Below are positions 1-64,000 of a stretch of 64,000 bases of DNA, one piece after another. The notes under the pieces were generated by a model. That model was not told the origin of the DNA, made no database searches, and saw only the letters and a list, made by a program, of their open reading frames with translations. The stretch lies in assembly GCF_900103485.1 (NCBI RefSeq), contig NZ_FNHW01000001.1:531418-595417 (forward strand), in the 5' to 3' direction. The translations under genes and the position numbers were made by a program. Positions within the stretch are counted from its first letter, which is position 1. Every line of letters begins with the position of its first letter. Origin of the DNA: Fictibacillus solisalsi (GTDB lineage: Bacteria > Bacillota > Bacilli > Bacillales > Fictibacillaceae).

Positions 1-803
1 GTGCAGGAAAAACAACGACAATACGGATGATGGTAGGATTGATGTCGTTAAGCAGCGGACAGATCCTGATCAAAGGAAAAAATATTGAAAGTCAGTACAA
101 ACAAGCCGTTTCAGAAGTTGGTGCAATTGTTGAAAACCCGGAAATGTACAAATTTCTGACAGGCTATCAGAACCTCATTCATTACAGTCGCATGGTTAAA
201 GGAGTAAGTAAGGGGAGAATCGCAGAAGTGATTGAACTCGTTGGCTTAACCAATAGAATACATGAAAAAGTAAAAACCTACTCCCTTGGAATGAGGCAGA
301 GACTCGGACTTGCTCAGGCTCTGCTGCATTCTCCATCGGTCCTTATTCTGGATGAACCGACAAACGGCCTGGATCCGGCCGGTATCCGGGAAATACGATA
401 TTATCTTCGGCAGCTGGCTGAAAAAGAGGGTATCGCAGTAATCGTTTCGAGCCATCTGCTCTCTGAAATGGAACTGATGTGTGACCGGATTGCCATTATT
501 CAGAACGGAAAGCTGATTGGTGTACAAAGCACAAAAGAGTTTGTCGAGAGCGGGACAGAAAGAAAGGTTCGTTTTCTCGTGGATGAGGTGGCGGCTGCAC
601 GGCATGCCGTCAGTCATCATATCAAGGCTGAACGGATGACACTCGGCAATGGGTTCATCGAAGCTGAGATGGAACGGGAGCTGATTCCTGAAGTAACCGC
701 AACTCTCGTTGTGGAAGGGGTAAAAGTTTACGGAATCTCAACTGAAACAAAAACACTTGAAGATAAATTCCTGGAAGTAACGGGAGGAAAAGAAATTGTC
801 TAA
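1..803 (+). CDS. ABC transporter ATP-binding protein (5' end outside window)
   Basis: This is the ATPase subunit of an ABC-2 type exporter, bound to the inner face of the membrane. The gene is cut by the left edge, and the readable frame begins inside the Walker A loop (AGKTTTIRMM). The signature YSLGMRQRLGLAQA, the Walker B region VLILDEPTNGLDP and a switch His (SSHLL) follow in order, so the ATPase core looks intact. The C-terminal part of about 90 residues is variable, as is usual in this family. It overlaps the permease gene by 8 bases, so the two form an operon and probably one transporter. The substrate cannot be read from sequence; relatives serve in bacitracin or lantibiotic resistance and in nutrient export. 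Confidence 0.93.
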   Translation, partial: AGKTTTIRMMVGLMSLSSGQILIKGKNIESQYKQAVSEVGAIVENPEMYKFLTGYQNLIHYSRMVKGVSKGRIAEVIELVGLTNRIHEKVKTYSLGMRQRLGLAQALLHSPSVLILDEPTNGLDPAGIREIRYYLRQLAEKEGIAVIVSSHLLSEMELMCDRIAIIQNGKLIGVQSTKEFVESGTERKVRFLVDEVAAARHAVSHHIKAERMTLGNGFIEAEMERELIPEVTATLVVEGVKVYGISTETKTLEDKFLEVTGGKEIV

Positions 804-1737
804 TTTTATTGGCTTGATCCGAAATGAAAATATGAAAATATACAGACGGATGGGAAATCTCATCATGATCGTTCTTCTGATTGGTTTCATTGGACTCACC
901 GGGATCCTCACCAAAACAGACAAAACAAAACCTGTGAGTGATAATTGGAAGCAGGAGCTGAAGGCAGAGAATGCTTCCATGCAAAAAGAGATTAAAAAAG
1001 AGCCGATGATGAAAAGCCATTATGAGAGGAATATCGCAATCAACGAATATAGGGTGACCCATGATATAAAGCCTATGGATGCCAAAAGCCAGTGGTCGTT
1101 TATCGGGGAGAGTCCTGATGCCATCCAGTTTATTTTGATTTTTACGATCATTGTGGCGGGTGGTATGGTTGCCAGTGAATTTTCATGGGGAACCATTAAG
1201 CTTCTCTTAATCCGGCCGGTCAGCAGAAGCACGATCCTAGCATCCAAATATGTTTCAACCTTGCTTTATGCTCTTCTTCTCATTGTAATTACGTTTGTAT
1301 TTTCCTGGTTATGGGGAGGCATCCTTTTTGGGTTTGAACTAGGCCCTGAGACTCATTTGAGTTATGCGGACGGAAAAGTGATTGAGGAAAACATGATAGG
1401 GCATATGTGGAAAGAATATGGATTTGCGAGCATTCTGTTGTTAATGATGGCAACCTTTGCTTTCATGATGTCCACCATCTTCCGCAACAGCTCGCTGGCT
1501 ATTGGTTTTTCCATCTTTTTATCAATGTCAGGCACCGTAGCGGTCCAGCTGTTGTCCAAGTATGATTGGGTGAAATATGTCCTGTTTGCCAACGTGGATT
1601 TAAAGCAATATTTTGATGGAACACCTTTTATAAAAGGAATGACCCTGAATTTTTCCTTGGCAGTGCTTGCGGTCTATTTTGTCCTGTTTGTAGCGCTTTC
1701 CTGGTTGGTATTCAAAAAAAGAGATGTTGCTGCATAA
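796..1737 (+). CDS. ABC-2 type transporter permease
   Basis: This 313-residue membrane partner of the preceding ATPase starts at TTG 796, preceded by GGGAGG at 782-787, and overlaps the ATPase stop. It has one N-terminal membrane segment (about residues 23-40), a charged outer loop to about residue 105, and five further hydrophobic segments (near 110, 155, 210, 240 and 285). This is the usual ABC-2 layout. The motif after the outer loop (ASEFSWGTIKLLLIRPVSR) is the typical ABC-2 coupling region. A strong hairpin terminator follows directly, so the operon ends here. Confidence 0.9.
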   Translation: MSNFIGLIRNENMKIYRRMGNLIMIVLLIGFIGLTGILTKTDKTKPVSDNWKQELKAENASMQKEIKKEPMMKSHYERNIAINEYRVTHDIKPMDAKSQWSFIGESPDAIQFILIFTIIVAGGMVASEFSWGTIKLLLIRPVSRSTILASKYVSTLLYALLLIVITFVFSWLWGGILFGFELGPETHLSYADGKVIEENMIGHMWKEYGFASILLLMMATFAFMMSTIFRNSSLAIGFSIFLSMSGTVAVQLLSKYDWVKYVLFANVDLKQYFDGTPFIKGMTLNFSLAVLAVYFVLFVALSWLVFKKRDVAA

Positions 1738-1744
1738 AGAAAAG

Positions 1745-1776
1745 GGAAGCTGGCAGATTGCCAGCTTCCTTTTTTT
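1745..1776. terminator. Intrinsic terminator after ABC exporter
   Basis: A perfect 10-bp stem (GGAAGCTGGC with its complement) and a 5-base loop are followed by seven T on the plus strand. It touches the stop codon of the minus-strand small gene, so it may end transcription from both sides. Confidence 0.85.
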
Positions 1777-1931
1777 CATTCTTCATCTTCCTCGTCTTTT
1801 ACGGCATCTTCTATTTTACGGGCATTACCCTTGGCATTTATCATTTCAAGAACCTCATTAAGTCCTGATTCCTCACTGACATTCTCTGTTTCCGGATGTT
1901 TAAGAATGTTTTCTTCCTTTTTATCTCCCAT
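1776..1931 (-). CDS. Small acidic hypothetical protein (51 aa)
   Basis: This short minus-strand frame begins with ATG at 1931 and has a near-ideal AGGAGG eight bases upstream. It encodes 51 residues beginning MGDKKEENIL and ending in a run of Asp and Glu (KDEEDEE). There is no membrane segment or recognisable domain. The protein is highly charged, which fits a small cytosolic or spore-associated protein. It lies just downstream of the glycosyltransferase gene on the same strand, and a shared hairpin closes it. I do not recognise a family; the call rests on the ribosome binding site and on composition. Confidence 0.55.
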   Translation of the reverse strand: MGDKKEENILKHPETENVSEESGLNEVLEMINAKGNARKIEDAVKDEEDEE

Positions 1932-1983
1932 GAAATAACCTCCTTTTCTTCGTGATACCCTCTACCTTCAAAGCCTACACCGG

Positions 1984-3015
1984 TTAAGAGAGCTTTCTGC
2001 TTGATCTCAGTCTGGTCCGCAGCGGGGTTTCTGATGTTCTTTTCTGTTGAAGTGCTGTGCGGTGGAGGCCGCTTTCAATACAATAACGCGGCCTTTTCTT
2101 CACTTCTTTAAATACTTTTCCCACGTATTCACCAATGAGCCCGATTGCCATCAGCTGCAGCCCGCCGATCAGCCAGAGGGAGAGGACAATGGATGTCCAT
2201 CCGGGAACCGTGTATCCGTTCATTTTTTGAAAAAGGGCGAAGAGTCCCGCAGCGGCACTGATGAAAAAAAACAAAAAGCCGCAAGTGGTAAGAAAACGGA
2301 TCGGCTTGACACTGAAGGATGTTATGCCATCAAATGCAAAAGCAAGCATTTTACCGATAGGATACTTCGATTCTCCTGCTGCCCTTTCTTTTCGATCATA
2401 ATAGACTTGGGCAGAAGGAAAGCCGATAAGAGGAACAATGCCCCTCAGAAAAAAATTCCTTTCATCGTAGCGTTCAAGTTCCTTGAGGGCTCGCGTACTG
2501 AGGAGACGGAAATCCGCATGGTTGTAGATGAGTTCAACGCCCAATTTACCCATCAGCTTATAGAAAACTTGTGCCGTCTGTCGTTTGAACATTGTATCAC
2601 TTTTGCGCTGGCTCCGGATCCCGTAAACGACATCATAGCCTTCGCGGAACTTCAGGATAAATTGGCGGATGACCTCCACATCATCCTGCAGGTCGGCATC
2701 AATGGAAATAATACAATCCGAAAAATTTTTGGCCTGATCCATTCCCGCAAGCAGTGCGTTTTGATGGCCTGCATTCTTTGCCAGCTTGACCCCGCTGACA
2801 TGCCGGTTGGTTTTATGCATGGTGGAGATGAGCTCCCATGTTTGGTCCTGGCTGCCATCATCCACGAATAGGATGGTGCTTTCCATGGAGACCAGCGATT
2901 CCGATATCATACCCAAAAGGACGGCTGTTAGTTCCCGTGCGGTAATCATAAGCACTTCTTCTTCGTTGTAGCATGGAACGACGATGGCAAGGACCGGGGG
3001 TTTATTTTTCTGCAT
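1984..3015 (-). CDS. Family 2 glycosyltransferase, DPM1-like, membrane bound
   Basis: This 343-residue enzyme probably moves a sugar from a nucleotide sugar to a polyprenyl phosphate at the inner membrane face. The GT-A fold is visible: AIVVPCYNEEEV near residue 10, DDGSQDQTW near 52, and the metal-binding region SIDADLQDD near 100. Two hydrophobic segments at about residues 235-260 and 270-295 anchor the C-terminus. This matches the CsbB/YkcC type of Bacillus, where such enzymes glycosylate cell wall polymers. The last 35 residues are basic and look disordered. No flippase or acceptor gene is adjacent, so the substrate is unknown. Confidence 0.88.
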   Translation of the reverse strand: MQKNKPPVLAIVVPCYNEEEVLMITARELTAVLLGMISESLVSMESTILFVDDGSQDQTWELISTMHKTNRHVSGVKLAKNAGHQNALLAGMDQAKNFSDCIISIDADLQDDVEVIRQFILKFREGYDVVYGIRSQRKSDTMFKRQTAQVFYKLMGKLGVELIYNHADFRLLSTRALKELERYDERNFFLRGIVPLIGFPSAQVYYDRKERAAGESKYPIGKMLAFAFDGITSFSVKPIRFLTTCGFLFFFISAAAGLFALFQKMNGYTVPGWTSIVLSLWLIGGLQLMAIGLIGEYVGKVFKEVKKRPRYCIESGLHRTALQQKRTSETPLRTRLRSSRKLS

Positions 3016-3047
3016 GTGTCATTTCTTCCTTCCTCCAAGCGGCGGGG

Positions 3048-3311
3048 TTATTCATAACGGGTAGCTTCAATGGCGTTCGTGGTTTCTTGAAGATGGCGAA
3101 GGTGTTCACGGGCATGAAACAGCATTTGGGCCTGTTCTTTTGATAATCCATCCGTTTCACGCATTTGCTGCACCCTTCCATGGGCTTGTTCGAGAAGTTG
3201 TTTGGCCTGCTGGAATTCTGAGGGATTGTTGCTTCCCTGTGCTTCTTCGATGGCTTTTCTCGCATTTTCCACACTTTCTAACGCACGGGTGTACAGGTGT
3301 TGATCCTCCAT
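3048..3311 (-). CDS. Small helical protein, possibly DUF2524 (YtzC-like)
   Basis: This 87-residue protein begins at ATG 3311. It is rich in Glu, Gln and Ala and almost entirely predicted helix, with heptad-like spacing through ARKAIEEAQ and QLLEQAHGRVQQM. It has no membrane segment and no cysteine. Length and helical pattern recall the DUF2524 family (YtzC) of bacilli, but I assign this from general resemblance only. It sits upstream of the glycosyltransferase on the same strand with a 32-base gap, so co-transcription is possible. The function is unknown. Confidence 0.6.
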   Translation of the reverse strand: MEDQHLYTRALESVENARKAIEEAQGSNNPSEFQQAKQLLEQAHGRVQQMRETDGLSKEQAQMLFHAREHLRHLQETTNAIEATRYE

Positions 3312-3465
3312 TTACACTTGGCTCCTTTTCTTCTTTATTATTAACATGCGTTTTGGAGAAATTTGTTATTCGTTCTTTCCCGATTTCCTCTTCAAAAAAG
3401 GTCGTACAACCTTCTTGGCTTGAATAGACTTGTACTAATTCAAAAAAAACAGGTGGAGGGCTGAA

Positions 3466-4092
3466 GTGGGAATTTTGATAAAATATATGCTCTTGGGACT
3501 ATCATTGGCTGCACCAATCGGACCGATTAACGCTGCTCAAATGGATAAGGGCATCCGCAGCGGGTTTTGGCACGCTTGGATGGTAGGACTGGGTGCTACC
3601 ACCGCAGATGCCATTTATATGGCATTGGTTTATATGGGGCTGGTTCATTTTTTGGAAGCGCCGATGATTAAAGCCTTTCTATGGTTGTTTGGGTGTTTTG
3701 TTCTGATCTATACCGGGATTGAGAGTTTCAGAAGTTCGGCAGTAATGGTGCTTTCAAAAAAAACGGAACAGGAAAAAATGAGAAAATGCTTTTTGTCCGG
3801 TTTTTTTATGTCATTGACCAATCCGCTTACCATCCTGTTTTGGTTGGGGATATATGGATCTGTCCTGGCGGAAACCGCTGCCGTTTCTCAAACAAAGCAG
3901 CTCATTCTGTATAGTTCAGCTATTTTTGGCGGCATTTTACTATGGGACTTTGCGATGGCGCTGGTTGCCAGCAGCTTTCGCCGGTTTCTTGCCGATACAC
4001 TGCTGACCATGATCTCCCGGCTATCAGGTATATCATTAATTGGTTTTGGTCTTTATTTTGGATATGAGGCATTTAAGTTTCTATGGAGGTAA
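3466..4092 (+). CDS. LysE family translocator
   Basis: This 208-residue inner membrane exporter is of the LysE/RhtB type, which moves amino acids or related small molecules outward. It starts at GTG 3466 with GGTGGAGGG just upstream. The N-terminal family motif AAPIGPINAAQ is present near residue 15, and about six hydrophobic segments span the protein. A second family feature, SLTNPLTILFW, sits near residue 115. The gene is monocistronic by spacing. The substrate cannot be predicted. Confidence 0.9.
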   Translation: MGILIKYMLLGLSLAAPIGPINAAQMDKGIRSGFWHAWMVGLGATTADAIYMALVYMGLVHFLEAPMIKAFLWLFGCFVLIYTGIESFRSSAVMVLSKKTEQEKMRKCFLSGFFMSLTNPLTILFWLGIYGSVLAETAAVSQTKQLILYSSAIFGGILLWDFAMALVASSFRRFLADTLLTMISRLSGISLIGFGLYFGYEAFKFLWR

Positions 4093-4192
4093 TACGTTAC
4101 CAATAAACCATTTGTGAAAGTATGAAGCATCTGAGAAAATGAAAGAAATGCTGATGAGGTGCTTTGGTGCAGTGGGAGGAGTGGTGCAGCCG

Positions 4193-4486
4193 ATGAAATT
4201 GTATAAGTGGATCTGCTATTTGCTTGCCGTGTTTAATGTTGCGGATGCGTTTTTAACGTTCAGGCTGCTCGAACGGGGAGGAAACGAGTTAAACCCGATT
4301 ATGAGGCTTCTCTATCATTTTCACCCATTGGCTTTTTTGGGAGTAAAACTTTTATTCTCGATCCTTGTCATTCTTTTGTCTTTTCTGCCGCTGCGCGGCA
4401 AGTACAGCATCTTTGTGTATCTTGCTTTCAGTGCCTATCTGCTTTTAATGGGATGGCACATTTATATACTGGTTTTTCTTTCATAG
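4193..4486 (+). CDS. Small membrane protein, DUF5658-like
   Basis: I place the start at ATG 4193 because GGGAGGAG lies 11 bases upstream; an in-frame ATG at 4139 has no such site. The product has 97 residues and three membrane segments (about residues 5-25, 45-65 and 72-92). The motif ADAFLTFRLLERGGNELNP is typical of the small DUF5658 membrane family found in many bacteria. The function is unknown. It converges on nrnB across a large inverted repeat. Confidence 0.7.
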   Translation: MKLYKWICYLLAVFNVADAFLTFRLLERGGNELNPIMRLLYHFHPLAFLGVKLLFSILVILLSFLPLRGKYSIFVYLAFSAYLLLMGWHIYILVFLS

Positions 4487-4496
4487 CAACAAAACA

Positions 4497-4573
4497 GCGC
4501 ACCAGCTGTGAACTGCCGCTTAATTTTAGAGTGTGCCTAAAATTAGGGGGGCAGTTCACAATTGCCGGTGCGC
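4497..4573. repeat. Long segmented inverted repeat between convergent genes
   Basis: Three nested complementary arms pair across this stretch: GCGCACC (4497-4503) with 4567-4573, TGTGAACTGCC (4507-4517) with 4550-4560, and TAATTTTA (4521-4528) with 4538-4545. Together they make a hairpin of about 26 pairs with small bulges and a 9-base loop. There is no clean T run on either side, so it is an unusual bidirectional terminator or another structural element. Confidence 0.7.
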
Positions 4574-4581
4574 GTATATTT

Positions 4582-5850
4582 TTATGCTTTGTTGAGATGG
4601 GAACGGAAACGATCCAGCATTTCACTGTAGTTTGCCGATGTCTCTTCAAATGGTGTATGAAGCCGGTTGCTTATATATTCGACTGCTTTGTCGTCATTCA
4701 AAAGCCATGAACTGTATTGCCGTTTCACGTAGTTTTCGGCCGATTGAAAATCAGAAAAAGTTTCTGAAGCCGGTTGATGATGGTGAATAAGTTTCCAATG
4801 TTGATCGCTGTCCTTGAAAACGATCGTCGTCTCTTTTTTATGATTAATGAAAATGATTCCTTTTTCATTTTCTTTAACATTTTGTTCATTGTCATGGGCG
4901 TCGGGCCGTCTTGGCGGGATTTCAAAAGCAGGGAGAACAAATCGCTGAAATCCTTCCGGAGAAAGTGTGCATCCTGAAGCTTTAGGATGTCCGCCTCCTC
5001 CAAATTGCGCTGCATATTTGGATACATCCACATGGTCATAAATGGTACGGAATCCTGCTCTTTTGCCCCCGATGTTCAAGATCACGATTAGATCCAGATG
5101 AGGATTTTCACGATTCAATTCATTCCCCAGCTCCGAGTGATGGCTTTCTGCATGAACGATGCCAATTCGGTAAGGCTCGCTCCCGGTTTCGTAAACTGAA
5201 TCCCATGTTTCTGCCATTTGCCTCTGCTTTTTCTTGATATACGCTTTCCTGCTGTCCTCCTCAAGCTGAAGAATGGTTTCTTCGGTTTGTGAAAAACGGA
5301 AGTGTTCTTCTGTTTTCAAACGCTCAATCATATTCTTTTCGAACTGTCCTTGAGGAAGAAGGAAAAACAAGTCGTTCAGACGCTTGGCATCCTCGTTTTC
5401 ATTTTCAAACCATTCCCAGGTGTCATACTGTCTGACGAGTTCAACAAATTCTTTTAACGCCCCGACGTCTTTCAGAAGTCCCTTTTCAATAAAATGTTCA
5501 TAAAGAAGGGAAGTGGCTGAGGTAAGCTTACCGTCATCCTTTTTTGCTTCAACAAAGCCCCACTCATAGCCGTTAAAGTGGTCGGCCGTAACATGGTGGT
5601 CGATCAGCTGGATTTCCCGTCCATCTTCAAATTCTTCTTCCAGCTGGCGGGCTACCTCGTCATTTACTGCGATATCCGTTATGTAAACAGGAGTATTCTT
5701 GTGTTGTTCCAGTTGTATATAATCGGCCACACGACGATTGATGTTTTCGTGTGAACAGTAGAAAGTCTCTACGTTTTCCTCTCCGAGTGCAAGCATTGCA
5801 ACAATGCCGCAGGATTTTCCATCCAGGTCATTATGTGAAAAAAGTTTCAT
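4582..5850 (-). CDS. nrnB: DHH phosphoesterase, nanoRNase NrnB type
   Basis: This 422-residue cytoplasmic enzyme of the DHH family degrades very short RNA (2-5 nt) to mononucleotides in Bacillus. Metal ligands are visible: HNDLDG at residues 6-11, Asp59 in YITDI, and the DHH triad at 84-86. The C-terminal DHHA1 domain carries the glycine-rich substrate loop QFGGGGHPKASG near residue 285. Length and motif spacing match B. subtilis NrnB (formerly YngD) rather than the shorter NrnA. A C-terminal extension of about 100 residues is charged and helical. The start at ATG 5850 is preceded by AAGGAGG. Confidence 0.85.
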   Translation of the reverse strand: MKLFSHNDLDGKSCGIVAMLALGEENVETFYCSHENINRRVADYIQLEQHKNTPVYITDIAVNDEVARQLEEEFEDGREIQLIDHHVTADHFNGYEWGFVEAKKDDGKLTSATSLLYEHFIEKGLLKDVGALKEFVELVRQYDTWEWFENENEDAKRLNDLFFLLPQGQFEKNMIERLKTEEHFRFSQTEETILQLEEDSRKAYIKKKQRQMAETWDSVYETGSEPYRIGIVHAESHHSELGNELNRENPHLDLIVILNIGGKRAGFRTIYDHVDVSKYAAQFGGGGHPKASGCTLSPEGFQRFVLPAFEIPPRRPDAHDNEQNVKENEKGIIFINHKKETTIVFKDSDQHWKLIHHHQPASETFSDFQSAENYVKRQYSSWLLNDDKAVEYISNRLHTPFEETSANYSEMLDRFRSHLNKA

Positions 5851-5987
5851 TTCACAAACGCCTCCTTTCTATTTTCCTATTCAATAGTATAGGCACGGGG
5901 CCTTTCTTTCAACCCAAAAAGGAATTTTCAGAAGATAGCCGAATACAAGTAGAACAGCTTATATTATTGCTTGAAAGGAAAGAAAAC

Positions 5988-6826
5988 ATGCAGTCATTAA
6001 CCAATCGTGCCCGTCAAATGGCAGAGGTCTACCAAAAAAACAAAAAAATCGCAGGTGTTTTACTTGCCGGATCGGTTTCAAGAGGATGGGATGACAGCCA
6101 TTCTGACATTGAGCTTCATATTTTTTGGAAGAAACCGCCGGAAGACAGAGAGCGCCATCAACCCATTGAAGAGGTAAACGGTGAGATCATTGATTTTCAC
6201 CCATACGAAGAGGAAGAGTGGGCGGAAACGTATCTTGTCAATGGCGTAAAATTCGAAATCAGCAGCTTTCTTGTAAGTACCATTCAGGAAGTTCTTCAGC
6301 AGGTTGTTCGACAGGCGAATACAAACTATGATTTTCAATGTCTGGCTGCTTCTTTTAAAGATGGAAAGATTCTTTTTGAGGAAGAAGGAACGCTGTCTGC
6401 GTTAAAAGAAGAAGTGACGGCTTACCCGGCAGCGCTGTCTGAGAATATGATTATCGAAAATCTTGAATTGGGAAGCCGGTGGAACAACCGCAATGCCCTG
6501 TTGTCTCGCAAAGATTGGCTCATGTATATGATTTATTGGCCACAGTTCAAAAACGAATGCTCGGCATTTTGTTTGGTTTGAATGGCATGTATGTCCATCA
6601 TCCTGCATTCAAATGGCTGAAGCAGAGCATAGATGAAATGAATATCGTGCCTGATCAATTAAATGAAAGATTCACATCGATTCTTACAGACAACCCGGAG
6701 GAAAGTTTGTCTACTCTTGAAGGAGTTGTGGAGGAGGTGTTTGCCCTGGTCCAGAGGCACTACCCTCATCTGCCTGTAACAGAGAGAAGAAAACAGGCTG
6801 CATTTACAAGACCGCAGCGTCCTTGA
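5988..6826 (+). pseudogene. Nucleotidyltransferase-domain gene broken by a frameshift
   Basis: The frame opens at ATG 5988 after an AAAGGA site. It carries a nucleotidyltransferase core: LLAGSVSRGW near residue 25, followed by DSHSDIELHIFW, the two-Asp metal motif of the aminoglycoside adenylyltransferase-like superfamily. After codon TAT at 6525-6527 the sense continues only in another frame (DLLATVQKRMLGILFGLN and onward) and stops at 6826. Restoring one base between 6527 and 6528 joins both halves into one protein of about 279 residues. Uncorrected, the first frame ends at 6581. This is either a real pseudogene or a sequencing error. The substrate is unknown. Confidence 0.75.
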
Positions 6827-6912
6827 CGTTCCTGTAACTAATTACCTATTTGAACAGAATTGTACGATCTAATTTCCTTATGTGCCATTATTTAGCATGA
6901 ACCTAAATTCTC

Positions 6913-6957
6913 ATTTTTCTGAAAATTATTGTTTTTATCTACTAAGGGTGCTACAAT
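6913..6957 (+). promoter_or_regulatory. SigA-type promoter with CodY-like box for the subtilisin gene
   Basis: Positions 6913-6927 match the CodY consensus AATTTTCWGAAAATT at 14 of 15 bases. Immediately after lie TTGTTT (6929-6934), a 17-base spacer and TACAAT (6952-6957), a good SigA promoter. The box abuts the -35 element, which fits repression when branched-chain amino acids and GTP are plentiful, as known for B. subtilis ispA. Confidence 0.7.
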
Positions 6958-7064
6958 CAATGCAAACACCTATTCCCCTTTCTTTAAACCTATCATTTGG
7001 GAAAAAGGCGGTTTAAAAAATCTTTACCTGTTTTACCATCATCTTTTTAAGGGAGGAAGGACGA

Positions 7065-8039
7065 ATGAGTCAAGTTCATTTAATTCCTTTTAAGTTAGAA
7101 GAAGTTGTACAGACAGCCGGTGAAGAAATTCCGTACGGTATTCAAATGATCAATGCTCCTGCTGCATGGGAGCAGGAATACAAGGGGAAGGATGTGGTCG
7201 TCGCTGTTCTTGATACAGGCTGCGATGTAAACCATCCGGACTTGAAAGACCGGATTATTGGAGGAAGAAATTTTACGAGTGATGATCCTGAGGACTATTT
7301 GGATGGTCACTATCATGGAACACATGTAGCAGGAACGATTGCCGCAACTCTGAACAATAAGCTAGGAGTTGCAGGTGTAGCGCCTGAAGCAAAGCTTTTG
7401 ATTCTCAGAGTTCTTGGAAAGGACGGAAGCGGTAGCTACCAGGGAATTATTGATGCCATCAACTATGCTGTTGAATGGCGTGGAGACAATGGCGAAAGAG
7501 TCCGAGTCATTTCCATGTCCCTTGGCGGACCGGACGATATTCCCGAAATGCATGAAGCCATCAAGAATGCCACTCAAAACAATGTTATGGTCGTCTGCGC
7601 AGCGGGCAACGAAGGCGATGATAATGAACGCACTGATGAGCAAGCCTATCCAGGGTATTATAAAGAAGTAGTCCAAGTCGGTGCGGTAGATGAACAAAAG
7701 CATCTGGCAAAGTTTTCAAATACAAATGATGAGATCGATCTGGTAGCCCCGGGAGTCAATATCCTTTCTACCTATCCTGGTGAAAAGTACGCCAAGCTCT
7801 CAGGTACATCCATGGCTACACCTCACGTTTCCGGTGCCGTGGCTGTCCTCATCCTGAAAGAGGAAGCAGAATTCGGCCGGGAGCTGACGGATCCCGAAAT
7901 TTATGCCCAGCTTTGTAAGAATACCCAAACGATTGGCCTGACGAAAAAAGGAGAGGGAAACGGGTTGCTTTACTTCAAAATGGGTGAAAGAAACGGATCC
8001 GGCAACAAAAAAGAAGAAACAGCAACCGTTCAAAAGTAA
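7065..8039 (+). CDS. ispA: Intracellular subtilisin-family serine protease
   Basis: This 324-residue S8 peptidase lacks a secretion signal. The N-terminus carries the LIPF motif (residues 6-9), the short inhibitory extension of intracellular subtilisins that is removed on activation. The catalytic triad is Asp50 (LDTG), His84 (HGTHVAG) and Ser249 (GTSMATPH), with oxyanion Asn182. It differs from secreted subtilisins by the missing signal and long propeptide. It probably degrades cytosolic protein in stationary phase. The upstream CodY-like box supports nutrient control. The GGGAGGAAGG site before ATG 7065 is strong. Confidence 0.93.
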   Translation: MSQVHLIPFKLEEVVQTAGEEIPYGIQMINAPAAWEQEYKGKDVVVAVLDTGCDVNHPDLKDRIIGGRNFTSDDPEDYLDGHYHGTHVAGTIAATLNNKLGVAGVAPEAKLLILRVLGKDGSGSYQGIIDAINYAVEWRGDNGERVRVISMSLGGPDDIPEMHEAIKNATQNNVMVVCAAGNEGDDNERTDEQAYPGYYKEVVQVGAVDEQKHLAKFSNTNDEIDLVAPGVNILSTYPGEKYAKLSGTSMATPHVSGAVAVLILKEEAEFGRELTDPEIYAQLCKNTQTIGLTKKGEGNGLLYFKMGERNGSGNKKEETATVQK

Positions 8040-8073
8040 GGCGGCTCCCAATTTTTTAGAGGGGATGTTGATC

Positions 8074-8211
8074 ATGGCGGTTTATCATGTACTGTCCTTA
8101 ATGATTGGCTTTGCCACGCTGACACTAAAACTGGTGGAGGAGCGAAACCGCAGACTTAGAAAAACATCACTTCCTTCCAAGAAGGAACAACCCAAACGAA
8201 AAAAAGCCTGA
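8074..8211 (+). CDS. Putative holin-like / type I toxin small membrane protein (45 aa)
   Basis: The start is ATG 8074, nine bases after GAGGGG; an in-frame ATG at 8065 abuts that site and is unlikely. The 45-residue product opens MAVYHVLSLMIGFATL, very like the N-terminus of the TxpA/BsrG group and the Hol_Tox family (MxVYxxLxLMIxFxxL). One membrane segment of about 20 residues is followed by a strongly basic tail (KKEQPKRKKA). A strong terminator lies ten bases downstream, as in compact type I toxin genes. An antisense transcript may overlap it. Toxicity is inferred from resemblance only. Confidence 0.55.
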   Translation: MAVYHVLSLMIGFATLTLKLVEERNRRLRKTSLPSKKEQPKRKKA

Positions 8212-8212
8212 C

Positions 8213-8338
8213 ATTAAAAGAAAGCTGTTTCTCACAAGAGAATCAGCTTTTTTGTTTTTATTTTGCTGAGCCAGGCTGCCTGCTAAACCAGCTTTTATAA
8301 ACAAAGATTTCATATCCAATCCTCCAAATCTCGTAATC
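8213..8338 (-). other. Possible antisense RNA or small gene against the toxin 3' end
   Basis: On the minus strand an extended -10 (TGG-TATCAT, plus coordinates about 8345-8353) would start RNA near 8338. It is followed by GGAGG (8325-8321) and ATG at 8313, opening a 48-codon frame MKSLFIKAGLAGS that runs antisense through the toxin terminator to 8170. RNA could instead stop at the hairpin near 8215, giving a short antitoxin-like transcript. No good -35 is present, so this is tentative. Confidence 0.25.
8221..8253. terminator. Intrinsic terminator after the small toxin-like gene
   Basis: AAAGCTG-TTCTC pairs with GAGAA-CAGCTTT around an ACAA loop, with one T/T mismatch, and runs into six T on the plus strand. 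The minus strand also has a T-rich flank. Confidence 0.8.
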
Positions 8339-8461
8339 TCCTAAATGATACCATATATTACAAGGGGAATCGCGTAAAATAATAGAATTTTTTGGATTGA
8401 AGGAAAACTTGTATCCTTTAAAGAATAGATAGAGCAGAGTATGGCAAAGGAGGCGGTTTAT

Positions 8462-8512
8462 ATGAAAAAAGAGAGGGTTATGGAGAATGGGAAGAGTACT
8501 GAGAAAAAATAA
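8462..8512 (+). CDS. Possible 16-residue leader peptide
   Basis: ATG 8462 lies eight bases after AAAGGAGG and opens a 16-codon frame starting MKKERVMENG. It ends 15 bases before the TTG start of the cysteine hydrolase gene. The strong ribosome binding site is the only support. It may be a leader peptide or chance. Confidence 0.25.
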   Translation: MKKERVMENGKSTEKK

Positions 8513-8527
8513 ACAGGAGATGATGGT

Positions 8528-9085
8528 TTGAAGCAAGCCTTGCTAATTATTGATGCACAACAGGAATTAATGGATGGAAATGAAGAGAACGAGGAAGTCT
8601 ATCAAAAAATGGAAGTCATTGATACGATTAATAAGGTTATTAAGAAGGCCGAGGATTTAAATGTACCTGTATTGGCTGTACGTGACCTGGACATTGCTGG
8701 AGGCAGTGGTGAAGGATTTCTTGTTCACAGCGAGATTCAATTGCCGGCAGATACCCCTTTCTTTGACAAACGTGCGACCAGCGCTTTTTATGGAACCGGG
8801 TTGCTGGAGCATTTACAAAAACAAGAGATTGAGCATCTGGTGATTGCGGGATGCAAAACGGAGCATTGTATCGATACCGCTGTTCGTATGGCAACGGTGC
8901 AGGGGTTTGATGTCACCTTGATTAAGGAAGGGCATTCCACCACATCCTCAAAAAGCTTGCGTGCCGTAGAGATCATTCAGCACCACAATGAAATCCTTCA
9001 CGGCCATTATAATGTAGACCATTTTTCCATGGTAAGAAGTGCTGGCGAAACCGTATTCGAACCACTTCATTACAAGTACCGATAA
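8528..9085 (+). CDS. Isochorismatase-family cysteine hydrolase
   Basis: This 185-residue cytoplasmic hydrolase has the triad Asp (LLIIDAQQE, residue 9), Lys (FFDKRATSAF near 82) and Cys (GCKTEHCIDTAV near 117). The cis-peptide-forming loop before the Cys is typical of the family. It starts at TTG 8528 with AGGAG ten bases before. Family members cleave amides or vinyl ethers; nicotinamidase and isochorismatase are known examples. The substrate is not readable here. It is monocistronic, with a terminator immediately after. Confidence 0.85.
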   Translation: MKQALLIIDAQQELMDGNEENEEVYQKMEVIDTINKVIKKAEDLNVPVLAVRDLDIAGGSGEGFLVHSEIQLPADTPFFDKRATSAFYGTGLLEHLQKQEIEHLVIAGCKTEHCIDTAVRMATVQGFDVTLIKEGHSTTSSKSLRAVEIIQHHNEILHGHYNVDHFSMVRSAGETVFEPLHYKYR

Positions 9086-9101
9086 TAGCTTAACGAACAC
9101 A

Positions 9102-9131
9102 AAGAAGACCTCATGGGGGTCTTCTTTTTTA
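9102..9131 (+). terminator. Intrinsic terminator
   Basis: AAGAAGACC (9102-9110) pairs perfectly with 9118-9126 around a 7-base loop and ends in a T run. Confidence 0.82.
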
Positions 9132-9133
9132 TA

Positions 9134-9187
9134 TTAAGAAAGTCTTAAGAATTATACTGACTGATTGTTAAGATTTACAGGTTAAGA
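9134..9187 (+). promoter_or_regulatory. Four TTAAGA copies upstream of the two-component operon
   Basis: TTAAGA occurs at 9134, 9145, 9168 and 9182. The first two start exactly 11 bases apart, the normal spacing of half-sites for OmpR-family regulators. A TATAAT lies at 9216-9221, just upstream of the response regulator. This suggests autoregulation by the downstream regulator. Confidence 0.45.
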
Positions 9188-9242
9188 TACAGGTAATCCA
9201 CAAAACAGGACATGGTATAATTTTGAAGGGAGCGTGAGAAAA

Positions 9243-9935
9243 ATGAGCGAATTTACAGTATTGGTTGTAGATGATGAAAAAGAAATCAGAGATGCCATTG
9301 AAATCTATTTGAAAAATGAAAAGATGAATGTCCTGCAGGCATCAGACGGCATAGAAGCCATTGAACTTTTGAATGAAGAAATCGTTCATTTAATCATACT
9401 GGATATTATGATGCCGCGCCTTGATGGCATTGCGGCAACGTTTAGGATCAGGGAACAGAAGAACATTCCGATCATTATGCTCAGTGCAAAAAGTGAGGAT
9501 ACGGACAAAATCCTCGGACTTCAAATTGGAGCGGATGATTATTTAACAAAGCCCTTCAATCCTATTGAACTGATTGCCCGGGTGAAATCCCAGCTGAGAA
9601 GGTATATGACGCTCGGGATGTATGAGGGAAAGAACTCGATCATAAATCTGAGCGGTCTTACTCTTGACAAGGATGCGAGAGAAGTGGCCATTCACGGGGA
9701 GGCTGTGAAGCTGACTCCAATCGAATACAGGATTGTAGAGCTTTTGATGTCCTATCCTGGGCGTGTATTTTCGATACATGACATTTATGAACGAGTCTGG
9801 CAGGAGCCCTGCTATAATGCAGAAAATACAGTAGCCGTTCATATCAGGAAAATCAGAGAGAAAATAGAGATTGATCCAAAAAATCCAAGATATTTAAAGG
9901 TGGTATGGGGCGTTGGGTACAAAATGGAAAAGTAG
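9243..9935 (+). CDS. OmpR/PhoB-family response regulator
   Basis: I prefer ATG 9243 over GTG 9234 because AAGGGAG sits about ten bases before it. The receiver domain has the acidic pair in VVDDEKE, the phospho-acceptor Asp54 in LDIMMP, a Thr/Ser in LSAKS and the Lys in LTKPF. The C-terminal winged helix ends with the usual YLKVVWGVGYKM. It is about 230 residues, the normal length for the family. It is coupled to the following kinase by a 23-base overlap. The four TTAAGA repeats upstream may be its own binding sites. Confidence 0.93.
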   Translation: MSEFTVLVVDDEKEIRDAIEIYLKNEKMNVLQASDGIEAIELLNEEIVHLIILDIMMPRLDGIAATFRIREQKNIPIIMLSAKSEDTDKILGLQIGADDYLTKPFNPIELIARVKSQLRRYMTLGMYEGKNSIINLSGLTLDKDAREVAIHGEAVKLTPIEYRIVELLMSYPGRVFSIHDIYERVWQEPCYNAENTVAVHIRKIREKIEIDPKNPRYLKVVWGVGYKMEK

Positions 9936-12147
9936 GCTGAGGTGGGGTGCATGGCTGCTCTTATTTACAATCGGTTTGAGCGGTACTTTAACCTTCCTGT
10001 CCCAATGGGATGCCTATCTGGGAAAGAGTTACTTTGATACGGATGAATTCCAAAGTGAGTACAATACGTTTCTGGGATATCTCCATATTTCCGAAGTCAG
10101 CAATTTGACAGGGGATGAGATGAAAGAAAGAATTACCGTTTCCGATGAGGAAATGGAGGAATACCGCTTCAGATACGGTGAGCTATCTGACCAAATCAAT
10201 AGCATTCAGGAACAGTACAGACCGCAGCTGGAAGAGGCGAGAGCGGATCATAATCAAAAGCTTGAAAGCTATTATCAAAAGCAAAGAGACAAAAAGATTG
10301 AAGACATACAGAAAAATTTTGACAGTGAAAAATATGTAAAAGAGAAAGTGAAAAAGGAAAAAGAGAAGCAAATCGATCATTTTATTGAAAATAAACAAGA
10401 GGTAAAGAGGCAGTTCAAGCAATGGAATTCTTCTTTTGATTACTATTTGCAAAATAATGAGAGTGCTGAAGTTTTTACCAATCTCTCCTCTTCAAATAAA
10501 CAGGATGCCTATCAAAAGTTAAACAATGGCAACATGCAGTTTGTTCAGGAATACAAAAGTGCAAAGGATCTGTCCATCTCAGACTACATGCCGCCCTCGG
10601 ACGACACAGGAGAGGGTCCAAATTATGAAAAAACTGTTACTGATGTTTTATCTGATGAAAATCCGGTGCTGATCGGAAAAATTGGTGTGCCGAAATCTTT
10701 GCCTAAAACCAGCATGATTTATGAGCAGTATCATATGTTCAAGATCAATCAGCTCTTTTTTTACATCTACAGTTCTGTGGGTGTGGTTGGTTTCGCGATA
10801 AGTATCTGGCTTGCAAGAAAATACCGTTTGCTGGGTGCAATTGGTGAACTGCCAATTAAAAACGTATACCGAAAAGTGCCCATTGATCTAAAAGTAGTGT
10901 CCTTACTTCTATTTGTATTTGTTCTCTTGGTATCAGTCGGTAACATTTTTACGTTTACCTTATACGGCGACTATTCAGTCATGATCAAAAATACACTTTT
11001 TGATCTTTTATTTACAAGTATTATTGCAGGACTCATCTTGATTCAGGTGGTTTGCCTCCGTGCAGAGATAGATGAAAAGGGCTTGACCAGAGAGGATTGG
11101 AGAAATTCTCTCATTTACCGATTATGGATGGATGTGCTGAAGGCGTTTCATTCATTGGGATTTGCTTTTCAAATTCTCGTTTTGCTTGTCATTGTCTTTG
11201 CTTCCGGTTTTGGTGTGGGCTTTATTATGTACAACGAGCAGCTTATCGCACTATATCTCATACTCTTTTTGGTTGTTACGGTTCCGGCGCTGTTATTACT
11301 GCTACGGAAGGTTTCCTACTTAAACCGGATTGTCATACATTCTTCTGACTTGGCTGCCGGGAAAATGGAGCCGGATTTGAAGGCGAAAGGAAATTCTCCG
11401 CTTGCCGGTCTGGCAAGGAACATTAACACACTGAAGCACGGAGTAAAGGCACTGCAGAAGTCCGAAGCCAAAAGCGAACGGCTGAAAACAGAGTTGATCA
11501 CCAATGTAAGCCATGATTTACGAACACCGCTCACTTCAATCATTACTTACACAGAGTTGTTAAAAACACCGGATCTTGATCAGGACAGCCAAAAGGCATA
11601 CGTTGAAATTATTGACAGGAAATCAAAACGGCTCAAAGTCTTGATTGATGATTTGTTTGAAGCATCAAAAATGGCAAGCGGAAATATTGAACTTGTTCGA
11701 ACAAAAGCAGATATTGTTCAAATGCTTCAACAGGCACTTGCCGAAAATGATGAAGCCATAGAGAAATCCAATTTGCAGTTCAGACTGTCATTTTCTGAGC
11801 ATCCAATCCATGCGAATGTGGATGGTCAAAAAATGTGGCGTGTATTTGATAATCTGATCGGAAATGCGTTGAAATATTCTCTTGATCAAACCAGGGTATA
11901 TATCGAAATTGAACAAAGGCAGGATGAAGTCATCATCTCATTTAAAAACATTACAAAATATGAATTGGGAGGCAACACGGAGGAGCTGTTTGAACGGTTC
12001 AAAAGGGGGGACACGTCACGCCATACGGATGGCTCGGGGCTTGGCCTTGCGATTGCCAAATCGATTGTTGATCTGCATGAAGGACAGATGGATGTAGAAG
12101 TAGATGGAGATTTATTTAAAGTGATAATCCGCCTGGATGCGGTATAA
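9913..12147 (+). CDS. Membrane sensor histidine kinase with large extracytoplasmic domain
   Basis: This is the partner kinase of the preceding regulator. It is 744 residues long and starts at TTG 9913 inside the regulator gene, with AAGGTGG upstream. One membrane segment (about 11-30) is followed by some 250 outside residues. These contain a strongly charged Lys/Glu/Gln coiled coil near residues 95-170. Five or so further membrane segments lie between about 280 and 470. The HisKA box has His534 (NVSHDLRTPL), and the ATPase domain shows DNLIGNALKYS and GSGLGLAIAKS. The outer coiled coil and multiple membrane segments are unusual. The stimulus is unknown; cell envelope sensing is a guess. Confidence 0.9.
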   Translation: MGTKWKSRLRWGAWLLLFTIGLSGTLTFLSQWDAYLGKSYFDTDEFQSEYNTFLGYLHISEVSNLTGDEMKERITVSDEEMEEYRFRYGELSDQINSIQEQYRPQLEEARADHNQKLESYYQKQRDKKIEDIQKNFDSEKYVKEKVKKEKEKQIDHFIENKQEVKRQFKQWNSSFDYYLQNNESAEVFTNLSSSNKQDAYQKLNNGNMQFVQEYKSAKDLSISDYMPPSDDTGEGPNYEKTVTDVLSDENPVLIGKIGVPKSLPKTSMIYEQYHMFKINQLFFYIYSSVGVVGFAISIWLARKYRLLGAIGELPIKNVYRKVPIDLKVVSLLLFVFVLLVSVGNIFTFTLYGDYSVMIKNTLFDLLFTSIIAGLILIQVVCLRAEIDEKGLTREDWRNSLIYRLWMDVLKAFHSLGFAFQILVLLVIVFASGFGVGFIMYNEQLIALYLILFLVVTVPALLLLLRKVSYLNRIVIHSSDLAAGKMEPDLKAKGNSPLAGLARNINTLKHGVKALQKSEAKSERLKTELITNVSHDLRTPLTSIITYTELLKTPDLDQDSQKAYVEIIDRKSKRLKVLIDDLFEASKMASGNIELVRTKADIVQMLQQALAENDEAIEKSNLQFRLSFSEHPIHANVDGQKMWRVFDNLIGNALKYSLDQTRVYIEIEQRQDEVIISFKNITKYELGGNTEELFERFKRGDTSRHTDGSGLGLAIAKSIVDLHEGQMDVEVDGDLFKVIIRLDAV

Positions 12148-12161
12148 AATGAAAGATAGCT

Positions 12162-12190
12162 AAAGAAGCGGCATTGTCCGCTTCTTTTTG
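12162..12190 (+). terminator. Intrinsic terminator after the two-component operon
   Basis: AAAGAAGCGG pairs perfectly with CCGCTTCTTT around a 6-base loop, followed by further T. Confidence 0.85.
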
Positions 12191-12272
12191 ATATCCGGAA
12201 AAATCTTTTGTTTACATTTCTATAAGGTTCTGTTTTATTATAGGAATAGACTGAATGTAAGAGGTATAACTT

Positions 12273-13214
12273 ATGCTAAATGTTTATTACACTGACACCG
12301 CAAACCAACTAACAGAAGTGGATGACATACAAAAAGGATGCTGGATCAATCTTATTGCACCGACCAATGAAGAAATTAACTGGGTGGTTGAAAAAATAGG
12401 TATAGATCCGGACTTCCTGAGAGATGCCCTGGATGAAGAAGAACGTTCAAGGGTAGAAAAAGAGGGCAATACCGTAAGTGTTATCGTGGACCTGCCGATT
12501 TTGGATTCAGACGAAAACGGAGTCCAGTATGATACCTTTCCACTTGCCATGATATCCACCGATTCTCATTTTATAACGGTTTGCCTAAGGGAAAACCCCA
12601 TTCTGGAGCTGTTTGCCAAGCGCAAAGTAAAAAACTTTTTCACGTATAAAAAAACGCGTTTTGTGTTTCAGCTGCTTCAGATGATTGCTACTTATTATTT
12701 GCGTTACCTTCGGCAAATCAACCGGAAAACCGAGCAAATTGAATATGAATTACGGCAGACACTGAAAAATGATGATCTTTTTGAACTGCTCCGGCTTGAG
12801 AAATCTCTCGTATATTTTGCCACATCTCTTAAATCCAATGATGCTGTACTTGAAAAATTGCTGAAGGTCAGCTACTTGAAAATGTATGAAGAAGACAAGG
12901 ATCTGCTGGAAGACGTAATTATCGAAAACAAGCAGGCGATTGAAATGAGCCTTATTTACAGAAATATATTAAAAAGCCTTATGGATGCTTTTTCTTCGGT
13001 AATATCAAATAACCTGAACGTAGAAATGCGCTTTTTAACGTCCATTACCATTATTCTTGCTTTGCCTACCATGGTAGCAAGCTTTTATGGAATGAACATA
13101 CCGCTGCCTTTCCAGAAATATCCACATGCTTTTTTTGTAAGCCTGTGTGTGGCTTTTACCATATCAGGATTGGTTGCCTTTATCTTTTGGAAAAAGCGCT
13201 TTTTCCGGAAATAG
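12273..13214 (+). CDS. corA: CorA-family magnesium/divalent cation transporter
   Basis: This 313-residue channel-like Mg2+ transporter forms pentamers in this family. The long N-terminal cytoplasmic domain (about residues 1-245) is helical at its end. Two C-terminal membrane segments are present, and the first ends in the hallmark FYGMNIP loop near residue 272. The basic tail (KKRFFRK) closes the protein. I see no magnesium riboswitch in the short upstream region. Related family members carry Co2+ or Zn2+, so ion choice is not certain. Confidence 0.9.
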   Translation: MLNVYYTDTANQLTEVDDIQKGCWINLIAPTNEEINWVVEKIGIDPDFLRDALDEEERSRVEKEGNTVSVIVDLPILDSDENGVQYDTFPLAMISTDSHFITVCLRENPILELFAKRKVKNFFTYKKTRFVFQLLQMIATYYLRYLRQINRKTEQIEYELRQTLKNDDLFELLRLEKSLVYFATSLKSNDAVLEKLLKVSYLKMYEEDKDLLEDVIIENKQAIEMSLIYRNILKSLMDAFSSVISNNLNVEMRFLTSITIILALPTMVASFYGMNIPLPFQKYPHAFFVSLCVAFTISGLVAFIFWKKRFFRK

Positions 13215-13228
13215 AAAATCATTCTGCG

Positions 13229-13262
13229 AAAGGGAACTTTTCTCAATAAAGTTTCCTTTTCG
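13229..13262 (+). terminator. Intrinsic terminator after corA
   Basis: AAAGGGAACTTT pairs with AAAGTTTCCTTT (one G-T pair) around a 7-base loop, then T residues. Confidence 0.7.
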
Positions 13263-13436
13263 TTTCGTTGAAAGAGAAAACGCTTTCCTGTTAAAGGCAA
13301 ATGGGTTTACAATCAGGTTATCTTATCTTTAAAATTATGTTAACATTGTAAAGCGATATGAACTTAAAAGACATGTATCCTATGAACGATGATATAGAAT
13401 ATTAAGCATAGTGATCCAAAAAAGGAGATGCCAGCA

Positions 13437-14402
13437 ATGAGCCAGACCATGTTAGAGAATGAGTCGCTGTCTCCCTACCTTTCTTTTACAAGGGAAGAAT
13501 GGGCGGGCTTGTATTCGGCCGATATACAACCGTTAACAGAATGGGAAGTGTCGGAACTTCAGGGAATCAACGAAAACGTATCCCTCAATGAGGTCTCGTC
13601 TATTTATTTGCCATTGTGCCGGTTGCTTAACCTATATGTCACCTCTTCACAGCAGCTTCATCTGCAATCAAATGCATTTTTGCGCAAGCAAATGAAGAAG
13701 CCGCCGTTCATTATCGGAATTGCAGGCAGTGTAGCGGTAGGCAAAAGCACAACGTCCCGGATTATCCAGGCGCTTCTGTCCAGATGGCCCAATACGCCAA
13801 AGGTTGAACTTGTTACCACAGACGGCTTTCTTTATCCCAATGCTGTTTTGGAACAAAAAGGGCTGATGGGGAAGAAAGGATTTCCAGAAAGCTACGATTT
13901 AAAAGGACTGATCCAGTTTTTGTCCCAATTGAAATCAGGAAAGCCGGTAGTCGAAGCTCCCATCTATTCTCACTTGGAATATGATATCCTGCCAGACCAG
14001 GTACAAACCATTTCTGAACCCGATATCGTTATTGTTGAAGGTATTAATGTACTGCAGGTCCCGAAACAAAAAAGAAGCAAAAAACAAAATACACAAATAT
14101 TTGTTTCGGATTTCTTTGATTTTTCCCTTTATGTGGACGCGGACGAAGAGGAAATCAAGCAATGGTATGTGGATCGATTTAAAATTTTGAGAAATACCGC
14201 TTTTCAAAGCCCGGTATCCTATTTTCACCGTTATGCGGATCTGAATGATGAGGAAGCAGTTGAATTTGCACTCAATATTTGGAATACAATTAATGGATTG
14301 AATTTGCGTGAAAACATCCTCCCGACTAAGTATCGGGCGCATCTCATTTTGGAAAAAGGAAAAAACCACTCTGTATCCGGTGTTAAAATGAGAAAAATGT
14401 AA
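13437..14402 (+). CDS. coaA: Type I pantothenate kinase
   Basis: This enzyme phosphorylates pantothenate, the first step of coenzyme A synthesis. I place the start at ATG 13437, ten bases after AAGGAG; the in-frame ATG at 13428 is too close to that site. The P-loop GSVAVGKS lies at residues 97-104. The downstream pieces [18 protein letters not shown] and EGINVLQ follow bacterial CoaA in order. At 321 residues it has the normal length for the bacterial type I enzyme, unlike CoaX. It is monocistronic, with its own terminator. Confidence 0.95.
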
Positions 14403-14406
14403 TTGG

Positions 14407-14434
14407 AAAAGACGGCCAAAAGCCGTCTTTTTTT
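14407..14434 (+). terminator. Intrinsic terminator after coaA
   Basis: AAAAGACGGC pairs with GCCGTCTTTT around a 5-base loop, with a run of T. Confidence 0.85.
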
Positions 14435-14660
14435 ATGAACTCTTTGGAACTGCACATAGCGGGACAGGAAATAGGGTATAAAGTAGAAGCCGATCGATAA
14501 CAGAGCCTATATTACAAAAATTGTATCTATTTCCTCATTTTTAAGAAAGAGGATATAGAGTATGGTAATAGTACAATACTTACTAAAAAGTAACTTATTA
14601 TCTTTTGGCGACTAAACAGCAACTGCTTTTTGAATGAAAACCCGCATGGGAGCTGATGTT

Positions 14661-15305
14661 GTGAAAGATTATGAATTGAATAAACATGTCTTTTTGGCCA
14701 AACTCATTACACAATATGCAAGAGTTCATCGGAAAGCAGTAGGTCCTGTTGCCGAGGAGTATATCCGTCAGATTGGATTACGCACGGGAGAATGGATTGA
14801 GGGCTATTACAAGGAATACAACAGTCCGTGGAGTATTCAGCAATACGTCGATATTCTGATCGATTTGAAAAATAAAATCGGCGGTCAATTTGAAATCATG
14901 TCCATCGATGGTGACCGAATCGTCATGAAGGCCATTCAATGCCCGTTCGGAGATGACGTTACTGATGCTCCCCACCTTTGCATGATGACGTCCAGCGTAT
15001 TCGGCGGGATTGCTGCGAGACATTTTGGTTATGGGAAAGTTTCACTCAGGAAACAAATGGCGCTTGGTCACGATAACTGCGAAATTGCCATTTATTTAAC
15101 GCCGGATGATGCTGAAGAGGGGATTGAGTATAAGGATTTGGCCATTTCCCCTGCTCAGTCGGACCCTTTTCTCTGGGAGGAAGAAACCATCACCATGTTG
15201 AACGAGGAGCTAAAGCGAACGGATGAAATGATGATCAAATTGCTGGATGAGTTGGAAGAATTAAGGGCAAAGGTAAAAGAGGATGGAAAAAGCGCATGCG
15301 ATTGA
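14661..15305 (+). CDS. Methanogen output domain-like protein
   Basis: I place the start at GTG 14661, nine bases after GGGAG. The 214-residue product resembles proteins annotated with the methanogen output domain 1, a sensory output module also found alone in firmicutes. A Cys-Pro-Phe-Gly motif (near residue 100), a second Cys about 15 residues on (HLCMMTSS) and a His-containing ARHFGYG follow. This is a plausible metal or small-ligand site. The C-terminal 45 residues form a Glu/Lys-rich coiled coil. No partner kinase or regulator lies next to it. Function is unknown. Confidence 0.6.
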   Translation: MKDYELNKHVFLAKLITQYARVHRKAVGPVAEEYIRQIGLRTGEWIEGYYKEYNSPWSIQQYVDILIDLKNKIGGQFEIMSIDGDRIVMKAIQCPFGDDVTDAPHLCMMTSSVFGGIAARHFGYGKVSLRKQMALGHDNCEIAIYLTPDDAEEGIEYKDLAISPAQSDPFLWEEETITMLNEELKRTDEMMIKLLDELEELRAKVKEDGKSACD

Positions 15306-15322
15306 CAATCAGGAATGTTAAT

Positions 15323-15352
15323 GCGTGTGGTGCCAAACCGCACTCTTTTTTT
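15323..15352 (+). terminator. Weak terminator-like hairpin
   Basis: GTGTGGT pairs with ACCGCAC (one G-T pair) around GCCAA, followed by a T-rich run. Confidence 0.5.
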
Positions 15353-15415
15353 ATCACACCCACACGTTTGAAAGAATGTATGAAAGGTTAAGAAGAACTA
15401 AAGGAGTGAAGTACC

Positions 15416-16204
15416 ATGAAAACCAAAACAGCTAACCTAGACAACAGAAAACTTGCCTATATCGATGAAGGAAAAGGAGAAGCCATCGTGTTGCTTCACG
15501 GTTTTTGTGGAAGCCATGAATATTGGGAGGAAGTGATCCCTGAGCTAGCTAAAGAATACCGTGTAATTGCACCTGATTTGCGGGGGCACGGAAAATCATC
15601 AATCAGTGATTCTGCATGTGCAGTCGAGGATTTTTCTGAGGACATCAAGGAGTTGCTCGGGCAATTAGGATTGGATAAAGTCACGATGCTGGGTCATTCA
15701 CTGGGAGGTTATATTACTTTAGCGTTTGCTGATCATCAAAGCAACCGGCTGAAGGGATATGGACTGATCCACTCAACCGGATTTCCAGACGATGAAGCCG
15801 GCCGGGTGAAGAGAGACCGTACCATTGAGCAAATCAAGGAAAAAGGAATCAAGTCAGTAATTGATCAATTGATACCCAACCTGTTTGCACCGGATACTTT
15901 GCTGACAGAGAAAAAAGAGAAGGCAATAAGAATCGGATATGAAACTCCGCCGGAAGGAGCGATTGCCGCGTCCGTTGCCATGAAAAACCGGCCGAATCGA
16001 AACGGCGTTCTCCAGAACTCCAACATTCCCGTTCTCCTGGTGGCTGGTGAAAGCGATCAAGTGATACACCCGGAAAAAACATTTTCGGTGTCCAAGGAGA
16101 ATATCACCCAGACAACATTAAAAGGAGCCGGTCACATGGGAATGTACGAAGCCACGGATACTCTGATAGATGAAATTTTAGAATTTATGAAAAAAATAAA
16201 ATAA
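15416..16204 (+). CDS. Alpha/beta hydrolase
   Basis: This 262-residue cytoplasmic hydrolase has the triad Ser95 (GHSLGG), Asp214 (ESDQV) and His240 (GAGHMG). The oxyanion loop LLHGFCGS is near residues 27-34. No signal peptide or membrane segment is present. The GGAGTG site precedes ATG 15416. The family spans esterases, lactonases and C-C hydrolases, so the substrate cannot be inferred. The gene stands alone, facing the cold shock gene. Confidence 0.88.
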   Translation: MKTKTANLDNRKLAYIDEGKGEAIVLLHGFCGSHEYWEEVIPELAKEYRVIAPDLRGHGKSSISDSACAVEDFSEDIKELLGQLGLDKVTMLGHSLGGYITLAFADHQSNRLKGYGLIHSTGFPDDEAGRVKRDRTIEQIKEKGIKSVIDQLIPNLFAPDTLLTEKKEKAIRIGYETPPEGAIAASVAMKNRPNRNGVLQNSNIPVLLVAGESDQVIHPEKTFSVSKENITQTTLKGAGHMGMYEATDTLIDEILEFMKKIK

Positions 16205-16205
16205 A

Positions 16206-16235
16206 AAAAGGCTCCTGAATCTCAGGAGCCTTTTG
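16206..16235. terminator. Bidirectional terminator
   Basis: AAAAGGCTCCTGA pairs with TCAGGAGCCTTTT around a 3-base loop. A-rich and T-rich flanks on both sides serve the hydrolase gene and the convergent cold shock gene. Confidence 0.85.
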
Positions 16236-16243
16236 TGTATTCC

Positions 16244-16441
16244 TTACTTTTGAACGTTTGCAGCTTGAGGTCCGCGAGCACCTTCAGTGATTTCAAACGT
16301 TACATCTTGACCTTCTTCAAGTGATTTGAAACCTTCGCCTTGAATAGCAGAGAAGTGTACGAATACATCGTCTTGTCCTTCAACTTCGATGAAGCCGAAA
16401 CCTTTTTCTGCGTTGAACCATTTAACTTTACCTTGTAACAT
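16244..16441 (-). CDS. Cold shock protein (CspB/CspD type)
   Basis: This 65-residue OB-fold protein binds single-stranded RNA and DNA as a chaperone. The RNP1 motif KGFGFIEV and RNP2 motif DVFVHFSAI are intact. It is very close to B. subtilis CspB and CspD, and I cannot tell which. AGGAGG sits before ATG 16441. The promoter region is separate and lies about 40 bases upstream. The short leader argues against the long thermosensing leader of E. coli cspA. Confidence 0.95.
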
Positions 16442-16476
16442 AGATGTTCCTCCTGTGTGGATAAATCCACGATTTA

Positions 16477-16504
16477 TTACTATTCCTGCTCAAATATCAT
16501 TCAA
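16477..16504 (-). promoter_or_regulatory. SigA-like promoter of the cold shock gene
   Basis: Reading the minus strand, TTGAAT (16504-16499), a 16-base spacer and TAGTAA (16482-16477) are followed by A/T-rich sequence and the start codon of the cold shock gene. Confidence 0.5.
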
Positions 16505-16661
16505 GACGCAAACCACTGCGAAGAAGTCATGTACCGAACAAAAATAACTGTTTCTACTGTAACACTCTTTAACCGAATACGCAAGAGTGTTAAGGATTTA
16601 ATCATATTTTTATTTAAAAGTTCAGAAATGGGGAATAAGAGCTAAGAAGGAGGAGGATAGA

Positions 16662-17030
16662 ATGAAGGCACAAGGATACTTAATCTTTGGATTGCTGTTT
16701 GCCTTATTGATTGCGGTTTTTGCTGTTGTAAATGGCAATGATGTAAGTTTTAATTATATTTTTGGGACAGTCAAATGGCCCCTTGTTCTCGTTATACTTG
16801 GTTCAGCGGCTGTTGGCGGCTTGGCCGTAGGCTTTTTTGGCATTCTGAAAGTGGTTCAGTTGAGAAACCGGGTCAGGCGGCTTGAATCCCAGTTGAAGAA
16901 GCAAGAGTCCTTGCAAAAGGAGACCATTGCTGATAATGATCAGCAGGAATCGATGGATGAAACACTCAATGAGCCTCAGCGAAGGTACCGTGCTGTCGAG
17001 GAGCCAAAAAGAAGCCGGTCTCAGATCTAA
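16662..17030 (+). CDS. LapA-domain (DUF1049) membrane protein
   Basis: This 122-residue protein has two membrane segments (about residues 5-25 and 43-65), then a heptad-rich RLESQLKKQ stretch and an acidic to basic disordered tail. This is the LapA/DUF1049 layout, named for lipopolysaccharide assembly in E. coli; bacterial relatives without an outer membrane have unknown roles. GGAGGAGG precedes ATG 16662. The stop codon lies within the terminator hairpin. Confidence 0.8.
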   Translation: MKAQGYLIFGLLFALLIAVFAVVNGNDVSFNYIFGTVKWPLVLVILGSAAVGGLAVGFFGILKVVQLRNRVRRLESQLKKQESLQKETIADNDQQESMDETLNEPQRRYRAVEEPKRSRSQI

Positions 17031-17048
17031 TTCTGAGACGGCTTTTTT
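17013..17048. terminator. Terminator overlapping the LapA stop codon
   Basis: AGCCG-TCTCAGA (one bulged G) pairs with TCTGAGACGGCT around a 6-base loop, followed by seven T. It may also serve the convergent aldo/keto reductase gene. Confidence 0.82.
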
Positions 17049-17079
17049 TGAGGAACATTTCACTCAACAGGAAAATGGG

Positions 17080-18057
17080 TTAAGGCAGCTTTACACCTCT
17101 GGAGGACACATAGAGTTCGTACCACTCTTCACGGGTCATGATTTCAGAGATGCGGATGGCATCGGCTGAATCCTTGATTCGCTGAACATTGGTCGTCCCA
17201 AGTACGGGCTGGATCCTTGCAGGGTGGCGCATTAGCCAGCCAAGAACGATGGCTTCAAGCGTTGTTTCTTTTTCAGTTGCCATTTTGGCTACCAATTTCT
17301 TGGTTTGAGCTTCTGATTCCGTTAATTCTATGGAACTGTTTCCGGAAAATATCCCTTTAGCCAGTGGGGACCATGCCTGAATTTGAATGTCATTTCTCAT
17401 GCAATGCTCCATCAGTCCGCTTGTAAAATGAACGGACAACCCAGCTTCCTGGTTGACATGAACGCCTTCATCTGTAAAATCCACTTTGTTTAAACTCATT
17501 TCAAGCTGGTTAACAATCAGCGTTTCATCCATAAAGGCTTCCAATAGTTCAATTTGAGCCTGGTTCATATTGGATACGCCGAAATGGCGCACTTTACCCG
17601 AGGATTTCAACTGTTCAAAAGCTTCCGCCACTTCTTCAGGTTCCATTAGCGGATCCGGGCGGTGAAGCAGGAGAATATCTAAATAGTCAACAGAAAGCCT
17701 TTTCAAAATCTCATCTACAGAAGTAAGGATGTGTTCTTTTGAAAAGTCATACCGCCCTGGGCCAATATCATCCGCAAATCGAATTCCGCATTTGCTCTGG
17801 ATTACCATTTGTTCACGAAGGCTCGGATTTCCCTGCAGGACGCGCCCAAAAGCCTCTTCCGCTTTGCCCATTGTATAAATATTGGCATGGTCAAACATGG
17901 TAATGCCTGTTGAGAGAGCGGCATCCACAGCCTTTTCGGTTTTTAATACTTCATCATCGGAAAGGGGGCTTCGGTCCCAGTTTCCGCCAAACCCCATACA
18001 TCCCAGTGCCAATCGGCTGGATGTAATTCCTCGTTTTTCCAAAGGCATTTTGCGCAT
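17080..18057 (-). CDS. Aldo/keto reductase
   Basis: This 325-residue NADPH-dependent oxidoreductase has a TIM-barrel fold. I place the start at ATG 18057 with AGAGG eight bases upstream; the longer frame lacks such a site. The catalytic tetrad is visible: Asp and Tyr in MFDHANIYTMG, Lys in QSKCGI and His in LLHRPD. The C-terminal cofactor-binding part IQPVLGTTNVQRI is typical. It resembles the YcsN/YdhF group. The substrate is not known, and neighbours give no hint. Confidence 0.88.
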   Translation of the reverse strand: MRKMPLEKRGITSSRLALGCMGFGGNWDRSPLSDDEVLKTEKAVDAALSTGITMFDHANIYTMGKAEEAFGRVLQGNPSLREQMVIQSKCGIRFADDIGPGRYDFSKEHILTSVDEILKRLSVDYLDILLLHRPDPLMEPEEVAEAFEQLKSSGKVRHFGVSNMNQAQIELLEAFMDETLIVNQLEMSLNKVDFTDEGVHVNQEAGLSVHFTSGLMEHCMRNDIQIQAWSPLAKGIFSGNSSIELTESEAQTKKLVAKMATEKETTLEAIVLGWLMRHPARIQPVLGTTNVQRIKDSADAIRISEIMTREEWYELYVSSRGVKLP

Positions 18058-18145
18058 TATGTAACCTCTTTTCACTTGGATAGTATCTATCAAGATCATT
18101 GTAGTCAGGCAGCGCCAAAAACTGCAACTATTACGATCAGGTAAA

Positions 18146-18178
18146 ACAAAGCCTGCTGTTGTCTTCAGCAGGCTTTGT
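18146..18178 (-). terminator. Terminator after the alanine symporter gene
   Basis: A 13-bp perfect stem (ACAAAGCCTGCTG with its complement) and a 7-base loop; the minus-strand side continues TTTTAC. Confidence 0.78.
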
Positions 18179-18183
18179 TCTAA

Positions 18184-19608
18184 TTATGCGTTATGCTGGT
18201 CAGAATCTCCCCAGCATTCCACGTTTTTTAAACCAGGAATGCTGTTATTGGTAAACACCGGATCTTTCCCTTGCTTCTTTTGTGCTTTGTAATGACGTAA
18301 TGCCGCAAAGGCAAATTTGCCAAGAAGGGCAATGGCGATCAAGTTGATGATGGCCATCAGACCCATAAACAGGTCAGCAAGGTTCCAAACGAAGGTCAAA
18401 TCCGACAGTGAGCCGAAAATTACCATCCCCACAACCGCTAACCGGTAGAAGAAAAGCCAGGTGCGGTTCGTATTCATGAATTCGATGTTGGATTCCCCGT
18501 AATAATAATTACCGACAATGGAACTAAAGGCAAATAGCAAAACAATGACCGCAACTAAAATAGTAGCCCATGATCCGATCTCATGGCTTAACGCAGCTTG
18601 AGTCAGAACAATCCCGTCGCTTTCATTGGATTTGAACATTCCGGACAGCAAAATAATGAATGCGGTGGAACTGCAAATAACCAGGGTATCCACAAACACA
18701 CCGAGAGACTGGATGAGCCCTTGTTTTACCGGGTGGGTGACATCAGCAGTCGCCGCAGCATTCGGCGCGCTACCCATGCCGGCTTCGTTGGAGAATAATC
18801 CACGTTTAATTCCCTGCATCATGGCAGCTCCTACAGCTCCGCCGAGAATTTCTTTAAAGCCCGAAAATGCATCGTTCAAAATCAATCCAAACACACCTGG
18901 AATCTCAGAAAGGTTGGTGAGGATAACAAACAAAGCCAGTAGAATGTATAATCCGGCCATGAACGGAACCATTAATTCGGCTACCTTGGCAATTCGTTTA
19001 ATACCGCCAAAGATGATGACAGCTGTTACTACCGTAATAATCAATCCTGTCCATATCTTGTCCACATGAAACGCATTTTGAAACGCGTTGGAAATCGTGT
19101 TTGCCTGAACGGAGTTAAAGGCAAGACCAAATGTGATGGAAATAAGAATGGAAAAAATGATTCCCATCCAGCGGGCATTCAGCGCTTTTTCCATATAATA
19201 GGCGGGACCGCCGCGGAACGTCCCGGTCGCCACGTCCCGGACTTTATAAATTTGTGCCAGGGTGCTTTCAACAAAAGCTGAAGCAGATCCGATCAATGCA
19301 ATGAGCCACATCCAAAATACTGCTCCAGGCCCTCCGGTGGTTATGGCGATGGCCACACCGGCGAGATTTCCTGTTCCCACTCTGGATGCCGTACTAATGC
19401 AAAATGCCTGGAAGGAAGAAACCCCTTTTTTCTCTCCGGAATCTCTGGCACCCTCGCCAAGCAGACGGAACATTTCCTTAATCATTCGAAACTGTACAAA
19501 TCTCGAGCGGAAGGTAAAATACAAACCAATCCCGACCAGCATGATGATCAGGACATAGCCCCATAAATAATCGTTTGAAAAATCAAAAATCCGATTAAAG
19601 ACGTCCAT
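18184..19608 (-). CDS. Sodium:alanine symporter family (AGCS) protein
   Basis: This 474-residue membrane transporter takes up small neutral amino acids with sodium. I start it at ATG 19608 because GAGAGGAG lies just before. Family signatures GTGNLAGVA (N-terminal) and GLFSNEAGMGSAPNAAA (middle) are intact. About ten hydrophobic segments are present. Close Bacillus relatives are AlsT/GlnT and YrbD, transporting alanine or glutamine. It is monocistronic, with terminators on both sides. Confidence 0.92.
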   Translation of the reverse strand: MDVFNRIFDFSNDYLWGYVLIIMLVGIGLYFTFRSRFVQFRMIKEMFRLLGEGARDSGEKKGVSSFQAFCISTASRVGTGNLAGVAIAITTGGPGAVFWMWLIALIGSASAFVESTLAQIYKVRDVATGTFRGGPAYYMEKALNARWMGIIFSILISITFGLAFNSVQANTISNAFQNAFHVDKIWTGLIITVVTAVIIFGGIKRIAKVAELMVPFMAGLYILLALFVILTNLSEIPGVFGLILNDAFSGFKEILGGAVGAAMMQGIKRGLFSNEAGMGSAPNAAATADVTHPVKQGLIQSLGVFVDTLVICSSTAFIILLSGMFKSNESDGIVLTQAALSHEIGSWATILVAVIVLLFAFSSIVGNYYYGESNIEFMNTNRTWLFFYRLAVVGMVIFGSLSDLTFVWNLADLFMGLMAIINLIAIALLGKFAFAALRHYKAQKKQGKDPVFTNNSIPGLKNVECWGDSDQHNA

Positions 19609-19693
19609 GTCATTTCTCCTCTCGTGTGTGCAATGATGTAGTTGACATACAACTTCCAATTTAACAAACCCTTACATATATAGCAATCCTACC

Positions 19694-19729
19694 GAAAAAA
19701 ACTGCATCTCCCGATGACGGGGATGCAGT
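19694..19729 (-). terminator. Terminator after the DUF2512 gene
   Basis: ACTGCATC pairs with GATGCAGT with extra C/G pairs inside. The minus-strand product ends in seven T. Confidence 0.8.
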
Positions 19730-19738
19730 CTGTTCTTA

Positions 19739-20092
19739 TTAGCTGTAAGAGTGCCTCATTTGGTCGGACACGATCTGTTTGTGAATGAGAAGTTCGACGA
19801 GGGAGTACGCAAGAGCGATTAAAAATGCGCCCCAAAGTGAAACGTAGGCACCAGCCATAAAGGAGCTGATTAAATAAACCAGCAGATACGAAAGAACAAA
19901 ATCCGCGATAAACGTTAACCAAAAGGATAAACGGGGCAAAAATATATATTCCATAAGTACCGCCAGCGGAGCCAAAATAATTGTGATGATCAGAAAGGGA
20001 AGCGGCTTATTGAAGCTCACTCCTTCAAACCAAAAGGTGCACAGAAGAAGAATCAGCGGAATGCTGATCACCTTCAGCAGTAAACTTTGCAT
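19739..20092 (-). CDS. DUF2512 (YndM-like) membrane protein
   Basis: This 117-residue protein has four membrane segments spread over its whole length. The arrangement (MQSLLLKVISIPLILLL at the start, a short helical tail at the end) matches the DUF2512/YndM family of bacilli. AAAGGAGG precedes ATG 20092. The function of the family is unknown. The next gene upstream on this strand ends about 60 bases away, so the two could share a transcript. Confidence 0.75.
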   Translation of the reverse strand: MQSLLLKVISIPLILLLCTFWFEGVSFNKPLPFLIITIILAPLAVLMEYIFLPRLSFWLTFIADFVLSYLLVYLISSFMAGAYVSLWGAFLIALAYSLVELLIHKQIVSDQMRHSYS

Positions 20093-20152
20093 AATGACAA
20101 TCCTCCTTTGTCCACCTTTATTTTTGACGTATTGTTTAAAATTATGCTGATA

Positions 20153-20362
20153 TTACAGATTATTGTTTTGCTGGCTGATTTCTCCTTCGTCCAGATAAAG
20201 GTTAACCCGTTCCAGGTTTTTATGTTCGTTGACTGAATCCCCCGCTGCATAATCTTCCGATCCAACTGGGTGATCGGCAGATCTTCCTGCAGCAATTGTC
20301 ATTTCATCTTTTTTTGGAGCATTGGAAAGCATACTTTCAGTAACGGTGGGTTTCTTTTTCAT
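20153..20362 (-). CDS. Hypothetical small hydrophilic protein (69 aa)
   Basis: I place the start at ATG 20362, five bases after AGGAGG. The 69-residue product is hydrophilic and probably disordered (MKKKPTVTESMLSNAPKKDE at the start). It is Asn/Gln-rich at the end, with no membrane segment. I do not recognise a family. The composition resembles small spore- or stress-associated proteins of bacilli, but this is only an impression. Confidence 0.5.
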   Translation of the reverse strand: MKKKPTVTESMLSNAPKKDEMTIAAGRSADHPVGSEDYAAGDSVNEHKNLERVNLYLDEGEISQQNNNL

Positions 20363-20521
20363 ATTAGCCTCCTTACAGTCAGTGCTATTGCAGCTGTTTT
20401 CAGTTAGCGTACTCTGTATCATCAGTCTTTATGCCGCTGAAAAAGGAATGGACAAAACTAACATAAAATAAAAAGATACGGGGTATAACTTAATTATCTT
20501 GAATAGTGGAGGTAGTTGCCC

Positions 20522-20764
20522 ATGGAGTACTCTTTGTATAAGAAGGATGGAGCCTTTCCTTGCGATGTAACGATTGATGTGGATAATAATATTTATACCG
20601 TCCGGGACAGCGATACAACAGGCCAGATCTTCCAAAGTGCACCAGAAGTCGCCTCCTGGATTAAACAAAATTGGGCGCCCGATCAGTTCGAAAAACCTGA
20701 TGATTACTATGATTTAGTCAATACACTCGAATCATCGCTGCAGGAAGATGAAATGGGAATCTAA
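20522..20764 (+). CDS. Hypothetical protein (80 aa)
   Basis: The start at ATG 20522 lies nine bases after GGAGG; a TTG at 20516 is too close. The 80-residue product is acidic, with beta-strand-like N-terminal half (CDVTIDVDNNIYTV) and a helical C-terminal half. Trp residues in SWIKQNWAPDQF suggest a folded domain. No membrane segment is present. I do not recognise it. It has its own terminator and is likely a single-gene transcript. Confidence 0.6.
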   Translation: MEYSLYKKDGAFPCDVTIDVDNNIYTVRDSDTTGQIFQSAPEVASWIKQNWAPDQFEKPDDYYDLVNTLESSLQEDEMGI

Positions 20765-20766
20765 AA

Positions 20767-20806
20767 AAGCTGAAGCCAGACAATGGTCTGGTTTCAGCTT
20801 TTTTTA
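20767..20806. terminator. Bidirectional terminator
   Basis: AAGCTGAA-CCAGAC pairs with GTCTGG-TTCAGCTT with one mismatch, flanked by A run on the left and T run on the right. It separates the 80-aa gene from the convergent adenine deaminase gene. Confidence 0.88.
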
Positions 20807-20818
20807 GAGTGGGGCCTT

Positions 20819-22558
20819 TTATTCGGTTACAGAAATAAAATCAAAGGAGTGAACGTTGAATAATCCTCCATCGGTCAGCTTCAGTTCAGGGATGACAGGA
20901 AGAGCCAAAAAAGAAAGAGTGAGAAATGGATTATAATCCTGTGCGAAGCCGATGCGGCGCAAGGCTAAATTTAGCTGCTTCAGTTGTTTATAAACTTCCA
21001 AATGGCTCTGGTTACTCATCAAACCTGAAAAGGGAAGTGGCAGGGACGCGAGAATATCTCCCTCCTCGATTACTGCCAGCCCGCCTTTCATAGTATCCAC
21101 GGCCTTCAGCGCTGCAAGCAAGTCTTGATCGTTTGTCCCGGCTGCAACAATGTTGTGAGAGTCATGGGCAACAGTGGATACAATCGCCCCCGAAGTGAGG
21201 CCGAGCCCTTTTACAATGCCATGGCCTATGCGGCCGGTCGCGTGATGTCGTTCTGCAACAATAAGCTTTAACTGGTCTTTGTTCACATCCGGCATGAATA
21301 CGCCGTTTGAGAAACTTACGTGTTCTTTCACATGCTTCGTTACAATACGGTTGGGGATGATTTGAATGACATTCGCTTTTTTCTGGCCTGAGATGGGAAC
21401 CGCCAAATCCTCGATGTCAACCGGTTTCAACTGAACACTGTTGGTGACGGTTGAGGGTGGGGATACGGGTTTTGGAGAAGGTTGAATCATTTTTCCATCC
21501 GAAGCTACTTTTACTCCATTCTTATAGACGTCCTTAATATGAAAACTGGTAAGGTCGGTCAACAATATAAAGTCGGCATCAAATCCCGGGGCGACAGCTC
21601 CTTTTTCCTTCAATCCGAAACATTCAGCGGCATTAAGGGTAGCCATTTGAATGGCAAGCAAAGGACTGAATCCTTTTTCAACCGTGAGTCTGATATTATG
21701 GTCAATACTGCCATGGTCCATCAGATCATCAAGATGTTTATCATCAGTGACGAACAGACATCGCCGGGCGTTTTTTTCTGTCACCGCATCGAGCAAGGCT
21801 GTTAAATCTCTTGCTGCGGATCCTTCACGCAACATGACATACAGCCCCCGGGACAGTCTGTCCCGAACTTCCTGTGGAGTCACGCATTCATGGTCGGTAC
21901 GAATCCGTGCCGTTCCGTACACATTGATTCCATCGGCAGGAATCCCTGAGGCGTGGCCATCAACATGCTTATTATGTAGCAATGCATCTGAAATTTTCCT
22001 CGTCATTTCCTTTTCACCAGAAAAGACGGCAGGATAGTTCATAACCTCGCCAAGACCGATGACGCGTTCATGCTTGTAATAGGGATAAAGGTCTGAAGCG
22101 GTTAATTCTGAACCAGCATGTTCAAATGGGGTGGCAGGTACACAGGAAGGAAGCCCGATTAATACATCTAGAACGATGTTTTCAGATGCTCTTAACATGT
22201 AATCGATCCCATCTGTTCCGCTCACATTTGCAATTTCATGTGGATCCGCCACAACGGTCGTCACCCCGTGCGGGACAACGATATTAGAAAACTCCTCAGG
22301 CGGAACCATGGCCGATTCAATATGAACATGTCCGTCAATCAAGCCGGGACAAAGATATGCACCCTCTGCATCTAGTTCTGTTTTGCCTTCATATGTTCCA
22401 ATTCCAACAATTTTACCTTGGCTTATCGCTACATCCGCCTCAATGACTTCAAGATTGAATACATCGATTATTTTCCCATTTTTAATAACCAGGTCGGCAG
22501 GAACCTTTTTGGAAGAGACAGCAAGCAATTGTGAAAGGTGGGATTCTTTATTGTTCAT
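20819..22558 (-). CDS. ade: Adenine deaminase (canonical copy)
   Basis: This enzyme converts adenine to hypoxanthine and ammonia, feeding purine salvage or catabolism. I place the start at ATG 22558, eight bases after AAAGGAG. The 579-residue amidohydrolase has HxH in DGHVHIES, then DPHEIAN, GHASGI, TDHECVT and VTDDKHLDDL in order, all as in the AdeC family. It lies directly downstream of an NCS2 permease gene on the same strand, so the pair likely imports and deaminates adenine. A second, diverged homologue exists at 38044-39864. Confidence 0.93.
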   Translation of the reverse strand: MNNKESHLSQLLAVSSKKVPADLVIKNGKIIDVFNLEVIEADVAISQGKIVGIGTYEGKTELDAEGAYLCPGLIDGHVHIESAMVPPEEFSNIVVPHGVTTVVADPHEIANVSGTDGIDYMLRASENIVLDVLIGLPSCVPATPFEHAGSELTASDLYPYYKHERVIGLGEVMNYPAVFSGEKEMTRKISDALLHNKHVDGHASGIPADGINVYGTARIRTDHECVTPQEVRDRLSRGLYVMLREGSAARDLTALLDAVTEKNARRCLFVTDDKHLDDLMDHGSIDHNIRLTVEKGFSPLLAIQMATLNAAECFGLKEKGAVAPGFDADFILLTDLTSFHIKDVYKNGVKVASDGKMIQPSPKPVSPPSTVTNSVQLKPVDIEDLAVPISGQKKANVIQIIPNRIVTKHVKEHVSFSNGVFMPDVNKDQLKLIVAERHHATGRIGHGIVKGLGLTSGAIVSTVAHDSHNIVAAGTNDQDLLAALKAVDTMKGGLAVIEEGDILASLPLPFSGLMSNQSHLEVYKQLKQLNLALRRIGFAQDYNPFLTLSFLALPVIPELKLTDGGLFNVHSFDFISVTE

Positions 22559-22624
22559 GGTTTGGCTCCTTTCGAACAGTAGTGGACCGGGCAGCAATCC
22601 TTGTACCCGGCCCATGATGGGATA

Positions 22625-23974
22625 TTAATGGCTTCCCCAAATAAAGTTAATAATGAACGCGATACTGATCACATACATCATCCAGTGCATGTCTTTATGC
22701 TTTCCAACCGCAAGTTTTAAAACCGTATAGGAAATAAATCCGAATGCAAGCCCTTGGGCAATGCTGAAGGTCAGCGGCATGAGGATAATGGTCAAAAAAG
22801 CAGGGATGACATCCGTAAAATCGTCAAAGGAAATGGATTTAATTTCGCTGAGCATCAAGGCACCAACCAGTATTAAAATGGGTGCAGTTGCTACCGACGG
22901 AACAAACGAGATAAGAGGAGTGAAAAGAAGAGTCAGGAAAAACAGGATGCCGGTTGTTAATGCCGTCAGTCCCGTGCGGCCGCCCTCCGAAATGCCCGTC
23001 GCATTTTCGACATAGGCGTTCATTACCGTTCCTCCCATGGCCGCGCTGGCCATGGTGCCGATTGCGTCGGCTTGCAGGGCCCTGTCCAGGTTTTCAATTT
23101 TCCCATTTTCATCAGCAAGTCCGGCTTTATTGGAGAGACCAATAAGGGTTGCCAGATTATCAAATAATTCAACGATCGTAAACGAAAATAAAATCGACAG
23201 GATGCCGTACGCAAAAGCGCCTTTCAAGTCCATGGCAAGGAAGGTTTCCGAGAGGCTGGGGAGAGACAGGGAAGCAATGTCTTTCACACTGTGTGGATAG
23301 TCAATAAAGCCCGTCACCATGGCCGCTATGGACGTCACAAGGATGCTGATCAATAACGCGCCTTTCCATTTCTTTGACAGTAAAAACGAGGCAACAAGCA
23401 ATCCGAACAGCGCAAGGAGCGGTCCTGTCTCTGTTATTTTACCCAGGCTTACAAAAGTATCTTTGTTGGAAACAACAATCCCTGCATTTTTCAAACCAAT
23501 GAAAGCGATAAATAAGCCAATTCCAACAGAAATCGAGGATTTCAATATTGAGGGTACACCATCAACAATCCTTTCGCGGACACCGGTTATTGTTAAAATA
23601 AAGAACACTAGCCCGGAGATAAACACAGCTCCCAGAGCGGTTTGCCAGCTTAGGCCGGCGCCAAGGACGACGGTGTACGTAAAAAAGGCGTTCAAGCCCA
23701 TACCAGGTGCCACGGCAACAGGGAAGTTCGCCCAAAGTGCCATTAACAGCGTACAGAACACACTGCCATAAATCGTTGCTGCTAAAGCAGCTTCCTTTGG
23801 AATACCTGCATCCGCCAGTATGGAAGGATTGACAAAAATAATGTAGCTCATCGTCAGGAAGGTTGTGATCCCTGCAAGAATTTCCGTCCTGGTTGTGGTT
23901 TTTCGTTCTTCCAGCTTAAAAAAACGGTTCAAAGAAAATTCTCTTCCGGCTCTCTCTTTTCCTGCTCCTGGCAT
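22625..23974 (-). CDS. NCS2 family purine permease (AzgA-like)
   Basis: This 449-residue membrane protein has about 12-14 segments and belongs to the AzgA-type hypoxanthine/guanine/adenine permeases (PbuG/PbuO in B. subtilis). Family sequence TYIIFVNP-like text (MSYIIFVNPSILADAG), VAPGMGLNAFF and FDNLATLIGLSNKAGL is visible. It precedes the adenine deaminase gene, suggesting adenine or hypoxanthine import. Its upstream region lacks a purine riboswitch that I can recognise. Confidence 0.9.
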   Translation of the reverse strand: MPGAGKERAGREFSLNRFFKLEERKTTTRTEILAGITTFLTMSYIIFVNPSILADAGIPKEAALAATIYGSVFCTLLMALWANFPVAVAPGMGLNAFFTYTVVLGAGLSWQTALGAVFISGLVFFILTITGVRERIVDGVPSILKSSISVGIGLFIAFIGLKNAGIVVSNKDTFVSLGKITETGPLLALFGLLVASFLLSKKWKGALLISILVTSIAAMVTGFIDYPHSVKDIASLSLPSLSETFLAMDLKGAFAYGILSILFSFTIVELFDNLATLIGLSNKAGLADENGKIENLDRALQADAIGTMASAAMGGTVMNAYVENATGISEGGRTGLTALTTGILFFLTLLFTPLISFVPSVATAPILILVGALMLSEIKSISFDDFTDVIPAFLTIILMPLTFSIAQGLAFGFISYTVLKLAVGKHKDMHWMMYVISIAFIINFIWGSH

Positions 23975-24111
23975 AAAAATACACCCCTTTTCTTATGGTA
24001 GAATCCTTTAACCTTAAGTAATTAACCGATTTGAAGGGGAAGAATTCCTTTGATGACTATAGTTCTTCCAGTGCAGAGGGGGTGAGACAGGTTAATTTGT
24101 ACATCCTATGT

Positions 24112-24137
24112 AAAAAAAACAGGAATATTCTCCTGTT
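24112..24137 (-). terminator. Terminator at the end of the xanthine dehydrogenase operon
   Basis: AACAGGA pairs with TCCTGTT around a 6-base loop, with a seven-T tail on the minus strand. Confidence 0.75.
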
Positions 24138-24216
24138 CTTTAAGGGTGGTAAAGACACATAAACCATTTTATTAGCTTTTGTTATTTTAATCGTAAAAAT
24201 AAACGCTTTTGTTTTT

Positions 24217-24534
24217 TTACAGAAGAGGCTCAATAAAAACGGTCATAATTCCTCCGCAAATCCCGCCGTCTTCATAAAGTAGGCCGCTTGTCAGATCGAC
24301 TTTATGTGTAACAGGCTGTCCTGTTTTGATCACTTCCAGTGCTTTATCAATCACCTCTCCTTCACCGCAGCCTCCGCCAATCGTTCCGATGAGCGCTCCC
24401 GTTGATGTGATGATCATTTTTGAACCCTTTTTACGTGGCGTTGATCCTTTGGTAGAAACAATTGTGGCGAGAGCGGCCGGTTTCTTGATTTGCAAAAAGG
24501 TGTGAATCATGGTGATCATTTCGTGTTCCCGCAA
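24217..24534 (-). CDS. XdhC/CoxI N-terminal domain protein (separate gene)
   Basis: This 105-residue protein is the XdhC_CoxI domain alone, with the segments ATIVSTKGSTPRKKGSKM and IGGGCGEGEV followed by FIEPLL. XdhC-type proteins help load sulfurated molybdenum cofactor into xanthine dehydrogenase. In usual XdhC the domain precedes a Rossmann-type domain in one chain. Here it is a separate gene placed after the gene with the Rossmann part and overlapping it by 19 bases. The start is taken as TTG 24534, after AAAGGGG. Confidence 0.82.
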   Translation of the reverse strand: MREHEMITMIHTFLQIKKPAALATIVSTKGSTPRKKGSKMIITSTGALIGTIGGGCGEGEVIDKALEVIKTGQPVTHKVDLTSGLLYEDGGICGGIMTVFIEPLL

Positions 24535-25340
24535 CGTTTTGTCCCCTTTCTGAACCCCTTTTTTGCCAATTCGCGAATATGAGAGCTGAGCGGCTCTCCG
24601 CTCTTTTTATTCCTGACGGCAAGGATTTCAGCGAAAATGCTGACCGCAATTTCTGCCGGAGTCTCTGCTCCGATATCCAATCCAACAGGGGTATGAATGT
24701 GGGTAAACGATTCTTTGGGAAAATCAATGCGGAGCTGTTCAAATACACCAGCAATTCTGCGCCTGCTTCCAATCATGCCGATGTAAGCAGGCCGGTCCTT
24801 TCTGGACAATAACTGCTGCAGGCTCAGAACATCGAACTGATGCCCTCGCGTTAACAGCAGAATGTAAGTGAAGCTTTGCAGGGGAACATTTTGAAAGTAG
24901 GAATGAAAAGATTGGCAGCACACCTCGTCTGCACAAGAAAATCGTTCTTTATTCGCAAAGGAAGGGCGGTCATCAACAACAGTCACCGAAAAGCCCAGCA
25001 TTTTCCCCATTTGTGCGACCGGTTCCCCGACATGGCCGGCTCCCGCAATGATCAGATGTGGTGAAGGGGGGAAGGCTTCATGAAAGATGGTGTGCCGTTT
25101 ATTTTGCCAGTAAAAATCAAGGGAAGTTGTGTGCTGCTGTAAAAAAGAAGGGGCGCAAAATGCAGCGGTGGCATTTGTTAAATCATCGGACACCCCTTTT
25201 TCTCCATAAGCGGTTTCAGGAAGTAGAAGAATGCGTTTGCCGGTCAGATCAGGACCCGCTTCTGTAAATGTGACAAGAGATACCGCTGTCCGGTTTAAGA
25301 TGGCTTCTGAAAGTTTATGGTAAAGGGCTTCTTTTTTCAT
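24516..25340 (-). CDS. pucA: XdhC-family molybdenum cofactor insertion protein (Rossmann part)
   Basis: This 274-residue protein holds the middle and C-terminal part of XdhC. LIIAGAGHVGEPVAQMG near residue 97 is the nucleotide-binding loop, followed by VTVVDDRPSFA and YIGMIGSRRR. The N-terminal 90 residues resemble the linker part seen before the Rossmann domain in full XdhC. It likely works with the small domain protein encoded next. The start codon overlaps the stop of the molybdenum subunit gene (ATGA). B. subtilis PucA is the nearest named homologue. Confidence 0.82.
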   Translation of the reverse strand: MKKEALYHKLSEAILNRTAVSLVTFTEAGPDLTGKRILLLPETAYGEKGVSDDLTNATAAFCAPSFLQQHTTSLDFYWQNKRHTIFHEAFPPSPHLIIAGAGHVGEPVAQMGKMLGFSVTVVDDRPSFANKERFSCADEVCCQSFHSYFQNVPLQSFTYILLLTRGHQFDVLSLQQLLSRKDRPAYIGMIGSRRRIAGVFEQLRIDFPKESFTHIHTPVGLDIGAETPAEIAVSIFAEILAVRNKKSGEPLSSHIRELAKKGFRKGTKRCGNTK

Positions 25341-27631
25341 TGACGCACATCCCGGGATTTCAATGCCTTATAAATTCGTTCGGGTGTAGCAGGGAGATGC
25401 ATGATTCGTACACCTGCAGCATCATATATCGCATTCATGATGGCGGCGATAATAGGAATCATGACAACCTCTCCAATGCCTTTTGCTCCAAAAGGCCCGG
25501 TCTCTTCCGTACTTTCGACCGGGAAGGTTTCGATAACGGGGGTCTCCCTGATGGTGGGTATGATGTAGTTTGTAAAATTAGCTGTTTGGTGATAACCGCC
25601 GTCCATTAAAACATCCTCATATAGCGTGTAGCCGATTCCCATGACAGCACCGCCCTCCGCTTGCCCCTCAAGACCCTGAGGATTAAGCACTTGTCCGGCA
25701 TCGGGTATGGAAACGACGCGGAGGACTTCTGTTTCACCGGTAAGTGTATCAACTTCAACTAAAGCAAGATGAGTTAAATATCCGTATAAATGATGAGGAG
25801 CGCCTCCTGATTGGGGGAGTTCTTCTTTTTCCTTGGGAAGCATGAAATGGCCCTCTACCTTTGTTGAAAGCCGGTTTTCATGAAGGTAGGCATATAGTTT
25901 TTCATAGGTTGACACTTGTTCCCCATTCTTTGTCATGGCGTAATATTCATTTTCACCGATCAGTATGTTCTCCGGTTCCACCCTATGCTGGGCAGAAGCT
26001 GCTTCAGTCAGGACACGAATCATATGGGGGACAGCAGCAGCGATCGCTTTGCCTCCTGTATACGTGGAACGGGAGGCGGTAACGGTTCCGCTGTCGAGCG
26101 TTTCTGCTGTATCGCCCTGGATGACTGTTATTTTTTCAATGTCACAGTTTAAAAGCTCTGCTGCCACCTGGGCATAGACCGTGCTGTTGCCTCCTCCGAT
26201 ATCCTCACAACCGACCCCCACCTTAAACGTCCCATCCGGCAACAGTTCAATAGTGGCAGCTCCATAGTCCGGCAGACCGATTCCCATCCCGACCGCATGA
26301 AAAGAGGTGGCAATCCCGATTCCCCGTTTTTTCCACGGCTCACTGATGTTTTTTTTATACATTTCCCTGTTTTTCCAAAGCTCACATGTCTCGGCGGTTT
26401 CCAGTGTTTTTAATGTCCCTACGCTGGTTTTTAATTCATGCCCGATGCTTGAGCGCTCTCCTTTTTCATAGGCATTTTTCTTTCGAAGCTCAATGGGATC
26501 CATGCCAAGTTTTTCGGCGATCATATCCATGTGGGTTTCAATGGCTGCACATACCTGATTGACGCCGAATCCTCTGAATGCTCCTGAGATTCCGTTATTG
26601 GTATAGACGCAAAATCCTTCGAGATCAACATTCGGAATCTTGTAGGGGCCGCAGCAATGTTCAATCGCAAGCGCGATGACCGCACCTCCAAGCGACGCGT
26701 AGGCACCGGTATCTGCAACAGCACGCACCTGATTGGCAAGCAGGGTGCCGTCTTTTTTTGCAGCTGTTTTCATTTCTACCTTGAACGGATGCCGTTTGAT
26801 GCCTGCGATAACGGATTCTTCACGGGACAAATGAATTTTAACCGGACGGCCGCCGCTATGAAGGGCAAGAAGGGCCAGGTAGATTTGGACAGTTATTTCA
26901 TCCTTCCCACCGAAAGCTCCCCCGATCGGATGGGAAATCACCCGGATTCTTGCGGGATTCATGGCGAGAGCGCGGGCAATCTGCAGGCGGTCCCTGTAGG
27001 CATACTGCCCGGGGCAGCGAATGGTCAGCATTCCGTCCGGCTCCTGGATTCCCCATCCGCCTTCTGTTTCAATAAAGGCATGCATCTGGCGTGGAGAATA
27101 GAAAGTATTTTCCAGAATCACATCCGCTTCTTCAAAGGCCGTGTCCATGTTGCCGTTTTTTATGATGACATGGCTGTGGATATTGCCGTTTTCGTGAAGG
27201 GAGGGAGCATTGGAAGACATGGCAAATTCCGCATCAGTCACCGGGTTAAGCCGTTCATAATCCACTTCAATGAGCGAGATCGCATGTTCAGCAATCTCTT
27301 TTGTTTCTGCAGCAACCAAAGCAACCGCATCCCCTGTACAGCGAACCACATCACGGGCGAGGACAGGCTGATCCGGTACAACAATGCCAAATCCGTTAAA
27401 GCCCGGAATGTCTTTGTGGGTTAAGACACAGACAACACCCGGTAATGATTCGGCCTTTGACGTATTGATGGATTTGATTCTTGCATAAGGATACTTGGAA
27501 CGAAGGACTTTCCCCCAAACCATCTGTTCAAAATGATAATCTGTCATATATTTTAGCGTGCCTGTTACTTTTTCCGGTGCATCCATCCGGGGCACTGGTC
27601 TGCCAATATATTTAAAATGGTTTTCTTTCAT
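25337..27631 (-). CDS. pucD: Xanthine dehydrogenase molybdenum-binding subunit
   Basis: This 764-residue large subunit oxidises hypoxanthine and xanthine, or runs in the opposite direction on urate in anaerobes. The aldehyde oxidase-like N-terminal domain starts with YIGRPVPRMDAPEKVTG, and the molybdopterin parts include GGAFGGKDE, GAFRGFGV and the catalytic Glu region FGAKGIGE close to the C-terminus. Length is normal for a separate Mo subunit. It overlaps both neighbours, so the operon is translationally coupled. Confidence 0.93.
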   Translation of the reverse strand: MKENHFKYIGRPVPRMDAPEKVTGTLKYMTDYHFEQMVWGKVLRSKYPYARIKSINTSKAESLPGVVCVLTHKDIPGFNGFGIVVPDQPVLARDVVRCTGDAVALVAAETKEIAEHAISLIEVDYERLNPVTDAEFAMSSNAPSLHENGNIHSHVIIKNGNMDTAFEEADVILENTFYSPRQMHAFIETEGGWGIQEPDGMLTIRCPGQYAYRDRLQIARALAMNPARIRVISHPIGGAFGGKDEITVQIYLALLALHSGGRPVKIHLSREESVIAGIKRHPFKVEMKTAAKKDGTLLANQVRAVADTGAYASLGGAVIALAIEHCCGPYKIPNVDLEGFCVYTNNGISGAFRGFGVNQVCAAIETHMDMIAEKLGMDPIELRKKNAYEKGERSSIGHELKTSVGTLKTLETAETCELWKNREMYKKNISEPWKKRGIGIATSFHAVGMGIGLPDYGAATIELLPDGTFKVGVGCEDIGGGNSTVYAQVAAELLNCDIEKITVIQGDTAETLDSGTVTASRSTYTGGKAIAAAVPHMIRVLTEAASAQHRVEPENILIGENEYYAMTKNGEQVSTYEKLYAYLHENRLSTKVEGHFMLPKEKEELPQSGGAPHHLYGYLTHLALVEVDTLTGETEVLRVVSIPDAGQVLNPQGLEGQAEGGAVMGIGYTLYEDVLMDGGYHQTANFTNYIIPTIRETPVIETFPVESTEETGPFGAKGIGEVVMIPIIAAIMNAIYDAAGVRIMHLPATPERIYKALKSRDVRQ

Positions 27632-28505
27632 TGTCTGCCCACCTTTTTATTAAACGGTACAATCCTCTTTCTAAAAGGGCACTTGCCATATCTCGCCGGT
27701 AGGAAGCCGAGGCCCGTATATCAGAGATTGGCATGACTTCCTTCCAAGCAACGCTGCTGATATTGGAGATCATGTCAGGTGAAAGTTCTCCAAGTGTGAG
27801 CATTGCTTCACATTTTTTTGCTCTCAGGACGGTAGGGCCGACGGAACCAAACGCAATTCGGCCGCCTAAACATTCCTTTGTTCCTTCTTTCATGGACAGG
27901 CTGATCGCCACATTGACGATGGAAATTGATTGGGCTTTGCGCGGGCCCAGCTTTTGAAAAAGGCCGATGTCATGTTTACCGCGGACTTTAAATGAGATTT
28001 TCGTGATGATTTCATTGGGGAAAGCAACAGTTTTACCTGGTCCGACAAAAAAATCTTCTGCGCTGACTTGCCGTTTTCCGGTTATTGAGGTGAGTTCAAT
28101 GATGGCACCTAACGCAAAAAGAGCAGGGATTGTATCGCCGGCAGGGGAAGCGGTGCCAATATTTCCGCCAATTGTGCCCATATTTTGCATCTGGGCTGCT
28201 CCGACTTCCCGGCAGGCTTGTACGAGGACATCGGCATGGTCCTGCAGGAGGGGAGATGAGATGATTTCTGAATGGGTGGTCAACGGTCCGATATGGATTT
28301 CATCTTTTTCGATCGTGATGAATTTCAGCTCATCGATGTTTTTCAAATTCAGCCAGTAGTCATGCTGCCATTTTCCTTCCTTCATGCGAACAACTGCATC
28401 GGTTCCCCCGGCCAGCAGCCGAAAGCTGGCTTTTTCATTCTCAAGAAGATAAAGGCATTCGAGGAGAGAGCGGGGTGAAAGCATATCTATCTCTGAAGCA
28501 TACAT
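27612..28505 (-). CDS. pucC: Xanthine dehydrogenase FAD-binding subunit
   Basis: This 297-residue medium subunit carries the FAD domain. FAD-binding loops LLAGGTDAVVRMK (near residue 31) and TIGGNIGTASPAGDT (near residue 110) are present. The C-terminal CO-dehydrogenase flavoprotein-like domain follows. It lies between the Mo subunit and the cytidylyltransferase-like gene, overlapping the former by 20 bases and the latter by one base. It relays electrons from the Mo site to FAD. Confidence 0.92.
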   Translation of the reverse strand: MYASEIDMLSPRSLLECLYLLENEKASFRLLAGGTDAVVRMKEGKWQHDYWLNLKNIDELKFITIEKDEIHIGPLTTHSEIISSPLLQDHADVLVQACREVGAAQMQNMGTIGGNIGTASPAGDTIPALFALGAIIELTSITGKRQVSAEDFFVGPGKTVAFPNEIITKISFKVRGKHDIGLFQKLGPRKAQSISIVNVAISLSMKEGTKECLGGRIAFGSVGPTVLRAKKCEAMLTLGELSPDMISNISSVAWKEVMPISDIRASASYRRDMASALLERGLYRLIKRWADNERKPF

Positions 28506-29104
28506 TACAGATCCTCCCTATAAGCATCTTCATAATCGCTCGGTGTGTTGAAATTTAAAAGAATACGAGGGTCCGCGGTTTCCTGCAGTTTAACCTTGTT
28601 GTGATGCTTTTTAACGATGTTCCGCAGTCCTTCTGTCTCTTCTGCAATCAGGGTCAGCTCTGAATAAAGAGGGCTTGGCAGAAGGATCGGGTGCCCCCGT
28701 TTCCCGTTATAAACAGGAATGATAATAGATTCTGGATCGGACTTGTGAAGCTTGTCCATTTGGCAAAGAATGTGAGGCGAAAGAGGCTGATCAACCGCAG
28801 CAATAAGGACACCGGTCGAGTTCTTATCCATGGTATGCCATCCCATTTTGATGGATGAGCACTTTCCTGAAGAATAGTCGTTATTCATCACTATTTTCAC
28901 AGAGTTGCCATCGAGTTCCCTTCTTAATTCGGCAGCTCGAAAGCCAAGTACCACTACTACATCCTTTATCCCTGAGTTTTGAATGGTTTTTACCTGATAA
29001 GCAATAAGAGGCAACCCCTTCCATTGAAGAAGGGCTTTTGTTCGGTTCATCCGGAAAGAGCAGCCTGCCGCAAGCAGAATACAGGATAGGCTGGAGGTGG
29101 TCAT
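28505..29104 (-). CDS. pucB: Molybdenum cofactor nucleotidyltransferase (MobA/MocA-like)
   Basis: This 199-residue enzyme has the nucleotide-binding start ILLAAGCSFRMNRTKALL and an Asp-based metal site in AAVDQPL. It probably attaches CMP to molybdopterin, the cofactor form used by xanthine dehydrogenases. B. subtilis PucB has the same operon position. The TAATG junction with the next gene indicates coupled translation. Confidence 0.87.
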   Translation of the reverse strand: MTTSSLSCILLAAGCSFRMNRTKALLQWKGLPLIAYQVKTIQNSGIKDVVVVLGFRAAELRRELDGNSVKIVMNNDYSSGKCSSIKMGWHTMDKNSTGVLIAAVDQPLSPHILCQMDKLHKSDPESIIIPVYNGKRGHPILLPSPLYSELTLIAEETEGLRNIVKKHHNKVKLQETADPRILLNFNTPSDYEDAYREDL

Positions 29105-29107
29105 GCT

Positions 29108-29590
29108 TTAAAGGTCCCTGAACGTTAGCTGACTTTGAGCTGCTGTTTGAACGGCCTTCAGTATTTTTGTATAGCCTGTACAACGGCAAAGGTTGCCGCC
29201 TAATGCCTGCTTGATTTCGTCGAGGCCGGGCAGGTGGCCGATGCTGTTCAAATATGATCTTGCAGATACGATCAGACCTGGCGTACAGTACCCGCATTGG
29301 GTGGCCCCCTCATCCATAAACGCTTGCTGGACGGGATCCATATTTTCCGGTGTGCCGATACCTTCCACTGTTATGACATTTTCTCCATGAACCTGGCCGG
29401 CGAGCACGAGGCAGGAACATACCGGCAGGCCATTCATCGACACGGTACAGGAACCGCATTCTCCCTTGCCGCAGCATTCCTTGCTGCCGGTTAAACCCGC
29501 ATCTTCCCGGAGAACGTCGAGCAGTGTTTTCGAAGGACTGCATGTAACCGAAACTTCTGTTCCATTTACGAAAAAATCAATGGTCTTCAA
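29108..29590 (-). CDS. pucE: Xanthine dehydrogenase iron-sulfur subunit
   Basis: This small subunit binds two 2Fe-2S clusters. I choose TTG 29590, which follows GGGAGG with good spacing; the longer frame to 29629 has none. Cysteine motifs ECCGKGECGSC and, further on, CGYCTPG and CRCTGY are all intact. Length is 160 residues, normal for this subunit. It is the first gene of the operon and diverges from an NCS2 permease gene across a 175-base control region. Confidence 0.92.
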   Translation of the reverse strand: MKTIDFFVNGTEVSVTCSPSKTLLDVLREDAGLTGSKECCGKGECGSCTVSMNGLPVCSCLVLAGQVHGENVITVEGIGTPENMDPVQQAFMDEGATQCGYCTPGLIVSARSYLNSIGHLPGLDEIKQALGGNLCRCTGYTKILKAVQTAAQSQLTFRDL

Positions 29591-29765
29591 TGTCCGACCT
29601 CCCAATATAATTTTAGGACAATCAACCAACTCTTTTTGGCTGGCACTAAATCAAGTTTGTACAAATATAGTAGTGTTTTTCAAAAATATTCCTATTTTCA
29701 TAGCTTTTAAGGGGGTGATCAGAAGATATTCATTTGGAATAACAAACATCTGGGAGGGAAGCAGA
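29591..29765. promoter_or_regulatory. Divergent control region of the xdh and microcompartment operons
   Basis: Within 175 bases both operons must be started. On the minus strand TTGAAA, 16 bases and TACAAA form a possible promoter. TCAACCAA at 29622-29629 resembles part of the PucR site known in B. subtilis (WWWCNTTGGTTAA) at 7 of 8 core bases on the minus strand. TTTGTACAAA at 29656-29665 is a perfect palindrome, and its TTTGTACA core also occurs upstream of the adenine permease gene. The plus-strand promoter lacks a good -35, which fits an activator. Confidence 0.45.
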
Positions 29766-31088
29766 ATGGCACAACTAAAAACGTGGAAAGTAGGTGTACT
29801 TGGTCTGCAGCATGTTCTTGCCATGTATGCCGGAGCGGTAATCGTACCGCTCATTGTTGGGCCTGCTATTGGGATGAATGCCCAGCAGCTGGCCTATCTG
29901 ATATCCATTGACCTGTTCACCTGCGGAATTGCCACCCTGCTACAGGTCATCGGAGGCAGGCATTTTGGCATCAGGCTCCCGGTCATTCTCGGCTGTACAT
30001 TCACCGCCGTGGCACCCATGATCGCCATTGGAAAACTCGAAGGAATTACAGCGATTTATGGCGCGATCATCGTCTCGGGACTGGTCGTCATGGTGCTCTC
30101 ACAGTTTGTTGGCAAAATCCTTAAATTTTTTCCGCCTGTTGTAACAGGTTCAGTTGTACTCATTATCGGGGTGTCGCTGATTCCGGTTGCCATGAACAAT
30201 GCGGCAGGTGGACTTGGATCAAAGGGATTTGGCAGCCTGGAAAATTTGACACTCGCCTGTTTTACATTCCTGCTGATCATTCTAATTAACCGGTTTTCCA
30301 GAGGCTATGTCCGGGCAATCTCTGTACTGTTATCTCTGATCGCGGGTACGGTACTTGCTTCCATAATGGGGCTTGTGGATGTCACCCCTGTAAAAGACGC
30401 GTCCTGGTTTCATATGGTACAGCCATTTTATTTCGGAATGCCTGAATTTCACGTTTCGGCCATACTCACCATGTCTATTGTCGCCATTGTGAGCATGATT
30501 GAGTCTACCGGTGTATTTCTCGCGTTAGGAGACATTTGCGACCGGAAGCTTGAATCCCGGGACATTAAGAAGGGCTTAAGGGCAGAAGGGTTTGCCATTG
30601 TGATTGGCGGCATTTTTAATTCCTTTCCCTATACCTCCTTCTCACAGAACGTTGGTCTTGTGGCTTTGACAAAAGTAAAAACAAGAAATGTGGTCATTGC
30701 CGCCGGCGGCTTTTTATTACTTCTGGGCTTGCTTCCCAAGATTGCGGCTCTCACCACCATTATTCCAACGGCAGTCCTTGGCGGGGCGATGATTCCGATG
30801 TTTGGAATGGTCATAGCTTCAGGTGTAAAAATGCTGTCACAGGCCGATTTTTCGAGCAACGAAAATCTTCTGATTGTCGCCTGTTCGGTAGGAATCGGGC
30901 TTGGAACTGCCGTAGTTCCCATGGTGTTCAGCGGGCTTCCGGACAGTGTAAGGCTCTTAGTGGAAAATGGGATCGTCATTGGAAGTTTAACTGCGATTTT
31001 GCTGAATCTAGTATTTAATTTCAAGTCTATGAATATACATGAGCAGGAAAGGATGAACCAGCTGAAAGCCGATGGGGACGTAATATAA
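29766..31088 (+). CDS. NCS2 family xanthine/urate-type permease
   Basis: This 440-residue nucleobase:cation symporter is of the UraA/UapA type, distinct from the AzgA type at 22625. I start it at ATG 29766 after GGGAGGG. Family text QHVLAMYAGAVIVPLIVG near the start and the motif NSFPYTSFSQNVG (transmembrane 10 region) are present. About 12-14 membrane segments are seen. PucJ/PucK of B. subtilis, urate transporters, are close in type. It is the first gene of the microcompartment operon, pointing to xanthine or urate as the imported substrate. Confidence 0.88.
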   Translation: MAQLKTWKVGVLGLQHVLAMYAGAVIVPLIVGPAIGMNAQQLAYLISIDLFTCGIATLLQVIGGRHFGIRLPVILGCTFTAVAPMIAIGKLEGITAIYGAIIVSGLVVMVLSQFVGKILKFFPPVVTGSVVLIIGVSLIPVAMNNAAGGLGSKGFGSLENLTLACFTFLLIILINRFSRGYVRAISVLLSLIAGTVLASIMGLVDVTPVKDASWFHMVQPFYFGMPEFHVSAILTMSIVAIVSMIESTGVFLALGDICDRKLESRDIKKGLRAEGFAIVIGGIFNSFPYTSFSQNVGLVALTKVKTRNVVIAAGGFLLLLGLLPKIAALTTIIPTAVLGGAMIPMFGMVIASGVKMLSQADFSSNENLLIVACSVGIGLGTAVVPMVFSGLPDSVRLLVENGIVIGSLTAILLNLVFNFKSMNIHEQERMNQLKADGDVI

Positions 31089-31183
31089 CAGCTTATGTAG
31101 GGTACGGGGGCTGCGAGCCGGCCCCCTGCCAGTACTGTTCCTTTCACTGTTTTGTTCTAAAAAAGTCTAAAGGAGAGTCGGAA

Positions 31184-32656
31184 ATGGATCTGATTTTAAA
31201 AAATGCAATGATTCCACAAGGAGACCGTACGGTAATCACCAACATCCTCGTCCATGAGGGCAGGATTACCGGCTTTTGCAATGATATTCAAACCTTTAAT
31301 GCGGACAAGGTACTCGACATGGAGGGCAAACTGGTGGTTCCAGGCTGTATTGATCCGCATACTCATTTTATGGATCCAGGGTTCACCCACCGGGAAACGT
31401 TTGCAACAGGTTCGCGGTCAGCGGCAGCGGGGGGATTAACGACCATTATTGATATGCCGTGTTGTTCCAAGCCCTCTGTAAGGGATGGGGAAAGCTTTCA
31501 GAAAAAAATCGGTCCAATCCGGGGACAGGCTTATATTGATTATTGTTTCTGGGGCGGCATGACCGGAGAAGATGCCCGTAACGGCTGGATCGATAACATC
31601 TATCCACAAATCGATGAAGGTGTTGTTGCGTTCAAGGTGTACATGACGCCATCGGTGCCAACCTTCCCAAAAGTGTCCGACGGGGAGATGCTGGAGATTT
31701 TTCAGAAAGTCGCAAAAACAGGAATGCCGATAGGGGTTCATGCGGAGAACTATGATATTTGTACGTTCTATACAGAGAAGCTGAAGAACGAAGGAAGGGA
31801 AGATGGCCCGGCCTGGGCAGAAGCACGGATGGCGCTAGCGGAAAAGGTAGCCATTGAACTTATTATCAGTTATGCAGAAGCAACGGATGCGCGTGTTCAT
31901 GTCGTTCATATGAGCACTAAAGAAGGCGTTAAACTGGTGCGGGAAGCGAAAAAACGTGGTGTTAAGGTGACATCAGAAACGTGTCCTCATTACTTGATGC
32001 TGAATGCACAGGACTCCATGACCGAAAGAGGAACCTTTGCCAAAATTGCTCCTCCACTAAGAGGTAAGGATGATAACCAGGCTCACTGGCAGGCGTTGGC
32101 AGATGGAACCATTGACTTTGTAGGAACAGATCATGCGCCATATGAAATCGCAACTGAAAAGGCGGCAGCCGATTCTTCAATATGGAACAGCTTCCCTGGC
32201 ATTCCGGGTGTGGAAACCATGGTTCCGATCCTGGTCAGCGAGGGATTGAACAAAGGACGGCTGTCACTATCTCGTTTTGTTGAAGTAACAAGCAAAAATG
32301 CGGCGGTTCATTATGGCATCTACCCGAAAAAAGGAGCCATGGAGATCGGGAGTGATGCGGACTTTACGGTTATTGATCTTGATCATGAGTGGATCATTGA
32401 TGAAAAGCAGACAGAGTCAATGGCTAAATACAATCCATTGCACGGAATCAAGCTCAAAGGGCGCCCGGTGCAGACGATCGTCAGAGGAACCGTTGTATAT
32501 GACTATGAAAAAGGCGGGATAACAGGTACAGCAGGATATGGAGAATACGTGAAACGCCAAAGCATCCAGCGCCTTGAGCGAACGCTGAAGTATGAAAACT
32601 ATGAAATTGCAAATCTGCCATCAGCCGCACGGCAGCAGCTGGAAAAAAGCAAATAA
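31184..32656 (+). CDS. Cyclic amidohydrolase, allantoinase/dihydropyrimidinase family
   Basis: This 490-residue metal enzyme opens a cyclic amide. The binuclear metal site shows HTH in DPHTHF, a Lys in VAFKVYMT (likely carbamylated), His in GVHAEN and HVVHMS, and Asp in GTDHAPY. By sequence it would be annotated allantoinase. The window has no uricase, HIU hydrolase, OHCU decarboxylase or allantoate amidohydrolase. I therefore infer that its substrate may be xanthine itself, opened to 4-ureido-5-imidazolecarboxylate. The long gap before it (95 bases) holds a GC hairpin without a T run. Confidence 0.85.
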   Translation: MDLILKNAMIPQGDRTVITNILVHEGRITGFCNDIQTFNADKVLDMEGKLVVPGCIDPHTHFMDPGFTHRETFATGSRSAAAGGLTTIIDMPCCSKPSVRDGESFQKKIGPIRGQAYIDYCFWGGMTGEDARNGWIDNIYPQIDEGVVAFKVYMTPSVPTFPKVSDGEMLEIFQKVAKTGMPIGVHAENYDICTFYTEKLKNEGREDGPAWAEARMALAEKVAIELIISYAEATDARVHVVHMSTKEGVKLVREAKKRGVKVTSETCPHYLMLNAQDSMTERGTFAKIAPPLRGKDDNQAHWQALADGTIDFVGTDHAPYEIATEKAAADSSIWNSFPGIPGVETMVPILVSEGLNKGRLSLSRFVEVTSKNAAVHYGIYPKKGAMEIGSDADFTVIDLDHEWIIDEKQTESMAKYNPLHGIKLKGRPVQTIVRGTVVYDYEKGGITGTAGYGEYVKRQSIQRLERTLKYENYEIANLPSAARQQLEKSK

Positions 32657-32670
32657 GAAAGGAGATGCCT

Positions 32671-33261
32671 ATGGAATTGAGGGGAAAGAAGCATGTGGTC
32701 GTGGTGATTGACATGCTGAATGATTTTATTGGGGAAAAAGCGGCCCTTCGCTGTGAAAATGGAGAGAAAATCGTTCCAGCCATTAAAGAGCTCGTGGACT
32801 TTTGCCATGAAGAGAATATACAGGTTGTGTTTGTCCAGGAAGCGCACCGAAAAAACGACCGTGATTTCCGCGTCCGGCCGGTTCATGCCATAAAAGGAAC
32901 ATGGGGCTCGCAGTTCATTCCCGAACTTCAGCCTGATGAAAGCAAGGGAGACTATGTGGTTCAAAAAAGAAGGCACAGTGCGTTCAGCTATACCGATTTT
33001 GATTTGTTCTGCCGGGAAGAGGAAATTGATACGGTCGTTCTGACAGGGGTATGGACCAATGTGTGCGTGAGGAGCACCGGTTCTGACGCGCTTTATCATG
33101 GATACAATGTGATTTGCCTGTCAGATTCCACAGCCTCCAAGGATGATTCAATGCATGAATCCGGACTCCGGGACATTGATTTATTCGGAGACATCATGAC
33201 AACGAAAGAATACATGGAAGCGGCAAGAAAAAAGTTCTCGAATAACAACCAGGTCGTTTAA
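32671..33261 (+). CDS. Isochorismatase-like cysteine hydrolase, carbamoyl-cleaving type
   Basis: I place the start at ATG 32671, six bases after AAAGGAG. The triad is Asp (VVIDMLNDF near residue 14), Lys (VQKRRHSAF near 98) and Cys (WTNVCVRST near 131). The motif VWTNVCVRST and the downstream DIDLFGD match the RutB/carbamoylsarcosinase branch, which removes carbamoyl groups from ureido compounds. In this operon it is a good candidate for converting 4-ureido-5-imidazolecarboxylate to the amino acid, with release of ammonia and CO2. That role is inference. Confidence 0.83.
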   Translation: MELRGKKHVVVVIDMLNDFIGEKAALRCENGEKIVPAIKELVDFCHEENIQVVFVQEAHRKNDRDFRVRPVHAIKGTWGSQFIPELQPDESKGDYVVQKRRHSAFSYTDFDLFCREEEIDTVVLTGVWTNVCVRSTGSDALYHGYNVICLSDSTASKDDSMHESGLRDIDLFGDIMTTKEYMEAARKKFSNNNQVV

Positions 33262-33267
33262 TCTGTC

Positions 33268-33837
33268 ATGGGCCAAAACAAACGGATCATTGTCGGTATA
33301 ACAGGAGCGAGCGGTGCTCTGTATGGCTACTCGCTCGTCCGGGCCCTGCATCAGCTGGGAATCGAAACCCACCTGATCATTACAGAGATGGGAGAAAGGG
33401 TGCTGCAGTTTGAATGCGGGATCAGTATGGAGGCACTGAAGCCGTATGCAGAGATTCACAGCAATAAAAATTTATTTGCTTCAGTCGCCAGCGGTTCTTT
33501 TTTAACAGATGGGATGGTGGTTGTCCCTTGTTCGATGAACACGCTCGGTTCACTCGCTAACGGTGTCGGCGATACATTGCTCAGCCGGGCTGCGAGCGTC
33601 GTGCTGAAGGAGAGAAGGCAGCTGATCGTTGTACCAAGGGAAGCTCCTTTCCATCTCATCCATCTCCAGAACATGACGAGGCTTGCGGAGGCAGGAGCCT
33701 GCATTATGCCCGCTTCGCCAGGTTTTTATCATAAGCCGAAGGAGATTTGGGAGCTGGTGAATTTTATGTCCGGGAGAATTCTGGACATGTTGGGAATTGA
33801 CCACGCGCTTCTGCAGAGATGGGGGGAGAACGCATGA
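33268..33837 (+). CDS. ubiX: UbiX-type flavin prenyltransferase
   Basis: This enzyme makes prenylated FMN, the cofactor of UbiD decarboxylases. The 189-residue flavoprotein starts with IIVGITGASGALYG and has VVPCSMNTL and the prenyl-site loop VPREAPFHLIHL. It directly precedes, and overlaps by 4 bases (ATGA), the UbiD-family gene, so the pair is functionally linked. A further flavoprotein-like gene lies at 37023, but it does not share these loops. Confidence 0.92.
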   Translation: MGQNKRIIVGITGASGALYGYSLVRALHQLGIETHLIITEMGERVLQFECGISMEALKPYAEIHSNKNLFASVASGSFLTDGMVVVPCSMNTLGSLANGVGDTLLSRAASVVLKERRQLIVVPREAPFHLIHLQNMTRLAEAGACIMPASPGFYHKPKEIWELVNFMSGRILDMLGIDHALLQRWGENA

Positions 33838-35174
33838 ATCCAGCCACACTTCGTGCATTGCTGGACCGGTGGGATTCCGAACAAAAGCTTCTCCGTGTAA
33901 AAAAAGAGGTGGATCCGCTTTATGAACTGGGAGCGGTACTTAACTCAAAACAGGGAAAACAGCCGTTTTATTTTGAAAACGTAAAAGGCTATCACTCGCC
34001 CATGGTCGGAGGCCTCGGGGGAGACCGCCAGCTTTTGGCTGACAGTATTGGTGTTCATGTCAACCAGCTTATTCCGAAAATCATCCAGTCGATTGTATCT
34101 CCCGTACCAACCAACCTGGTGGCATCAGCACCTGTACATGACAATGTCATTCTGGGCTCGTTCGATCTGGATACTCTTTTCCCTATCCCTACGTTTCATG
34201 AAGAAGATTCAGGATCTTATTATGTTTCAGGCATTCTTGTGGTGAAGGACCCTTCAGGCCTAAAACGTTACACGTCCATCAGAAGGATGCAGTTTCTTGG
34301 AGAGAACAAGACCAGTGTTCTTATTACTTCCCCCGAATTGCTTCATCAATTCTATGATTATGAAAAGCGGAATGAACCAATGGAGGTTGCTGTTATGTTT
34401 GGTGTTGTTCCGGCCGTGGTTCTCAGCTCACAAATTAGCACGCACTTGTACCATACTGACAAGCTTGATGTAGCGGGAGCATTGATCGGCCAGGCGCTGG
34501 ATGTGGTTCAGTGCCGGACGGTTGATCTGGAAGTTCTCGCCGAAGCCGAGATTGTGCTGGAAGGGAGGGTGCTTCCTCATGAAAGGGAGCTCGAAGGACC
34601 GTTTGGTGAGCTGGCCGGATATTATGGAACCCGTGCTTTGCAGCCTGTGATTGAGTTTTCTGCGGTTACGTACCGGGATCAGGCCATATGCCAGACGATT
34701 TTTCCATCAAGTTATGAAGAACGGCTGCCCATGGCGCTCGTACGTGAAGCCACGCTTTATAGCACGGTCAGACAGACTGTGCCCAATGTAAAAAAAGTTC
34801 ATATCACCATGGGTGGTGTTGCCAGGTTCCACGCGGTGATTCAAATTGAAAAGGTAACAGAAGGGGACGGGAAGCAAGCTGCACTTGCGGCTTTTGCCAG
34901 TGATAAGGATTTAAAGCATGTGATCGTCGTGGATGAAGATGTGGACATCTTTAACCCTGAAGATGTAGAGTGGGCGCTGGCAGTAAGGGTGCAGGCCGAC
35001 CAGGATACTTTCATTGTTCCGGGTGCAAAGGGCTCACCTCTTGAAGCCTCTCACAACCTTAGAGGGGTTTCGGCGAAGATGGGTGTGGATGCAACGGTTC
35101 CTTTGGGCAGCAAAGACGCGTTTAAGCGGACCTCGGTACCATTTGGTCCCATTGATTTAGGAGATTATCTGTAA
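33834..35174 (+). CDS. UbiD family decarboxylase
   Basis: This prenyl-FMN-dependent decarboxylase starts at ATG 33834 after GGGGGGAG. Its 446 residues include the acid pair Glu254 and Glu259 in LEGPFGEL, spaced as in known UbiD enzymes, and an Arg at 150-151 (SIRRMQF). UbiD enzymes remove carboxyl groups from aromatic or heteroaromatic acids. Here I infer 4-amino-5-imidazolecarboxylate as the substrate, giving 4-aminoimidazole. A role in ubiquinone synthesis is unlikely given the operon. Confidence 0.9.
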   Translation: MNPATLRALLDRWDSEQKLLRVKKEVDPLYELGAVLNSKQGKQPFYFENVKGYHSPMVGGLGGDRQLLADSIGVHVNQLIPKIIQSIVSPVPTNLVASAPVHDNVILGSFDLDTLFPIPTFHEEDSGSYYVSGILVVKDPSGLKRYTSIRRMQFLGENKTSVLITSPELLHQFYDYEKRNEPMEVAVMFGVVPAVVLSSQISTHLYHTDKLDVAGALIGQALDVVQCRTVDLEVLAEAEIVLEGRVLPHERELEGPFGELAGYYGTRALQPVIEFSAVTYRDQAICQTIFPSSYEERLPMALVREATLYSTVRQTVPNVKKVHITMGGVARFHAVIQIEKVTEGDGKQAALAAFASDKDLKHVIVVDEDVDIFNPEDVEWALAVRVQADQDTFIVPGAKGSPLEASHNLRGVSAKMGVDATVPLGSKDAFKRTSVPFGPIDLGDYL

Positions 35175-35192
35175 ACAGGGAGGAACGCGGGA

Positions 35193-35456
35193 TTGAATGC
35201 GATCGGCATGATTGAAACACGGGGACTGACGGCGGCTGTTGAAGCGTTGGATGCAATGGCTAAAGCAGCAAACGTTCAGTTGACCTCATTTAAAAAAGTA
35301 GGTTCAGGACTGGTTACGGTCATTATCGAGGGAGATGTGGCTGCTGTTTCGTCCGCCATTGAAGTGGGCAGGCAGGCTCACATTCAAACAGGGGGGGAGC
35401 TCATCTCATCGAATGTAATTCCACGGCCTCATTCCGAACTGGCAAAGATTTTGTAG
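35193..35456 (+). CDS. BMC-H microcompartment shell protein, GSG pore
   Basis: This 87-residue single-BMC-domain protein forms hexamers that tile the shell facets. It starts at TTG 35193 with GGGAGG upstream. The family start AIGMIETRG and EALDAMAKAANV are textbook, close to PduA and EutM. The pore loop is KKVGSGL (GSG at 37-39), as in shell proteins thought to pass small polar molecules. It is the first shell gene of the operon. Confidence 0.96.
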   Translation: MNAIGMIETRGLTAAVEALDAMAKAANVQLTSFKKVGSGLVTVIIEGDVAAVSSAIEVGRQAHIQTGGELISSNVIPRPHSELAKIL

Positions 35457-35472
35457 GGAGAGGTGGAAGCTC

Positions 35473-36345
35473 ATGTCGGAATTTATGCGTGCAATTGTTC
35501 AAGAAGTGCTGCGCCCAGCTGAACAGCCTGAACGGCCGCCAAAAAAGAAAAAAGAGCCTCCTGCAGTTCAACAAAAGCTGCACCGGCCAAACTATCAGAA
35601 TGCCATGCGGGAAAAACGGTTGAACGAGTTGAAGGGAAACCATGAGAAGATCTCAAACCCGGGTGATGAGCTTGTTTCCCGTCTGAATATCCTCACACTT
35701 GCCCAGGGAGCTGAGAGAGGAACAACGGTACCTGCAAATCATGGGACCAAAAACACCTCCGGCCAGCCTTGCGGCCGGCTGATCGGATCAGCCCCATCAG
35801 GCCTGGCAGCCTGGCTCTATTCAAATCTTCCGCATGAAAAGCTGGAATGGTTTCACCGCCCGATTTCCGCTAGAGGAGTTGCCGTTTTTTCCGCTCCTGT
35901 ATCATCTCCCGGACAGCTTGTTATCCTTCAGGAAGAATTAACCCGAACGGGGGGAGTGAAATATTTTATTCAATGGGACAAAAACGGAAAGAAAGCTTTT
36001 CTTTTGGAGCTCTTTCATAACGATTGTAACCTACTGGAAACCACTGCAGAAAACGTGTGGCAAGCTTTAAACCGTCAAACGAAAAAAAAGACTAAACTTT
36101 TTTACTTGGAGCAGCCGGGATCGTGGCTGTTGAACCAACTGGAGCTTACGGGAATCAGAGGTGCTGTTGCCATTATGGAAGGTTTCGGCCGGTATGAATC
36201 CTATTCTCTTCTTTTGCCGGTGCTTCAAGAGCTGGCGTCAATCAATATCAGGTACAAGATCGAGGAGAGCTATCTGGTTCTTTATGGCGCTCATGAACAG
36301 CTTGCCAGCTATTTACCCGGTTTATTCGGAGAAATCCAACAGTAA
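35473..36345 (+). CDS. BMC-operon protein with possible encapsulation peptide; unknown
   Basis: This 290-residue protein has no family that I recognise. Residues 1-13 (MSEFMRAIVQEVL) form a short amphipathic helix like known microcompartment encapsulation peptides, then a Pro/Lys-rich linker follows. The middle is of unknown fold. The last 60 residues read GAVAIMEGFGRYESY, then hydrophobic and beta-like text ending LVLYG; this parallels the BMC-domain order (GMIET-G ... helix ... strand) in degenerate form. It sits between the first and second shell genes with ideal ribosome site. I suggest a cargo scaffold or an altered shell-binding protein, as inference only. Confidence 0.6.
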   Translation: MSEFMRAIVQEVLRPAEQPERPPKKKKEPPAVQQKLHRPNYQNAMREKRLNELKGNHEKISNPGDELVSRLNILTLAQGAERGTTVPANHGTKNTSGQPCGRLIGSAPSGLAAWLYSNLPHEKLEWFHRPISARGVAVFSAPVSSPGQLVILQEELTRTGGVKYFIQWDKNGKKAFLLELFHNDCNLLETTAENVWQALNRQTKKKTKLFYLEQPGSWLLNQLELTGIRGAVAIMEGFGRYESYSLLLPVLQELASINIRYKIEESYLVLYGAHEQLASYLPGLFGEIQQ

Positions 36346-36357
36346 GGGGTGGGAAAT

Positions 36358-36675
36358 GTGCATGCATTGGGCATGATTGAAACGGTCGGATATTGTGCTG
36401 CTGTATCCGCAGCAGATGCCGCTGTAAAAGCGGCAGATGTTAAAATTGCCGCGATCGAAAAAGTGATTGGTGTTCAGGGGGCATTAGGCGTTACCCTTCA
36501 CCTCAGCGGAGATGTAGCCGCTGTTGCCTCAGCGGTTGATGCAGGGAAAAAGGAGGCCGAACGGGTGGGGAAAGTCATTTCAGCCCATGTCATTCCAAGC
36601 ACTCACAGCAATGTGGCCGAAAAACTCCTGTCCCGGTTTAAGCTGAATGCTGCGAAAGAAACGGAGAGGGCTTAA
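36358..36675 (+). CDS. BMC-H shell protein with extended pore loop
   Basis: This 105-residue BMC-domain protein starts at GTG 36358, eight bases after AAGGGG; GTG 36349 overlaps that site. The N-terminal LGMIETVG and the helix AADAAVKAADV are canonical. The pore loop is unusual: instead of three residues (GSG) it reads KVIGVQGALGV around residues 35-45, an insertion that should change the central pore. A C-terminal tail of about 17 residues (KLNAAKETERA at the end) is charged. It likely assembles with the other two hexamers. Confidence 0.92.
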   Translation: MHALGMIETVGYCAAVSAADAAVKAADVKIAAIEKVIGVQGALGVTLHLSGDVAAVASAVDAGKKEAERVGKVISAHVIPSTHSNVAEKLLSRFKLNAAKETERA

Positions 36676-36741
36676 ATGTCTGAAGGTAATGAGCAAAAAG
36701 CATCCACGGTGCCAATCCAAGAAAACAGGAGGAATAATAGA

Positions 36742-37020
36742 ATGGGCGAAGCGTTAGGCTTGATTGAAACAAAAGGCCTGGTCGGTGCAATTGAAGCGGC
36801 AGACGCCATGGTGAAAGCTGCCAATGTGGAAATCTGCGGGTACGAAAAGGTAGGATTCGGTCTGGTAACCGTCATGGTAAGAGGGGATGTTGGTGCGGTA
36901 AAAGCGGCTACAGATGCGGGGGCAAGTGCTGCGAGCCGTGTGGGGGAACTGGTATCGGTACATGTCATTCCCCGGCCGCACAGTGAAATTGAAAGAGCCC
37001 TGCTGTCTAAAGGAGAATAA
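36742..37020 (+). CDS. BMC-H shell protein, GFG pore
   Basis: This 92-residue BMC-domain protein starts at ATG 36742, nine bases after AGGAGG. An in-frame ATG at 36676 with a weaker site would add 22 polar residues and cannot be excluded. The sequence [17 protein letters not shown] and [12 protein letters not shown] is canonical. The pore loop is KVGFGL (GFG at 38-40), so a Phe lines the opening. Together with the other two hexamers this gives three pores of different chemistry. Confidence 0.93.
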
Positions 37021-37022
37021 GT

Positions 37023-37748
37023 GTGTATGGCGCCAGGCAGAGTACGGTCGTAAAGAATACCCTGCTTGAACTGCTTTTTTCGGAGGGTAAGGGAGTTCCG
37101 CGTGTCACCTCACTCTTAACCTACCATTTCACAGGGATGGAGGAAGGGTGGATGCTCCTCAGGGAAGCGGGGAAAAAGAGAATCCGGATGGAAGTCGTTG
37201 CAGAAGGAACGCTGCTGCAGCATTTTAGGATTGCCAGCCTGGCTGCTGCGTGCCGTCACGACGCCCTATATCCGGAATCCTTTTTAACAGAGGATGTGCT
37301 TTGGAGAACCGACTATATCCTGATACCAGTTCTATCATTTTCTCTAGTATCCGACCTTTTGCGGTTTAATGACCAAAGAACCTTTGTACGCTTTATTTTG
37401 CAGGCCTTGCTTAACGGTAAAAAAGTAGTTGCGCTGTCATGCGGTGCAAATCCGTTTCATCCGGTGTTTGCCAAAAAAAATCTGGACCAAGGAACCGTAC
37501 CCTTAACTGACGAGCTTTACATGCAACTGACTCAGCTTAAAAAGCTGGGCATCAAAGTAGCGGGTTCAGATAACAGCGTGCTGTCCTGGCTGGAAGAAAA
37601 GGAAAAAAACGCTGTGATTACGGAAGCGGATGTGCTGCAGGCTTCAAAAAAGGGCCAGAAATTTATCACAGTAGGGAAGCATGTAATCATTACACCGTTG
37701 GCAAGGGATGCGGCAACACAATACAAAATTTTGATTGCCAGAAAATAA
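37023..37748 (+). CDS. Flavoprotein-like protein of the BMC operon
   Basis: This 241-residue protein starts at GTG 37023 after AAGGAG. Part of it (DYILIPVLSFSLVSDLLRF and KKVVALSCGANP) resembles the flavoprotein fold shared by UbiX and phosphopantothenoylcysteine decarboxylase. The UbiX signature loops are absent. Proteins of this kind occur as accessory genes in other microcompartment loci. It could carry FMN for a redox step, or be structural. I am unsure of the family. Confidence 0.55.
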   Translation: MYGARQSTVVKNTLLELLFSEGKGVPRVTSLLTYHFTGMEEGWMLLREAGKKRIRMEVVAEGTLLQHFRIASLAAACRHDALYPESFLTEDVLWRTDYILIPVLSFSLVSDLLRFNDQRTFVRFILQALLNGKKVVALSCGANPFHPVFAKKNLDQGTVPLTDELYMQLTQLKKLGIKVAGSDNSVLSWLEEKEKNAVITEADVLQASKKGQKFITVGKHVIITPLARDAATQYKILIARK

Positions 37749-37760
37749 GGGGAAACGAAT

Positions 37761-38039
37761 ATGTACATGGGCGTCGTGATTGGAAGAGTAACAGCTACAC
37801 GAAAGGATGACAAATTGATTGGCACAAAGCTGCTGATAACACAGCCGATCGGCATGGGCGAATCCGAAAGCGGCATGCCGATCATTGCTGTAGATACAGT
37901 AGGTGCAGGTGTAGGAGAAAAGGTTCTTTATGTTACGGGTAGCATGGCGTCACGGGCGGCGGCCGATAAGGATGCGCCCATCGATGCAGCTATTGTGGGC
38001 ATCATTGACAGTCTCGATTGGGAAAGGCAGGGAGGTTAG
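37761..38039 (+). CDS. BMC-P (EutN/CcmL) pentameric vertex protein
   Basis: This 92-residue protein is the pentamer that caps the vertices of the shell. GVVIGRVTATRKDDKLIG, LLITQPIG and the C-terminal DAAIVGIIDSL are family hallmarks. AAGGGGAAAC-like sequence precedes ATG 37761. It is the only vertex gene in the window, and with three hexamers it gives a minimal complete shell set; no tandem-domain (BMC-T) shell protein is present. Confidence 0.95.
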   Translation: MYMGVVIGRVTATRKDDKLIGTKLLITQPIGMGESESGMPIIAVDTVGAGVGEKVLYVTGSMASRAAADKDAPIDAAIVGIIDSLDWERQGG

Positions 38040-38043
38040 GAAT

Positions 38044-39864
38044 ATGGACACAAAAGGTATTAAAGAAGCCATTCAATGGCGGAAACTCATTGATGTGCTG
38101 CTTGATGCCAACCAGTATGCAGACACCATTTTAAAGGGCGGCCAGTTTATTAATGTCATCACACGTGAAATTTATCCAGCCGATGTGGCCATAAAAGGAG
38201 AATATATTTTATTAGTTGGGGATTGCACAGACCTGGAAGGACCTTCAACCAAAGTGGAAGATGTGGCCGGTATGTATATCAGCCCTGGTTTTATTGATTC
38301 TCATATGCATTTTGAAAGCGCCATGCTCACAGTTACTGAATTTTCCAGGCTGTCTATTCCTACCGGAACGACAACAATTGTTGCTGATCCTCATGAAATT
38401 GGTAATGTGCTCGGAGTTCTTGGCATGCAGGAAATGGTCAAAGAAGCAAGAAACCTGCCAAACACGGTCTATTTTACCGTTCCATGTTTAACGCCGGACG
38501 CTCCGGGACTGGAAACAGCAGGAAGGGACATCGGATCAGGGGAGATGGCAGAACTGCTGAATGATCCTCTCGTACTGGGAATCGGTGAAATTCAGGGTTT
38601 CAGCAATGTCAGGCCGGTCTACCAGCACGCACCAGAACTCATTGATGACCTTCTTGCGTCTGTTTCCTACGCAAAAAGTATCAACAAGACGGTGGAGGGA
38701 AATGCACCGGCTTTGTTCGGTAAAGAGCTCGCGGCCCACATTATTAGCGGGGGAACCCACATTTCCTGCCATGAGACGACGACCAAAGAAGAAATGGTGG
38801 AAAAGCTGCGCAATGGTGTCAGTGTGTTCATGAGAGAAGGATCATCCCAGCGGAATATGGCAGAATGCATCAGGGCCATCACGGAAGAAGGAATGGATTC
38901 CCGGCGTGCGATCCTGGTATCTGATGATGTAGTACCGGAAGATCTCATGGAGATGGGCCATATGAATGACATTGTGAAAAGAACCATTGCACAGGGAATC
39001 GATCCGGTCGAGGCGATCCAGATGGTGACCATCAATGCCGCTGCCCATTTTGGGTTTAAAGACAGGGGTGTGCTTACTCCAGGGAAAAAGGCCGATATTG
39101 CCGTCATCCATGATTTGATGAACATGACAATCGATTCGGTATATCTCAAAGGAAAAAAGGCTGCACAGCAAAAGGAACTAATCATCGATCTTCCTGTTTA
39201 CCAATACCCTGAAAGTGTCAAACGCTCTGTCAAACGAAAGCCGGTAAAAATGGATGATCTGGTCATTGAGGCTTCCGGGTCCAGGGCACATGTCCGGGCC
39301 ATTAAGTTAATCCCTGACCAAAATCTAACTGGTTCGGCACAATTCCAGTTATCGGTTCGTGATGGAAAGGTCCAGCCTTGCCTTCAGCAGGATGTATTGC
39401 CGCTATTGGTTATTGAAAGGCATGGCCGATCAGGGCGTACTGGAAAAACCTTCCTTAACGGATTTCAGTTGAAACGGGGTGCAATCGCTGGAAGCGTGGC
39501 GCATGACACGCACAATATCATCGTTTGCGGCACCAATTACGAGGATATGGTAACGGCGGTGAACAGGGTAATTGCCATGAGTGGAGGTATTGCATTGATT
39601 CATGACGGACGAGTCGTTGGTGATTTGCCGCTGAACATCGGAGGATTGATGACTGACGAGATGACAGGGCAGGAAGTCAGTACCCGAATTGCTGAACTTC
39701 ACCGGCTGGCAGAGGAGGAATTAGGGTGCGGCATCCATGTTCCTTTTATGCATCTCTCTTTCCTGTCGCTGGTAACCAGCCCGGAATGGAAAATAACAGA
39801 TATGGGATTGATCGACGTGGACTCCTTTACGATCCTTCCTACTGTGTTGAAGGAGGAAGGATGA
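38044..39864 (+). CDS. Adenine deaminase-like amidohydrolase, diverged
   Basis: This 606-residue AdeC homologue starts at ATG 38044. Many AdeC features are kept: HMH in DSHMHFES, DPHEIGN and a C-terminal VAHDTHN. Sites differ from the canonical copy at 20819: GHASGI becomes GNAPAL (His to Asn), TDHECVT becomes SCHETTT and TDDKHLDD becomes SDDVVPED. These lie in substrate- or metal-binding stretches, so the substrate may differ. I infer 4-aminoimidazole, converted to 4-imidazolone and ammonia. It follows the vertex gene with a short gap and overlaps the next gene by 4 bases. Confidence 0.85.
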   Translation: MDTKGIKEAIQWRKLIDVLLDANQYADTILKGGQFINVITREIYPADVAIKGEYILLVGDCTDLEGPSTKVEDVAGMYISPGFIDSHMHFESAMLTVTEFSRLSIPTGTTTIVADPHEIGNVLGVLGMQEMVKEARNLPNTVYFTVPCLTPDAPGLETAGRDIGSGEMAELLNDPLVLGIGEIQGFSNVRPVYQHAPELIDDLLASVSYAKSINKTVEGNAPALFGKELAAHIISGGTHISCHETTTKEEMVEKLRNGVSVFMREGSSQRNMAECIRAITEEGMDSRRAILVSDDVVPEDLMEMGHMNDIVKRTIAQGIDPVEAIQMVTINAAAHFGFKDRGVLTPGKKADIAVIHDLMNMTIDSVYLKGKKAAQQKELIIDLPVYQYPESVKRSVKRKPVKMDDLVIEASGSRAHVRAIKLIPDQNLTGSAQFQLSVRDGKVQPCLQQDVLPLLVIERHGRSGRTGKTFLNGFQLKRGAIAGSVAHDTHNIIVCGTNYEDMVTAVNRVIAMSGGIALIHDGRVVGDLPLNIGGLMTDEMTGQEVSTRIAELHRLAEEELGCGIHVPFMHLSFLSLVTSPEWKITDMGLIDVDSFTILPTVLKEEG

Positions 39865-40547
39865 TGGGGGTAAAACTTGTTGACTTGTCGCAGGAGATCT
39901 ACCAGGGAATGCCTGTCTTTCCTCTTCATCAAAAAACGATGATCTTTCCCAACCTTTCTCATGAGGAAAGCATCGAAAGAATAGGTTTTCCCTTTGCTAC
40001 GAACAATCTTCTCATTAATGAGCACGGACCGACCCACAGCGACGCAACTTACGAGTATGATCCCGGTGGGAAGTATATTGACGAAATGCCGCTTGACTAT
40101 TTTTACGGACCAGCGGTTTGTCTTGATCTCTCCTCCATTCAGCCGGAAGACTATATTACGCCAGTTGAACTGGAAAATGCCCTGGACCGTTCCGGACAGC
40201 TCCTTCAAAAGGGAGATATATGCCTTCTGTATACAGGGCATTATAACCGTGCCTATGGAACAGAGGAATGGCTGACACGGTATACCGGCCTCGATTATGA
40301 AGGTGCCCGATGGCTTGCTGAAAAAGGGGTGGTAAACATCGGAATTGATGCACCGGCCATTGACAATCCGCTGGATTTGGACTACTCAGGGCACCTGATC
40401 TGCAAGGAATACGGAATTACCAATACGGAGAACCTCTGTAATCTTGACCAGGTCGCGAATATGCGGTTTCTCTATTTTGGCCTGCCACTAAGAATCCGCA
40501 AAGGAACGGGATCGCCTGTGCGGGCTGTAGCTGTTTTTATTGAATAG
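39861..40547 (+). CDS. Cyclase / kynurenine-formamidase-like hydrolase
   Basis: This metal-dependent hydrolase family includes bacterial arylformamidase. The start is ATG 39861 or the adjacent ATG 39864; AGGAGG lies just before. In about 228 residues the metal site EHGPTHSDA near residue 55 matches the HxGTHxD motif. The C-terminal VRAVAVFIE is also typical. Because arylformamidases cleave formyl amides, it could split N-formylglycine to formate and glycine; that is inference from context. Confidence 0.8.
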   Translation: MMGVKLVDLSQEIYQGMPVFPLHQKTMIFPNLSHEESIERIGFPFATNNLLINEHGPTHSDATYEYDPGGKYIDEMPLDYFYGPAVCLDLSSIQPEDYITPVELENALDRSGQLLQKGDICLLYTGHYNRAYGTEEWLTRYTGLDYEGARWLAEKGVVNIGIDAPAIDNPLDLDYSGHLICKEYGITNTENLCNLDQVANMRFLYFGLPLRIRKGTGSPVRAVAVFIE

Positions 40548-40558
40548 GAGGAGTAGCC

Positions 40559-41185
40559 ATGTCCATTCACGATACCTACCGAATTAAGGAGGAAATCTTG
40601 ATTCCGGCTTATGAGGGCAGAAGCGCTCTCATAAAAGCAGGGGAGGAGCTTGTCATTATTGATGTGGAAGGAAAGCAGGTCGGGGACTTTGTCTGCTTTT
40701 CACTTCAAGATCCGGATGAATATGTCTCGCCAGTTCATATGAGGGCCAGTTTAAGCAGTATTTCACTGAAAACAGGTGATATGCTGTACAGCAACCGCAG
40801 GCGGCCGCTCATGCAGCTTGTCCAGGATACAGTGGGCAAACATGACTTTTTCTTTCCGGCCTGTGATTATTACCGGTACAAGGTAGACTTTGGCCTTGAA
40901 GATCATCCGAATTGCCATGATAACCTAAAAGAAGCGCTGACCTATTATTCCCTTGGTCATGTACACGTGCCTGATCCGATCAACTGGTTCATGAATAATG
41001 TCCTTGATGAGAATGGAGATTACATCATCAGCGAACCGCTTTCCAAGCCTGGTGATTTTGTGAGGGTAAAAGCCCTGGAAGATGTAATTATCGCCTGCTC
41101 CACCTGTTCACAGGATCTTGCACCGGTGAACGGTTTTCGCGTCACAGAACTCAAACTTCAGATTTTGAATAAAGCACGCGCATAA
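40559..41185 (+). CDS. DUF1989 / urea carboxylase-associated family protein
   Basis: This 208-residue protein belongs to the DUF1989 family. Visible features are SNRRRPLMQLVQDTVGKHDFFF and the Cys pair CSTCSQDLAPVNG. Characterised DUF1989 pairs act as carboxyguanidine deiminases, so the fold can hydrolyse a C=N group. Here a single gene occurs, between a formamidase-like and an amidohydrolase gene. A deiminase action on N-formiminoglycine would fit. The AGGAGGAG site is strong. Confidence 0.82.
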   Translation: MSIHDTYRIKEEILIPAYEGRSALIKAGEELVIIDVEGKQVGDFVCFSLQDPDEYVSPVHMRASLSSISLKTGDMLYSNRRRPLMQLVQDTVGKHDFFFPACDYYRYKVDFGLEDHPNCHDNLKEALTYYSLGHVHVPDPINWFMNNVLDENGDYIISEPLSKPGDFVRVKALEDVIIACSTCSQDLAPVNGFRVTELKLQILNKARA

Positions 41186-41224
41186 CCAAGGAATCATGCT
41201 ATTGCCGGGATAAGGAGGAAAAGC

Positions 41225-42559
41225 ATGTCTTCATTGCTCATAAAAAACGCTGAAATCATCACCATGAACGAAAAAGAAGAAATCGTGCATGGTGACCTAT
41301 TTATTGAGGACAATCGTATTAAGGAAATTGGACATGGGCTTGCCTCCGAGGCTGATGTCACCATCGATGCGAAGAATAAAACGATTATTCCAGGCTTTGT
41401 CCAAACGCATATTCACCTGTGCCAGACTTTGTTCAGAGGACAAGCAGATGATTTGGAATTGTTGGACTGGCTGAGGCAAAAAATATGGCCGCTTGAAGCT
41501 TCTCACGATGAAGAATCCATCTTTTATTCGGCCTTGTTGGGGGCAGGGGAACTGATCCAGAGCGGCACAACCACCATCGTGGATATGGAAACCGTCAATC
41601 ATGCGGACTTTGCCTTTCAGGCGATCTCACAAAGCGGGATCCGGGCATTGTCGGGAAAAGTGATGATGGATAAAGGCACGGAGGTACCTGGCCCCTTGAG
41701 GGAAAGTACATCAAAGTCCTTACAGCAAAGCGCTGACCTTCTGGAAAAATGGCATGGCAGGGAAAATGGCCGCATTCAATATGCCTTTTGTCCCCGTTTT
41801 GTTGTCTCCTGCACCGAGGAGCTCCTGACAGAAGTGCGGGACTTATCAAAGCGGCATGATGTGTTTGTGCATACTCATGCTGCAGAAAATCGGGGTGAGA
41901 TTGCCATTGTCGAACAGGAAACTGGGATGCGAAATGTGGTATATCTCGAACATATTGGACTAGCAAACGAAAAATTGATTTTGGCCCATTGTGTGTGGCT
42001 TAATGAGGAGGAAAAGAGCATTATCAAAAAGCACAGAGTAAAAGTGAGCCATTGTCCAGGCTCCAATCTGAAGCTTTCTTCTGGAATCGCGCATGTGCCG
42101 CAAATGCTGGATCAGGGTATTTTTATGAGCCTGGGCGCGGATGGTGCTCCCTGCAATAACAATTTGGACATGCTGAATGAAATGAGGCTTGCTGCTCTTA
42201 TCCAAAAGCCGATTCACGGACCAACCTCGATGAATGCAAAAACCGTATTTGAAATGGCCACCATCGGCGGAGCGAAAGCCGTAGGCATGGAACAAGATAT
42301 CGGAAGTCTTGAAGTTGGCAAAAAAGCAGATCTCGCCATCCTGAATCTTAATGATTTTCATATGTATCCTTCCTATGGGACAGATACCATTTCACGGATC
42401 GTTTACTCAGCTACACGTGCAGATGTTGAAACGGTTATTATTGATGGAAATATTGTGATGGATAATCGAAAGTTGAATACGATGGATAAACATACGGTTC
42501 TTAAGGAAGCGAATAAATGCATCCGCAGACTGCTGAAACGAAGTGAAGGAATTTGTTAA
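41225..42559 (+). CDS. Amidohydrolase, cytosine/guanine deaminase - HutI/HutF superfamily
   Basis: This 444-residue enzyme has HxH in QTHIHLCQT, His in HTHAAEN, LAHCVWL and SHCPGSNLKL, and Asp in GADGAPCNNN; it is the TrzN/SsnA-like branch. The branch includes deaminases and the imidazolone and formimino hydrolases of histidine breakdown. In this operon it may open 4-imidazolone to formiminoglycine, or deaminate guanine. It is the last gene; no clear terminator separates it from the convergent germination operon. Confidence 0.83.
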   Translation: MSSLLIKNAEIITMNEKEEIVHGDLFIEDNRIKEIGHGLASEADVTIDAKNKTIIPGFVQTHIHLCQTLFRGQADDLELLDWLRQKIWPLEASHDEESIFYSALLGAGELIQSGTTTIVDMETVNHADFAFQAISQSGIRALSGKVMMDKGTEVPGPLRESTSKSLQQSADLLEKWHGRENGRIQYAFCPRFVVSCTEELLTEVRDLSKRHDVFVHTHAAENRGEIAIVEQETGMRNVVYLEHIGLANEKLILAHCVWLNEEEKSIIKKHRVKVSHCPGSNLKLSSGIAHVPQMLDQGIFMSLGADGAPCNNNLDMLNEMRLAALIQKPIHGPTSMNAKTVFEMATIGGAKAVGMEQDIGSLEVGKKADLAILNLNDFHMYPSYGTDTISRIVYSATRADVETVIIDGNIVMDNRKLNTMDKHTVLKEANKCIRRLLKRSEGIC

Positions 42560-42565
42560 AAAGGG

Positions 42566-43693
42566 CTAATCAATTACCCCTGTGCGAAGCAGTTGAAAAT
42601 CCACGTCGACATTCACTTTTATGCCGGAAACCTCTTTGTGCCATTGATCTCTTGTTAAATTTGAGTTTCTGACAGAGCTTCGGTAGGTTTCACCAAAACC
42701 AAACGGATCTGATTCTTTGGAAAGGGCATATTTGATCACATCGTCTGCTTGTTTTTTTAATTTATTCTGTATCACGTTCTGAACAAAGACCATGTTTTTC
42801 GGGTCATCCAGATTTACCGGGACACGGATCTCGAGCAACCTGGCCCTGATCTTTAATGAGACGTTAAATTTCTTTTCTTTTGCATTGATTACGTTTATTT
42901 TGCTGCTGCTTTGCAAGGTATCAATGGCAACAGGAATCCCCCTCTTTTCTTTTTTGGGCAAGATGGGATCCAATGAACCCTTGGGAAGCAGGAACTCCAT
43001 ATTGCCGCCATTATATCGCCCATTAATCAGTTTTATATAGTAGCCTTCTTTGGTGTTTAATTTTCCGACCATTCTATCATTTTTCATAAGGGCAATACCA
43101 TGGATTTTTACACTCTCTCCTTTTCTTTTCAGAATGGGAGCGACCGGATCAAAGCCAGCTGCATAGTGGCCCTTCATGAATTCATGAATGGTAGGTGATG
43201 GAATTTCCTCGTTCTTGATATTTTGGTCCAGAAGCCTGAACAGGTATTCTCCAATATCGGGGATATTTTCATACTGGTAGTTAAGAATATCAGCCGAGGT
43301 CGGTTCGGCAATACACATGTAAACCATTTCGCTGATGGAGGGATCCCGTGCGAGTGAGTCTGCGAAATTGATCAGCCCTTTTTTGGCAAGTCGGTCACTG
43401 AACAGGGCAACCCGCAGCTGGCCGGATCGGATTTTCCTTGATGACCGTAAATTTTCCAGGTTGACGATGCCTTTGCTCGTGTATCCTTCGTCTGTCATAA
43501 TATCTACGTTTTGCAGCGCATCAGGATCGACCTGAAGGATTGCCGCTGTTCCTTTGATTTTTCCATTTCCATCCTTTGCATCATCATAGCCAACAGCAGT
43601 GATCAAGCCGACACGTTCAAGGATTTTTGGTTCGGTGCATCCGGAAAGAATCAATGAAAATATCAATAATACAATAAAGGGAAACGTCTTCAT
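42566..43693 (-). CDS. Spore germination receptor subunit C (GerAC family lipoprotein), first operon
   Basis: This 375-residue lipoprotein starts at ATG 43693 with GGGAGG upstream. A signal segment ends in LILSGC, and the Cys is lipidated in this family. The body matches Ger(x)C proteins that sit on the outer face of the spore inner membrane and complete germinant receptors. It is the last gene of an A-B-C operon and overlaps the B gene by one base. Confidence 0.9.
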   Translation of the reverse strand: MKTFPFIVLLIFSLILSGCTEPKILERVGLITAVGYDDAKDGNGKIKGTAAILQVDPDALQNVDIMTDEGYTSKGIVNLENLRSSRKIRSGQLRVALFSDRLAKKGLINFADSLARDPSISEMVYMCIAEPTSADILNYQYENIPDIGEYLFRLLDQNIKNEEIPSPTIHEFMKGHYAAGFDPVAPILKRKGESVKIHGIALMKNDRMVGKLNTKEGYYIKLINGRYNGGNMEFLLPKGSLDPILPKKEKRGIPVAIDTLQSSSKINVINAKEKKFNVSLKIRARLLEIRVPVNLDDPKNMVFVQNVIQNKLKKQADDVIKYALSKESDPFGFGETYRSSVRNSNLTRDQWHKEVSGIKVNVDVDFQLLRTGVID

Positions 43694-44814
43694 TAGGATT
43701 TCCTCCCTATCCTCTCTTTGTATGTTTTCTTGATCCATGTAACAGCAAACAACAGGAATGGGTAGCAGAAGACCACCACAAAAGCAATTTTTGCAAAAAA
43801 ACCATTGAGCATATTAACATCATTTGTGGTTTTCACAAAGCAGACGGGGATGATAATGAGCAAGGAAAACCAATAGATGTAACTCTTCTCATTGCGATGG
43901 AAGACCCGGCTCATGCCCCGGACTGCACACCACAAGTACATCCCCAGGTTCGGAAGGATGATAAGCATCCAGAAGGTTATGGCGAGATATTCGAACCGTT
44001 CAACAAAGGGAAAATGAATGATTTTAAAAAGGGTCAGAGTCGCCCAGATTGTGTTTTCCAATTGTCCCCCACTGAAATAAACGAGTGAAACAACCATTAC
44101 CGCTAAGTAAACAAAAAGGGTATACGCTAAACCGAATGAAGAAAACTTCAGTGTCTTTTCTTTTTCTTTGATATACGGGTTGAGAATGTACAATACTTCT
44201 AAACCAACGATGGTAAAGGTCGTTTTGTAAGCACCCTTCATCAAATGACTTACGTCCGCTTCCATGATAGGAAGCAAGGAACGCCAATCCGCATATTCAA
44301 TGGGAAAGAATAAAAGCAGAAGCAGCCACGCACTGAAAATAACACTGAAAAAACAGATGCCGACCAGCACCCTGATTCCGCCGGTCACCGTATAGATGAC
44401 CATCAGAACCAATGTGAGTGCCACAAACCAGGCTGCAAGCTGCGGAAACAGCCAGGCCTGGATGACTTCAACATAATTGCGAATGATGATGAAAAAGGCA
44501 AATAGGCAATAAAGCATGTAAAGAGCACTGAACAGCCCTCCAATCCATTTGCCGAACACATCATAATGGATGCCATAAAGATCAGTATTTTTATAATAGG
44601 ACAGGGTTTTCACCATGATCCAAAGAACGAGCAGGGACCAGATGCCAGAAATGAAGACCGAGATCCAGGCATCATGTCCGGCGCTTTTGTAGATGGCTCT
44701 CTGAAATCCCTGCAGGCCCACTCCGACCTGCACCGAGTGAATAACAAAAAATAAAAGGAGTGCACTTACAGAGTGCTTGGGACGCTCTGACAGATTAATT
44801 TTCATGACCGTCAC
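43693..44814 (-). CDS. Spore germination receptor subunit B (GerAB family), first operon
   Basis: This 373-residue integral membrane protein has ten membrane segments and is related to amino acid permeases; in receptors it binds the germinant. The N-terminal text VQVGVGLQGFQRAIYKSAGHDAW is highly typical. The start is taken as GTG 44814, with GAAGGAG eight bases before and directly abutting the A gene stop. The germinant (amino acid or sugar) cannot be told. Confidence 0.9.
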   Translation of the reverse strand: MTVMKINLSERPKHSVSALLLFFVIHSVQVGVGLQGFQRAIYKSAGHDAWISVFISGIWSLLVLWIMVKTLSYYKNTDLYGIHYDVFGKWIGGLFSALYMLYCLFAFFIIIRNYVEVIQAWLFPQLAAWFVALTLVLMVIYTVTGGIRVLVGICFFSVIFSAWLLLLLFFPIEYADWRSLLPIMEADVSHLMKGAYKTTFTIVGLEVLYILNPYIKEKEKTLKFSSFGLAYTLFVYLAVMVVSLVYFSGGQLENTIWATLTLFKIIHFPFVERFEYLAITFWMLIILPNLGMYLWCAVRGMSRVFHRNEKSYIYWFSLLIIIPVCFVKTTNDVNMLNGFFAKIAFVVVFCYPFLLFAVTWIKKTYKERIGRKS

Positions 44815-46314
44815 CTAACCTTCTCCTTCAGAAGGAGGAAATTTGTACGAATCTTGGGGACGGGTAGCATCGGGACGCTTATATAAAAATTGTGCTGGAA
44901 AGCGAATAATACTATCTTTCCAGTCTTTGTAACGCGGAGGATAAAAGGGTGCAAGGTATGGAACACCCAGGGTAGACTGGCGAAGCAGATGAATCAAAAT
45001 AAAACAGAATCCCAGCATGATGCCGTAAAACCCCAAAAGACCTGCGATAATGATGATTGGAAAGCGAAGAAGGCGAATAACGTTCCCAAGCATGTAGCTT
45101 GGGCTAGTAAATGAAGCAAGGGCGCTGAGCGCAATCATAATGATGAGGATATTGCTTGTAAACCCCGCTTGAACAGCTGCGGTGCCGATGACGATACCTC
45201 CAACGATACCCATGGTTTGCCCTACCTTGGTAGGCAGTCTTGCTCCGGCTTCCCTTAAAAGTTCAATCACGATTTCCAGCAGCAACGTTTCAAAAATAGG
45301 CGGAAAAGGAACTCTGGACCGGGATTCCCCCAGTGGAACAAGCAGCGGTTGGGGTATCACTTCATAATGATAAGTTAACGCTGCAACATAAAAAGAAGTT
45401 GCAAATATCGAAAGGACCATGGAACCAATTCGAAGCAGACGCAAAAAAGTAGCAATCTGCCATCGGATATTCTGGTCTTCTTTGCTTTGAAAGAATTCAA
45501 TCAGCGGATTTGGAAGGAGCAGAGCATGAGAACTTCCATCAATTAAAATCGCTATTTTTCCATTCATCAGCTGAGAAGCTACCCGGTCCGGCCGCTCGGT
45601 TAGAATGCTTTGTGGAAAGATGGACAGGGAATTATCCTCGATGAGCTCCGCAAGCACTGGAGTATCTATGAGCGAGTCAATAGAAATTTTTTGGATCCGG
45701 TCCTTAACGGCAGTTACCAGCTCCTCCGATGCAATTTCTTTCAGATAAACGATGGATGCTCGTGATTTGCTTTGATGACCGATCACTAGCTGGTCATGAC
45801 AAAATGAAGTACTTGAGATAAGTTTGCGAAGCAGGCCGATATTAGTGGAAAGGCTTTCGTTAAATGCTACCTGCATTCCGATGACCTGGGATTCAAGCTC
45901 TGGTGTGCTTAGTGACCGTGTAATGGATTGCGGGGTAGAAGCGAGAAGTACTCTTGGCGTACCATCAAAATGAAGCAATGTACTCCCATTAAGAAGAGAC
46001 TCTAAGGCTTTCTCGGGATCTTTCTCATCATTCACATCGCCGACAGAAAGAGTGGAATACAATTCTTCTAAAGAATGGATCTCTTTATTTTGAACGGGCT
46101 GCAGAATTTGTTCGCGAAGTATTTGGCCATCAATCAACGGCTCCAAATAAAGCACAGTCAGATGAGGACAGACTTCTTTAATGACAAGATCGGCGGCCGA
46201 ATGAAACTGCTGGCGGAAAAAAGAGATCACCTCTTCTTTGGAAGCAGGAAAACTCTTAATGGTCTTCTCATTCCCGGAAGGCCCCTGTTCTTTTTTTCCT
46301 TTTTTTAAAAACAT
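44815..46314 (-). CDS. Spore germination receptor subunit A (GerAA family), first operon
   Basis: I place the start at ATG 46314, eight bases after the G-run; TTG 46320 is too near. The 499-residue protein has a hydrophilic N-terminal half and four to six membrane segments from about residue 290. The motifs LLLEIVIELLREAGARLPTKVGQTMGIVGG and PYMLGN-like C-terminal text are typical of A subunits, written here only in part. It is first in an operon with B and C genes. Confidence 0.9.
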   Translation of the reverse strand: MFLKKGKKEQGPSGNEKTIKSFPASKEEVISFFRQQFHSAADLVIKEVCPHLTVLYLEPLIDGQILREQILQPVQNKEIHSLEELYSTLSVGDVNDEKDPEKALESLLNGSTLLHFDGTPRVLLASTPQSITRSLSTPELESQVIGMQVAFNESLSTNIGLLRKLISSTSFCHDQLVIGHQSKSRASIVYLKEIASEELVTAVKDRIQKISIDSLIDTPVLAELIEDNSLSIFPQSILTERPDRVASQLMNGKIAILIDGSSHALLLPNPLIEFFQSKEDQNIRWQIATFLRLLRIGSMVLSIFATSFYVAALTYHYEVIPQPLLVPLGESRSRVPFPPIFETLLLEIVIELLREAGARLPTKVGQTMGIVGGIVIGTAAVQAGFTSNILIIMIALSALASFTSPSYMLGNVIRLLRFPIIIIAGLLGFYGIMLGFCFILIHLLRQSTLGVPYLAPFYPPRYKDWKDSIIRFPAQFLYKRPDATRPQDSYKFPPSEGEG

Positions 46315-46345
46315 GGACAAAGCCCCCCTTTGGTATCTCTTAACA

Positions 46346-46374
46346 GAGTAGGCTAAACGGGAGGTATTTATACG
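46346..46374 (-). promoter_or_regulatory. Possible SigG promoter of the first germination operon
   Basis: On the minus strand CGTATA, 16 bases and CCTACTC partly match the forespore SigG consensus (TGMATA, CATACTA). The operon function supports forespore expression, but the match is only moderate. Confidence 0.35.
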
Positions 46375-46389
46375 GAAATTTTTATAAGC

Positions 46390-46429
46390 AAAAAAAACAC
46401 GAGCCTTTTCACAAAAGGAAAAGCCCGTG
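46390..46429 (-). terminator. Terminator after the NlpC/P60 gene
   Basis: GAAAAG-GC-CGTG arms pair imperfectly across a short loop and are followed on the minus strand by eight T. Confidence 0.72.
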
Positions 46430-46440
46430 CTTCGATTCGA

Positions 46441-47475
46441 TTAATTTTCTGGAAGGTAGCGTCTTGCTCCGGCATATTCCTGAGCGTAGATTCCTTCGAT
46501 TTTATCAATTCTTACAGTAGTACTCGAGTTTGGTGAATGAATCATCATGCCGTTTCCTGCATACATGCCGACATGGTGGACACTGCCTGTTCCGTTGTTA
46601 TAGGCAAAGAATAACAGGTCTCCAGGCTGCAGGTCTTCTTTTGCAACAGGTGTGCCTGAGCGGGACTGAGGTCCTGAGTCCCTTGGGATCGTAATGCCTG
46701 CGGCTTTATAAAGCGTATGAGTAAATCCGGAACAGTCGAATCCGAATCCGGAAGTACCCGCCCAAAGGTACGGCAGCCCGAGGAACTTTTTGCCTTCATT
46801 CACCAGGTCCTCGCCTGTAGGGGTGGGAATGGATTCATCCGTCAGGTAAACTCGTACATCCTTGCGGTCAAGGTAGCGTGTTTTTCCTTCTGGTGTCATT
46901 ACCCCGATTGAATTACCTTTTACTTTAGAGATCGGAAGTCTCGTATTGTAGCTGATTTCAATTTGTTTTGTTTTTAAAGAAGCGTTTTTATACAGCCAGG
47001 CGGTAGGGCTTTTAACGAGCGCAAAAGGCGTTGCTGCTTCTTTCATTTTAGAGAACTTTTTGTTGTACACGAGCTGTGATTTCGGCATCCAGCCGGGATA
47101 GCCGGCTTCCAGTCTTGGTGTTGGCTGCCCGTCAACTGCCACTTTTACCCAATCACCCTGCTGATCGGTAATCGTGACTTTGTTTCCGTACAAAGCCTGT
47201 GTTTCAAGTGGTCCTACAAGCCATAATTTATCCTCGTACGTCATGCTCGTTGTCCATTTTCTCAAATCAACCGGATTGCTCAGGGAAGGCGAGTCCAGTG
47301 GCCTGGTTTGTGCAGGCTTTGTCCAAAGCGTTGCCGCAGCTACATCAACATAAGCGGTCGTAGGAGATAGGTCCTTTGTCTGCGGCGCATCTGCACCTTT
47401 CGCTGTTCCTGTAAACATTGAGAAAATTAATCCTGCTGCAAAAAGTGTTCCTGTCCATTTTTTTATGTACTTCAT
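46441..47475 (-). CDS. Secreted NlpC/P60 peptidase (C40) with SH3-like domains
   Basis: I place the start at ATG 47475 after AAAGGAGG, giving 344 residues. A signal peptide (to about residue 28, ending TAKGA) precedes two bacterial SH3-like regions (about 40-140 and 150-215). The C-terminal cysteine peptidase has Cys248 (DCSGF), His301 (HHVGMY) and His313. It resembles YkfC, which cuts gamma-D-glutamyl-meso-diaminopimelate bonds in peptidoglycan fragments. It acts outside the cell. Its place between two germination operons may be chance. Confidence 0.88.
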   Translation of the reverse strand: MKYIKKWTGTLFAAGLIFSMFTGTAKGADAPQTKDLSPTTAYVDVAAATLWTKPAQTRPLDSPSLSNPVDLRKWTTSMTYEDKLWLVGPLETQALYGNKVTITDQQGDWVKVAVDGQPTPRLEAGYPGWMPKSQLVYNKKFSKMKEAATPFALVKSPTAWLYKNASLKTKQIEISYNTRLPISKVKGNSIGVMTPEGKTRYLDRKDVRVYLTDESIPTPTGEDLVNEGKKFLGLPYLWAGTSGFGFDCSGFTHTLYKAAGITIPRDSGPQSRSGTPVAKEDLQPGDLLFFAYNNGTGSVHHVGMYAGNGMMIHSPNSSTTVRIDKIEGIYAQEYAGARRYLPEN

Positions 47476-47612
47476 GTTGAGCCTCCTTTTTCTGTAGATA
47501 TTAAAAAATTCCGTTAAAGGAGAACCGTTTCCTTTTTTATCAGAAATTTTTCGTTCGAAAGTCATGGTTCGGAAGAAGGGAATAGTAAAAAAGTAAGTGC
47601 TTTTTACACAAC

Positions 47613-47648
47613 GAAAAATCCTTGCAGGATTTAGAGCCTGCAAGGATT
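47613..47648 (-). terminator. Terminator overlapping the 98-aa gene stop
   Basis: A perfect 12-bp stem (AATCCTTGCAGG and its complement) with an 8-base loop, then T's on the minus strand. The gene stop codon lies inside the first arm. Confidence 0.82.
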
Positions 47649-47943
47649 AGCGTTTATACGAAAGTTGGATATTCAAGGAATGGGCAAGATTTTTTAAGAC
47701 ATAGGGGCCAAAAAAAAGAACTTCATTGGTGGATTTATTTACACTGAGTATGGTTTCTCCCACGATGGAAGAGGCCGTACGGTAGGCCAATATATCATCG
47801 AAATACTCTATTTTTATTGCTGAACCCGCCTCCGAAGCGGAGTGAAGCAGATTAAGTACGACCGGAAGATCATCAGGGTGAACATACGTTTTTCCAGCTT
47901 TGTGAAGCAGAGATATGTTAACATGAAGTTTTTCTTTCTTCAT
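47647..47943 (-). CDS. Hypothetical protein (98 aa)
   Basis: The start is taken as ATG 47943 after AAAGGAA. The 98-residue product has no membrane segment or signal. It alternates helix and strand (HVNISLLHKAGKTYVHPDDL, then LNLLHSASEAGSAIKIEYFDD) and could be a small ligand-binding or regulatory fold. I do not recognise it. It runs divergently from the HxlR regulator, from which it is about 130 bases away, so it may be the regulator's target. Confidence 0.55.
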   Translation of the reverse strand: MKKEKLHVNISLLHKAGKTYVHPDDLPVVLNLLHSASEAGSAIKIEYFDDILAYRTASSIVGETILSVNKSTNEVLFFGPYVLKNLAHSLNIQLSYKR

Positions 47944-48077
47944 ACATTTTCCTTTCATGGAATCTGTTCTATACTAAGTATACTGGTACATTGGAAATTT
48001 AAATAGTATGTACTTTTTTGATAGGTAGTTACTTTTTGGATACCATGGACCACTAATTGATTAGGGGGATTGGATTC

Positions 48078-48443
48078 ATGAAGGAAAGAAAAAAGCAGTA
48101 TTTTCACCCAATTGAAGTAACATTGGATGTGGTCTGCGGGAAGTGGAAGGGAGTCATCCTTTGTTTGTTGCAGGAAAATGACTACCGCTTTGGGGAATTG
48201 AAGGACCAGCTTTATTCTGTCACTCCAAAGGTTTTGACGCAACAGCTAAGAGAACTTGAGGAAGATGGCCTGATTACCCGGACTGTATATCCTCAAGTGC
48301 CTCCCAAAGTGGTCTATTCGCTTACACCATACGGAAAGGATCTTGAAGATACACTGCGGATGATGGAGAAATGGGGACAGTCCCACCAGCAAAGAGTAGG
48401 GGACAACTTCAACGAGGAAGTAAGCGAAGCAGAACTGTCTTAA
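48078..48443 (+). CDS. HxlR-family transcriptional regulator
   Basis: This 121-residue winged-helix regulator starts at ATG 48078 after AGGGGG. Family text CGKWKGVILCLL, RFGELKDQL and VLTQQLRELEEDGLI is clear, with the wing residues PPKVVYSLT. HxlR members respond to aldehydes, quinones or oxidants, often through a Cys near the N-terminus; Cys24 fits. It may control the VOC protein gene 70 bases downstream or the divergent 98-aa gene. Confidence 0.9.
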   Translation: MKERKKQYFHPIEVTLDVVCGKWKGVILCLLQENDYRFGELKDQLYSVTPKVLTQQLRELEEDGLITRTVYPQVPPKVVYSLTPYGKDLEDTLRMMEKWGQSHQQRVGDNFNEEVSEAELS

Positions 48444-48513
48444 GAATTTAGACCAACTCCTAAGAGCAACAAAGGTTTCAAGACTTGCCTTTATCAAGAT
48501 GGGAGGTACCTGA

Positions 48514-49176
48514 GTGAAGATAAAAGAAGTGATCCTCCGCACCCATTGTATGGAAGATCAAAAAAACTTTTACCATGATGTGCTGGGTTTGCCTCTGCTG
48601 AAGAGCCGTTTACCCGGTTCCTTAAGAATCGGCGCAGGTGCTTCGGTGCTCACTTTTCTTGAAGGGACAGAGGAATCGTATTACCATTTTGCGTTTACCG
48701 TTCCTGATAACCGATTTTCGCAGGCGAAAAAATGGGCTAGCACCTTTGTCCCTTTAAATACGGTCGAGGATAAAGATGAAATATATTTTGCCAATTGGAA
48801 TGCGCATGCCTGTTATTTTTACGACCCTGCAGGCAACATTGTCGAGCTGATCGCCAGGCATACGCTGAAAAATGGCACTGAGCATCCATTTACCAGCCGG
48901 GATATTTTGAATATTAGCGAAATAGGCATGCCTGTGGATAATGTAAAACAAGCAGCAGAACAGTTGAAAAAGGAATTAAACCTGAATATATACCATAATG
49001 ACAGTGCATCGTTTGCCCCTCTTGGAGACGCAGACGGATTGCTGATCCTGTCCGATAAAGAAAGAAATTGGCTCGGTTCTGGCAAGAAAGCAAACATTTA
49101 TCCGGCAGAAATCATTATGGAAGAAGGCCGGACGAAAACCAGCCTGAATGGGTATCCATATACGTTGATGAGTTAA
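48514..49176 (+). CDS. VOC-superfamily (glyoxalase/dioxygenase fold) protein
   Basis: This 220-residue protein has two vicinal-oxygen-chelate half-domains. It starts at GTG 48514 after GGGAGG. The first half contains a metal His or Glu set (HCMEDQKNFYHDVLGLP; DPAGNIVELI), while the second half (ISEIGMPVDNVKQA) is less conserved. Members isomerise, cleave or bind aldehydes and quinones. Its place downstream of a HxlR regulator suggests a detoxification role. Confidence 0.8.
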   Translation: MKIKEVILRTHCMEDQKNFYHDVLGLPLLKSRLPGSLRIGAGASVLTFLEGTEESYYHFAFTVPDNRFSQAKKWASTFVPLNTVEDKDEIYFANWNAHACYFYDPAGNIVELIARHTLKNGTEHPFTSRDILNISEIGMPVDNVKQAAEQLKKELNLNIYHNDSASFAPLGDADGLLILSDKERNWLGSGKKANIYPAEIIMEEGRTKTSLNGYPYTLMS

Positions 49177-49216
49177 AAAGAGCCGGCGCATGTAAAATGA
49201 TGTGCCGGCTTTTCTT
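49176..49216. terminator. Bidirectional terminator between VOC and second germination operon
   Basis: AGCCGGCGCA pairs with TGTGCCGGCT (one G-T pair), 10-base loop, A run before and T run after. Confidence 0.82.
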
Positions 49217-50298
49217 TATTCCACAATACCGCCCTGTGTGACTTTAATTTTGGCTTTGACATGAACAGGGATGTCAGGGTACTTTTGATTCCATTCTTTA
49301 AAATCAAAACGTCTGGCCCTGCTTCTTGCTCTGTCGCCCAAACCGAGAGGGTCAATTCCTTTTTTTTGCAAACGGTCCACCATCTTTTCGGCATCCTGTT
49401 CCGTTTGTTTTTGGATGGTTTTTTCAATCATTTTAATCTTTTTTTCTTGGTACAGGGGGGTGCCTGCCGCATCATTAACCTTTCCCGTCACACGGATGGT
49501 GATATTTATTTTTGGGTTGGTATTAGCATTGTAAATATCATAATTGACGTGTGATGACAAATTTTCCAGCGTTAAGTAATTTTCTTTACCCAGCTTATAT
49601 TCATGGGAACCCTGTCGGAAGTTTTGATACAACAGTTTAAAAATAAAGGAATCCTCAAAGCTGATATGGTCAACGTACTTCGAATGATCAAACAAGGCAA
49701 CACCCGCAATACGGATATGGCCATGCTTTTCTTCAAGGAGAGGCATGAACGGATCGCTGCCTTTTCCATAATAGCTGTAATTAAAATGGTGAAAGTTGGC
49801 TCTAGGAAAAGTAAGCTCCATGTTTTGCTCAATCATCCGTTTCAGGTAGGCGGGAACAATCTCACCAACCGGATATTCTTTTGATAACATGTCCTTTGTC
49901 GACCCTTTGGCCACCGCGAGGTAGATGTTTCTTCCGACAGATGGGTCCCGCTGCAGGGAATCGATGATCTTGGTGATTCCGCGGCTCGCAAGTTCTTCGT
50001 TAAATATGATTACAGACACCCTTCCTGAGGCGAATGGCTTGGGTGTTTCCGCCTGCAGGATCTGCCGGATATTTCTGCTTGTATGGGACCGGGCCGAATA
50101 AGTGGTGCTTGATAAGACCGCCTGTTCGCTCCCGCCTTCGGTTGTCGGTACGGAAACCGTGGCTTGAATTTTATTTCCGCTGGCATCATCGTAGCCAACC
50201 ACACCGACAAGCTGAATATCTTCCAGTACTTGCTTTTGCGGAGTGCAGCCAACAAGGAAAAGTAAAATGGCGGCCATCATCAGTTTTGCTTTAGGCAT
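49216..50298 (-). CDS. Spore germination receptor subunit C (GerAC family lipoprotein), second operon
   Basis: This 360-residue lipoprotein starts at ATG 50298 with AGGAGG upstream. The signal segment ends in FLVGC, with lipidation Cys18. The body (GVVGYDDASGNK, then a repeat-rich region) matches Ger(x)C. It is only moderately like its counterpart at 42566, so the two receptors differ. It overlaps the B gene by 8 bases. Confidence 0.9.
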   Translation of the reverse strand: MPKAKLMMAAILLFLVGCTPQKQVLEDIQLVGVVGYDDASGNKIQATVSVPTTEGGSEQAVLSSTTYSARSHTSRNIRQILQAETPKPFASGRVSVIIFNEELASRGITKIIDSLQRDPSVGRNIYLAVAKGSTKDMLSKEYPVGEIVPAYLKRMIEQNMELTFPRANFHHFNYSYYGKGSDPFMPLLEEKHGHIRIAGVALFDHSKYVDHISFEDSFIFKLLYQNFRQGSHEYKLGKENYLTLENLSSHVNYDIYNANTNPKINITIRVTGKVNDAAGTPLYQEKKIKMIEKTIQKQTEQDAEKMVDRLQKKGIDPLGLGDRARSRARRFDFKEWNQKYPDIPVHVKAKIKVTQGGIVE

Positions 50299-51388
50299 CT
50301 TTTTTCCTCCTGACTTTCAGAACGAGCCAGTGCAATACAAATAAAAGAGGAATGTAAAAATAGATGATATAGTAGCCTGCTTTAGAAACGAGGCTGTTTA
50401 GTAGGTCAATTTCCTGCCGGTCTTTGAAAAAGAGGGTCCCTGCAAATATCAGAATCAGAACGGGAATGAGCGTGTGTTTTTGTTTGATCGAATAGACGCG
50501 TTTAAACCCTCTCGTCACACACCAGACAGCGATACAGACATTGGGAAGAACGACAAACAGCCACATGGAGATCCCGATGTATTCAAATCGCTCAACAAAA
50601 GGAAATTCAACAATTTTCCAGAGCGTAAGTGTCGCCCAGATGGTATGTTTCAACTGGCCCTGGCTGTAATAGGCAAACGATTCAACCGCTGTGATGGTAT
50701 ACACTAAAATGGTGAAAAACACACCCCATTGCGACCATTTCTCCGACTTTTCGGGATGTTTAATAAATGGATAGTACAGCAAAAGCATTTCGAAGCCAAG
50801 ATAGTTCAAGGTCATCGTTTTTGTTGCGACAAAAAAATCGGTTACGGAATGGTCGAAAAGAGGCAGAATGTTGTAAATATGAGAGTCTTTGACGGCAAAG
50901 TATTTTAAAAAGATAAGAGGTGTACCAAGAATAACGCTAAAAAATCCAAGTGCAGTAACGATACGGAAGCCCCCGCTGACAAAATAATAGACAACACCCA
51001 ATAGAATCAGGGAAATTCCCCATATGTTAATGTGCGGAAACATCCAAACCTGGATGACTTCAATGTATGTTCTTAGGACGGTAAGGGCCAAGAAGCCCGA
51101 ATACACAGTGAATAAGGTGCTTAATGCACCGCCGATGGCTTTGCCGGCAATGTCCTCATGTACGGCCACAAGGTCACCACCACTGTTTTTTAACATGCGG
51201 TAGCTCATCCATACCAGCAGGTGGATAAGAATTCCACCAGTAATGACTGCCATCCATGCATCATGTCCCGCGGATTTGGCTATATATCGTTGAAATCCCA
51301 GTACGCCAACCCCAACCTGCATAGTATTAATCAGGTAAAATGCAAAATAAGGGGAAACTAATTTATTTTCTTTTGGCTGCAGATTCAT
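50291..51388 (-). CDS. Spore germination receptor subunit B (GerAB family), second operon
   Basis: I place the start at ATG 51388 (GAGGGTGGG upstream), 365 residues. Ten membrane segments are seen, with the family start QVGVGVLGFQRYIAKSAGHDAW. It shares fold and much text with the first operon's B subunit, but the putative ligand-facing segments differ. It lies between the A and C genes. Confidence 0.9.
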   Translation of the reverse strand: MNLQPKENKLVSPYFAFYLINTMQVGVGVLGFQRYIAKSAGHDAWMAVITGGILIHLLVWMSYRMLKNSGGDLVAVHEDIAGKAIGGALSTLFTVYSGFLALTVLRTYIEVIQVWMFPHINIWGISLILLGVVYYFVSGGFRIVTALGFFSVILGTPLIFLKYFAVKDSHIYNILPLFDHSVTDFFVATKTMTLNYLGFEMLLLYYPFIKHPEKSEKWSQWGVFFTILVYTITAVESFAYYSQGQLKHTIWATLTLWKIVEFPFVERFEYIGISMWLFVVLPNVCIAVWCVTRGFKRVYSIKQKHTLIPVLILIFAGTLFFKDRQEIDLLNSLVSKAGYYIIYFYIPLLFVLHWLVLKVRRKKDA

Positions 51389-51423
51389 GGTCCCACCCTC
51401 TTTTGTATGTGTCATGAAGCGGA

Positions 51424-52941
51424 TTATTCTTCAATGTCATTTTTCTGTAAGCCGCGTTGGGAATTAAAACGTACCGGATCCTCAGGCCGCATCTGCAATG
51501 GACGGAGACTTTGGCGGTTAAATGGGAGCCGGAATAACGCATCCTTTAAATCGGTCATCCTCAAAGGAAACAGTGGAGCGAGAAATGGCCGTCCCAGGGA
51601 TGTAAGACGCAGCATATGCCCCAAAACAAAGGCAGAACAAATGGCCACACCAAGCAATCCCCAAAATTGGGCAAAAATTAAAAAAGGAAAACGGATCAAA
51701 CGGATGGTATTACTCATCTGGTAGACGGGTGTCGTAAAGGATGCGAGCGCAGCAAGCGCTACGATAATCAGCAGGACATTGCTCGTTAATCCTGCCTGTA
51801 CGGCTGCTGTTCCAATACAAATACCGCCGACAATCCCGATCGTTTGTCCCACCTTTGAAGGAAGACGGGCTCCAGCTTCCCTTAAAAGCTCAATCGCCAA
51901 TTCGAGAATAATGGCTTCCACGATCGGGGGAAAGGGGATGCCTGACCGTGAGGCGATCAAAGTGCCCAGCAGGTCGGTCGGTATCATCTCATAATGAAAG
52001 GTTAGAACAGCAACATAAAGTGGTGTGGACAGAACGGAAAAGAGTACGCTAAAAAGGCGGATCATCCTGAAAACAGAAGCAATATGCCAGGATAAAAAAT
52101 AGTCTTCAAATGCGGAAAAGAATTCAACCAGCGTAGTTGGCCCGGTCAGAGCGCTTGGAGAACCATCGACAAGGACAGCAACTTTTCCTTCTGACAATAC
52201 GGCAGCTACCCGGTCAGGGCGTTCCGTATTAATAAGCTGTGGAAACGGTGAGTATTGGTTGTCTGAAATCATTTGAAGAATATACGAGCTGTCCAGAATA
52301 TGATCATATTCAATGGCTGAAATCCGCTGTTTCAATGTATTAACGTTTTCCATATTCACAATGCCGTCAATATAAAGAATAACCACGCGCGTTTTTGACA
52401 GCTTGCCAACTGTTACTTCCTTTACGTGAAGTTCAGGGATCGGCAATCTTTTCCGAACCATATTGATGTTGACTTCGAGAGTTTCGGTAAATGCCTCTTT
52501 TGGACCCACAACACTGAATTCTGTTTCGGGTACAGAGATTTGCCGCTTTTCAGTGGTAGCAGCCGGGATGAGCAGGCAATCGCTTTTTCCCGGACGGGAC
52601 TGAACAATGACAGAACCAGTCAGCAGGCTGTCCATTATGGTCTGGACATCGCTTGTATGTTCAATGTTTTCCACAGGAATTTCCCGAGAGAGCTCTTTCA
52701 ATGATAAAGAAGAATACCTGGTTAAATAAGGAATGAGATCCTTATGTACCAGATCAGGATTTACCATACTTTTATAATAAGAAATCGTAAATGGATGCTT
52801 ATCGCTTTTCGTAAACGAAACAAAATCCTTTGAAGCACCGCATTTTTCCATCAGCTGTTCGAAGGTAAGCCGGGTTTTAGTTTGCCTGGGAGACTGGTTT
52901 TGTGAACGATCCTGTTTTTTTTGCCGTCGTTTTCCGAACAT
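51424..52941 (-). CDS. Spore germination receptor subunit A (GerAA family), second operon
   Basis: The start is uncertain: ATG 52953 lies one base from GAGGG, ATG 52941 thirteen bases; I use 52941 (505 residues). The N-terminal tail is basic and polar (KRRQKKQDRSQNQ), then a soluble domain and C-terminal membrane segments follow. The GTAAVQAGLTSN and PVYQMSN regions are typical A-subunit text. Together with the B and C genes it forms a full receptor. Confidence 0.9.
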   Translation of the reverse strand: MFGKRRQKKQDRSQNQSPRQTKTRLTFEQLMEKCGASKDFVSFTKSDKHPFTISYYKSMVNPDLVHKDLIPYLTRYSSLSLKELSREIPVENIEHTSDVQTIMDSLLTGSVIVQSRPGKSDCLLIPAATTEKRQISVPETEFSVVGPKEAFTETLEVNINMVRKRLPIPELHVKEVTVGKLSKTRVVILYIDGIVNMENVNTLKQRISAIEYDHILDSSYILQMISDNQYSPFPQLINTERPDRVAAVLSEGKVAVLVDGSPSALTGPTTLVEFFSAFEDYFLSWHIASVFRMIRLFSVLFSVLSTPLYVAVLTFHYEMIPTDLLGTLIASRSGIPFPPIVEAIILELAIELLREAGARLPSKVGQTIGIVGGICIGTAAVQAGLTSNVLLIIVALAALASFTTPVYQMSNTIRLIRFPFLIFAQFWGLLGVAICSAFVLGHMLRLTSLGRPFLAPLFPLRMTDLKDALFRLPFNRQSLRPLQMRPEDPVRFNSQRGLQKNDIEE

Positions 52942-52981
52942 AAATAGATTCATTCCCTCGTTTTAAGAATATCTATTTGTA

Positions 52982-53011
52982 TATCATTCCATTTGAGGCA
53001 GTCTCTATTCA
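52982..53011 (-). promoter_or_regulatory. Possible SigG promoter of the second germination operon
   Basis: On the minus strand TGAATA (53011-53006) is a perfect SigG -35, followed by 17 bases and AATGATA (52988-52982), 4 of 7 with CATACTA. Forespore expression fits a germination operon. Confidence 0.45.
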
Positions 53012-53084
53012 CATCAAAAGAAGGACAGATCCATTAATTTTTTATTATACTTGGAGCAAGGATGAACAATTGGGGGTAAAAAGA

Positions 53085-53531
53085 ATGGAATGGAAAAAAG
53101 GAAACTATGTCATTTCCACGGATAAAACCTGGCTGAATGTAGAAATGATCCATAAGTTTTTATCAGAAGAGTCGTATTGGGCAAAAGGGATTAAGATCGA
53201 AAGAGTACGGCGTGCTATTGAAAATACGCTTTGTTTTGGGGTATATGAGATGAAAAATGACCAGCCTGTACATGCCGGTTTTGCCAGGATATTGACTGAC
53301 TATGTAACAACAGCCTATTTATGCGATGTGTTTATCGATAAAAGGTACAGGGGGAAAGGTCTCTCCAAATGGCTGGTTCAAACCATCATTTCCTTTGAAG
53401 ACCTTCAGGAGGTGCGAGGGATGCTGCTGGCCACAGAGGATGCGCATGGACTCTACCGCAAATATGGATTTGAAGTGGTGGATGCTGGACGTTACATGAA
53501 AAAGAAGATAAAAGAAGAACAGCAGAAATGA
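53085..53531 (+). CDS. GNAT-family N-acetyltransferase
   Basis: This acetyltransferase starts at ATG 53085 after GGGGGT. In 148 residues it contains the acetyl-CoA loop KRYRGKGLSKWL near residue 90 and DVFIDKRYRGKG. The C-terminal AHGLYRKYGFEVV is typical. The group often acetylates small amines or ribosomal proteins; the acceptor here is unknown. It stands alone and converges on trhA across a 15-bp terminator stem. Confidence 0.88.
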   Translation: MEWKKGNYVISTDKTWLNVEMIHKFLSEESYWAKGIKIERVRRAIENTLCFGVYEMKNDQPVHAGFARILTDYVTTAYLCDVFIDKRYRGKGLSKWLVQTIISFEDLQEVRGMLLATEDAHGLYRKYGFEVVDAGRYMKKKIKEEQQK

Positions 53532-53551
53532 TATCTGCTGTTCTTCTTATT
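53512..53551. terminator. Bidirectional terminator with a 15-bp stem
   Basis: AAGAAGAACAGCAGA pairs perfectly with its complement at 53534-53548 around a 7-base loop. It overlaps the end of the GNAT gene and serves the convergent gene. Confidence 0.85.
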
Positions 53552-54192
53552 TACGAGAGCTTTACTATATACAGCATGAGTATAAAATGAGAAGCACTCC
53601 CGGCAAGGACAAACAGATGCCAAACGGCATGATTATAGGGAAACTTGCGCCAAACGTAGAAAAAGGCACCAACGGTATACAAAATTCCTCCGGTAAAAAG
53701 CCAGGCAAGAGCTTCTTGTGAAAGGTTGAGGATCACACGGTTAAAGGCAAATACAATGAGCCACCCCATCAGTACGTAACCAATGGTGGAAAGAATCACA
53801 AACCGTTTGGTAAAAAAGATTTTAAAGGCGACACCGGCAAGGGCAATTCCCCAGACAGTTCCAAACAATGACCAGCCCAAGGCTCCTTTAACGACAAGCA
53901 GAAGGATAGGGGTGTAGGAACCTGCTATAAACAGATAGATGGCGGAATGGTCCATGATCTCGAAAATATCTTTAACTTTGCCTTCAGGAAAGCTGTGGAC
54001 AAGCGTGGATGCTGTATATAAAAGCAGCATCGTTACCCCGAAAATAGCAAAGCAGGTGATAGCAAGCGGTGTTCCCTGATCACTGGCAAATACAATAAGA
54101 AGAATCAGCGCGACGATGCTAAAAACCGCTCCGATTCCATGCGTGATGGCATTGATGATTTCTTCACGCTTCGTATAGGTGAAAGCCTCCAT
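53551..54192 (-). CDS. trhA: TrhA (hemolysin III / PAQR) family membrane protein
   Basis: This 213-residue protein has seven membrane segments and the PAQR hallmark residues: HGIGA near residue 18, a Ser/His in LVHSFPEG, D-H in IMDHSAIY and the C-terminal HAVWHLFV. Bacterial members regulate membrane fluidity, as described for TrhA (YplQ). AAGTGAAAAA-type site precedes ATG 54192. It is a single-gene unit. Confidence 0.88.
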   Translation of the reverse strand: MEAFTYTKREEIINAITHGIGAVFSIVALILLIVFASDQGTPLAITCFAIFGVTMLLLYTASTLVHSFPEGKVKDIFEIMDHSAIYLFIAGSYTPILLLVVKGALGWSLFGTVWGIALAGVAFKIFFTKRFVILSTIGYVLMGWLIVFAFNRVILNLSQEALAWLFTGGILYTVGAFFYVWRKFPYNHAVWHLFVLAGSASHFILMLYIVKLS

Positions 54193-54245
54193 TTTTTCAC
54201 TTCCTTTATTCCGGACTATAATGATGTTTCACTCATTCTAACACA

Positions 54246-54276
54246 GAAAAAGAGCTCAAGTGAATTTGAGCTCTTG
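54246..54276 (-). terminator. Terminator of the glutamine-type transporter operon
   Basis: AGAGCTCAA pairs perfectly with its complement around a 6-base loop, followed by TTTT on the minus strand. Confidence 0.8.
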
Positions 54277-54279
54277 TCT

Positions 54280-54990
54280 TTACATCATTTCTCCGGTCTG
54301 CTGTTTGGCAGGCAATACTTTCCCTGTCGATTTCCGGTTGGTGCGCTCTTTCATTTCAAGGCGTCTTGCAACCAAAGACAAGGAATAGTTAACAAGAAAA
54401 TACATCACGGCGATCAGGAGAAAAATGGGGATAACATAATTAACATTCTTTCCATTTACAATCTGAGCATTGTGAAGCAGCTCTGGCAAGGAGATTACAA
54501 CGGCCAGTGATGTATCTTTCAACAGGGAAATAAACTGGCTGACAATCGGGGGAACCATACGGCGCAGAGCTTGAGGGAGAATAATATGCTGCATGGTCTG
54601 CATATATGTGAGACCCGACGACCGTGCGGCTTCAATCTGCCCTTTTTCAATGGAATTCAGTCCGCTTCGAACAATCTCGGAAAGCATGGCGGATTCAAAA
54701 ATGATAAGAGCTGTGATGGCAGCCATTGTTACGCTTAATTTAATTCCGACCTCAGGAAGGGCGAAAAACGTGAAGAAAATGATCAGCAAGAGAGGAAGGT
54801 TTCTGATCACTTCCACACAGACCGCAACAATTCTTGATAGAACAGGAATCTTGGCATAACGCAGGATGCCAAGGATGCTTCCAATGAGAAAGCTGAAAAT
54901 AATAGCGATAAAAGCGACGAGCAGCGTTGTACCCAGACCTTTCAACAAAAAGAGCAGATTCCCTGAGGAATAAGCACCGATGAAATCCAT
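54280..54990 (-). CDS. glnP: Amino acid ABC transporter permease (GlnP-like)
   Basis: This 236-residue permease is one of a pair in a glutamine/polar amino acid importer. The EAA loop EAARSSGLTYMQTMQHIILPQALR is present (given here only in part in function), with five membrane segments. The C-terminus is long and basic. It is the last of four genes in the operon, in the order ATPase, binding protein, permease, permease. The gene name follows B. subtilis glnQHMP. Confidence 0.9.
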   Translation of the reverse strand: MDFIGAYSSGNLLFLLKGLGTTLLVAFIAIIFSFLIGSILGILRYAKIPVLSRIVAVCVEVIRNLPLLLIIFFTFFALPEVGIKLSVTMAAITALIIFESAMLSEIVRSGLNSIEKGQIEAARSSGLTYMQTMQHIILPQALRRMVPPIVSQFISLLKDTSLAVVISLPELLHNAQIVNGKNVNYVIPIFLLIAVMYFLVNYSLSLVARRLEMKERTNRKSTGKVLPAKQQTGEMM

Positions 54991-55004
54991 AGAGCCCCTC
55001 CCCC

Positions 55005-55658
55005 TTATCCGCTTACCGCCAGGCGCCGTTCAAGGTATCCGACGAACAAGCTGAGCGGAATCGTTAATATGAGATAGAATACGGCGACAAAGATATACAC
55101 GTCGAACACGACATAGGTGGCTGATGAGATGGAATCGCCAAAATACATAAGATCCAATCCAGCCACAACTCCCAGAATCGATGAATTCTTTACAAGATTA
55201 ATAAACTGATTGCCCAGAGGCGGAATAACTATCTTAATCGCCTGCGGCAAAATGATGTATCTCATCGTCTGAATATAGGTGAGGCCCGACGACCGACCGG
55301 CTTCCATCTGGCCCTTGTCCACCGAAAGGATGCCAGCGCGAATGGCTTCGGCAATAAAGGCCGCTGTATAGATGGAAAGGGCAATGGTCCCAGCCTGAAA
55401 TCCGGAAAGTTCCATCCCCAGGCTCGGCAATCCATAGTAAAAAATAAACAGAATAAGAATAAGGGGGATATTACGGACAAATTCGACAAATGCGGTGCCG
55501 GCCGCCTTGAGCACCTTCATGGGGGAAATTCGCATTACCGCAATGATAACACCCAGAATAAAACTGAAAATTAAAGCGAGGAGGCTTGCTTTCAGTGTAT
55601 TTCCGAACCCTTGCAAATACGTGTCAAGGTTATTTGTGAGAATTGTAAAATCAAGCAT
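55005..55658 (-). CDS. glnM: Amino acid ABC transporter permease (GlnM-like)
   Basis: This 217-residue permease is the second channel half. The EAA-type text GRSSGLTYIQTMRYIILPQA is shared with its partner, so the two probably form a heterodimer. Five membrane segments are seen. It follows the binding protein gene and precedes glnP by 14 bases. Confidence 0.9.
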   Translation of the reverse strand: MLDFTILTNNLDTYLQGFGNTLKASLLALIFSFILGVIIAVMRISPMKVLKAAGTAFVEFVRNIPLILILFIFYYGLPSLGMELSGFQAGTIALSIYTAAFIAEAIRAGILSVDKGQMEAGRSSGLTYIQTMRYIILPQAIKIVIPPLGNQFINLVKNSSILGVVAGLDLMYFGDSISSATYVVFDVYIFVAVFYLILTIPLSLFVGYLERRLAVSG

Positions 55659-55721
55659 TTTTTCCCTCCTTTATGAAAGAAGAAGAGATGGACACAGGGG
55701 TCCATCCATCTTCACCGGACT

Positions 55722-56531
55722 TTATTGTTCTTTAATCCATTTGCTTTTGATTTTGTCATATTCTCCGCTGTCCTGAATTTCCTTAATAAAGTCATTTACA
55801 TATTTAGTGAATTTGTCATCGCCTTTATTCAGGGCGATACCATATGGCTCATCGGTAAATGGCTCACCTACCAGTGTATAGTTGGGATCCTGGTCAGCCA
55901 TGCCGTACAGGATAGAGTTGTCGGTGGTCAATGCCTCCCCTTTGCCGGCTTTCAGAGCGGTGAATGCTTCCGCGTAGTTTTCAAATTCCAAAACCTGTGC
56001 TTCAGGAGCCTTTTCTTTTATGTTCTGAACAGAAGTGGAGCCTTTTACTGCAAGGACTTTTGTACCTTTTTTAATATCGTCGATGCCTTTGATCGTACTT
56101 CCTTTTTTCACGAGAAGGGACTGGCCGGCTTTAAAATAAACGTCAGAGAAATTCACTTCTTTTTTACGTTCAGGGGTGATGGTCATGGTAGCAATGATAG
56201 CATCGATATCACCGTTTTTAAGCATTTGCACACGTGTTTTTGAGGTGACTTCCTTGAGCTCCAGTTTTTTCTCATCTCCAAAGATCTTTTTTGCAAGTGC
56301 TTTGGCGATATCAATATCAAAACCTTCCACTTTGCCGCTAGACGGATCTTTGTAGCCGAACAGGTTGGTATCATATTTGACCCCGACGACCAGTTTTCCA
56401 CGTTTCTTTATTGCAGAAAGCGTATCCTTGGATTCTTTTCCTCCTGTTTTTTCTGAACTGCCGCATGCGGAAAGCATGCTGATGATCAGTACAAAAATAA
56501 GTGCAATCAGCCAATTTTTCTTTGTTTTCAA
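55722..56531 (-). CDS. glnH: Amino acid ABC transporter substrate-binding lipoprotein (GlnH-like)
   Basis: This 269-residue protein starts at ATG 56531. The signal and lipobox end in LSACGS, so it is anchored outside the membrane. The family 3 binding domain has KRGKLVVGVK, GFDIDIAKALAKKI and ATMTITPERKKEVNFSD, which mark binding of polar amino acids. It is the receptor of the importer in this operon; glutamine is the most likely substrate by operon type. Confidence 0.92.
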   Translation of the reverse strand: MKTKKNWLIALIFVLIISMLSACGSSEKTGGKESKDTLSAIKKRGKLVVGVKYDTNLFGYKDPSSGKVEGFDIDIAKALAKKIFGDEKKLELKEVTSKTRVQMLKNGDIDAIIATMTITPERKKEVNFSDVYFKAGQSLLVKKGSTIKGIDDIKKGTKVLAVKGSTSVQNIKEKAPEAQVLEFENYAEAFTALKAGKGEALTTDNSILYGMADQDPNYTLVGEPFTDEPYGIALNKGDDKFTKYVNDFIKEIQDSGEYDKIKSKWIKEQ

Positions 56532-56545
56532 ATGGTTCAGCTCCT

Positions 56546-57274
56546 TTAATGGTTTAATACTCTGCTTAAAAATAAGCGGGCCCGGTCTTCCTTGGGATTG
56601 GAAAAGAAGGCAGCAGGCTCGCTGTCTTCAAGAATCCGGCCATGGTCCATAAATACGACACGGTTCGCTACTTCACGGGCAAAACCCATCTCATGCGTAA
56701 CCACGACCATCGTCATGCCGTCTTTCGCAAGTGTTTTCATCACATCAAGTACCTCGCCGATCATTTCGGGATCAAGAGCAGAGGTTGGTTCATCAAAAAG
56801 CATGATATGAGGTTTTAAGGCGAGACCTCTGGCAATGGCCACGCGCTGCTGCTGCCCCCCGGAGAGCTGGGACGGGTAGGAATCTGCCTTGTCCGGAATT
56901 CCCACTTTATTCAAGTAGAACATTGCGGTTTCATTTGCTTCTGCTGTGGAAATACCTAGGGCCTTTCTTGGAGCGAGGGTAATGTTTTCAAGTACAGTCA
57001 TATGAGGATACAAATTAAAATGCTGAAAAACCATGCCGATTTCTTTACGAAGGTCATTAATGTTTGTATCTTTGCTTTTTAACCCTTTTTTGTTAACAAT
57101 AAGTTCACCATCCGTAATCGTCTCAAGCCGGTTGATGCAGCGGAGCAGGGTGCTTTTCCCAGACCCTGATGGGCCGACGACAACAACAACTTCTCCTTCT
57201 TTAATTTCCAGGTTAATATCAGTGAGAACCTGAAAATCACCGAAATGTTTGTTCACATTCTTAAATGAAATCAA
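56546..57274 (-). CDS. glnQ: Amino acid ABC transporter ATP-binding protein (GlnQ-like)
   Basis: This 242-residue ATPase starts at ATG 57274. Walker [14 protein letters not shown], signature [15 protein letters not shown], Walker [14 protein letters not shown] and the switch His in VTHEMGFA are all intact. This is the GlnQ/HisP type. It is first in the operon. The 220 bases before it are A/T-rich, with a short inverted repeat (TCAGGAATACAACTACCTGA) near 57305-57325 that could be an operator. Confidence 0.93.
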
Positions 57275-57454
57275 TCCAATCCCCCTTTTTATGTATTAAA
57301 ACTCAGGTAGTTGTATTCCTGAAGTTTTTCAAAAGTTTTTATTTTAGGAATCTTGTGAAAATATTTCGACCATCTGTTACAAAATTCCTTTTTTTTCTTC
57401 TTATTATTTTTGGAAGGGATTTTTACATAGGAAGAAAGAGAGGGAAAAGAAGCA

Positions 57455-57487
57455 CAAAAAAACTGGTCCCCCATACAGGAGACCAGT
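57455..57487 (-). terminator. Terminator after ohr
   Basis: ACTGGTC pairs with GACCAGT with some inner pairs, then seven T on the minus strand. Confidence 0.72.
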
Positions 57488-57496
57488 GCTAAACTC

Positions 57497-57919
57497 TTAA
57501 ACGGCCTTTATTTCCACTTCAATATTTCCGCGTGTTGCTTTGGAATACGGGCAAACCTGGTGAGCTTCATCGGCCAGCTTTTGTACATTGGCTTGTTCCT
57601 GACCCGGTATCGCCACCTCTAAAACAACTGCCAGTTTGAATCCGCCATTCGGCTGGTCTTTGCCAATGGTTACATTGGCTGTCACCTTACTGTCGGAAAC
57701 ATCCACTTTCTGCTTTTTGGCGACCAGCTGAAGTGCACTTTGGTAACAAGCCGCATATCCGCAGGCGAAAAGCTGTTCTGGATTGGTTCCTTCTCCTCCT
57801 GAGCCCTGCAGCTCCCTTGGCATGCTGAGTTTAAGATCCAGCTTGCCGTCCTCGCTGGAAACATTTCCTTCACGTCCGCCCTGTGCTGTTGCCCTGGCTG
57901 TATATAAACCTTGGTCCAT
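57497..57919 (-). CDS. ohr: Organic hydroperoxide resistance protein (Ohr)
   Basis: This 140-residue thiol peroxidase reduces organic hydroperoxides using lipoamide as electron donor. Cys58 (ACGYAACYQ) and Cys123 (VCPYSKATR) are the catalytic pair; an extra Cys53 is next to them. The ERE/Arg positions and length agree with Ohr rather than OsmC. No OhrR regulator is adjacent, so control is not visible here. Confidence 0.92.
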   Translation of the reverse strand: MDQGLYTARATAQGGREGNVSSEDGKLDLKLSMPRELQGSGGEGTNPEQLFACGYAACYQSALQLVAKKQKVDVSDSKVTANVTIGKDQPNGGFKLAVVLEVAIPGQEQANVQKLADEAHQVCPYSKATRGNIEVEIKAV

Positions 57920-58100
57920 GCTTCATCACTCCTTGTATTCGGTGGCAGCAAACTGCCCCAATTTGTTCTACACACCTAAACATTATCTTTTTTCTATCTT
58001 TTTAAACCTTTAATTTGAAAACCGCATCTTAGCTGCAGTGGGAGTTTATGAATTCATAATTTGGGAAATTATGAACTAAACAACTGTTGGAGGGAAAGGC

Positions 58101-58340
58101 ATGGAAATTAATGAACATATACGCAGCTTAATGGAAAATCCGGAAAAAGAATTTGAGTTTCTTCAGGAAACCAACCTGCCTGGAGCAAAAAACGATCTTG
58201 TGAGAATAAGGTATGTCCCACAGGGAGACAATGGCTTTTTTCAGGCCACCTTTTATGATGATGAGAGAGAAATTGTGGGATCAAGGGTTTTTGACGAAGT
58301 GGAGGATGCGATCGTTTTTATCGAGAAAAATAAAATCTGA
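58101..58340 (+). CDS. Hypothetical protein (79 aa)
   Basis: The 79-residue product starts at ATG 58101 after GGAGGG. It is acidic with strands (LVRIRYVPQGDNGFFQATFYDD) and terminal helices, with no membrane segment or Cys. I do not recognise the family. A clear terminator follows, so it is a single-gene transcript. It lies upstream of another small unknown gene with similar spacing. Confidence 0.6.
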   Translation: MEINEHIRSLMENPEKEFEFLQETNLPGAKNDLVRIRYVPQGDNGFFQATFYDDEREIVGSRVFDEVEDAIVFIEKNKI

Positions 58341-58381
58341 CTTCTAAGACTCTTGGTTCAAGCACACCAAAGAACAAATTT

Positions 58382-58412
58382 AAGCGGCTCCCCGGCAATG
58401 GGAGCCGCTTTA
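58382..58412 (+). terminator. Intrinsic terminator
   Basis: AAGCGGCTCCC pairs perfectly with GGGAGCCGCTT around a 7-base loop, followed by an A/T-rich stretch. Confidence 0.75.
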
Positions 58413-58497
58413 TAATAATTGTTTATAGCATACAGGTTTAAAGGTCTGCCGCTAACGGGAATTACATCTAAAAGAAGCCAAGGAGGGAGCCTTTGCG

Positions 58498-58839
58498 ATG
58501 GATGAAAGGAAATTAACATTCTATGTTAACCCTAAAGGTGATATAAACACTGTTCCTGCCGATGAAAGCATTCACCTTTTTGAGGTTCATGCAAATGAAG
58601 GGGAAATTGAACAGTTACGCGGCCTCTTTCAAAAATTGCATGAACACAACAAAAAGGAAGGGAAAGATCTCTTTTCTTCGAGTACTCATTTTAATGAATT
58701 TTACGGCGATCTAGATCGAAGAGAAGATAATGAGCTCATGTTTGAAATTTACCGTCAGATCTATATGCTTGGTACCGAAAAGACGAAGGCAGAAGTGGAA
58801 GAAATGGGTGTTATTCCAAAGCTGAATGAACTGCGATAG
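58498..58839 (+). CDS. Hypothetical protein (113 aa)
   Basis: This 113-residue product starts at ATG 58498 after AAGGAGGG. It is acidic and mostly helical, with KLTFYVNPKGDINTVPADE at the start and LGTEKTKAEVEEMG near the end. There is no signal, membrane segment or Cys. I do not recognise a family. A terminator lies directly after its stop codon. Confidence 0.6.
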   Translation: MDERKLTFYVNPKGDINTVPADESIHLFEVHANEGEIEQLRGLFQKLHEHNKKEGKDLFSSSTHFNEFYGDLDRREDNELMFEIYRQIYMLGTEKTKAEVEEMGVIPKLNELR

Positions 58840-58870
58840 ACGTTCATCTTACGGAGATGGACGTTTTTTA
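58840..58870 (+). terminator. Intrinsic terminator
   Basis: ACGTTCATCT pairs with AGATGGACGT (one G-T pair) around a 5-base loop, ending in six T. Confidence 0.8.
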
Positions 58871-59032
58871 TACAAAATTTACTATTTTTTTTATAAGATA
58901 CCCCTTATAATATAAGAATGATTCGAAGACTATGAGAAAAATATCTTTTTATGTGTTTACAGCAGTTTTTCATGGGGTATTTTCATACATTTATCCATCA
59001 CTATACACAAAATGGGGTAAGGGAAGAGTAAT

Positions 59033-59272
59033 ATGAAAACGGTTAAACAAGAAGATATTCAACAATGGGTCGAAAACCATCTTGAAGATTATAAAAACTT
59101 TACTCCTTATTTATTTACACAGGAGTATATTCATTTTTTTTGTGAATCAAGGCAAAATGAAAAAGAATTTGAAATAAAGTATGATAAGAGCGGCCAGAAA
59201 CTGTATATGCGTTATCTGGAGCCTTCTGAAATTGAAGATGACTGGGTATGTGTAGGAAATGTATGCATATAA
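59033..59272 (+). CDS. Hypothetical protein (79 aa) preceding flgM
   Basis: This 79-residue product begins at ATG 59033. It is acidic, with aromatic and charged residues mixed (KNFTPYLFTQEYIHFF). It ends 18 bases before flgM, so it probably shares its transcript. In B. subtilis flgM is preceded by another small gene, yvyF, but this sequence lacks the Cys-rich look I would expect of YvyF. The function is unknown. Confidence 0.55.
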   Translation: MKTVKQEDIQQWVENHLEDYKNFTPYLFTQEYIHFFCESRQNEKEFEIKYDKSGQKLYMRYLEPSEIEDDWVCVGNVCI

Positions 59273-59290
59273 AATAAAGGGGTTAACAGC

Positions 59291-59551
59291 ATGAAAATCA
59301 ATGGCATTCAAAGGGTGGATCAATCGTATAAAACCACCGAAGCGATAAAGCCTCAAAAAGCTTCAAAGCCATCTTTACAGGATTCAGTTGAGATTTCCCG
59401 GGAAGGGCTGCAATTAAATCAAACAACGGCAGGAATTTCAAGCGAACGGCTGGCAAAGGTAGAGGAACTTAAACAAAAAATCAATGCAGGGAAGTATCAA
59501 ATCGATCCGGAGAAAATTGCGGCTAAGATTGCTTCTTATTATCAGAAATAA
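59291..59551 (+). CDS. flgM: Anti-sigma-28 factor FlgM
   Basis: This 86-residue protein is the inhibitor of the flagellar sigma factor (SigD). The start MKINGIQRV and the C-terminal sigma-binding region RLAKVEELKQKINAGKYQIDPEKIA are diagnostic. In bacilli FlgM is normally followed by flgN and flgK, which are not present here, so this copy is away from a flagellar operon. It may be a second copy or a moved gene. Confidence 0.88.
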   Translation: MKINGIQRVDQSYKTTEAIKPQKASKPSLQDSVEISREGLQLNQTTAGISSERLAKVEELKQKINAGKYQIDPEKIAAKIASYYQK

Positions 59552-59569
59552 AACCAGATTCATACCGAA

Positions 59570-59605
59570 AAACAGATTGGCAGAGAGCTAGTCTGTTTTT
59601 TTTTC
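59570..59605 (+). terminator. Terminator-like hairpin after flgM
   Basis: AAACAGA pairs with TCTGTTT, with partial inner pairing and a long T run. It overlaps the 3' end of the holin-family gene on the other strand. Confidence 0.55.
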
Positions 59606-60004
59606 TTTCCCCTCTTCCTTTTGTTTTAAAACCAGGAACGCTTTTCTGATCACAGGGGGCAGGGGTATATTTGTCCGGCCCGCATTTTCGATGATGGACA
59701 GCAATTCATTGGATAAATAAAAAAATATGGTGGCATCACGAATGTAATGACCGCCAAAAAGAGTATCGAGTGAGTGGGCAACAGCTACAATGCAAAAAAT
59801 AGCGATTTTCTTTAAAATTCCTTTGAAGCCAAACGAACTGGAAAGTTTTCCTTCATAGGCAGAAGCAATAATACCTGTCAGATAATCAAGTAAAGCTAAT
59901 ATTACAAGAGCATTGATCAATGGCGACATCGGACCAAAAAAATAACCTGCATAAGCGCCTGCCAGTGCAGAGCAGGATTTAAACAGCATTTGAACTCTAC
60001 TCAT
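59588..60004 (-). CDS. Holin-family small membrane protein
   Basis: I place the start at ATG 60004, after GAGGTGGG, giving 138 residues. Three membrane segments and the phage_holin_4 pattern (LLDYLTGIIASAYEGKLSS, then RDATIFFYLSNELLSIIENAG) are clear. Such proteins pierce the membrane in phage lysis, but they also occur alone in bacterial genomes. I see no phage genes nearby, so it is probably an isolated host gene. Confidence 0.8.
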   Translation of the reverse strand: MSRVQMLFKSCSALAGAYAGYFFGPMSPLINALVILALLDYLTGIIASAYEGKLSSSFGFKGILKKIAIFCIVAVAHSLDTLFGGHYIRDATIFFYLSNELLSIIENAGRTNIPLPPVIRKAFLVLKQKEEGKEKKTD

Positions 60005-60273
60005 GTAGACCCACCTCATAGTTTCCAAAATAAAAATCTAGTATTGACTATTAGAATATGATAGAACGTAATAATTGGTTCCTTTACTGAAAAATTGTGG
60101 CTGATAGTAACCTTTTATGTCGTTTATGTAACAAAATTTGAGGGTAGGTAAAGTTTATTGAAAAGTAAATATAATATTTAAAAAAATCCAAAAAATCAAA
60201 GAAAAGACACGCACATTTCTGTTACAATGAAGAAAATCTTTAAATGAGAAAATCTTTATAGGAGGTTTTTAAT

Positions 60274-60549
60274 GTGAACAAAATTACCCTTGGTCTTCCT
60301 CCACATTGTCACAAAGTTTCTTTTGACGGAAAGGTTTTTAAAATTAAAGGATTTAACAATGAAAAAATGGTCGTTCCGGTGTCAGGTACGGAAAGTGCAG
60401 AAGTGAGACAGGTCAATGAGGAAACCGGGATGTTAAATATAGTTGGAAAAGACAGGATATTAATTTCGATGGAAATGCCTTTACGCTTTTGCGAAATCGG
60501 CAAAGGCTGGCTCCTTGATAAATTGCCGAAACGCAAAAAGAAAAAATAG
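60274..60549 (+). CDS. Hypothetical protein (91 aa) with basic C-terminus
   Basis: This 91-residue product starts at GTG 60274, eight bases after AGGAGG. It is a small beta-rich protein (KVSFDGKVFKIKGF, MLNIVGKDRILISMEM) and ends in a run of Lys (KRKKKK). It could bind nucleic acid, but no known motif is seen. An 11-base direct repeat GAAAATCTTTA stands at 60232-60242 and 60248-60258 directly upstream. Confidence 0.55.
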   Translation: MNKITLGLPPHCHKVSFDGKVFKIKGFNNEKMVVPVSGTESAEVRQVNEETGMLNIVGKDRILISMEMPLRFCEIGKGWLLDKLPKRKKKK

Positions 60550-60550
60550 G

Positions 60551-60602
60551 AAAAGGGCACGTGAGTCGTCTCTTCAGGCGGCAAATCACGTGTCCTTTTT
60601 GT
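60551..60602 (+). terminator. Intrinsic terminator with a long stem
   Basis: AAAAGGGCACGTGA pairs with TCACGTGTCCTTTT (14 bp, one G-T) with a smaller inner stem, and is followed by T. Confidence 0.82.
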
Positions 60603-60703
60603 TTGGATTGGTGATCCCCGCTTTGCTTTGCCCGATGTCCTTCTAAATTTCCGGTACAGGCCATACATATTAACGAAGAGGACGAGCGGAGCTGGAGGAG
60701 ATT

Positions 60704-61738
60704 ATGCAAAAAAGAAAAAAACAGGTTATTCAAATCGGTGCAACCTATATCGGCACTATCGTAGGGGCAGGTTTCGCGACGGGAAGAGAGATTGTTGAAT
60801 TCTTTACCATTCATGGTTCGGCAGGCTTTGCCGGCATTTTGATCAGCGGTTTTTTATTTATCTTTCTTGGTACAAAAATCATGCTCCTTGCCCGAAAGAT
60901 CGGAGCGGAAACGTATGAGTCGTTAAACACGTATCTTTTTGGAGAAAGATTTGCCGCAGGGATTAATTTGCTTATGTTTGTCATGTTGTTTGGTGTAACA
61001 GCTGTCATGCTGTCAGGTACTGGAGCATTATTTACTGAACAGCTTCATTTGCCGTTTCATGCCGGAATACTGCTCACCGTTTTATTATGCTTCATCGTTA
61101 TGCAACGGGGGATGGAAGGTATTTTATGGACTAATTCGGTTATTGTCCCCATTATGATTCTTTTCTCCATTATTATATCGGTGTCCATGCTTTTTTCACC
61201 GATTGAGGCACCCCTGATCCGCTCCGAGGATTTTACCGGGAATTGGAGATGGCTGTTCAGCCCGTTTACTTATGCTGCGTTTAATTTGACACTGGCACAA
61301 GCGGTTCTTGTGCCACTAAGCCGGGAAGCTGAGGATGATTCAATCATCCGGTGGGGTGGTTTTTTAGGAGGGCTTGGATTGACCTTCATCCTGTTAAACA
61401 GCCACTTTGCCCTTTATCTGGTGCCTCAATCGGTTCAATATGAAATCCCTGTTGCCGAGATTATCAGCCGGCTCGGGATCTTTGTGCATTTGTTGTTTTT
61501 GCTCGTGGTATATGGTGAAATCTTCACTACGCTGATTGGAAACCTGTTCGGGCTTGTCGCTCCTCTGAAAAAATCATTCAAGCTTTCATCCAATTTCATT
61601 TTGCTGTTGTTAATGGGCGGGGGGTACTTAATCAGTTTGTTTGGGTATTCTTCACTTCTTCACTATCTTTATCCGTTGTTTGGGTTGGTTGGGCTCGCTT
61701 ATTTGCTGGTGATCACGTTGAAAAAGGATTTTAAATAG
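60704..61738 (+). CDS. ykvI: YkvI-like membrane protein (APC superfamily)
   Basis: This 344-residue membrane protein has about ten segments. The N-terminal text ATYIGTIVGAGFATGREIVEFF and LNLTLAQAVLVPLS-like middle are typical of the YkvI family of the APC superfamily. The substrate is not known. GGAGGAG precedes ATG 60704. It stands alone before the amino acid exchanger gene. Confidence 0.85.
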   Translation: MQKRKKQVIQIGATYIGTIVGAGFATGREIVEFFTIHGSAGFAGILISGFLFIFLGTKIMLLARKIGAETYESLNTYLFGERFAAGINLLMFVMLFGVTAVMLSGTGALFTEQLHLPFHAGILLTVLLCFIVMQRGMEGILWTNSVIVPIMILFSIIISVSMLFSPIEAPLIRSEDFTGNWRWLFSPFTYAAFNLTLAQAVLVPLSREAEDDSIIRWGGFLGGLGLTFILLNSHFALYLVPQSVQYEIPVAEIISRLGIFVHLLFLLVVYGEIFTTLIGNLFGLVAPLKKSFKLSSNFILLLLMGGGYLISLFGYSSLLHYLYPLFGLVGLAYLLVITLKKDFK

Positions 61739-61862
61739 AGGGATTTTTTTGAATAGAATTACTATTTTTGGTTATAGTGACAGGACTTAAACGCTGTGAT
61801 AAAGTTTTAAAAAAGAAAGTCCTTCTAGAGTAGACAAAAATAGTTTGGGAGTGGACAGCAGC

Positions 61863-63206
61863 GTGAATACAGAAGCAGATCTGAAAAAAGATATCGGCCT
61901 TTCCGTAGCGATGTCAATTGTTATTGGTACAGTAATCGGTTCCGGGATCTTCATGAAACCGGGAAAAGTCATTGAATATGCAGGAGGATCAAGCATGGCG
62001 CTCCTGGCCTGGCTGCTCGGTGGACTTATCACTCTGGCAGGAGGCCTGACCATTGCTGAAGTAGCCACGCAGATCCCAAAGACAGGCGGACTGTATGTTT
62101 ATTTAGAAGAGGTGTATGGAAAGATTTGGGGCTATCTGAGCGGCTGGATGCAAACTGTGATTTACGGTCCCGCCATCATAGGAGGTCTTGGTCTATATTT
62201 TGGCTCTTTGCTTGCCCACTTGTTTGGATGGAACGAAAAAACAGGACCGTGGATAGGTATTATTACGGTTGTTTTTCTAGCTGTGGTCAACAGCTTTGGC
62301 ACTAAGTATGGTGGCATTGTACAAAACATAGCAACGATCGGAAAATTGCTCCCGATCGTGTTAATCGTTGTGTTTGGCATTTGGAAAGGTAATGAACATG
62401 TTCTGAATGCAGGCAGCGGCTTTACTGGAGAAATCAGTATGGGAGCTGCCATTCTGGCAACATTGTTTGCTTATGATGGCTGGCTGATGGTTGGGTTTGT
62501 GGCAGGAGAAATGAAAAATCCTGCTAAAATACTGCCCAAAGCGATCATTGGCGGGATTCTGTTTGTAACAGTGGCTTATCTGCTGGTAAATGTAGCAATG
62601 CTCCATGTACTTCCGGCAAGCCGTATTGTGGAATTGGGGGAAAATTCAGCTGGAACCGCGGCTTCCATATTGTTCGGAGAAATAGGCGGAAAATTGATTG
62701 CCGTCGGTATCGCTGTTTCCATCTTTGGTTGTTTGAACGGAAAGATATTAACGTTCCCCCGTGTAACCTATGCGATGGCGCTTCGCAAACAGCTGCCGGC
62801 GTCCCGTTTCTTTGCTTCTGTTTCTGAAAAGTTTGGAACACCGATTCCGGCAACCGGGCTGCAGGTTGTGTTAGCCGTTGTCCTCATGCTCGTATCAAAC
62901 CCGGATTATCTGTCTGCCATGGCTATATTTGCTATTTATATCTTTTATATTTTTGCATTTTATGCTTTGTTTGTTTTAAGGAAACGAAACAAAGGGAAAA
63001 AAAGATCGTACAGTGTACCCCTGTTTCCAATCATTCCGGGGTTTGCCATCATCGGTGCCAGCTATATTGTGATTGCTACGATTATTGACAGTCCTGCTGA
63101 CAGCCTCACGGCGATTGCTGTCACACTGGCCGGATTGCCCTTGTACTGGTACCTTAACAAAAGAAACCAGACGGAACACGAACCGCAACTGCAAAAGAAA
63201 GCGTAG
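61863..63206 (+). CDS. APC-family amino acid permease (SteT-like)
   Basis: I place the start at GTG 61863 (GGGAGTGG upstream); starts 6-18 bases further left are possible. The 447-residue protein has twelve membrane segments with the family start IGLSVAMSIVIGTVIGSGIFM and AKILPKAIIGG. It is close to the LAT-type serine/threonine exchanger SteT of B. subtilis. The exact substrate is not certain. Confidence 0.85.
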   Translation: MNTEADLKKDIGLSVAMSIVIGTVIGSGIFMKPGKVIEYAGGSSMALLAWLLGGLITLAGGLTIAEVATQIPKTGGLYVYLEEVYGKIWGYLSGWMQTVIYGPAIIGGLGLYFGSLLAHLFGWNEKTGPWIGIITVVFLAVVNSFGTKYGGIVQNIATIGKLLPIVLIVVFGIWKGNEHVLNAGSGFTGEISMGAAILATLFAYDGWLMVGFVAGEMKNPAKILPKAIIGGILFVTVAYLLVNVAMLHVLPASRIVELGENSAGTAASILFGEIGGKLIAVGIAVSIFGCLNGKILTFPRVTYAMALRKQLPASRFFASVSEKFGTPIPATGLQVVLAVVLMLVSNPDYLSAMAIFAIYIFYIFAFYALFVLRKRNKGKKRSYSVPLFPIIPGFAIIGASYIVIATIIDSPADSLTAIAVTLAGLPLYWYLNKRNQTEHEPQLQKKA

Positions 63207-63217
63207 TATATTCCCGT

Positions 63218-63252
63218 AAAAAGCTCTGCTGATTTTCAGCAGAGCTTTTTCA
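63218..63252 (+). terminator. Intrinsic terminator
   Basis: AAAAGCTCTGCTGA pairs with TCAGCAGAGCTTTT around a 3-base loop, with T residues. Confidence 0.85.
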
Positions 63253-63386
63253 TTAGGTGCCAAAATTGAAACAGTCAACCAGCAAAAAAAACCGAAAATA
63301 TTAAAGTGTACTGACCCTTTTTTGGCTAATCTCTCTGTAATATACGTTCAACGATTTGCGAAAGAAAAACAATCCAGCAGAAAGTT

Positions 63387-63415
63387 AAAAGAACCTGCCA
63401 TTGGCAGGTTCTTTT
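63387..63415 (-). terminator. Terminator at the end of the partial right-edge gene
   Basis: AAAAGAACCTGCC pairs with GGCAGGTTCTTTT with a 3-base loop. Its right arm touches the stop codon of the minus-strand gene. Confidence 0.8.
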
Positions 63416-64000
63416 ATTGAATAATCGTTTTCAACTGACGATATTTAGCGGAAAGACTGGATGCTGAAATATCGTAAGAAGCAGCTGTTTCCGCCTGTGA
63501 TGCGCCTTGTTCTAAAAGATGCTTGCTGACATAATAATGCAGTGCTGCAGCGAAAAGCTGTTCTTTTCGAATGGTCAGCTTTTGACTGTTGTTCCATTGA
63601 ACCCAAAGGGGAAGCGCCTTTTCATAAATTTCAGAAGAAGCGGTATTTTTCAGCAGAGCTAATACGGAATCATTGACCGGATCAGCAGGCTCGTTGGACA
63701 AAAGAATATGAAGAACATGGGGGAAATCGTCCTTCATTGTCAATTGTTCTGAATGCAGGATCTGCAGTTTCTTTGACAAATTGGAAGGAGAAACAGGAAT
63801 TTTTGCATAATCAATGTAAAATTCACAATGTTCTCCTGTAACGATCAGTGAACCTGCAAGAAGTGACTGCACTTCAGGAAGGGATTCGGAATGGATTTCA
63901 ACCGTATATTCCTGATCCGTGAAGTAATCTTTGAGCTTATATACGTTCCGGTTTAACTGTTCCTGAACGGTATACAGTGAAGGGGTGGTGTTCTGCCATT
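63414..64000 (-). CDS. Hypothetical protein, 5' end outside window
   Basis: This minus-strand frame is open from 64000 to its stop at 63414, so about 195 residues are visible and the N-terminus is missing. The visible chain is mostly helical. The last 35 residues (QGASQAETAASYDISASSLSAKY) look like a helix-turn-helix. There are no membrane segments. I do not recognise a family; a DNA-binding role is possible. Confidence 0.55.
   Translation of the reverse strand, partial: WQNTTPSLYTVQEQLNRNVYKLKDYFTDQEYTVEIHSESLPEVQSLLAGSLIVTGEHCEFYIDYAKIPVSPSNLSKKLQILHSEQLTMKDDFPHVLHILLSNEPADPVNDSVLALLKNTASSEIYEKALPLWVQWNNSQKLTIRKEQLFAAALHYYVSKHLLEQGASQAETAASYDISASSLSAKYRQLKTIIQ

Follow-up and report, generated by a model that had tools for sequence, protein, structure and literature searches.

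A BUF1/Xau microcompartment operon of Fictibacillus solisalsi and a proposed pathway from xanthine to glycine

What does a bacterial microcompartment contain when its locus encodes no aldehyde enzyme? The question is raised by an operon of Fictibacillus solisalsi whose genes lie on the plus strand at positions 29766-42559 of the 64,000-nucleotide stretch of DNA analysed here (the window). In the passages of Axen 2014 that concern it, the BUF class, which is defined by the absence of an aldehyde core, is flagged as a possible third microcompartment paradigm. An earlier note, made from the letters of the window, had described the operon as a microcompartment built around nucleobase catabolism, and had supposed that surveys of such loci include types assigned to xanthine use.

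Identity of the locus and its shell

Every operon gene listed in that note is present on the plus strand where it had been placed, with families assigned by Pfam and NCBIfam. Gaps between the gene coordinates are all below 100 bp and mostly below 20 bp, so that a single transcription unit is plausible. A promoter and terminator scan gave counts no higher than in shuffled sequences and is therefore uninformative on the operon ends. For riboswitches, no Rfam family reached its gathering score in the window, with two sub-gathering matches in 29000-43000.

The operon is a BUF1/Xau microcompartment, an already-known locus type (Axen 2014; Ravcheev & Thiele 2019), and the note was right to suppose that surveys include a xanthine type. 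The operon ORFs searched with Pfam gave no match to an aldehyde dehydrogenase, alcohol dehydrogenase, PTAC or B12 enzyme, which sets the operon apart from aldehyde-type metabolosomes (Pdu, Eut, GRM), where an aldehyde dehydrogenase lies in the locus. The note had seen this correctly for these ORFs, but such an absence is what characterizes the BUF class and is not novel. A metabolosome whose core enzymes are scattered was set aside, no core gene being found at the locus. The operon has a complete shell, with three BMC-H and one BMC-P recognized by Pfam and a BMC-T by predicted fold only, together with the expected amidohydrolase, isochorismatase, UbiD-type carboxy-lyase and deaminase. The formiminotransferase known as the final Xau step is lacking, as FTCD_N is absent from the F. 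solisalsi genome; this does not exclude membership, because two Bacillus genomes without the formiminotransferase in the cluster were still counted as Xau by Ravcheev & Thiele (2019). From amhA to amhZ, the gene order is that of Siminovitchia fordii DSM 16014, except for the M20 gene of the latter. All three PF00936 matches in the genome (4.8 Mb, 14 contigs) are inside this operon. The shell genes are:

35193-35456, plus strand: BMC-H shell protein H1 (PF00936, 98.7 bits)
35473-36345, plus strand: probable diverged BMC-T (PduB/EutL-type trimeric) shell protein (predicted fold, Foldseek)
36349-36675, plus strand: BMC-H shell protein H2 (PF00936, 77.2 bits)
36676-37020, plus strand: BMC-H shell protein H3, strongly conserved (PF00936)
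37023-37748, plus strand: TIGR02536/PduM-like microcompartment protein (TIGR02536 E 1.5e-10, PduM E 1e-4, both below curated cut-offs)
37761-38039, plus strand: BMC-P (EutN/CcmL) vertex protein (PF03319)

The three BMC-H genes and the BMC-P gene had been correctly inventoried before; the probable BMC-T and the PduM-like gene had been missed. The locus was compared with a set of 80 loci (58 from Bacilli, 22 clostridial) and with further genome stretches, a gene pair being counted when the two are plus-strand genes no more than 500 bp apart. H3 is 77-88% identical to its counterparts in clostridial loci. BMC-P is immediately preceded by the TIGR02536/PduM-like gene or its clostridial counterpart in 79/79 loci with both, and itself immediately precedes adeL, again in 79/79 with both.

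The 35473-36345 product, which carries an N-terminal helix (MSEFMRAIVQEVL) and an RPNYQ-RL motif, has diverged so far that neither Pfam (up to E 5) nor NCBIfam gives a match, and two BMC domains are not detectable by sequence. PDB sequence searches with the two operon proteins without a Pfam match gave nothing useful. An AlphaFold2 model, built on an alignment of 39 rows, four of them recognizable PduB-like homologues, has a mean pLDDT of 81, with values above 90 for most of residues 100-290. The top 12 PDB matches of this model in Foldseek are all PduB, EtuB or EutL (best match PduB, TM 0.42 by query and 0.51 by target, E 4.8e-6), so the predicted fold is the tandem BMC fold of the PduB/EutL trimeric shell proteins. 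A PduB-like counterpart with an N-terminal extension, as here, is present in four compared loci (L041-L044); the copy scanned, from L043, contains a pair of BMC domains and scores above the cut-off of NF011944 (373 of 173 bits) but not that of TIGR04501 (266 of 310). The 35473-36345 product is thus probably a diverged trimeric BMC-T shell protein, whose N-terminal tail may tether the core.

Enzymes and proposed pathway

The enzyme and transport genes, and the xanthine dehydrogenase operon reported earlier to diverge from them, which indeed does so at 24516-29629, are as follows:

24516-29629, minus strand: xanthine dehydrogenase operon, divergent (Mo and FAD subunits by Pfam, the other three genes by eye)
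24516-25340, minus strand: XdhC-like (named by eye from sequence)
25337-27631, minus strand: xanthine dehydrogenase Mo subunit (Pfam)
27612-28505, minus strand: xanthine dehydrogenase FAD subunit (Pfam)
28505-29104, minus strand: MobA-like nucleotidyltransferase (named by eye from sequence)
29108-29629, minus strand: xanthine dehydrogenase 2Fe-2S subunit (named by eye from sequence)
29766-31088, plus strand: NCS2 xanthine permease, PbuX subfamily (TIGR03173, 557 bits, cut-off 414); ATG start at 29766, GGGAGGG upstream
31184-32656, plus strand: amhA, dihydropyrimidinase/allantoinase-type amidohydrolase, putative xanthine amidohydrolase, step 1 (Pfam/NCBIfam)
32665-33261, plus strand: icm, isochorismatase-like cysteine hydrolase, putative ureidoimidazole-carboxylate hydrolase, step 2 (Pfam/NCBIfam)
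33268-33837, plus strand: UbiX-like prenyl-FMN synthase (Pfam Flavoprotein)
33819-35174, plus strand: UbiD-family decarboxylase, putative aminoimidazole-carboxylate decarboxylase, step 3 (Pfam/NCBIfam)
38044-39864, plus strand: adeL, adenine-deaminase-like, putative 4-aminoimidazole deaminase, step 4 (470.8 bits, just below the 472.5 cut-off)
39861-40547, plus strand: cyc, PF04199 kynurenine-formamidase/isatin-hydrolase family, putative 4-imidazolonase, step 5 (Pfam/NCBIfam)
40559-41185, plus strand: d1989, DUF1989 protein, putative N-formiminoglycine deiminase replacing formiminotransferase, step 6 (Pfam/NCBIfam; FTCD_N distribution)
41225-42559, plus strand: amhZ, TRZ/ATZ-type aminohydrolase (NF005557, 5'-deoxyadenosine deaminase, 724 bits, cut-off 522)

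Our preferred reading, to which we give a probability of about 0.6, is that the BUF1/Xau microcompartment converts xanthine to glycine along the non-oxidative route established biochemically in purine-fermenting clostridia, with amhA, icm, UbiD, adeL, cyc and d1989 as steps 1-6; nucleobase catabolism without an aldehyde core, as the earlier note had proposed, is the best reading, the nucleobase being xanthine. Gene content, order, homology, co-occurrence and one fold match are the observations behind it, from which all enzymatic activities, shell contents and the benefit of the shell are predicted. Xanthine would be imported by the NCS2 permease, or made from hypoxanthine by the divergent xanthine dehydrogenase. 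Its six-membered ring would be opened by amhA to give 4-ureido-5-imidazolecarboxylate, the carbamoyl group would be taken off by icm, and UbiD, with prenyl-FMN made by UbiX, would decarboxylate the product to 4-aminoimidazole. The adenine-deaminase-like adeL would then produce 4-imidazolone, and opening of the imidazolone ring by the PF04199 protein would give N-formiminoglycine. In Bacilli, DUF1989 would convert formiminoglycine to N-formylglycine and ammonia, replacing the tetrahydrofolate-dependent formiminotransferase of clostridial loci, and a deformylase (step 7), an M20 hydrolase in most relatives and perhaps another hydrolase in Fictibacillus, would release glycine and formate. A point against this proposal is that the classical pathway comes from anaerobes, and Fictibacillus is, we presume, aerobic.

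In support of the proposal, the order of genes in Bacilli (amidohydrolase, ureidohydrolase, UbiX/UbiD, shell, deaminase, PF04199 protein, DUF1989, M20) is the order of steps in the classical xanthine-to-glycine pathway. The adjacencies are strongly kept: amhA-icm and icm-ubiX at 58/58 loci each, ubiX-ubiD at 73/74, ubiD-BMC-H at 73/78, d1989-M20 at 41/41, and cyc directly after adeL at 58/58 loci, all from Bacilli, in which the two are plus-strand genes. The nearest NCBIfam models of icm are RutB and biuret hydrolase, both under cut-off. adeL is 36% identical to the AdeC-like protein encoded at 20819-22615, and its position 220 is Asn in 81/81 locus copies, the window included, and in 6/6 from shell-free stretches, where AdeC-like proteins have His (17/17).

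Since their genes flank the shell genes, UbiD and the deaminase are most likely the enclosed enzymes, and the shell would hold aminoimidazole and imidazolone. In a search for encapsulation peptides, the termini of seven enzymes were aligned with those from as many as ten other shell loci, with shell-free rows added for amhA, icm, UbiD, adeL and cyc (the L147 row is from a genome with a shell locus). Apart from a C-terminal tail of amhA present in the window, L071 and L073, these alignments revealed no feature particular to shell loci; neither UbiD nor adeL has a peptide-like extension in them.

amhZ is probably a purine deaminase that feeds the pathway and is peripheral to it. It was not found at the Paenibacillaceae loci compared, with the exception of L094, whose label is probably wrong. 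A role of amhZ as imidazolonase was dropped, as those Paenibacillaceae loci lack it while retaining the other genes, and as it passes the 5'-deoxyadenosine deaminase cut-off. In favour of the proposed pathway, uricase is absent from 38 of 40 genomes, including F. solisalsi.

DUF1989, the two ring openings and the substrate

In a search of whole genomes, FTCD_N was found in none of the 31 with d1989 at the locus (F. solisalsi and 30 others) and in all nine without it, "without" referring to the locus only. FTCD_N absence from Bacilli may be background, and absence alone is weak evidence because the control Bacillus subtilis also lacks FTCD_N, which was found in one of 14 control genomes (Thermotoga maritima). 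DUF1989 could thus be a passenger acting on guanidine- or urea-type compounds, with the FTCD pattern mirroring the split between Bacilli and Clostridia. That no more than two changes on the tree suffice to explain the pattern would fit such a passenger, as would the known DUF1989 proteins, which are reported to act on carboxyguanidine or to be part of a TMAO demethylase. Nevertheless, d1989 is retained at 57/58 Bacilli loci, directly after cyc in 56/57, and its sole absence, in Neobacillus notoginsengisoli, coincides with an FTCD and a cyclodeaminase-like gene in the operon and with absence of M20 from the locus, the sister species N. mesonae having d1989 and M20. For our reading, another DUF1989 enzyme is reported as a carboxyguanidine deiminase; against it, the d1989 product scores far below the curated cut-offs (117 of 285 and 66 of 206 bits) of UAAP1 and UAAP2, which we take to be the Cgd proteins. 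We consider a passenger rather unlikely, and infer from gene context that DUF1989 deiminates formiminoglycine without folate.

The F. solisalsi locus has candidates for steps 1-6; an M20 relative was found at E 1e-60 neither in this genome nor in four other Fictibacillus genomes. The PF04199 protein was dropped as a formylglycine deformylase, since it is also present at loci with a formiminotransferase. A fuller version of the preferred reading falls slightly short of even odds in our judgement: spore-forming Bacilli would carry out the clostridial xanthine pathway in a microcompartment and with an ending that needs no tetrahydrofolate, in which DUF1989 makes N-formylglycine and an M20-family enzyme (another hydrolase in Fictibacillus) yields formate and glycine, the shell would hold the UbiD and aminoimidazole-deaminase steps with their labile intermediates, and some other Bacillota would run the same pathway shell-free.

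In the published assignment, the PF04199 protein opens xanthine, amhA is the imidazolonase, and the formiminotransferase of Bacilli acts outside the compartment (Ravcheev & Thiele 2019). The printed model has Amet_4587 as XauA and Amet_4584 as XauF, which we equate with cyc and amhA from the order of genes in loci of the Alkaliphilus type rather than from A. metalliredigens itself. This model is favoured by the position of cyc in clostridial shell loci, where it lies towards the front end, divergent in 16/16 having it, and close to FTCD or amhA rather than after adeL (in L152, between FTCD and amhA). The published roles are also favoured by creatininase, which replaces amhA-icm in one Paenibacillaceae clade and opens a five-membered lactam. 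Six loci of this clade carry a creatininase and a second isochorismatase, and amhA is missing (E 1e-100) from 5 of 21 genomes searched, exactly those with only the creatininase module. We count this front-end exchange in favour of our reading, but, with creatininase acting on an imidazolone-like ring, it does not by itself decide the assignment of amhA.

Other observations speak against the published roles. icm directly follows amhA in 60/60 copies with at least 45% identity, on either strand, a pairing with a carbamoyl-type hydrolase, and amhA groups with the enzymes of cyclic-ureide opening. In Bacilli, and in three clostridial stretches without shell genes (L190, L191, L193) where adeL, cyc and FTCD are together, cyc is placed between adeL and either FTCD or d1989. 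The same three genes are in shell-free L192, with a creatininase, icm2 and a weak UbiD match, and in G246, whose best amhA relative is only 33% identical and which has no creatininase at E 1e-20; G221 and G080 also have no close amhA (35%), and have creatininase relatives at 34-36%. The absence of FTCD from the entire genome in all 31 d1989 genomes argues against a formiminotransferase outside the compartment. Glycine-using genes adjoin two clostridial clusters: in L152, gcvPB shares a contig with FTCD-cyc-amhA, and in L148 the genes for L-serine ammonia-lyase alpha/beta, with FTCD, are downstream of the shell locus. Because gene order follows the pathway, glycine genes adjoin and shell-free stretches keep the deaminase, the PF04199 protein and the formiminotransferase, the evidence favours swapping the two published assignments, amhA opening xanthine and the PF04199 protein opening imidazolone, and the published roles appear improbable.

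A substrate other than xanthine (a pyrimidine, hydantoin, nicotinate-type or modified purine N-heterocycle) is very unlikely: the amhA family also opens dihydropyrimidines and hydantoins, and the creatininase clade may use a different substrate, judging by ECF- or ABC-type transporter genes seen by eye at the loci viewed (L085, L086, L116; S component below the Pfam cut-off), but purines fit best, with a PbuX-type permease above cut-off, an xdhS homologue at 26/58 Bacilli and 19/22 clostridial loci, an AzgA-like gene at 21/22 clostridial loci, an AdeC-like gene at most of them, and glycine and one-carbon genes at the end.

Comparison with known systems

From the gene neighbourhoods, every early step of xanthine fermentation gains a candidate gene, and the DUF1989 family a predicted new activity, that of a formiminoglycine deiminase. 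Clusters of the same enzymes without nearby shell genes offer a natural control for the shell's contribution. The pathway assignments and the exchange of DUF1989 for formiminotransferase are new here, not being found in print among the open-licence PMC matches listed. The term DUF1989 is absent from the main text of Ravcheev & Thiele (2019); their Tables S9/S10 and Sutter's BUF1 description may mention it.

As described in the relevant passages of Axen 2014 and Sutter 2021, BUF/BUF1 is a locus type of Firmicutes that encodes a shell, lacks a metabolosome core, and has amidohydrolases, a deaminase, a carboxy-lyase and an isochorismatase, the same as here; Axen's passages list formiminotransferases, whereas the d1989 genomes tested lack FTCD_N. 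The Xau gene set (Ravcheev & Thiele 2019) is identical, and Bacillus (Siminovitchia) fordii DSM 16014 of that set is among our loci (L074). Their printed xanthine function is an in-silico model, in which amhA and the PF04199 protein have roles opposite to those proposed here; DUF1989 and M20 are given a role only in our reading. CgdAB, the DUF1989 carboxyguanidine deiminase, shares with d1989 its Pfam family and, in our proposal, the hydrolysis of an amidine-type C=NH; d1989 differs in its scores, in being a single gene and in lying at a purine locus. Finally, xanthine fermentation by Clostridium cylindrosporum and C. acidurici shares ureidoimidazole carboxylate, formiminoglycine and glycine with the proposed pathway; in the paper that describes these intermediates (PMC3519856) the word microcompartment is absent and genes for most steps are not identified.

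The operon, its purine surroundings and its shell genes

An earlier note, made from the sequence alone, described a plus-strand operon at 29766-42559 and xanthine dehydrogenase (XDH) genes diverging from it. ORF listing and family searches confirmed each gene of the operon and the divergent XDH genes; the intergenic gaps within the operon are all below 100 bp, and mostly below 20 bp. The shell genes had been given as three BMC-H and one BMC-P (vertex) genes, which holds, but one probable shell gene, at 35473-36345, had been overlooked. The features concerned are as follows.

29766-42559, plus strand: the microcompartment operon
35473-36345, within the operon: 290-residue protein, probable trimeric shell protein (BMC-T), assigned from PduB-like counterparts and predicted fold
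20819-23974, beyond the XDH operon: AdeC-like adenine deaminase (598 aa) and AzgA-like purine permease genes, named by eye

The last two genes probably belong to the same purine regulon. The 4.8-Mb genome holds three BMC-domain matches, every one in the operon. The 290-residue protein is present in 6 of 34 genomes of the family (this one included), all from the genus, of which seven genomes were searched, and the adenine-deaminase-like protein (adeL) of F. enclensis is 95% identical to that of the window. The remaining genome of the genus (G022) also lacks a close relative (best 34%) of amhA, the dihydropyrimidinase/allantoinase-type amidohydrolase, and the locus is probably absent there. A second UbiD (41%) is encoded in the same genome as the window (C4:3263982-3265337; L154:6923-8326), among aldehyde and alcohol dehydrogenase-like genes and molybdenum hydroxylase subunit-like genes (by eye and weak BLAST), in a cluster that is apparently unrelated.

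One scan with an adeL alignment gave 239 relatives, and the 80 best of these supplied the named loci used for comparison, which we divided into a Bacilli type (58) and a clostridial type (22; Bacillota other than Bacilli). Stretches from other genomes, 38 in number, were added; some of them coincide with named loci. Pfam and NCBIfam searches gave no match for the 290-residue protein. At four non-Bacilli loci (L041-L044) a recognisable trimeric shell protein stands in its position; in the one scanned (L043) two BMC domains were recognised, and its scores are 373 bits with the PduB model NF011944 (cut-off 173) and 266 bits with a second, TIGR04501 (cut-off 310). An N-terminal helix is common to the rows of a 39-row alignment, four of them recognisable PduB-like homologues, and an RPNYQ motif is found in nearly all. 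The AlphaFold2 model is confident across most of residues 100-290, and PduB, EtuB and EutL make up its top 12 PDB matches, with moderate TM-scores. The shell set would comprise three BMC-H, one probable BMC-T and one BMC-P, with a TIGR02536/PduM-like protein. No ORF of the 22 clostridial loci best-matches either form of the trimeric protein; several of these loci have a short protein in its place, of low complexity in the two read. Alkaliphilus-type examples (L127:7637-8071, for which an NCBIfam search gave no match, and L128:7634-8026) have about 95-145 residues and a helix-like N-terminal start. BMC-H3 (36676-37020) is 77-88% conserved in clostridial loci, against 43-50% for the adjoining UbiD, as if its surface or pore were under strong constraint.

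Gene order and a predicted xanthine-to-glycine pathway

Among the named loci, 75 have 9 kb or more of upstream sequence, and each of these has UbiD, BMC-P and at least three ORFs best-matching a BMC-H. Counting plus-strand genes no more than 500 bp apart, among loci holding both, ubiX and ubiD are neighbours in 73 of 74, ubiD and BMC-H in 73 of 78 (the five misses are Paenibacillus loci where the BMC-H gene H1 nonetheless comes next in the gene list), and the PduM-like gene and BMC-P, as well as BMC-P and adeL, in 79 of 79. Further downstream, adeL adjoins cyc (a PF04199 protein) in 58/58, cyc adjoins d1989 (a DUF1989 protein) in 56/57, and d1989 adjoins the M20-family hydrolase gene in 41/41. 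The isochorismatase-like cysteine hydrolase gene, icm, directly follows amhA in all 60 copies at least 45% identical, on either strand. Upstream of the operon, 46 of the 58 Bacilli loci encode a small MpsC/DUF2294-like protein (PF10057, 23.8 bits against a cut-off of 23; for instance at L089:792-1148), of which none was seen in the window. Paenibacillus ihuae has two loci of the type, with differing front ends (L086, L087); in L087 the UbiD and trimeric-shell genes are each split into two ORFs, by decay or sequence error. The records of L091 (Pseudomonas sp. ISL-84) and L094 (Paenibacillus sp. FSL R5-0490) both fall within the Cytobacillus clade and are probably mislabelled or contaminated.

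In Bacilli the genes run amhA, icm, ubiX/ubiD, shell, adeL, cyc, d1989, M20, an order that can be read as that of a xanthine fermentation pathway. Between ureidoimidazole carboxylate and formiminoglycine, such fermentation passes through aminoimidazole carboxylate, aminoimidazole and imidazolone. The operon would thus convert xanthine to ureidoimidazole carboxylate, then through these compounds to formiminoglycine and glycine; ureidoimidazole carboxylate, formiminoglycine and glycine are described as fermentation intermediates in PMC3519856. We give a probability of about 0.6 to a BUF1/Xau microcompartment with this pathway, the previously proposed roles of amhA and cyc swapped, and a DUF1989 exit in Bacilli, all enzymatic roles being assigned from homology and gene neighbourhood. 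Gene context in two genomes supports the glycine end: downstream of the G081 shell locus (L148) lie formiminotransferase, cyclodeaminase-like, AzgA-like, amhZ (TRZ/ATZ-type aminohydrolase) and AdeC-like genes, with L-serine ammonia-lyase alpha and beta and cyc, and in G158, a genome of 83% completeness in which shell genes also occur, a separate contig (L152) has amhA, cyc, FTCD (formiminotransferase) and, further along, GcvPB. AdeL is 36% identical to the AdeC-like protein (20819-22615); its position 220 is Asn in 81/81 locus copies and in 6/6 from stretches without shell genes, against His in 17/17 AdeC-like proteins, and six further positions, which we take to be in the active site, are identical throughout. 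Uricase is missing from 38 of 40 genomes, this one included (the control B. subtilis has it), so that the pathway may be the main route of purine ring opening in these organisms.

In nearly all loci the shell genes are bordered by the enzyme genes ubiD and adeL, and both remain where the front end has been relocated or exchanged. This points to UbiD and adeL as the likely cargo, with aminoimidazole and imidazolone as the contained intermediates. No extension resembling an encapsulation peptide was found on either protein; the N-terminal tail of the probable BMC-T is a candidate tether. Stretches of adeL-cyc type without shell genes (9-19 kb viewed for L190, L191 and L193) suggest that a shell is not strictly required for the chemistry.

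Formiminoglycine and the ring-opening steps

Of the 58 Bacilli loci, 57 encode DUF1989, and the sole exception has a formiminotransferase; none of the 22 clostridial loci encodes DUF1989. Among 40 genomes of our choice (39 of the 80 loci and that of the window, the one with completeness given), the FTCD_N domain was found in 0 of 31 with d1989 at the locus and in 9 of 9 without, DUF1989 having been searched at the loci only. The ninth genome without d1989 at the locus, that of Neobacillus notoginsengisoli (L118), has no M20 there either, and its amhZ is followed by FTCD and a cyclodeaminase-like gene; the species is sister to N. mesonae, which has d1989 and M20, with 100% tree support. Two changes on the tree account for the labels, so that the support for an exchange amounts to one deep split and one recent exchange rather than 40 independent cases. 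If the pathway is right, the searched Bacilli with d1989 must process formiminoglycine without this formiminotransferase. A DUF1989 enzyme has been reported to take nitrogen off carboxyguanidine, which makes deimination of formiminoglycine chemically close. In Bacilli d1989 would deiminate formiminoglycine to N-formylglycine, folate-free, and M20 or, in Fictibacillus, another hydrolase would deformylate it, the shell holding the UbiD and deaminase steps and their intermediates and shell-less versions occurring elsewhere in Bacillota; we rate this scheme at slightly under an even chance. Main texts of open-licence PMC papers, among the matches listed, included none linking DUF1989 to a microcompartment or to formiminoglycine.

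DUF1989 might instead be a passenger, the pattern simply following the split between Bacilli and Clostridia. Among 14 control genomes, B. subtilis included, FTCD_N was found in Thermotoga maritima only, so Bacilli may lack it regardless of the locus. This control, and the restriction of the DUF1989 search to the loci, lowered our estimates for the whole pathway and for the folate-free exit and raised that for a passenger, which we still consider unlikely. As to the last enzyme of the folate-free exit, no M20 relative was found at E 1e-60 in the genome of the window, four other Fictibacillus genomes or L118, which leaves the window's organism without an M20-type candidate, and relatives of 45-48% identity lie elsewhere in 8/8 Paenibacillus genomes without M20 at the locus (partial alignments in four), with weaker ones (34-38%) in some clostridial genomes.

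Ravcheev and Thiele (2019) named Amet_4587 as the xanthine opener and Amet_4584 as the imidazolonase. By gene order in Alkaliphilus-type loci these would be cyc and amhA, and we favour the reverse, amhA opening xanthine and cyc imidazolone. AmhA groups with allantoinase, hydantoinase and dihydropyrimidinase, which turn cyclic ureides into carbamoyl compounds, and is always partnered by the carbamoyl-type hydrolase icm. The neighbours of cyc are adeL and d1989 in Bacilli, and adeL and FTCD in L190, L191 and L193. Eleven Paenibacillus-type genomes keep amhA though it is missing from its usual place, and in L092, L109 and L147 it is found with icm close to the shell locus, on the opposite strand. 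G246 has adeL-cyc-FTCD with a best amhA relative of 33% identity and no creatininase at E 1e-20; G221 and G080 have no close amhA either (35%), yet have creatininase relatives at 34-36%. Against our assignment stands the position of cyc at clostridial shell loci: it is divergent in 16 of the 16 where it occurs, and is close to FTCD or amhA instead of adeL. At E 1e-40, moreover, cyc was not found in 3 of 17 genomes, in one of which part of a cyc gene adjoins adeL where the contig ends. In one clade, too, six loci have a creatininase and a second isochorismatase in place of amhA-icm, and creatininase acts on an imidazolone-like ring. AmhA was found in 16 of 21 genomes searched, the other five (those of L085, L108, L114, L116 and L119) all having the creatininase module; both locus types, and amhA, are present in P. 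ihuae. Transporter-like genes stand beside the module in each of the three loci that were viewed, as would suit a module on the substrate side. On balance we regard the 2019 assignment as improbable.

Relation to the BUF1/Xau type

The locus is a BUF1/Xau locus, in keeping with the earlier note's statement that surveys hold types for xanthine use. BUF was described by Axen (2014) from four Firmicute species, in that account without core enzymes and with amidohydrolases, a deaminase, a carboxy-lyase, an isochorismatase and formiminotransferases; Ravcheev and Thiele (2019) predicted xanthine use and named the cluster Xau, which a 2021 survey equates with BUF1. They recorded a gap at the formiminotransferase in the cluster of two Bacillus genomes and placed that step outside the compartment, but a hidden copy is opposed by the absence of FTCD_N from the whole genome, that of S. 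fordii included. In Bacillus (Siminovitchia) fordii DSM 16014 (L074), a member of their set, the order from amhA to amhZ is as in the window, with M20 in addition. The type being known, what is added here is the corrected assignments, the probable hidden BMC-T, the proposed folate-free branch and the shell-less gene clusters.
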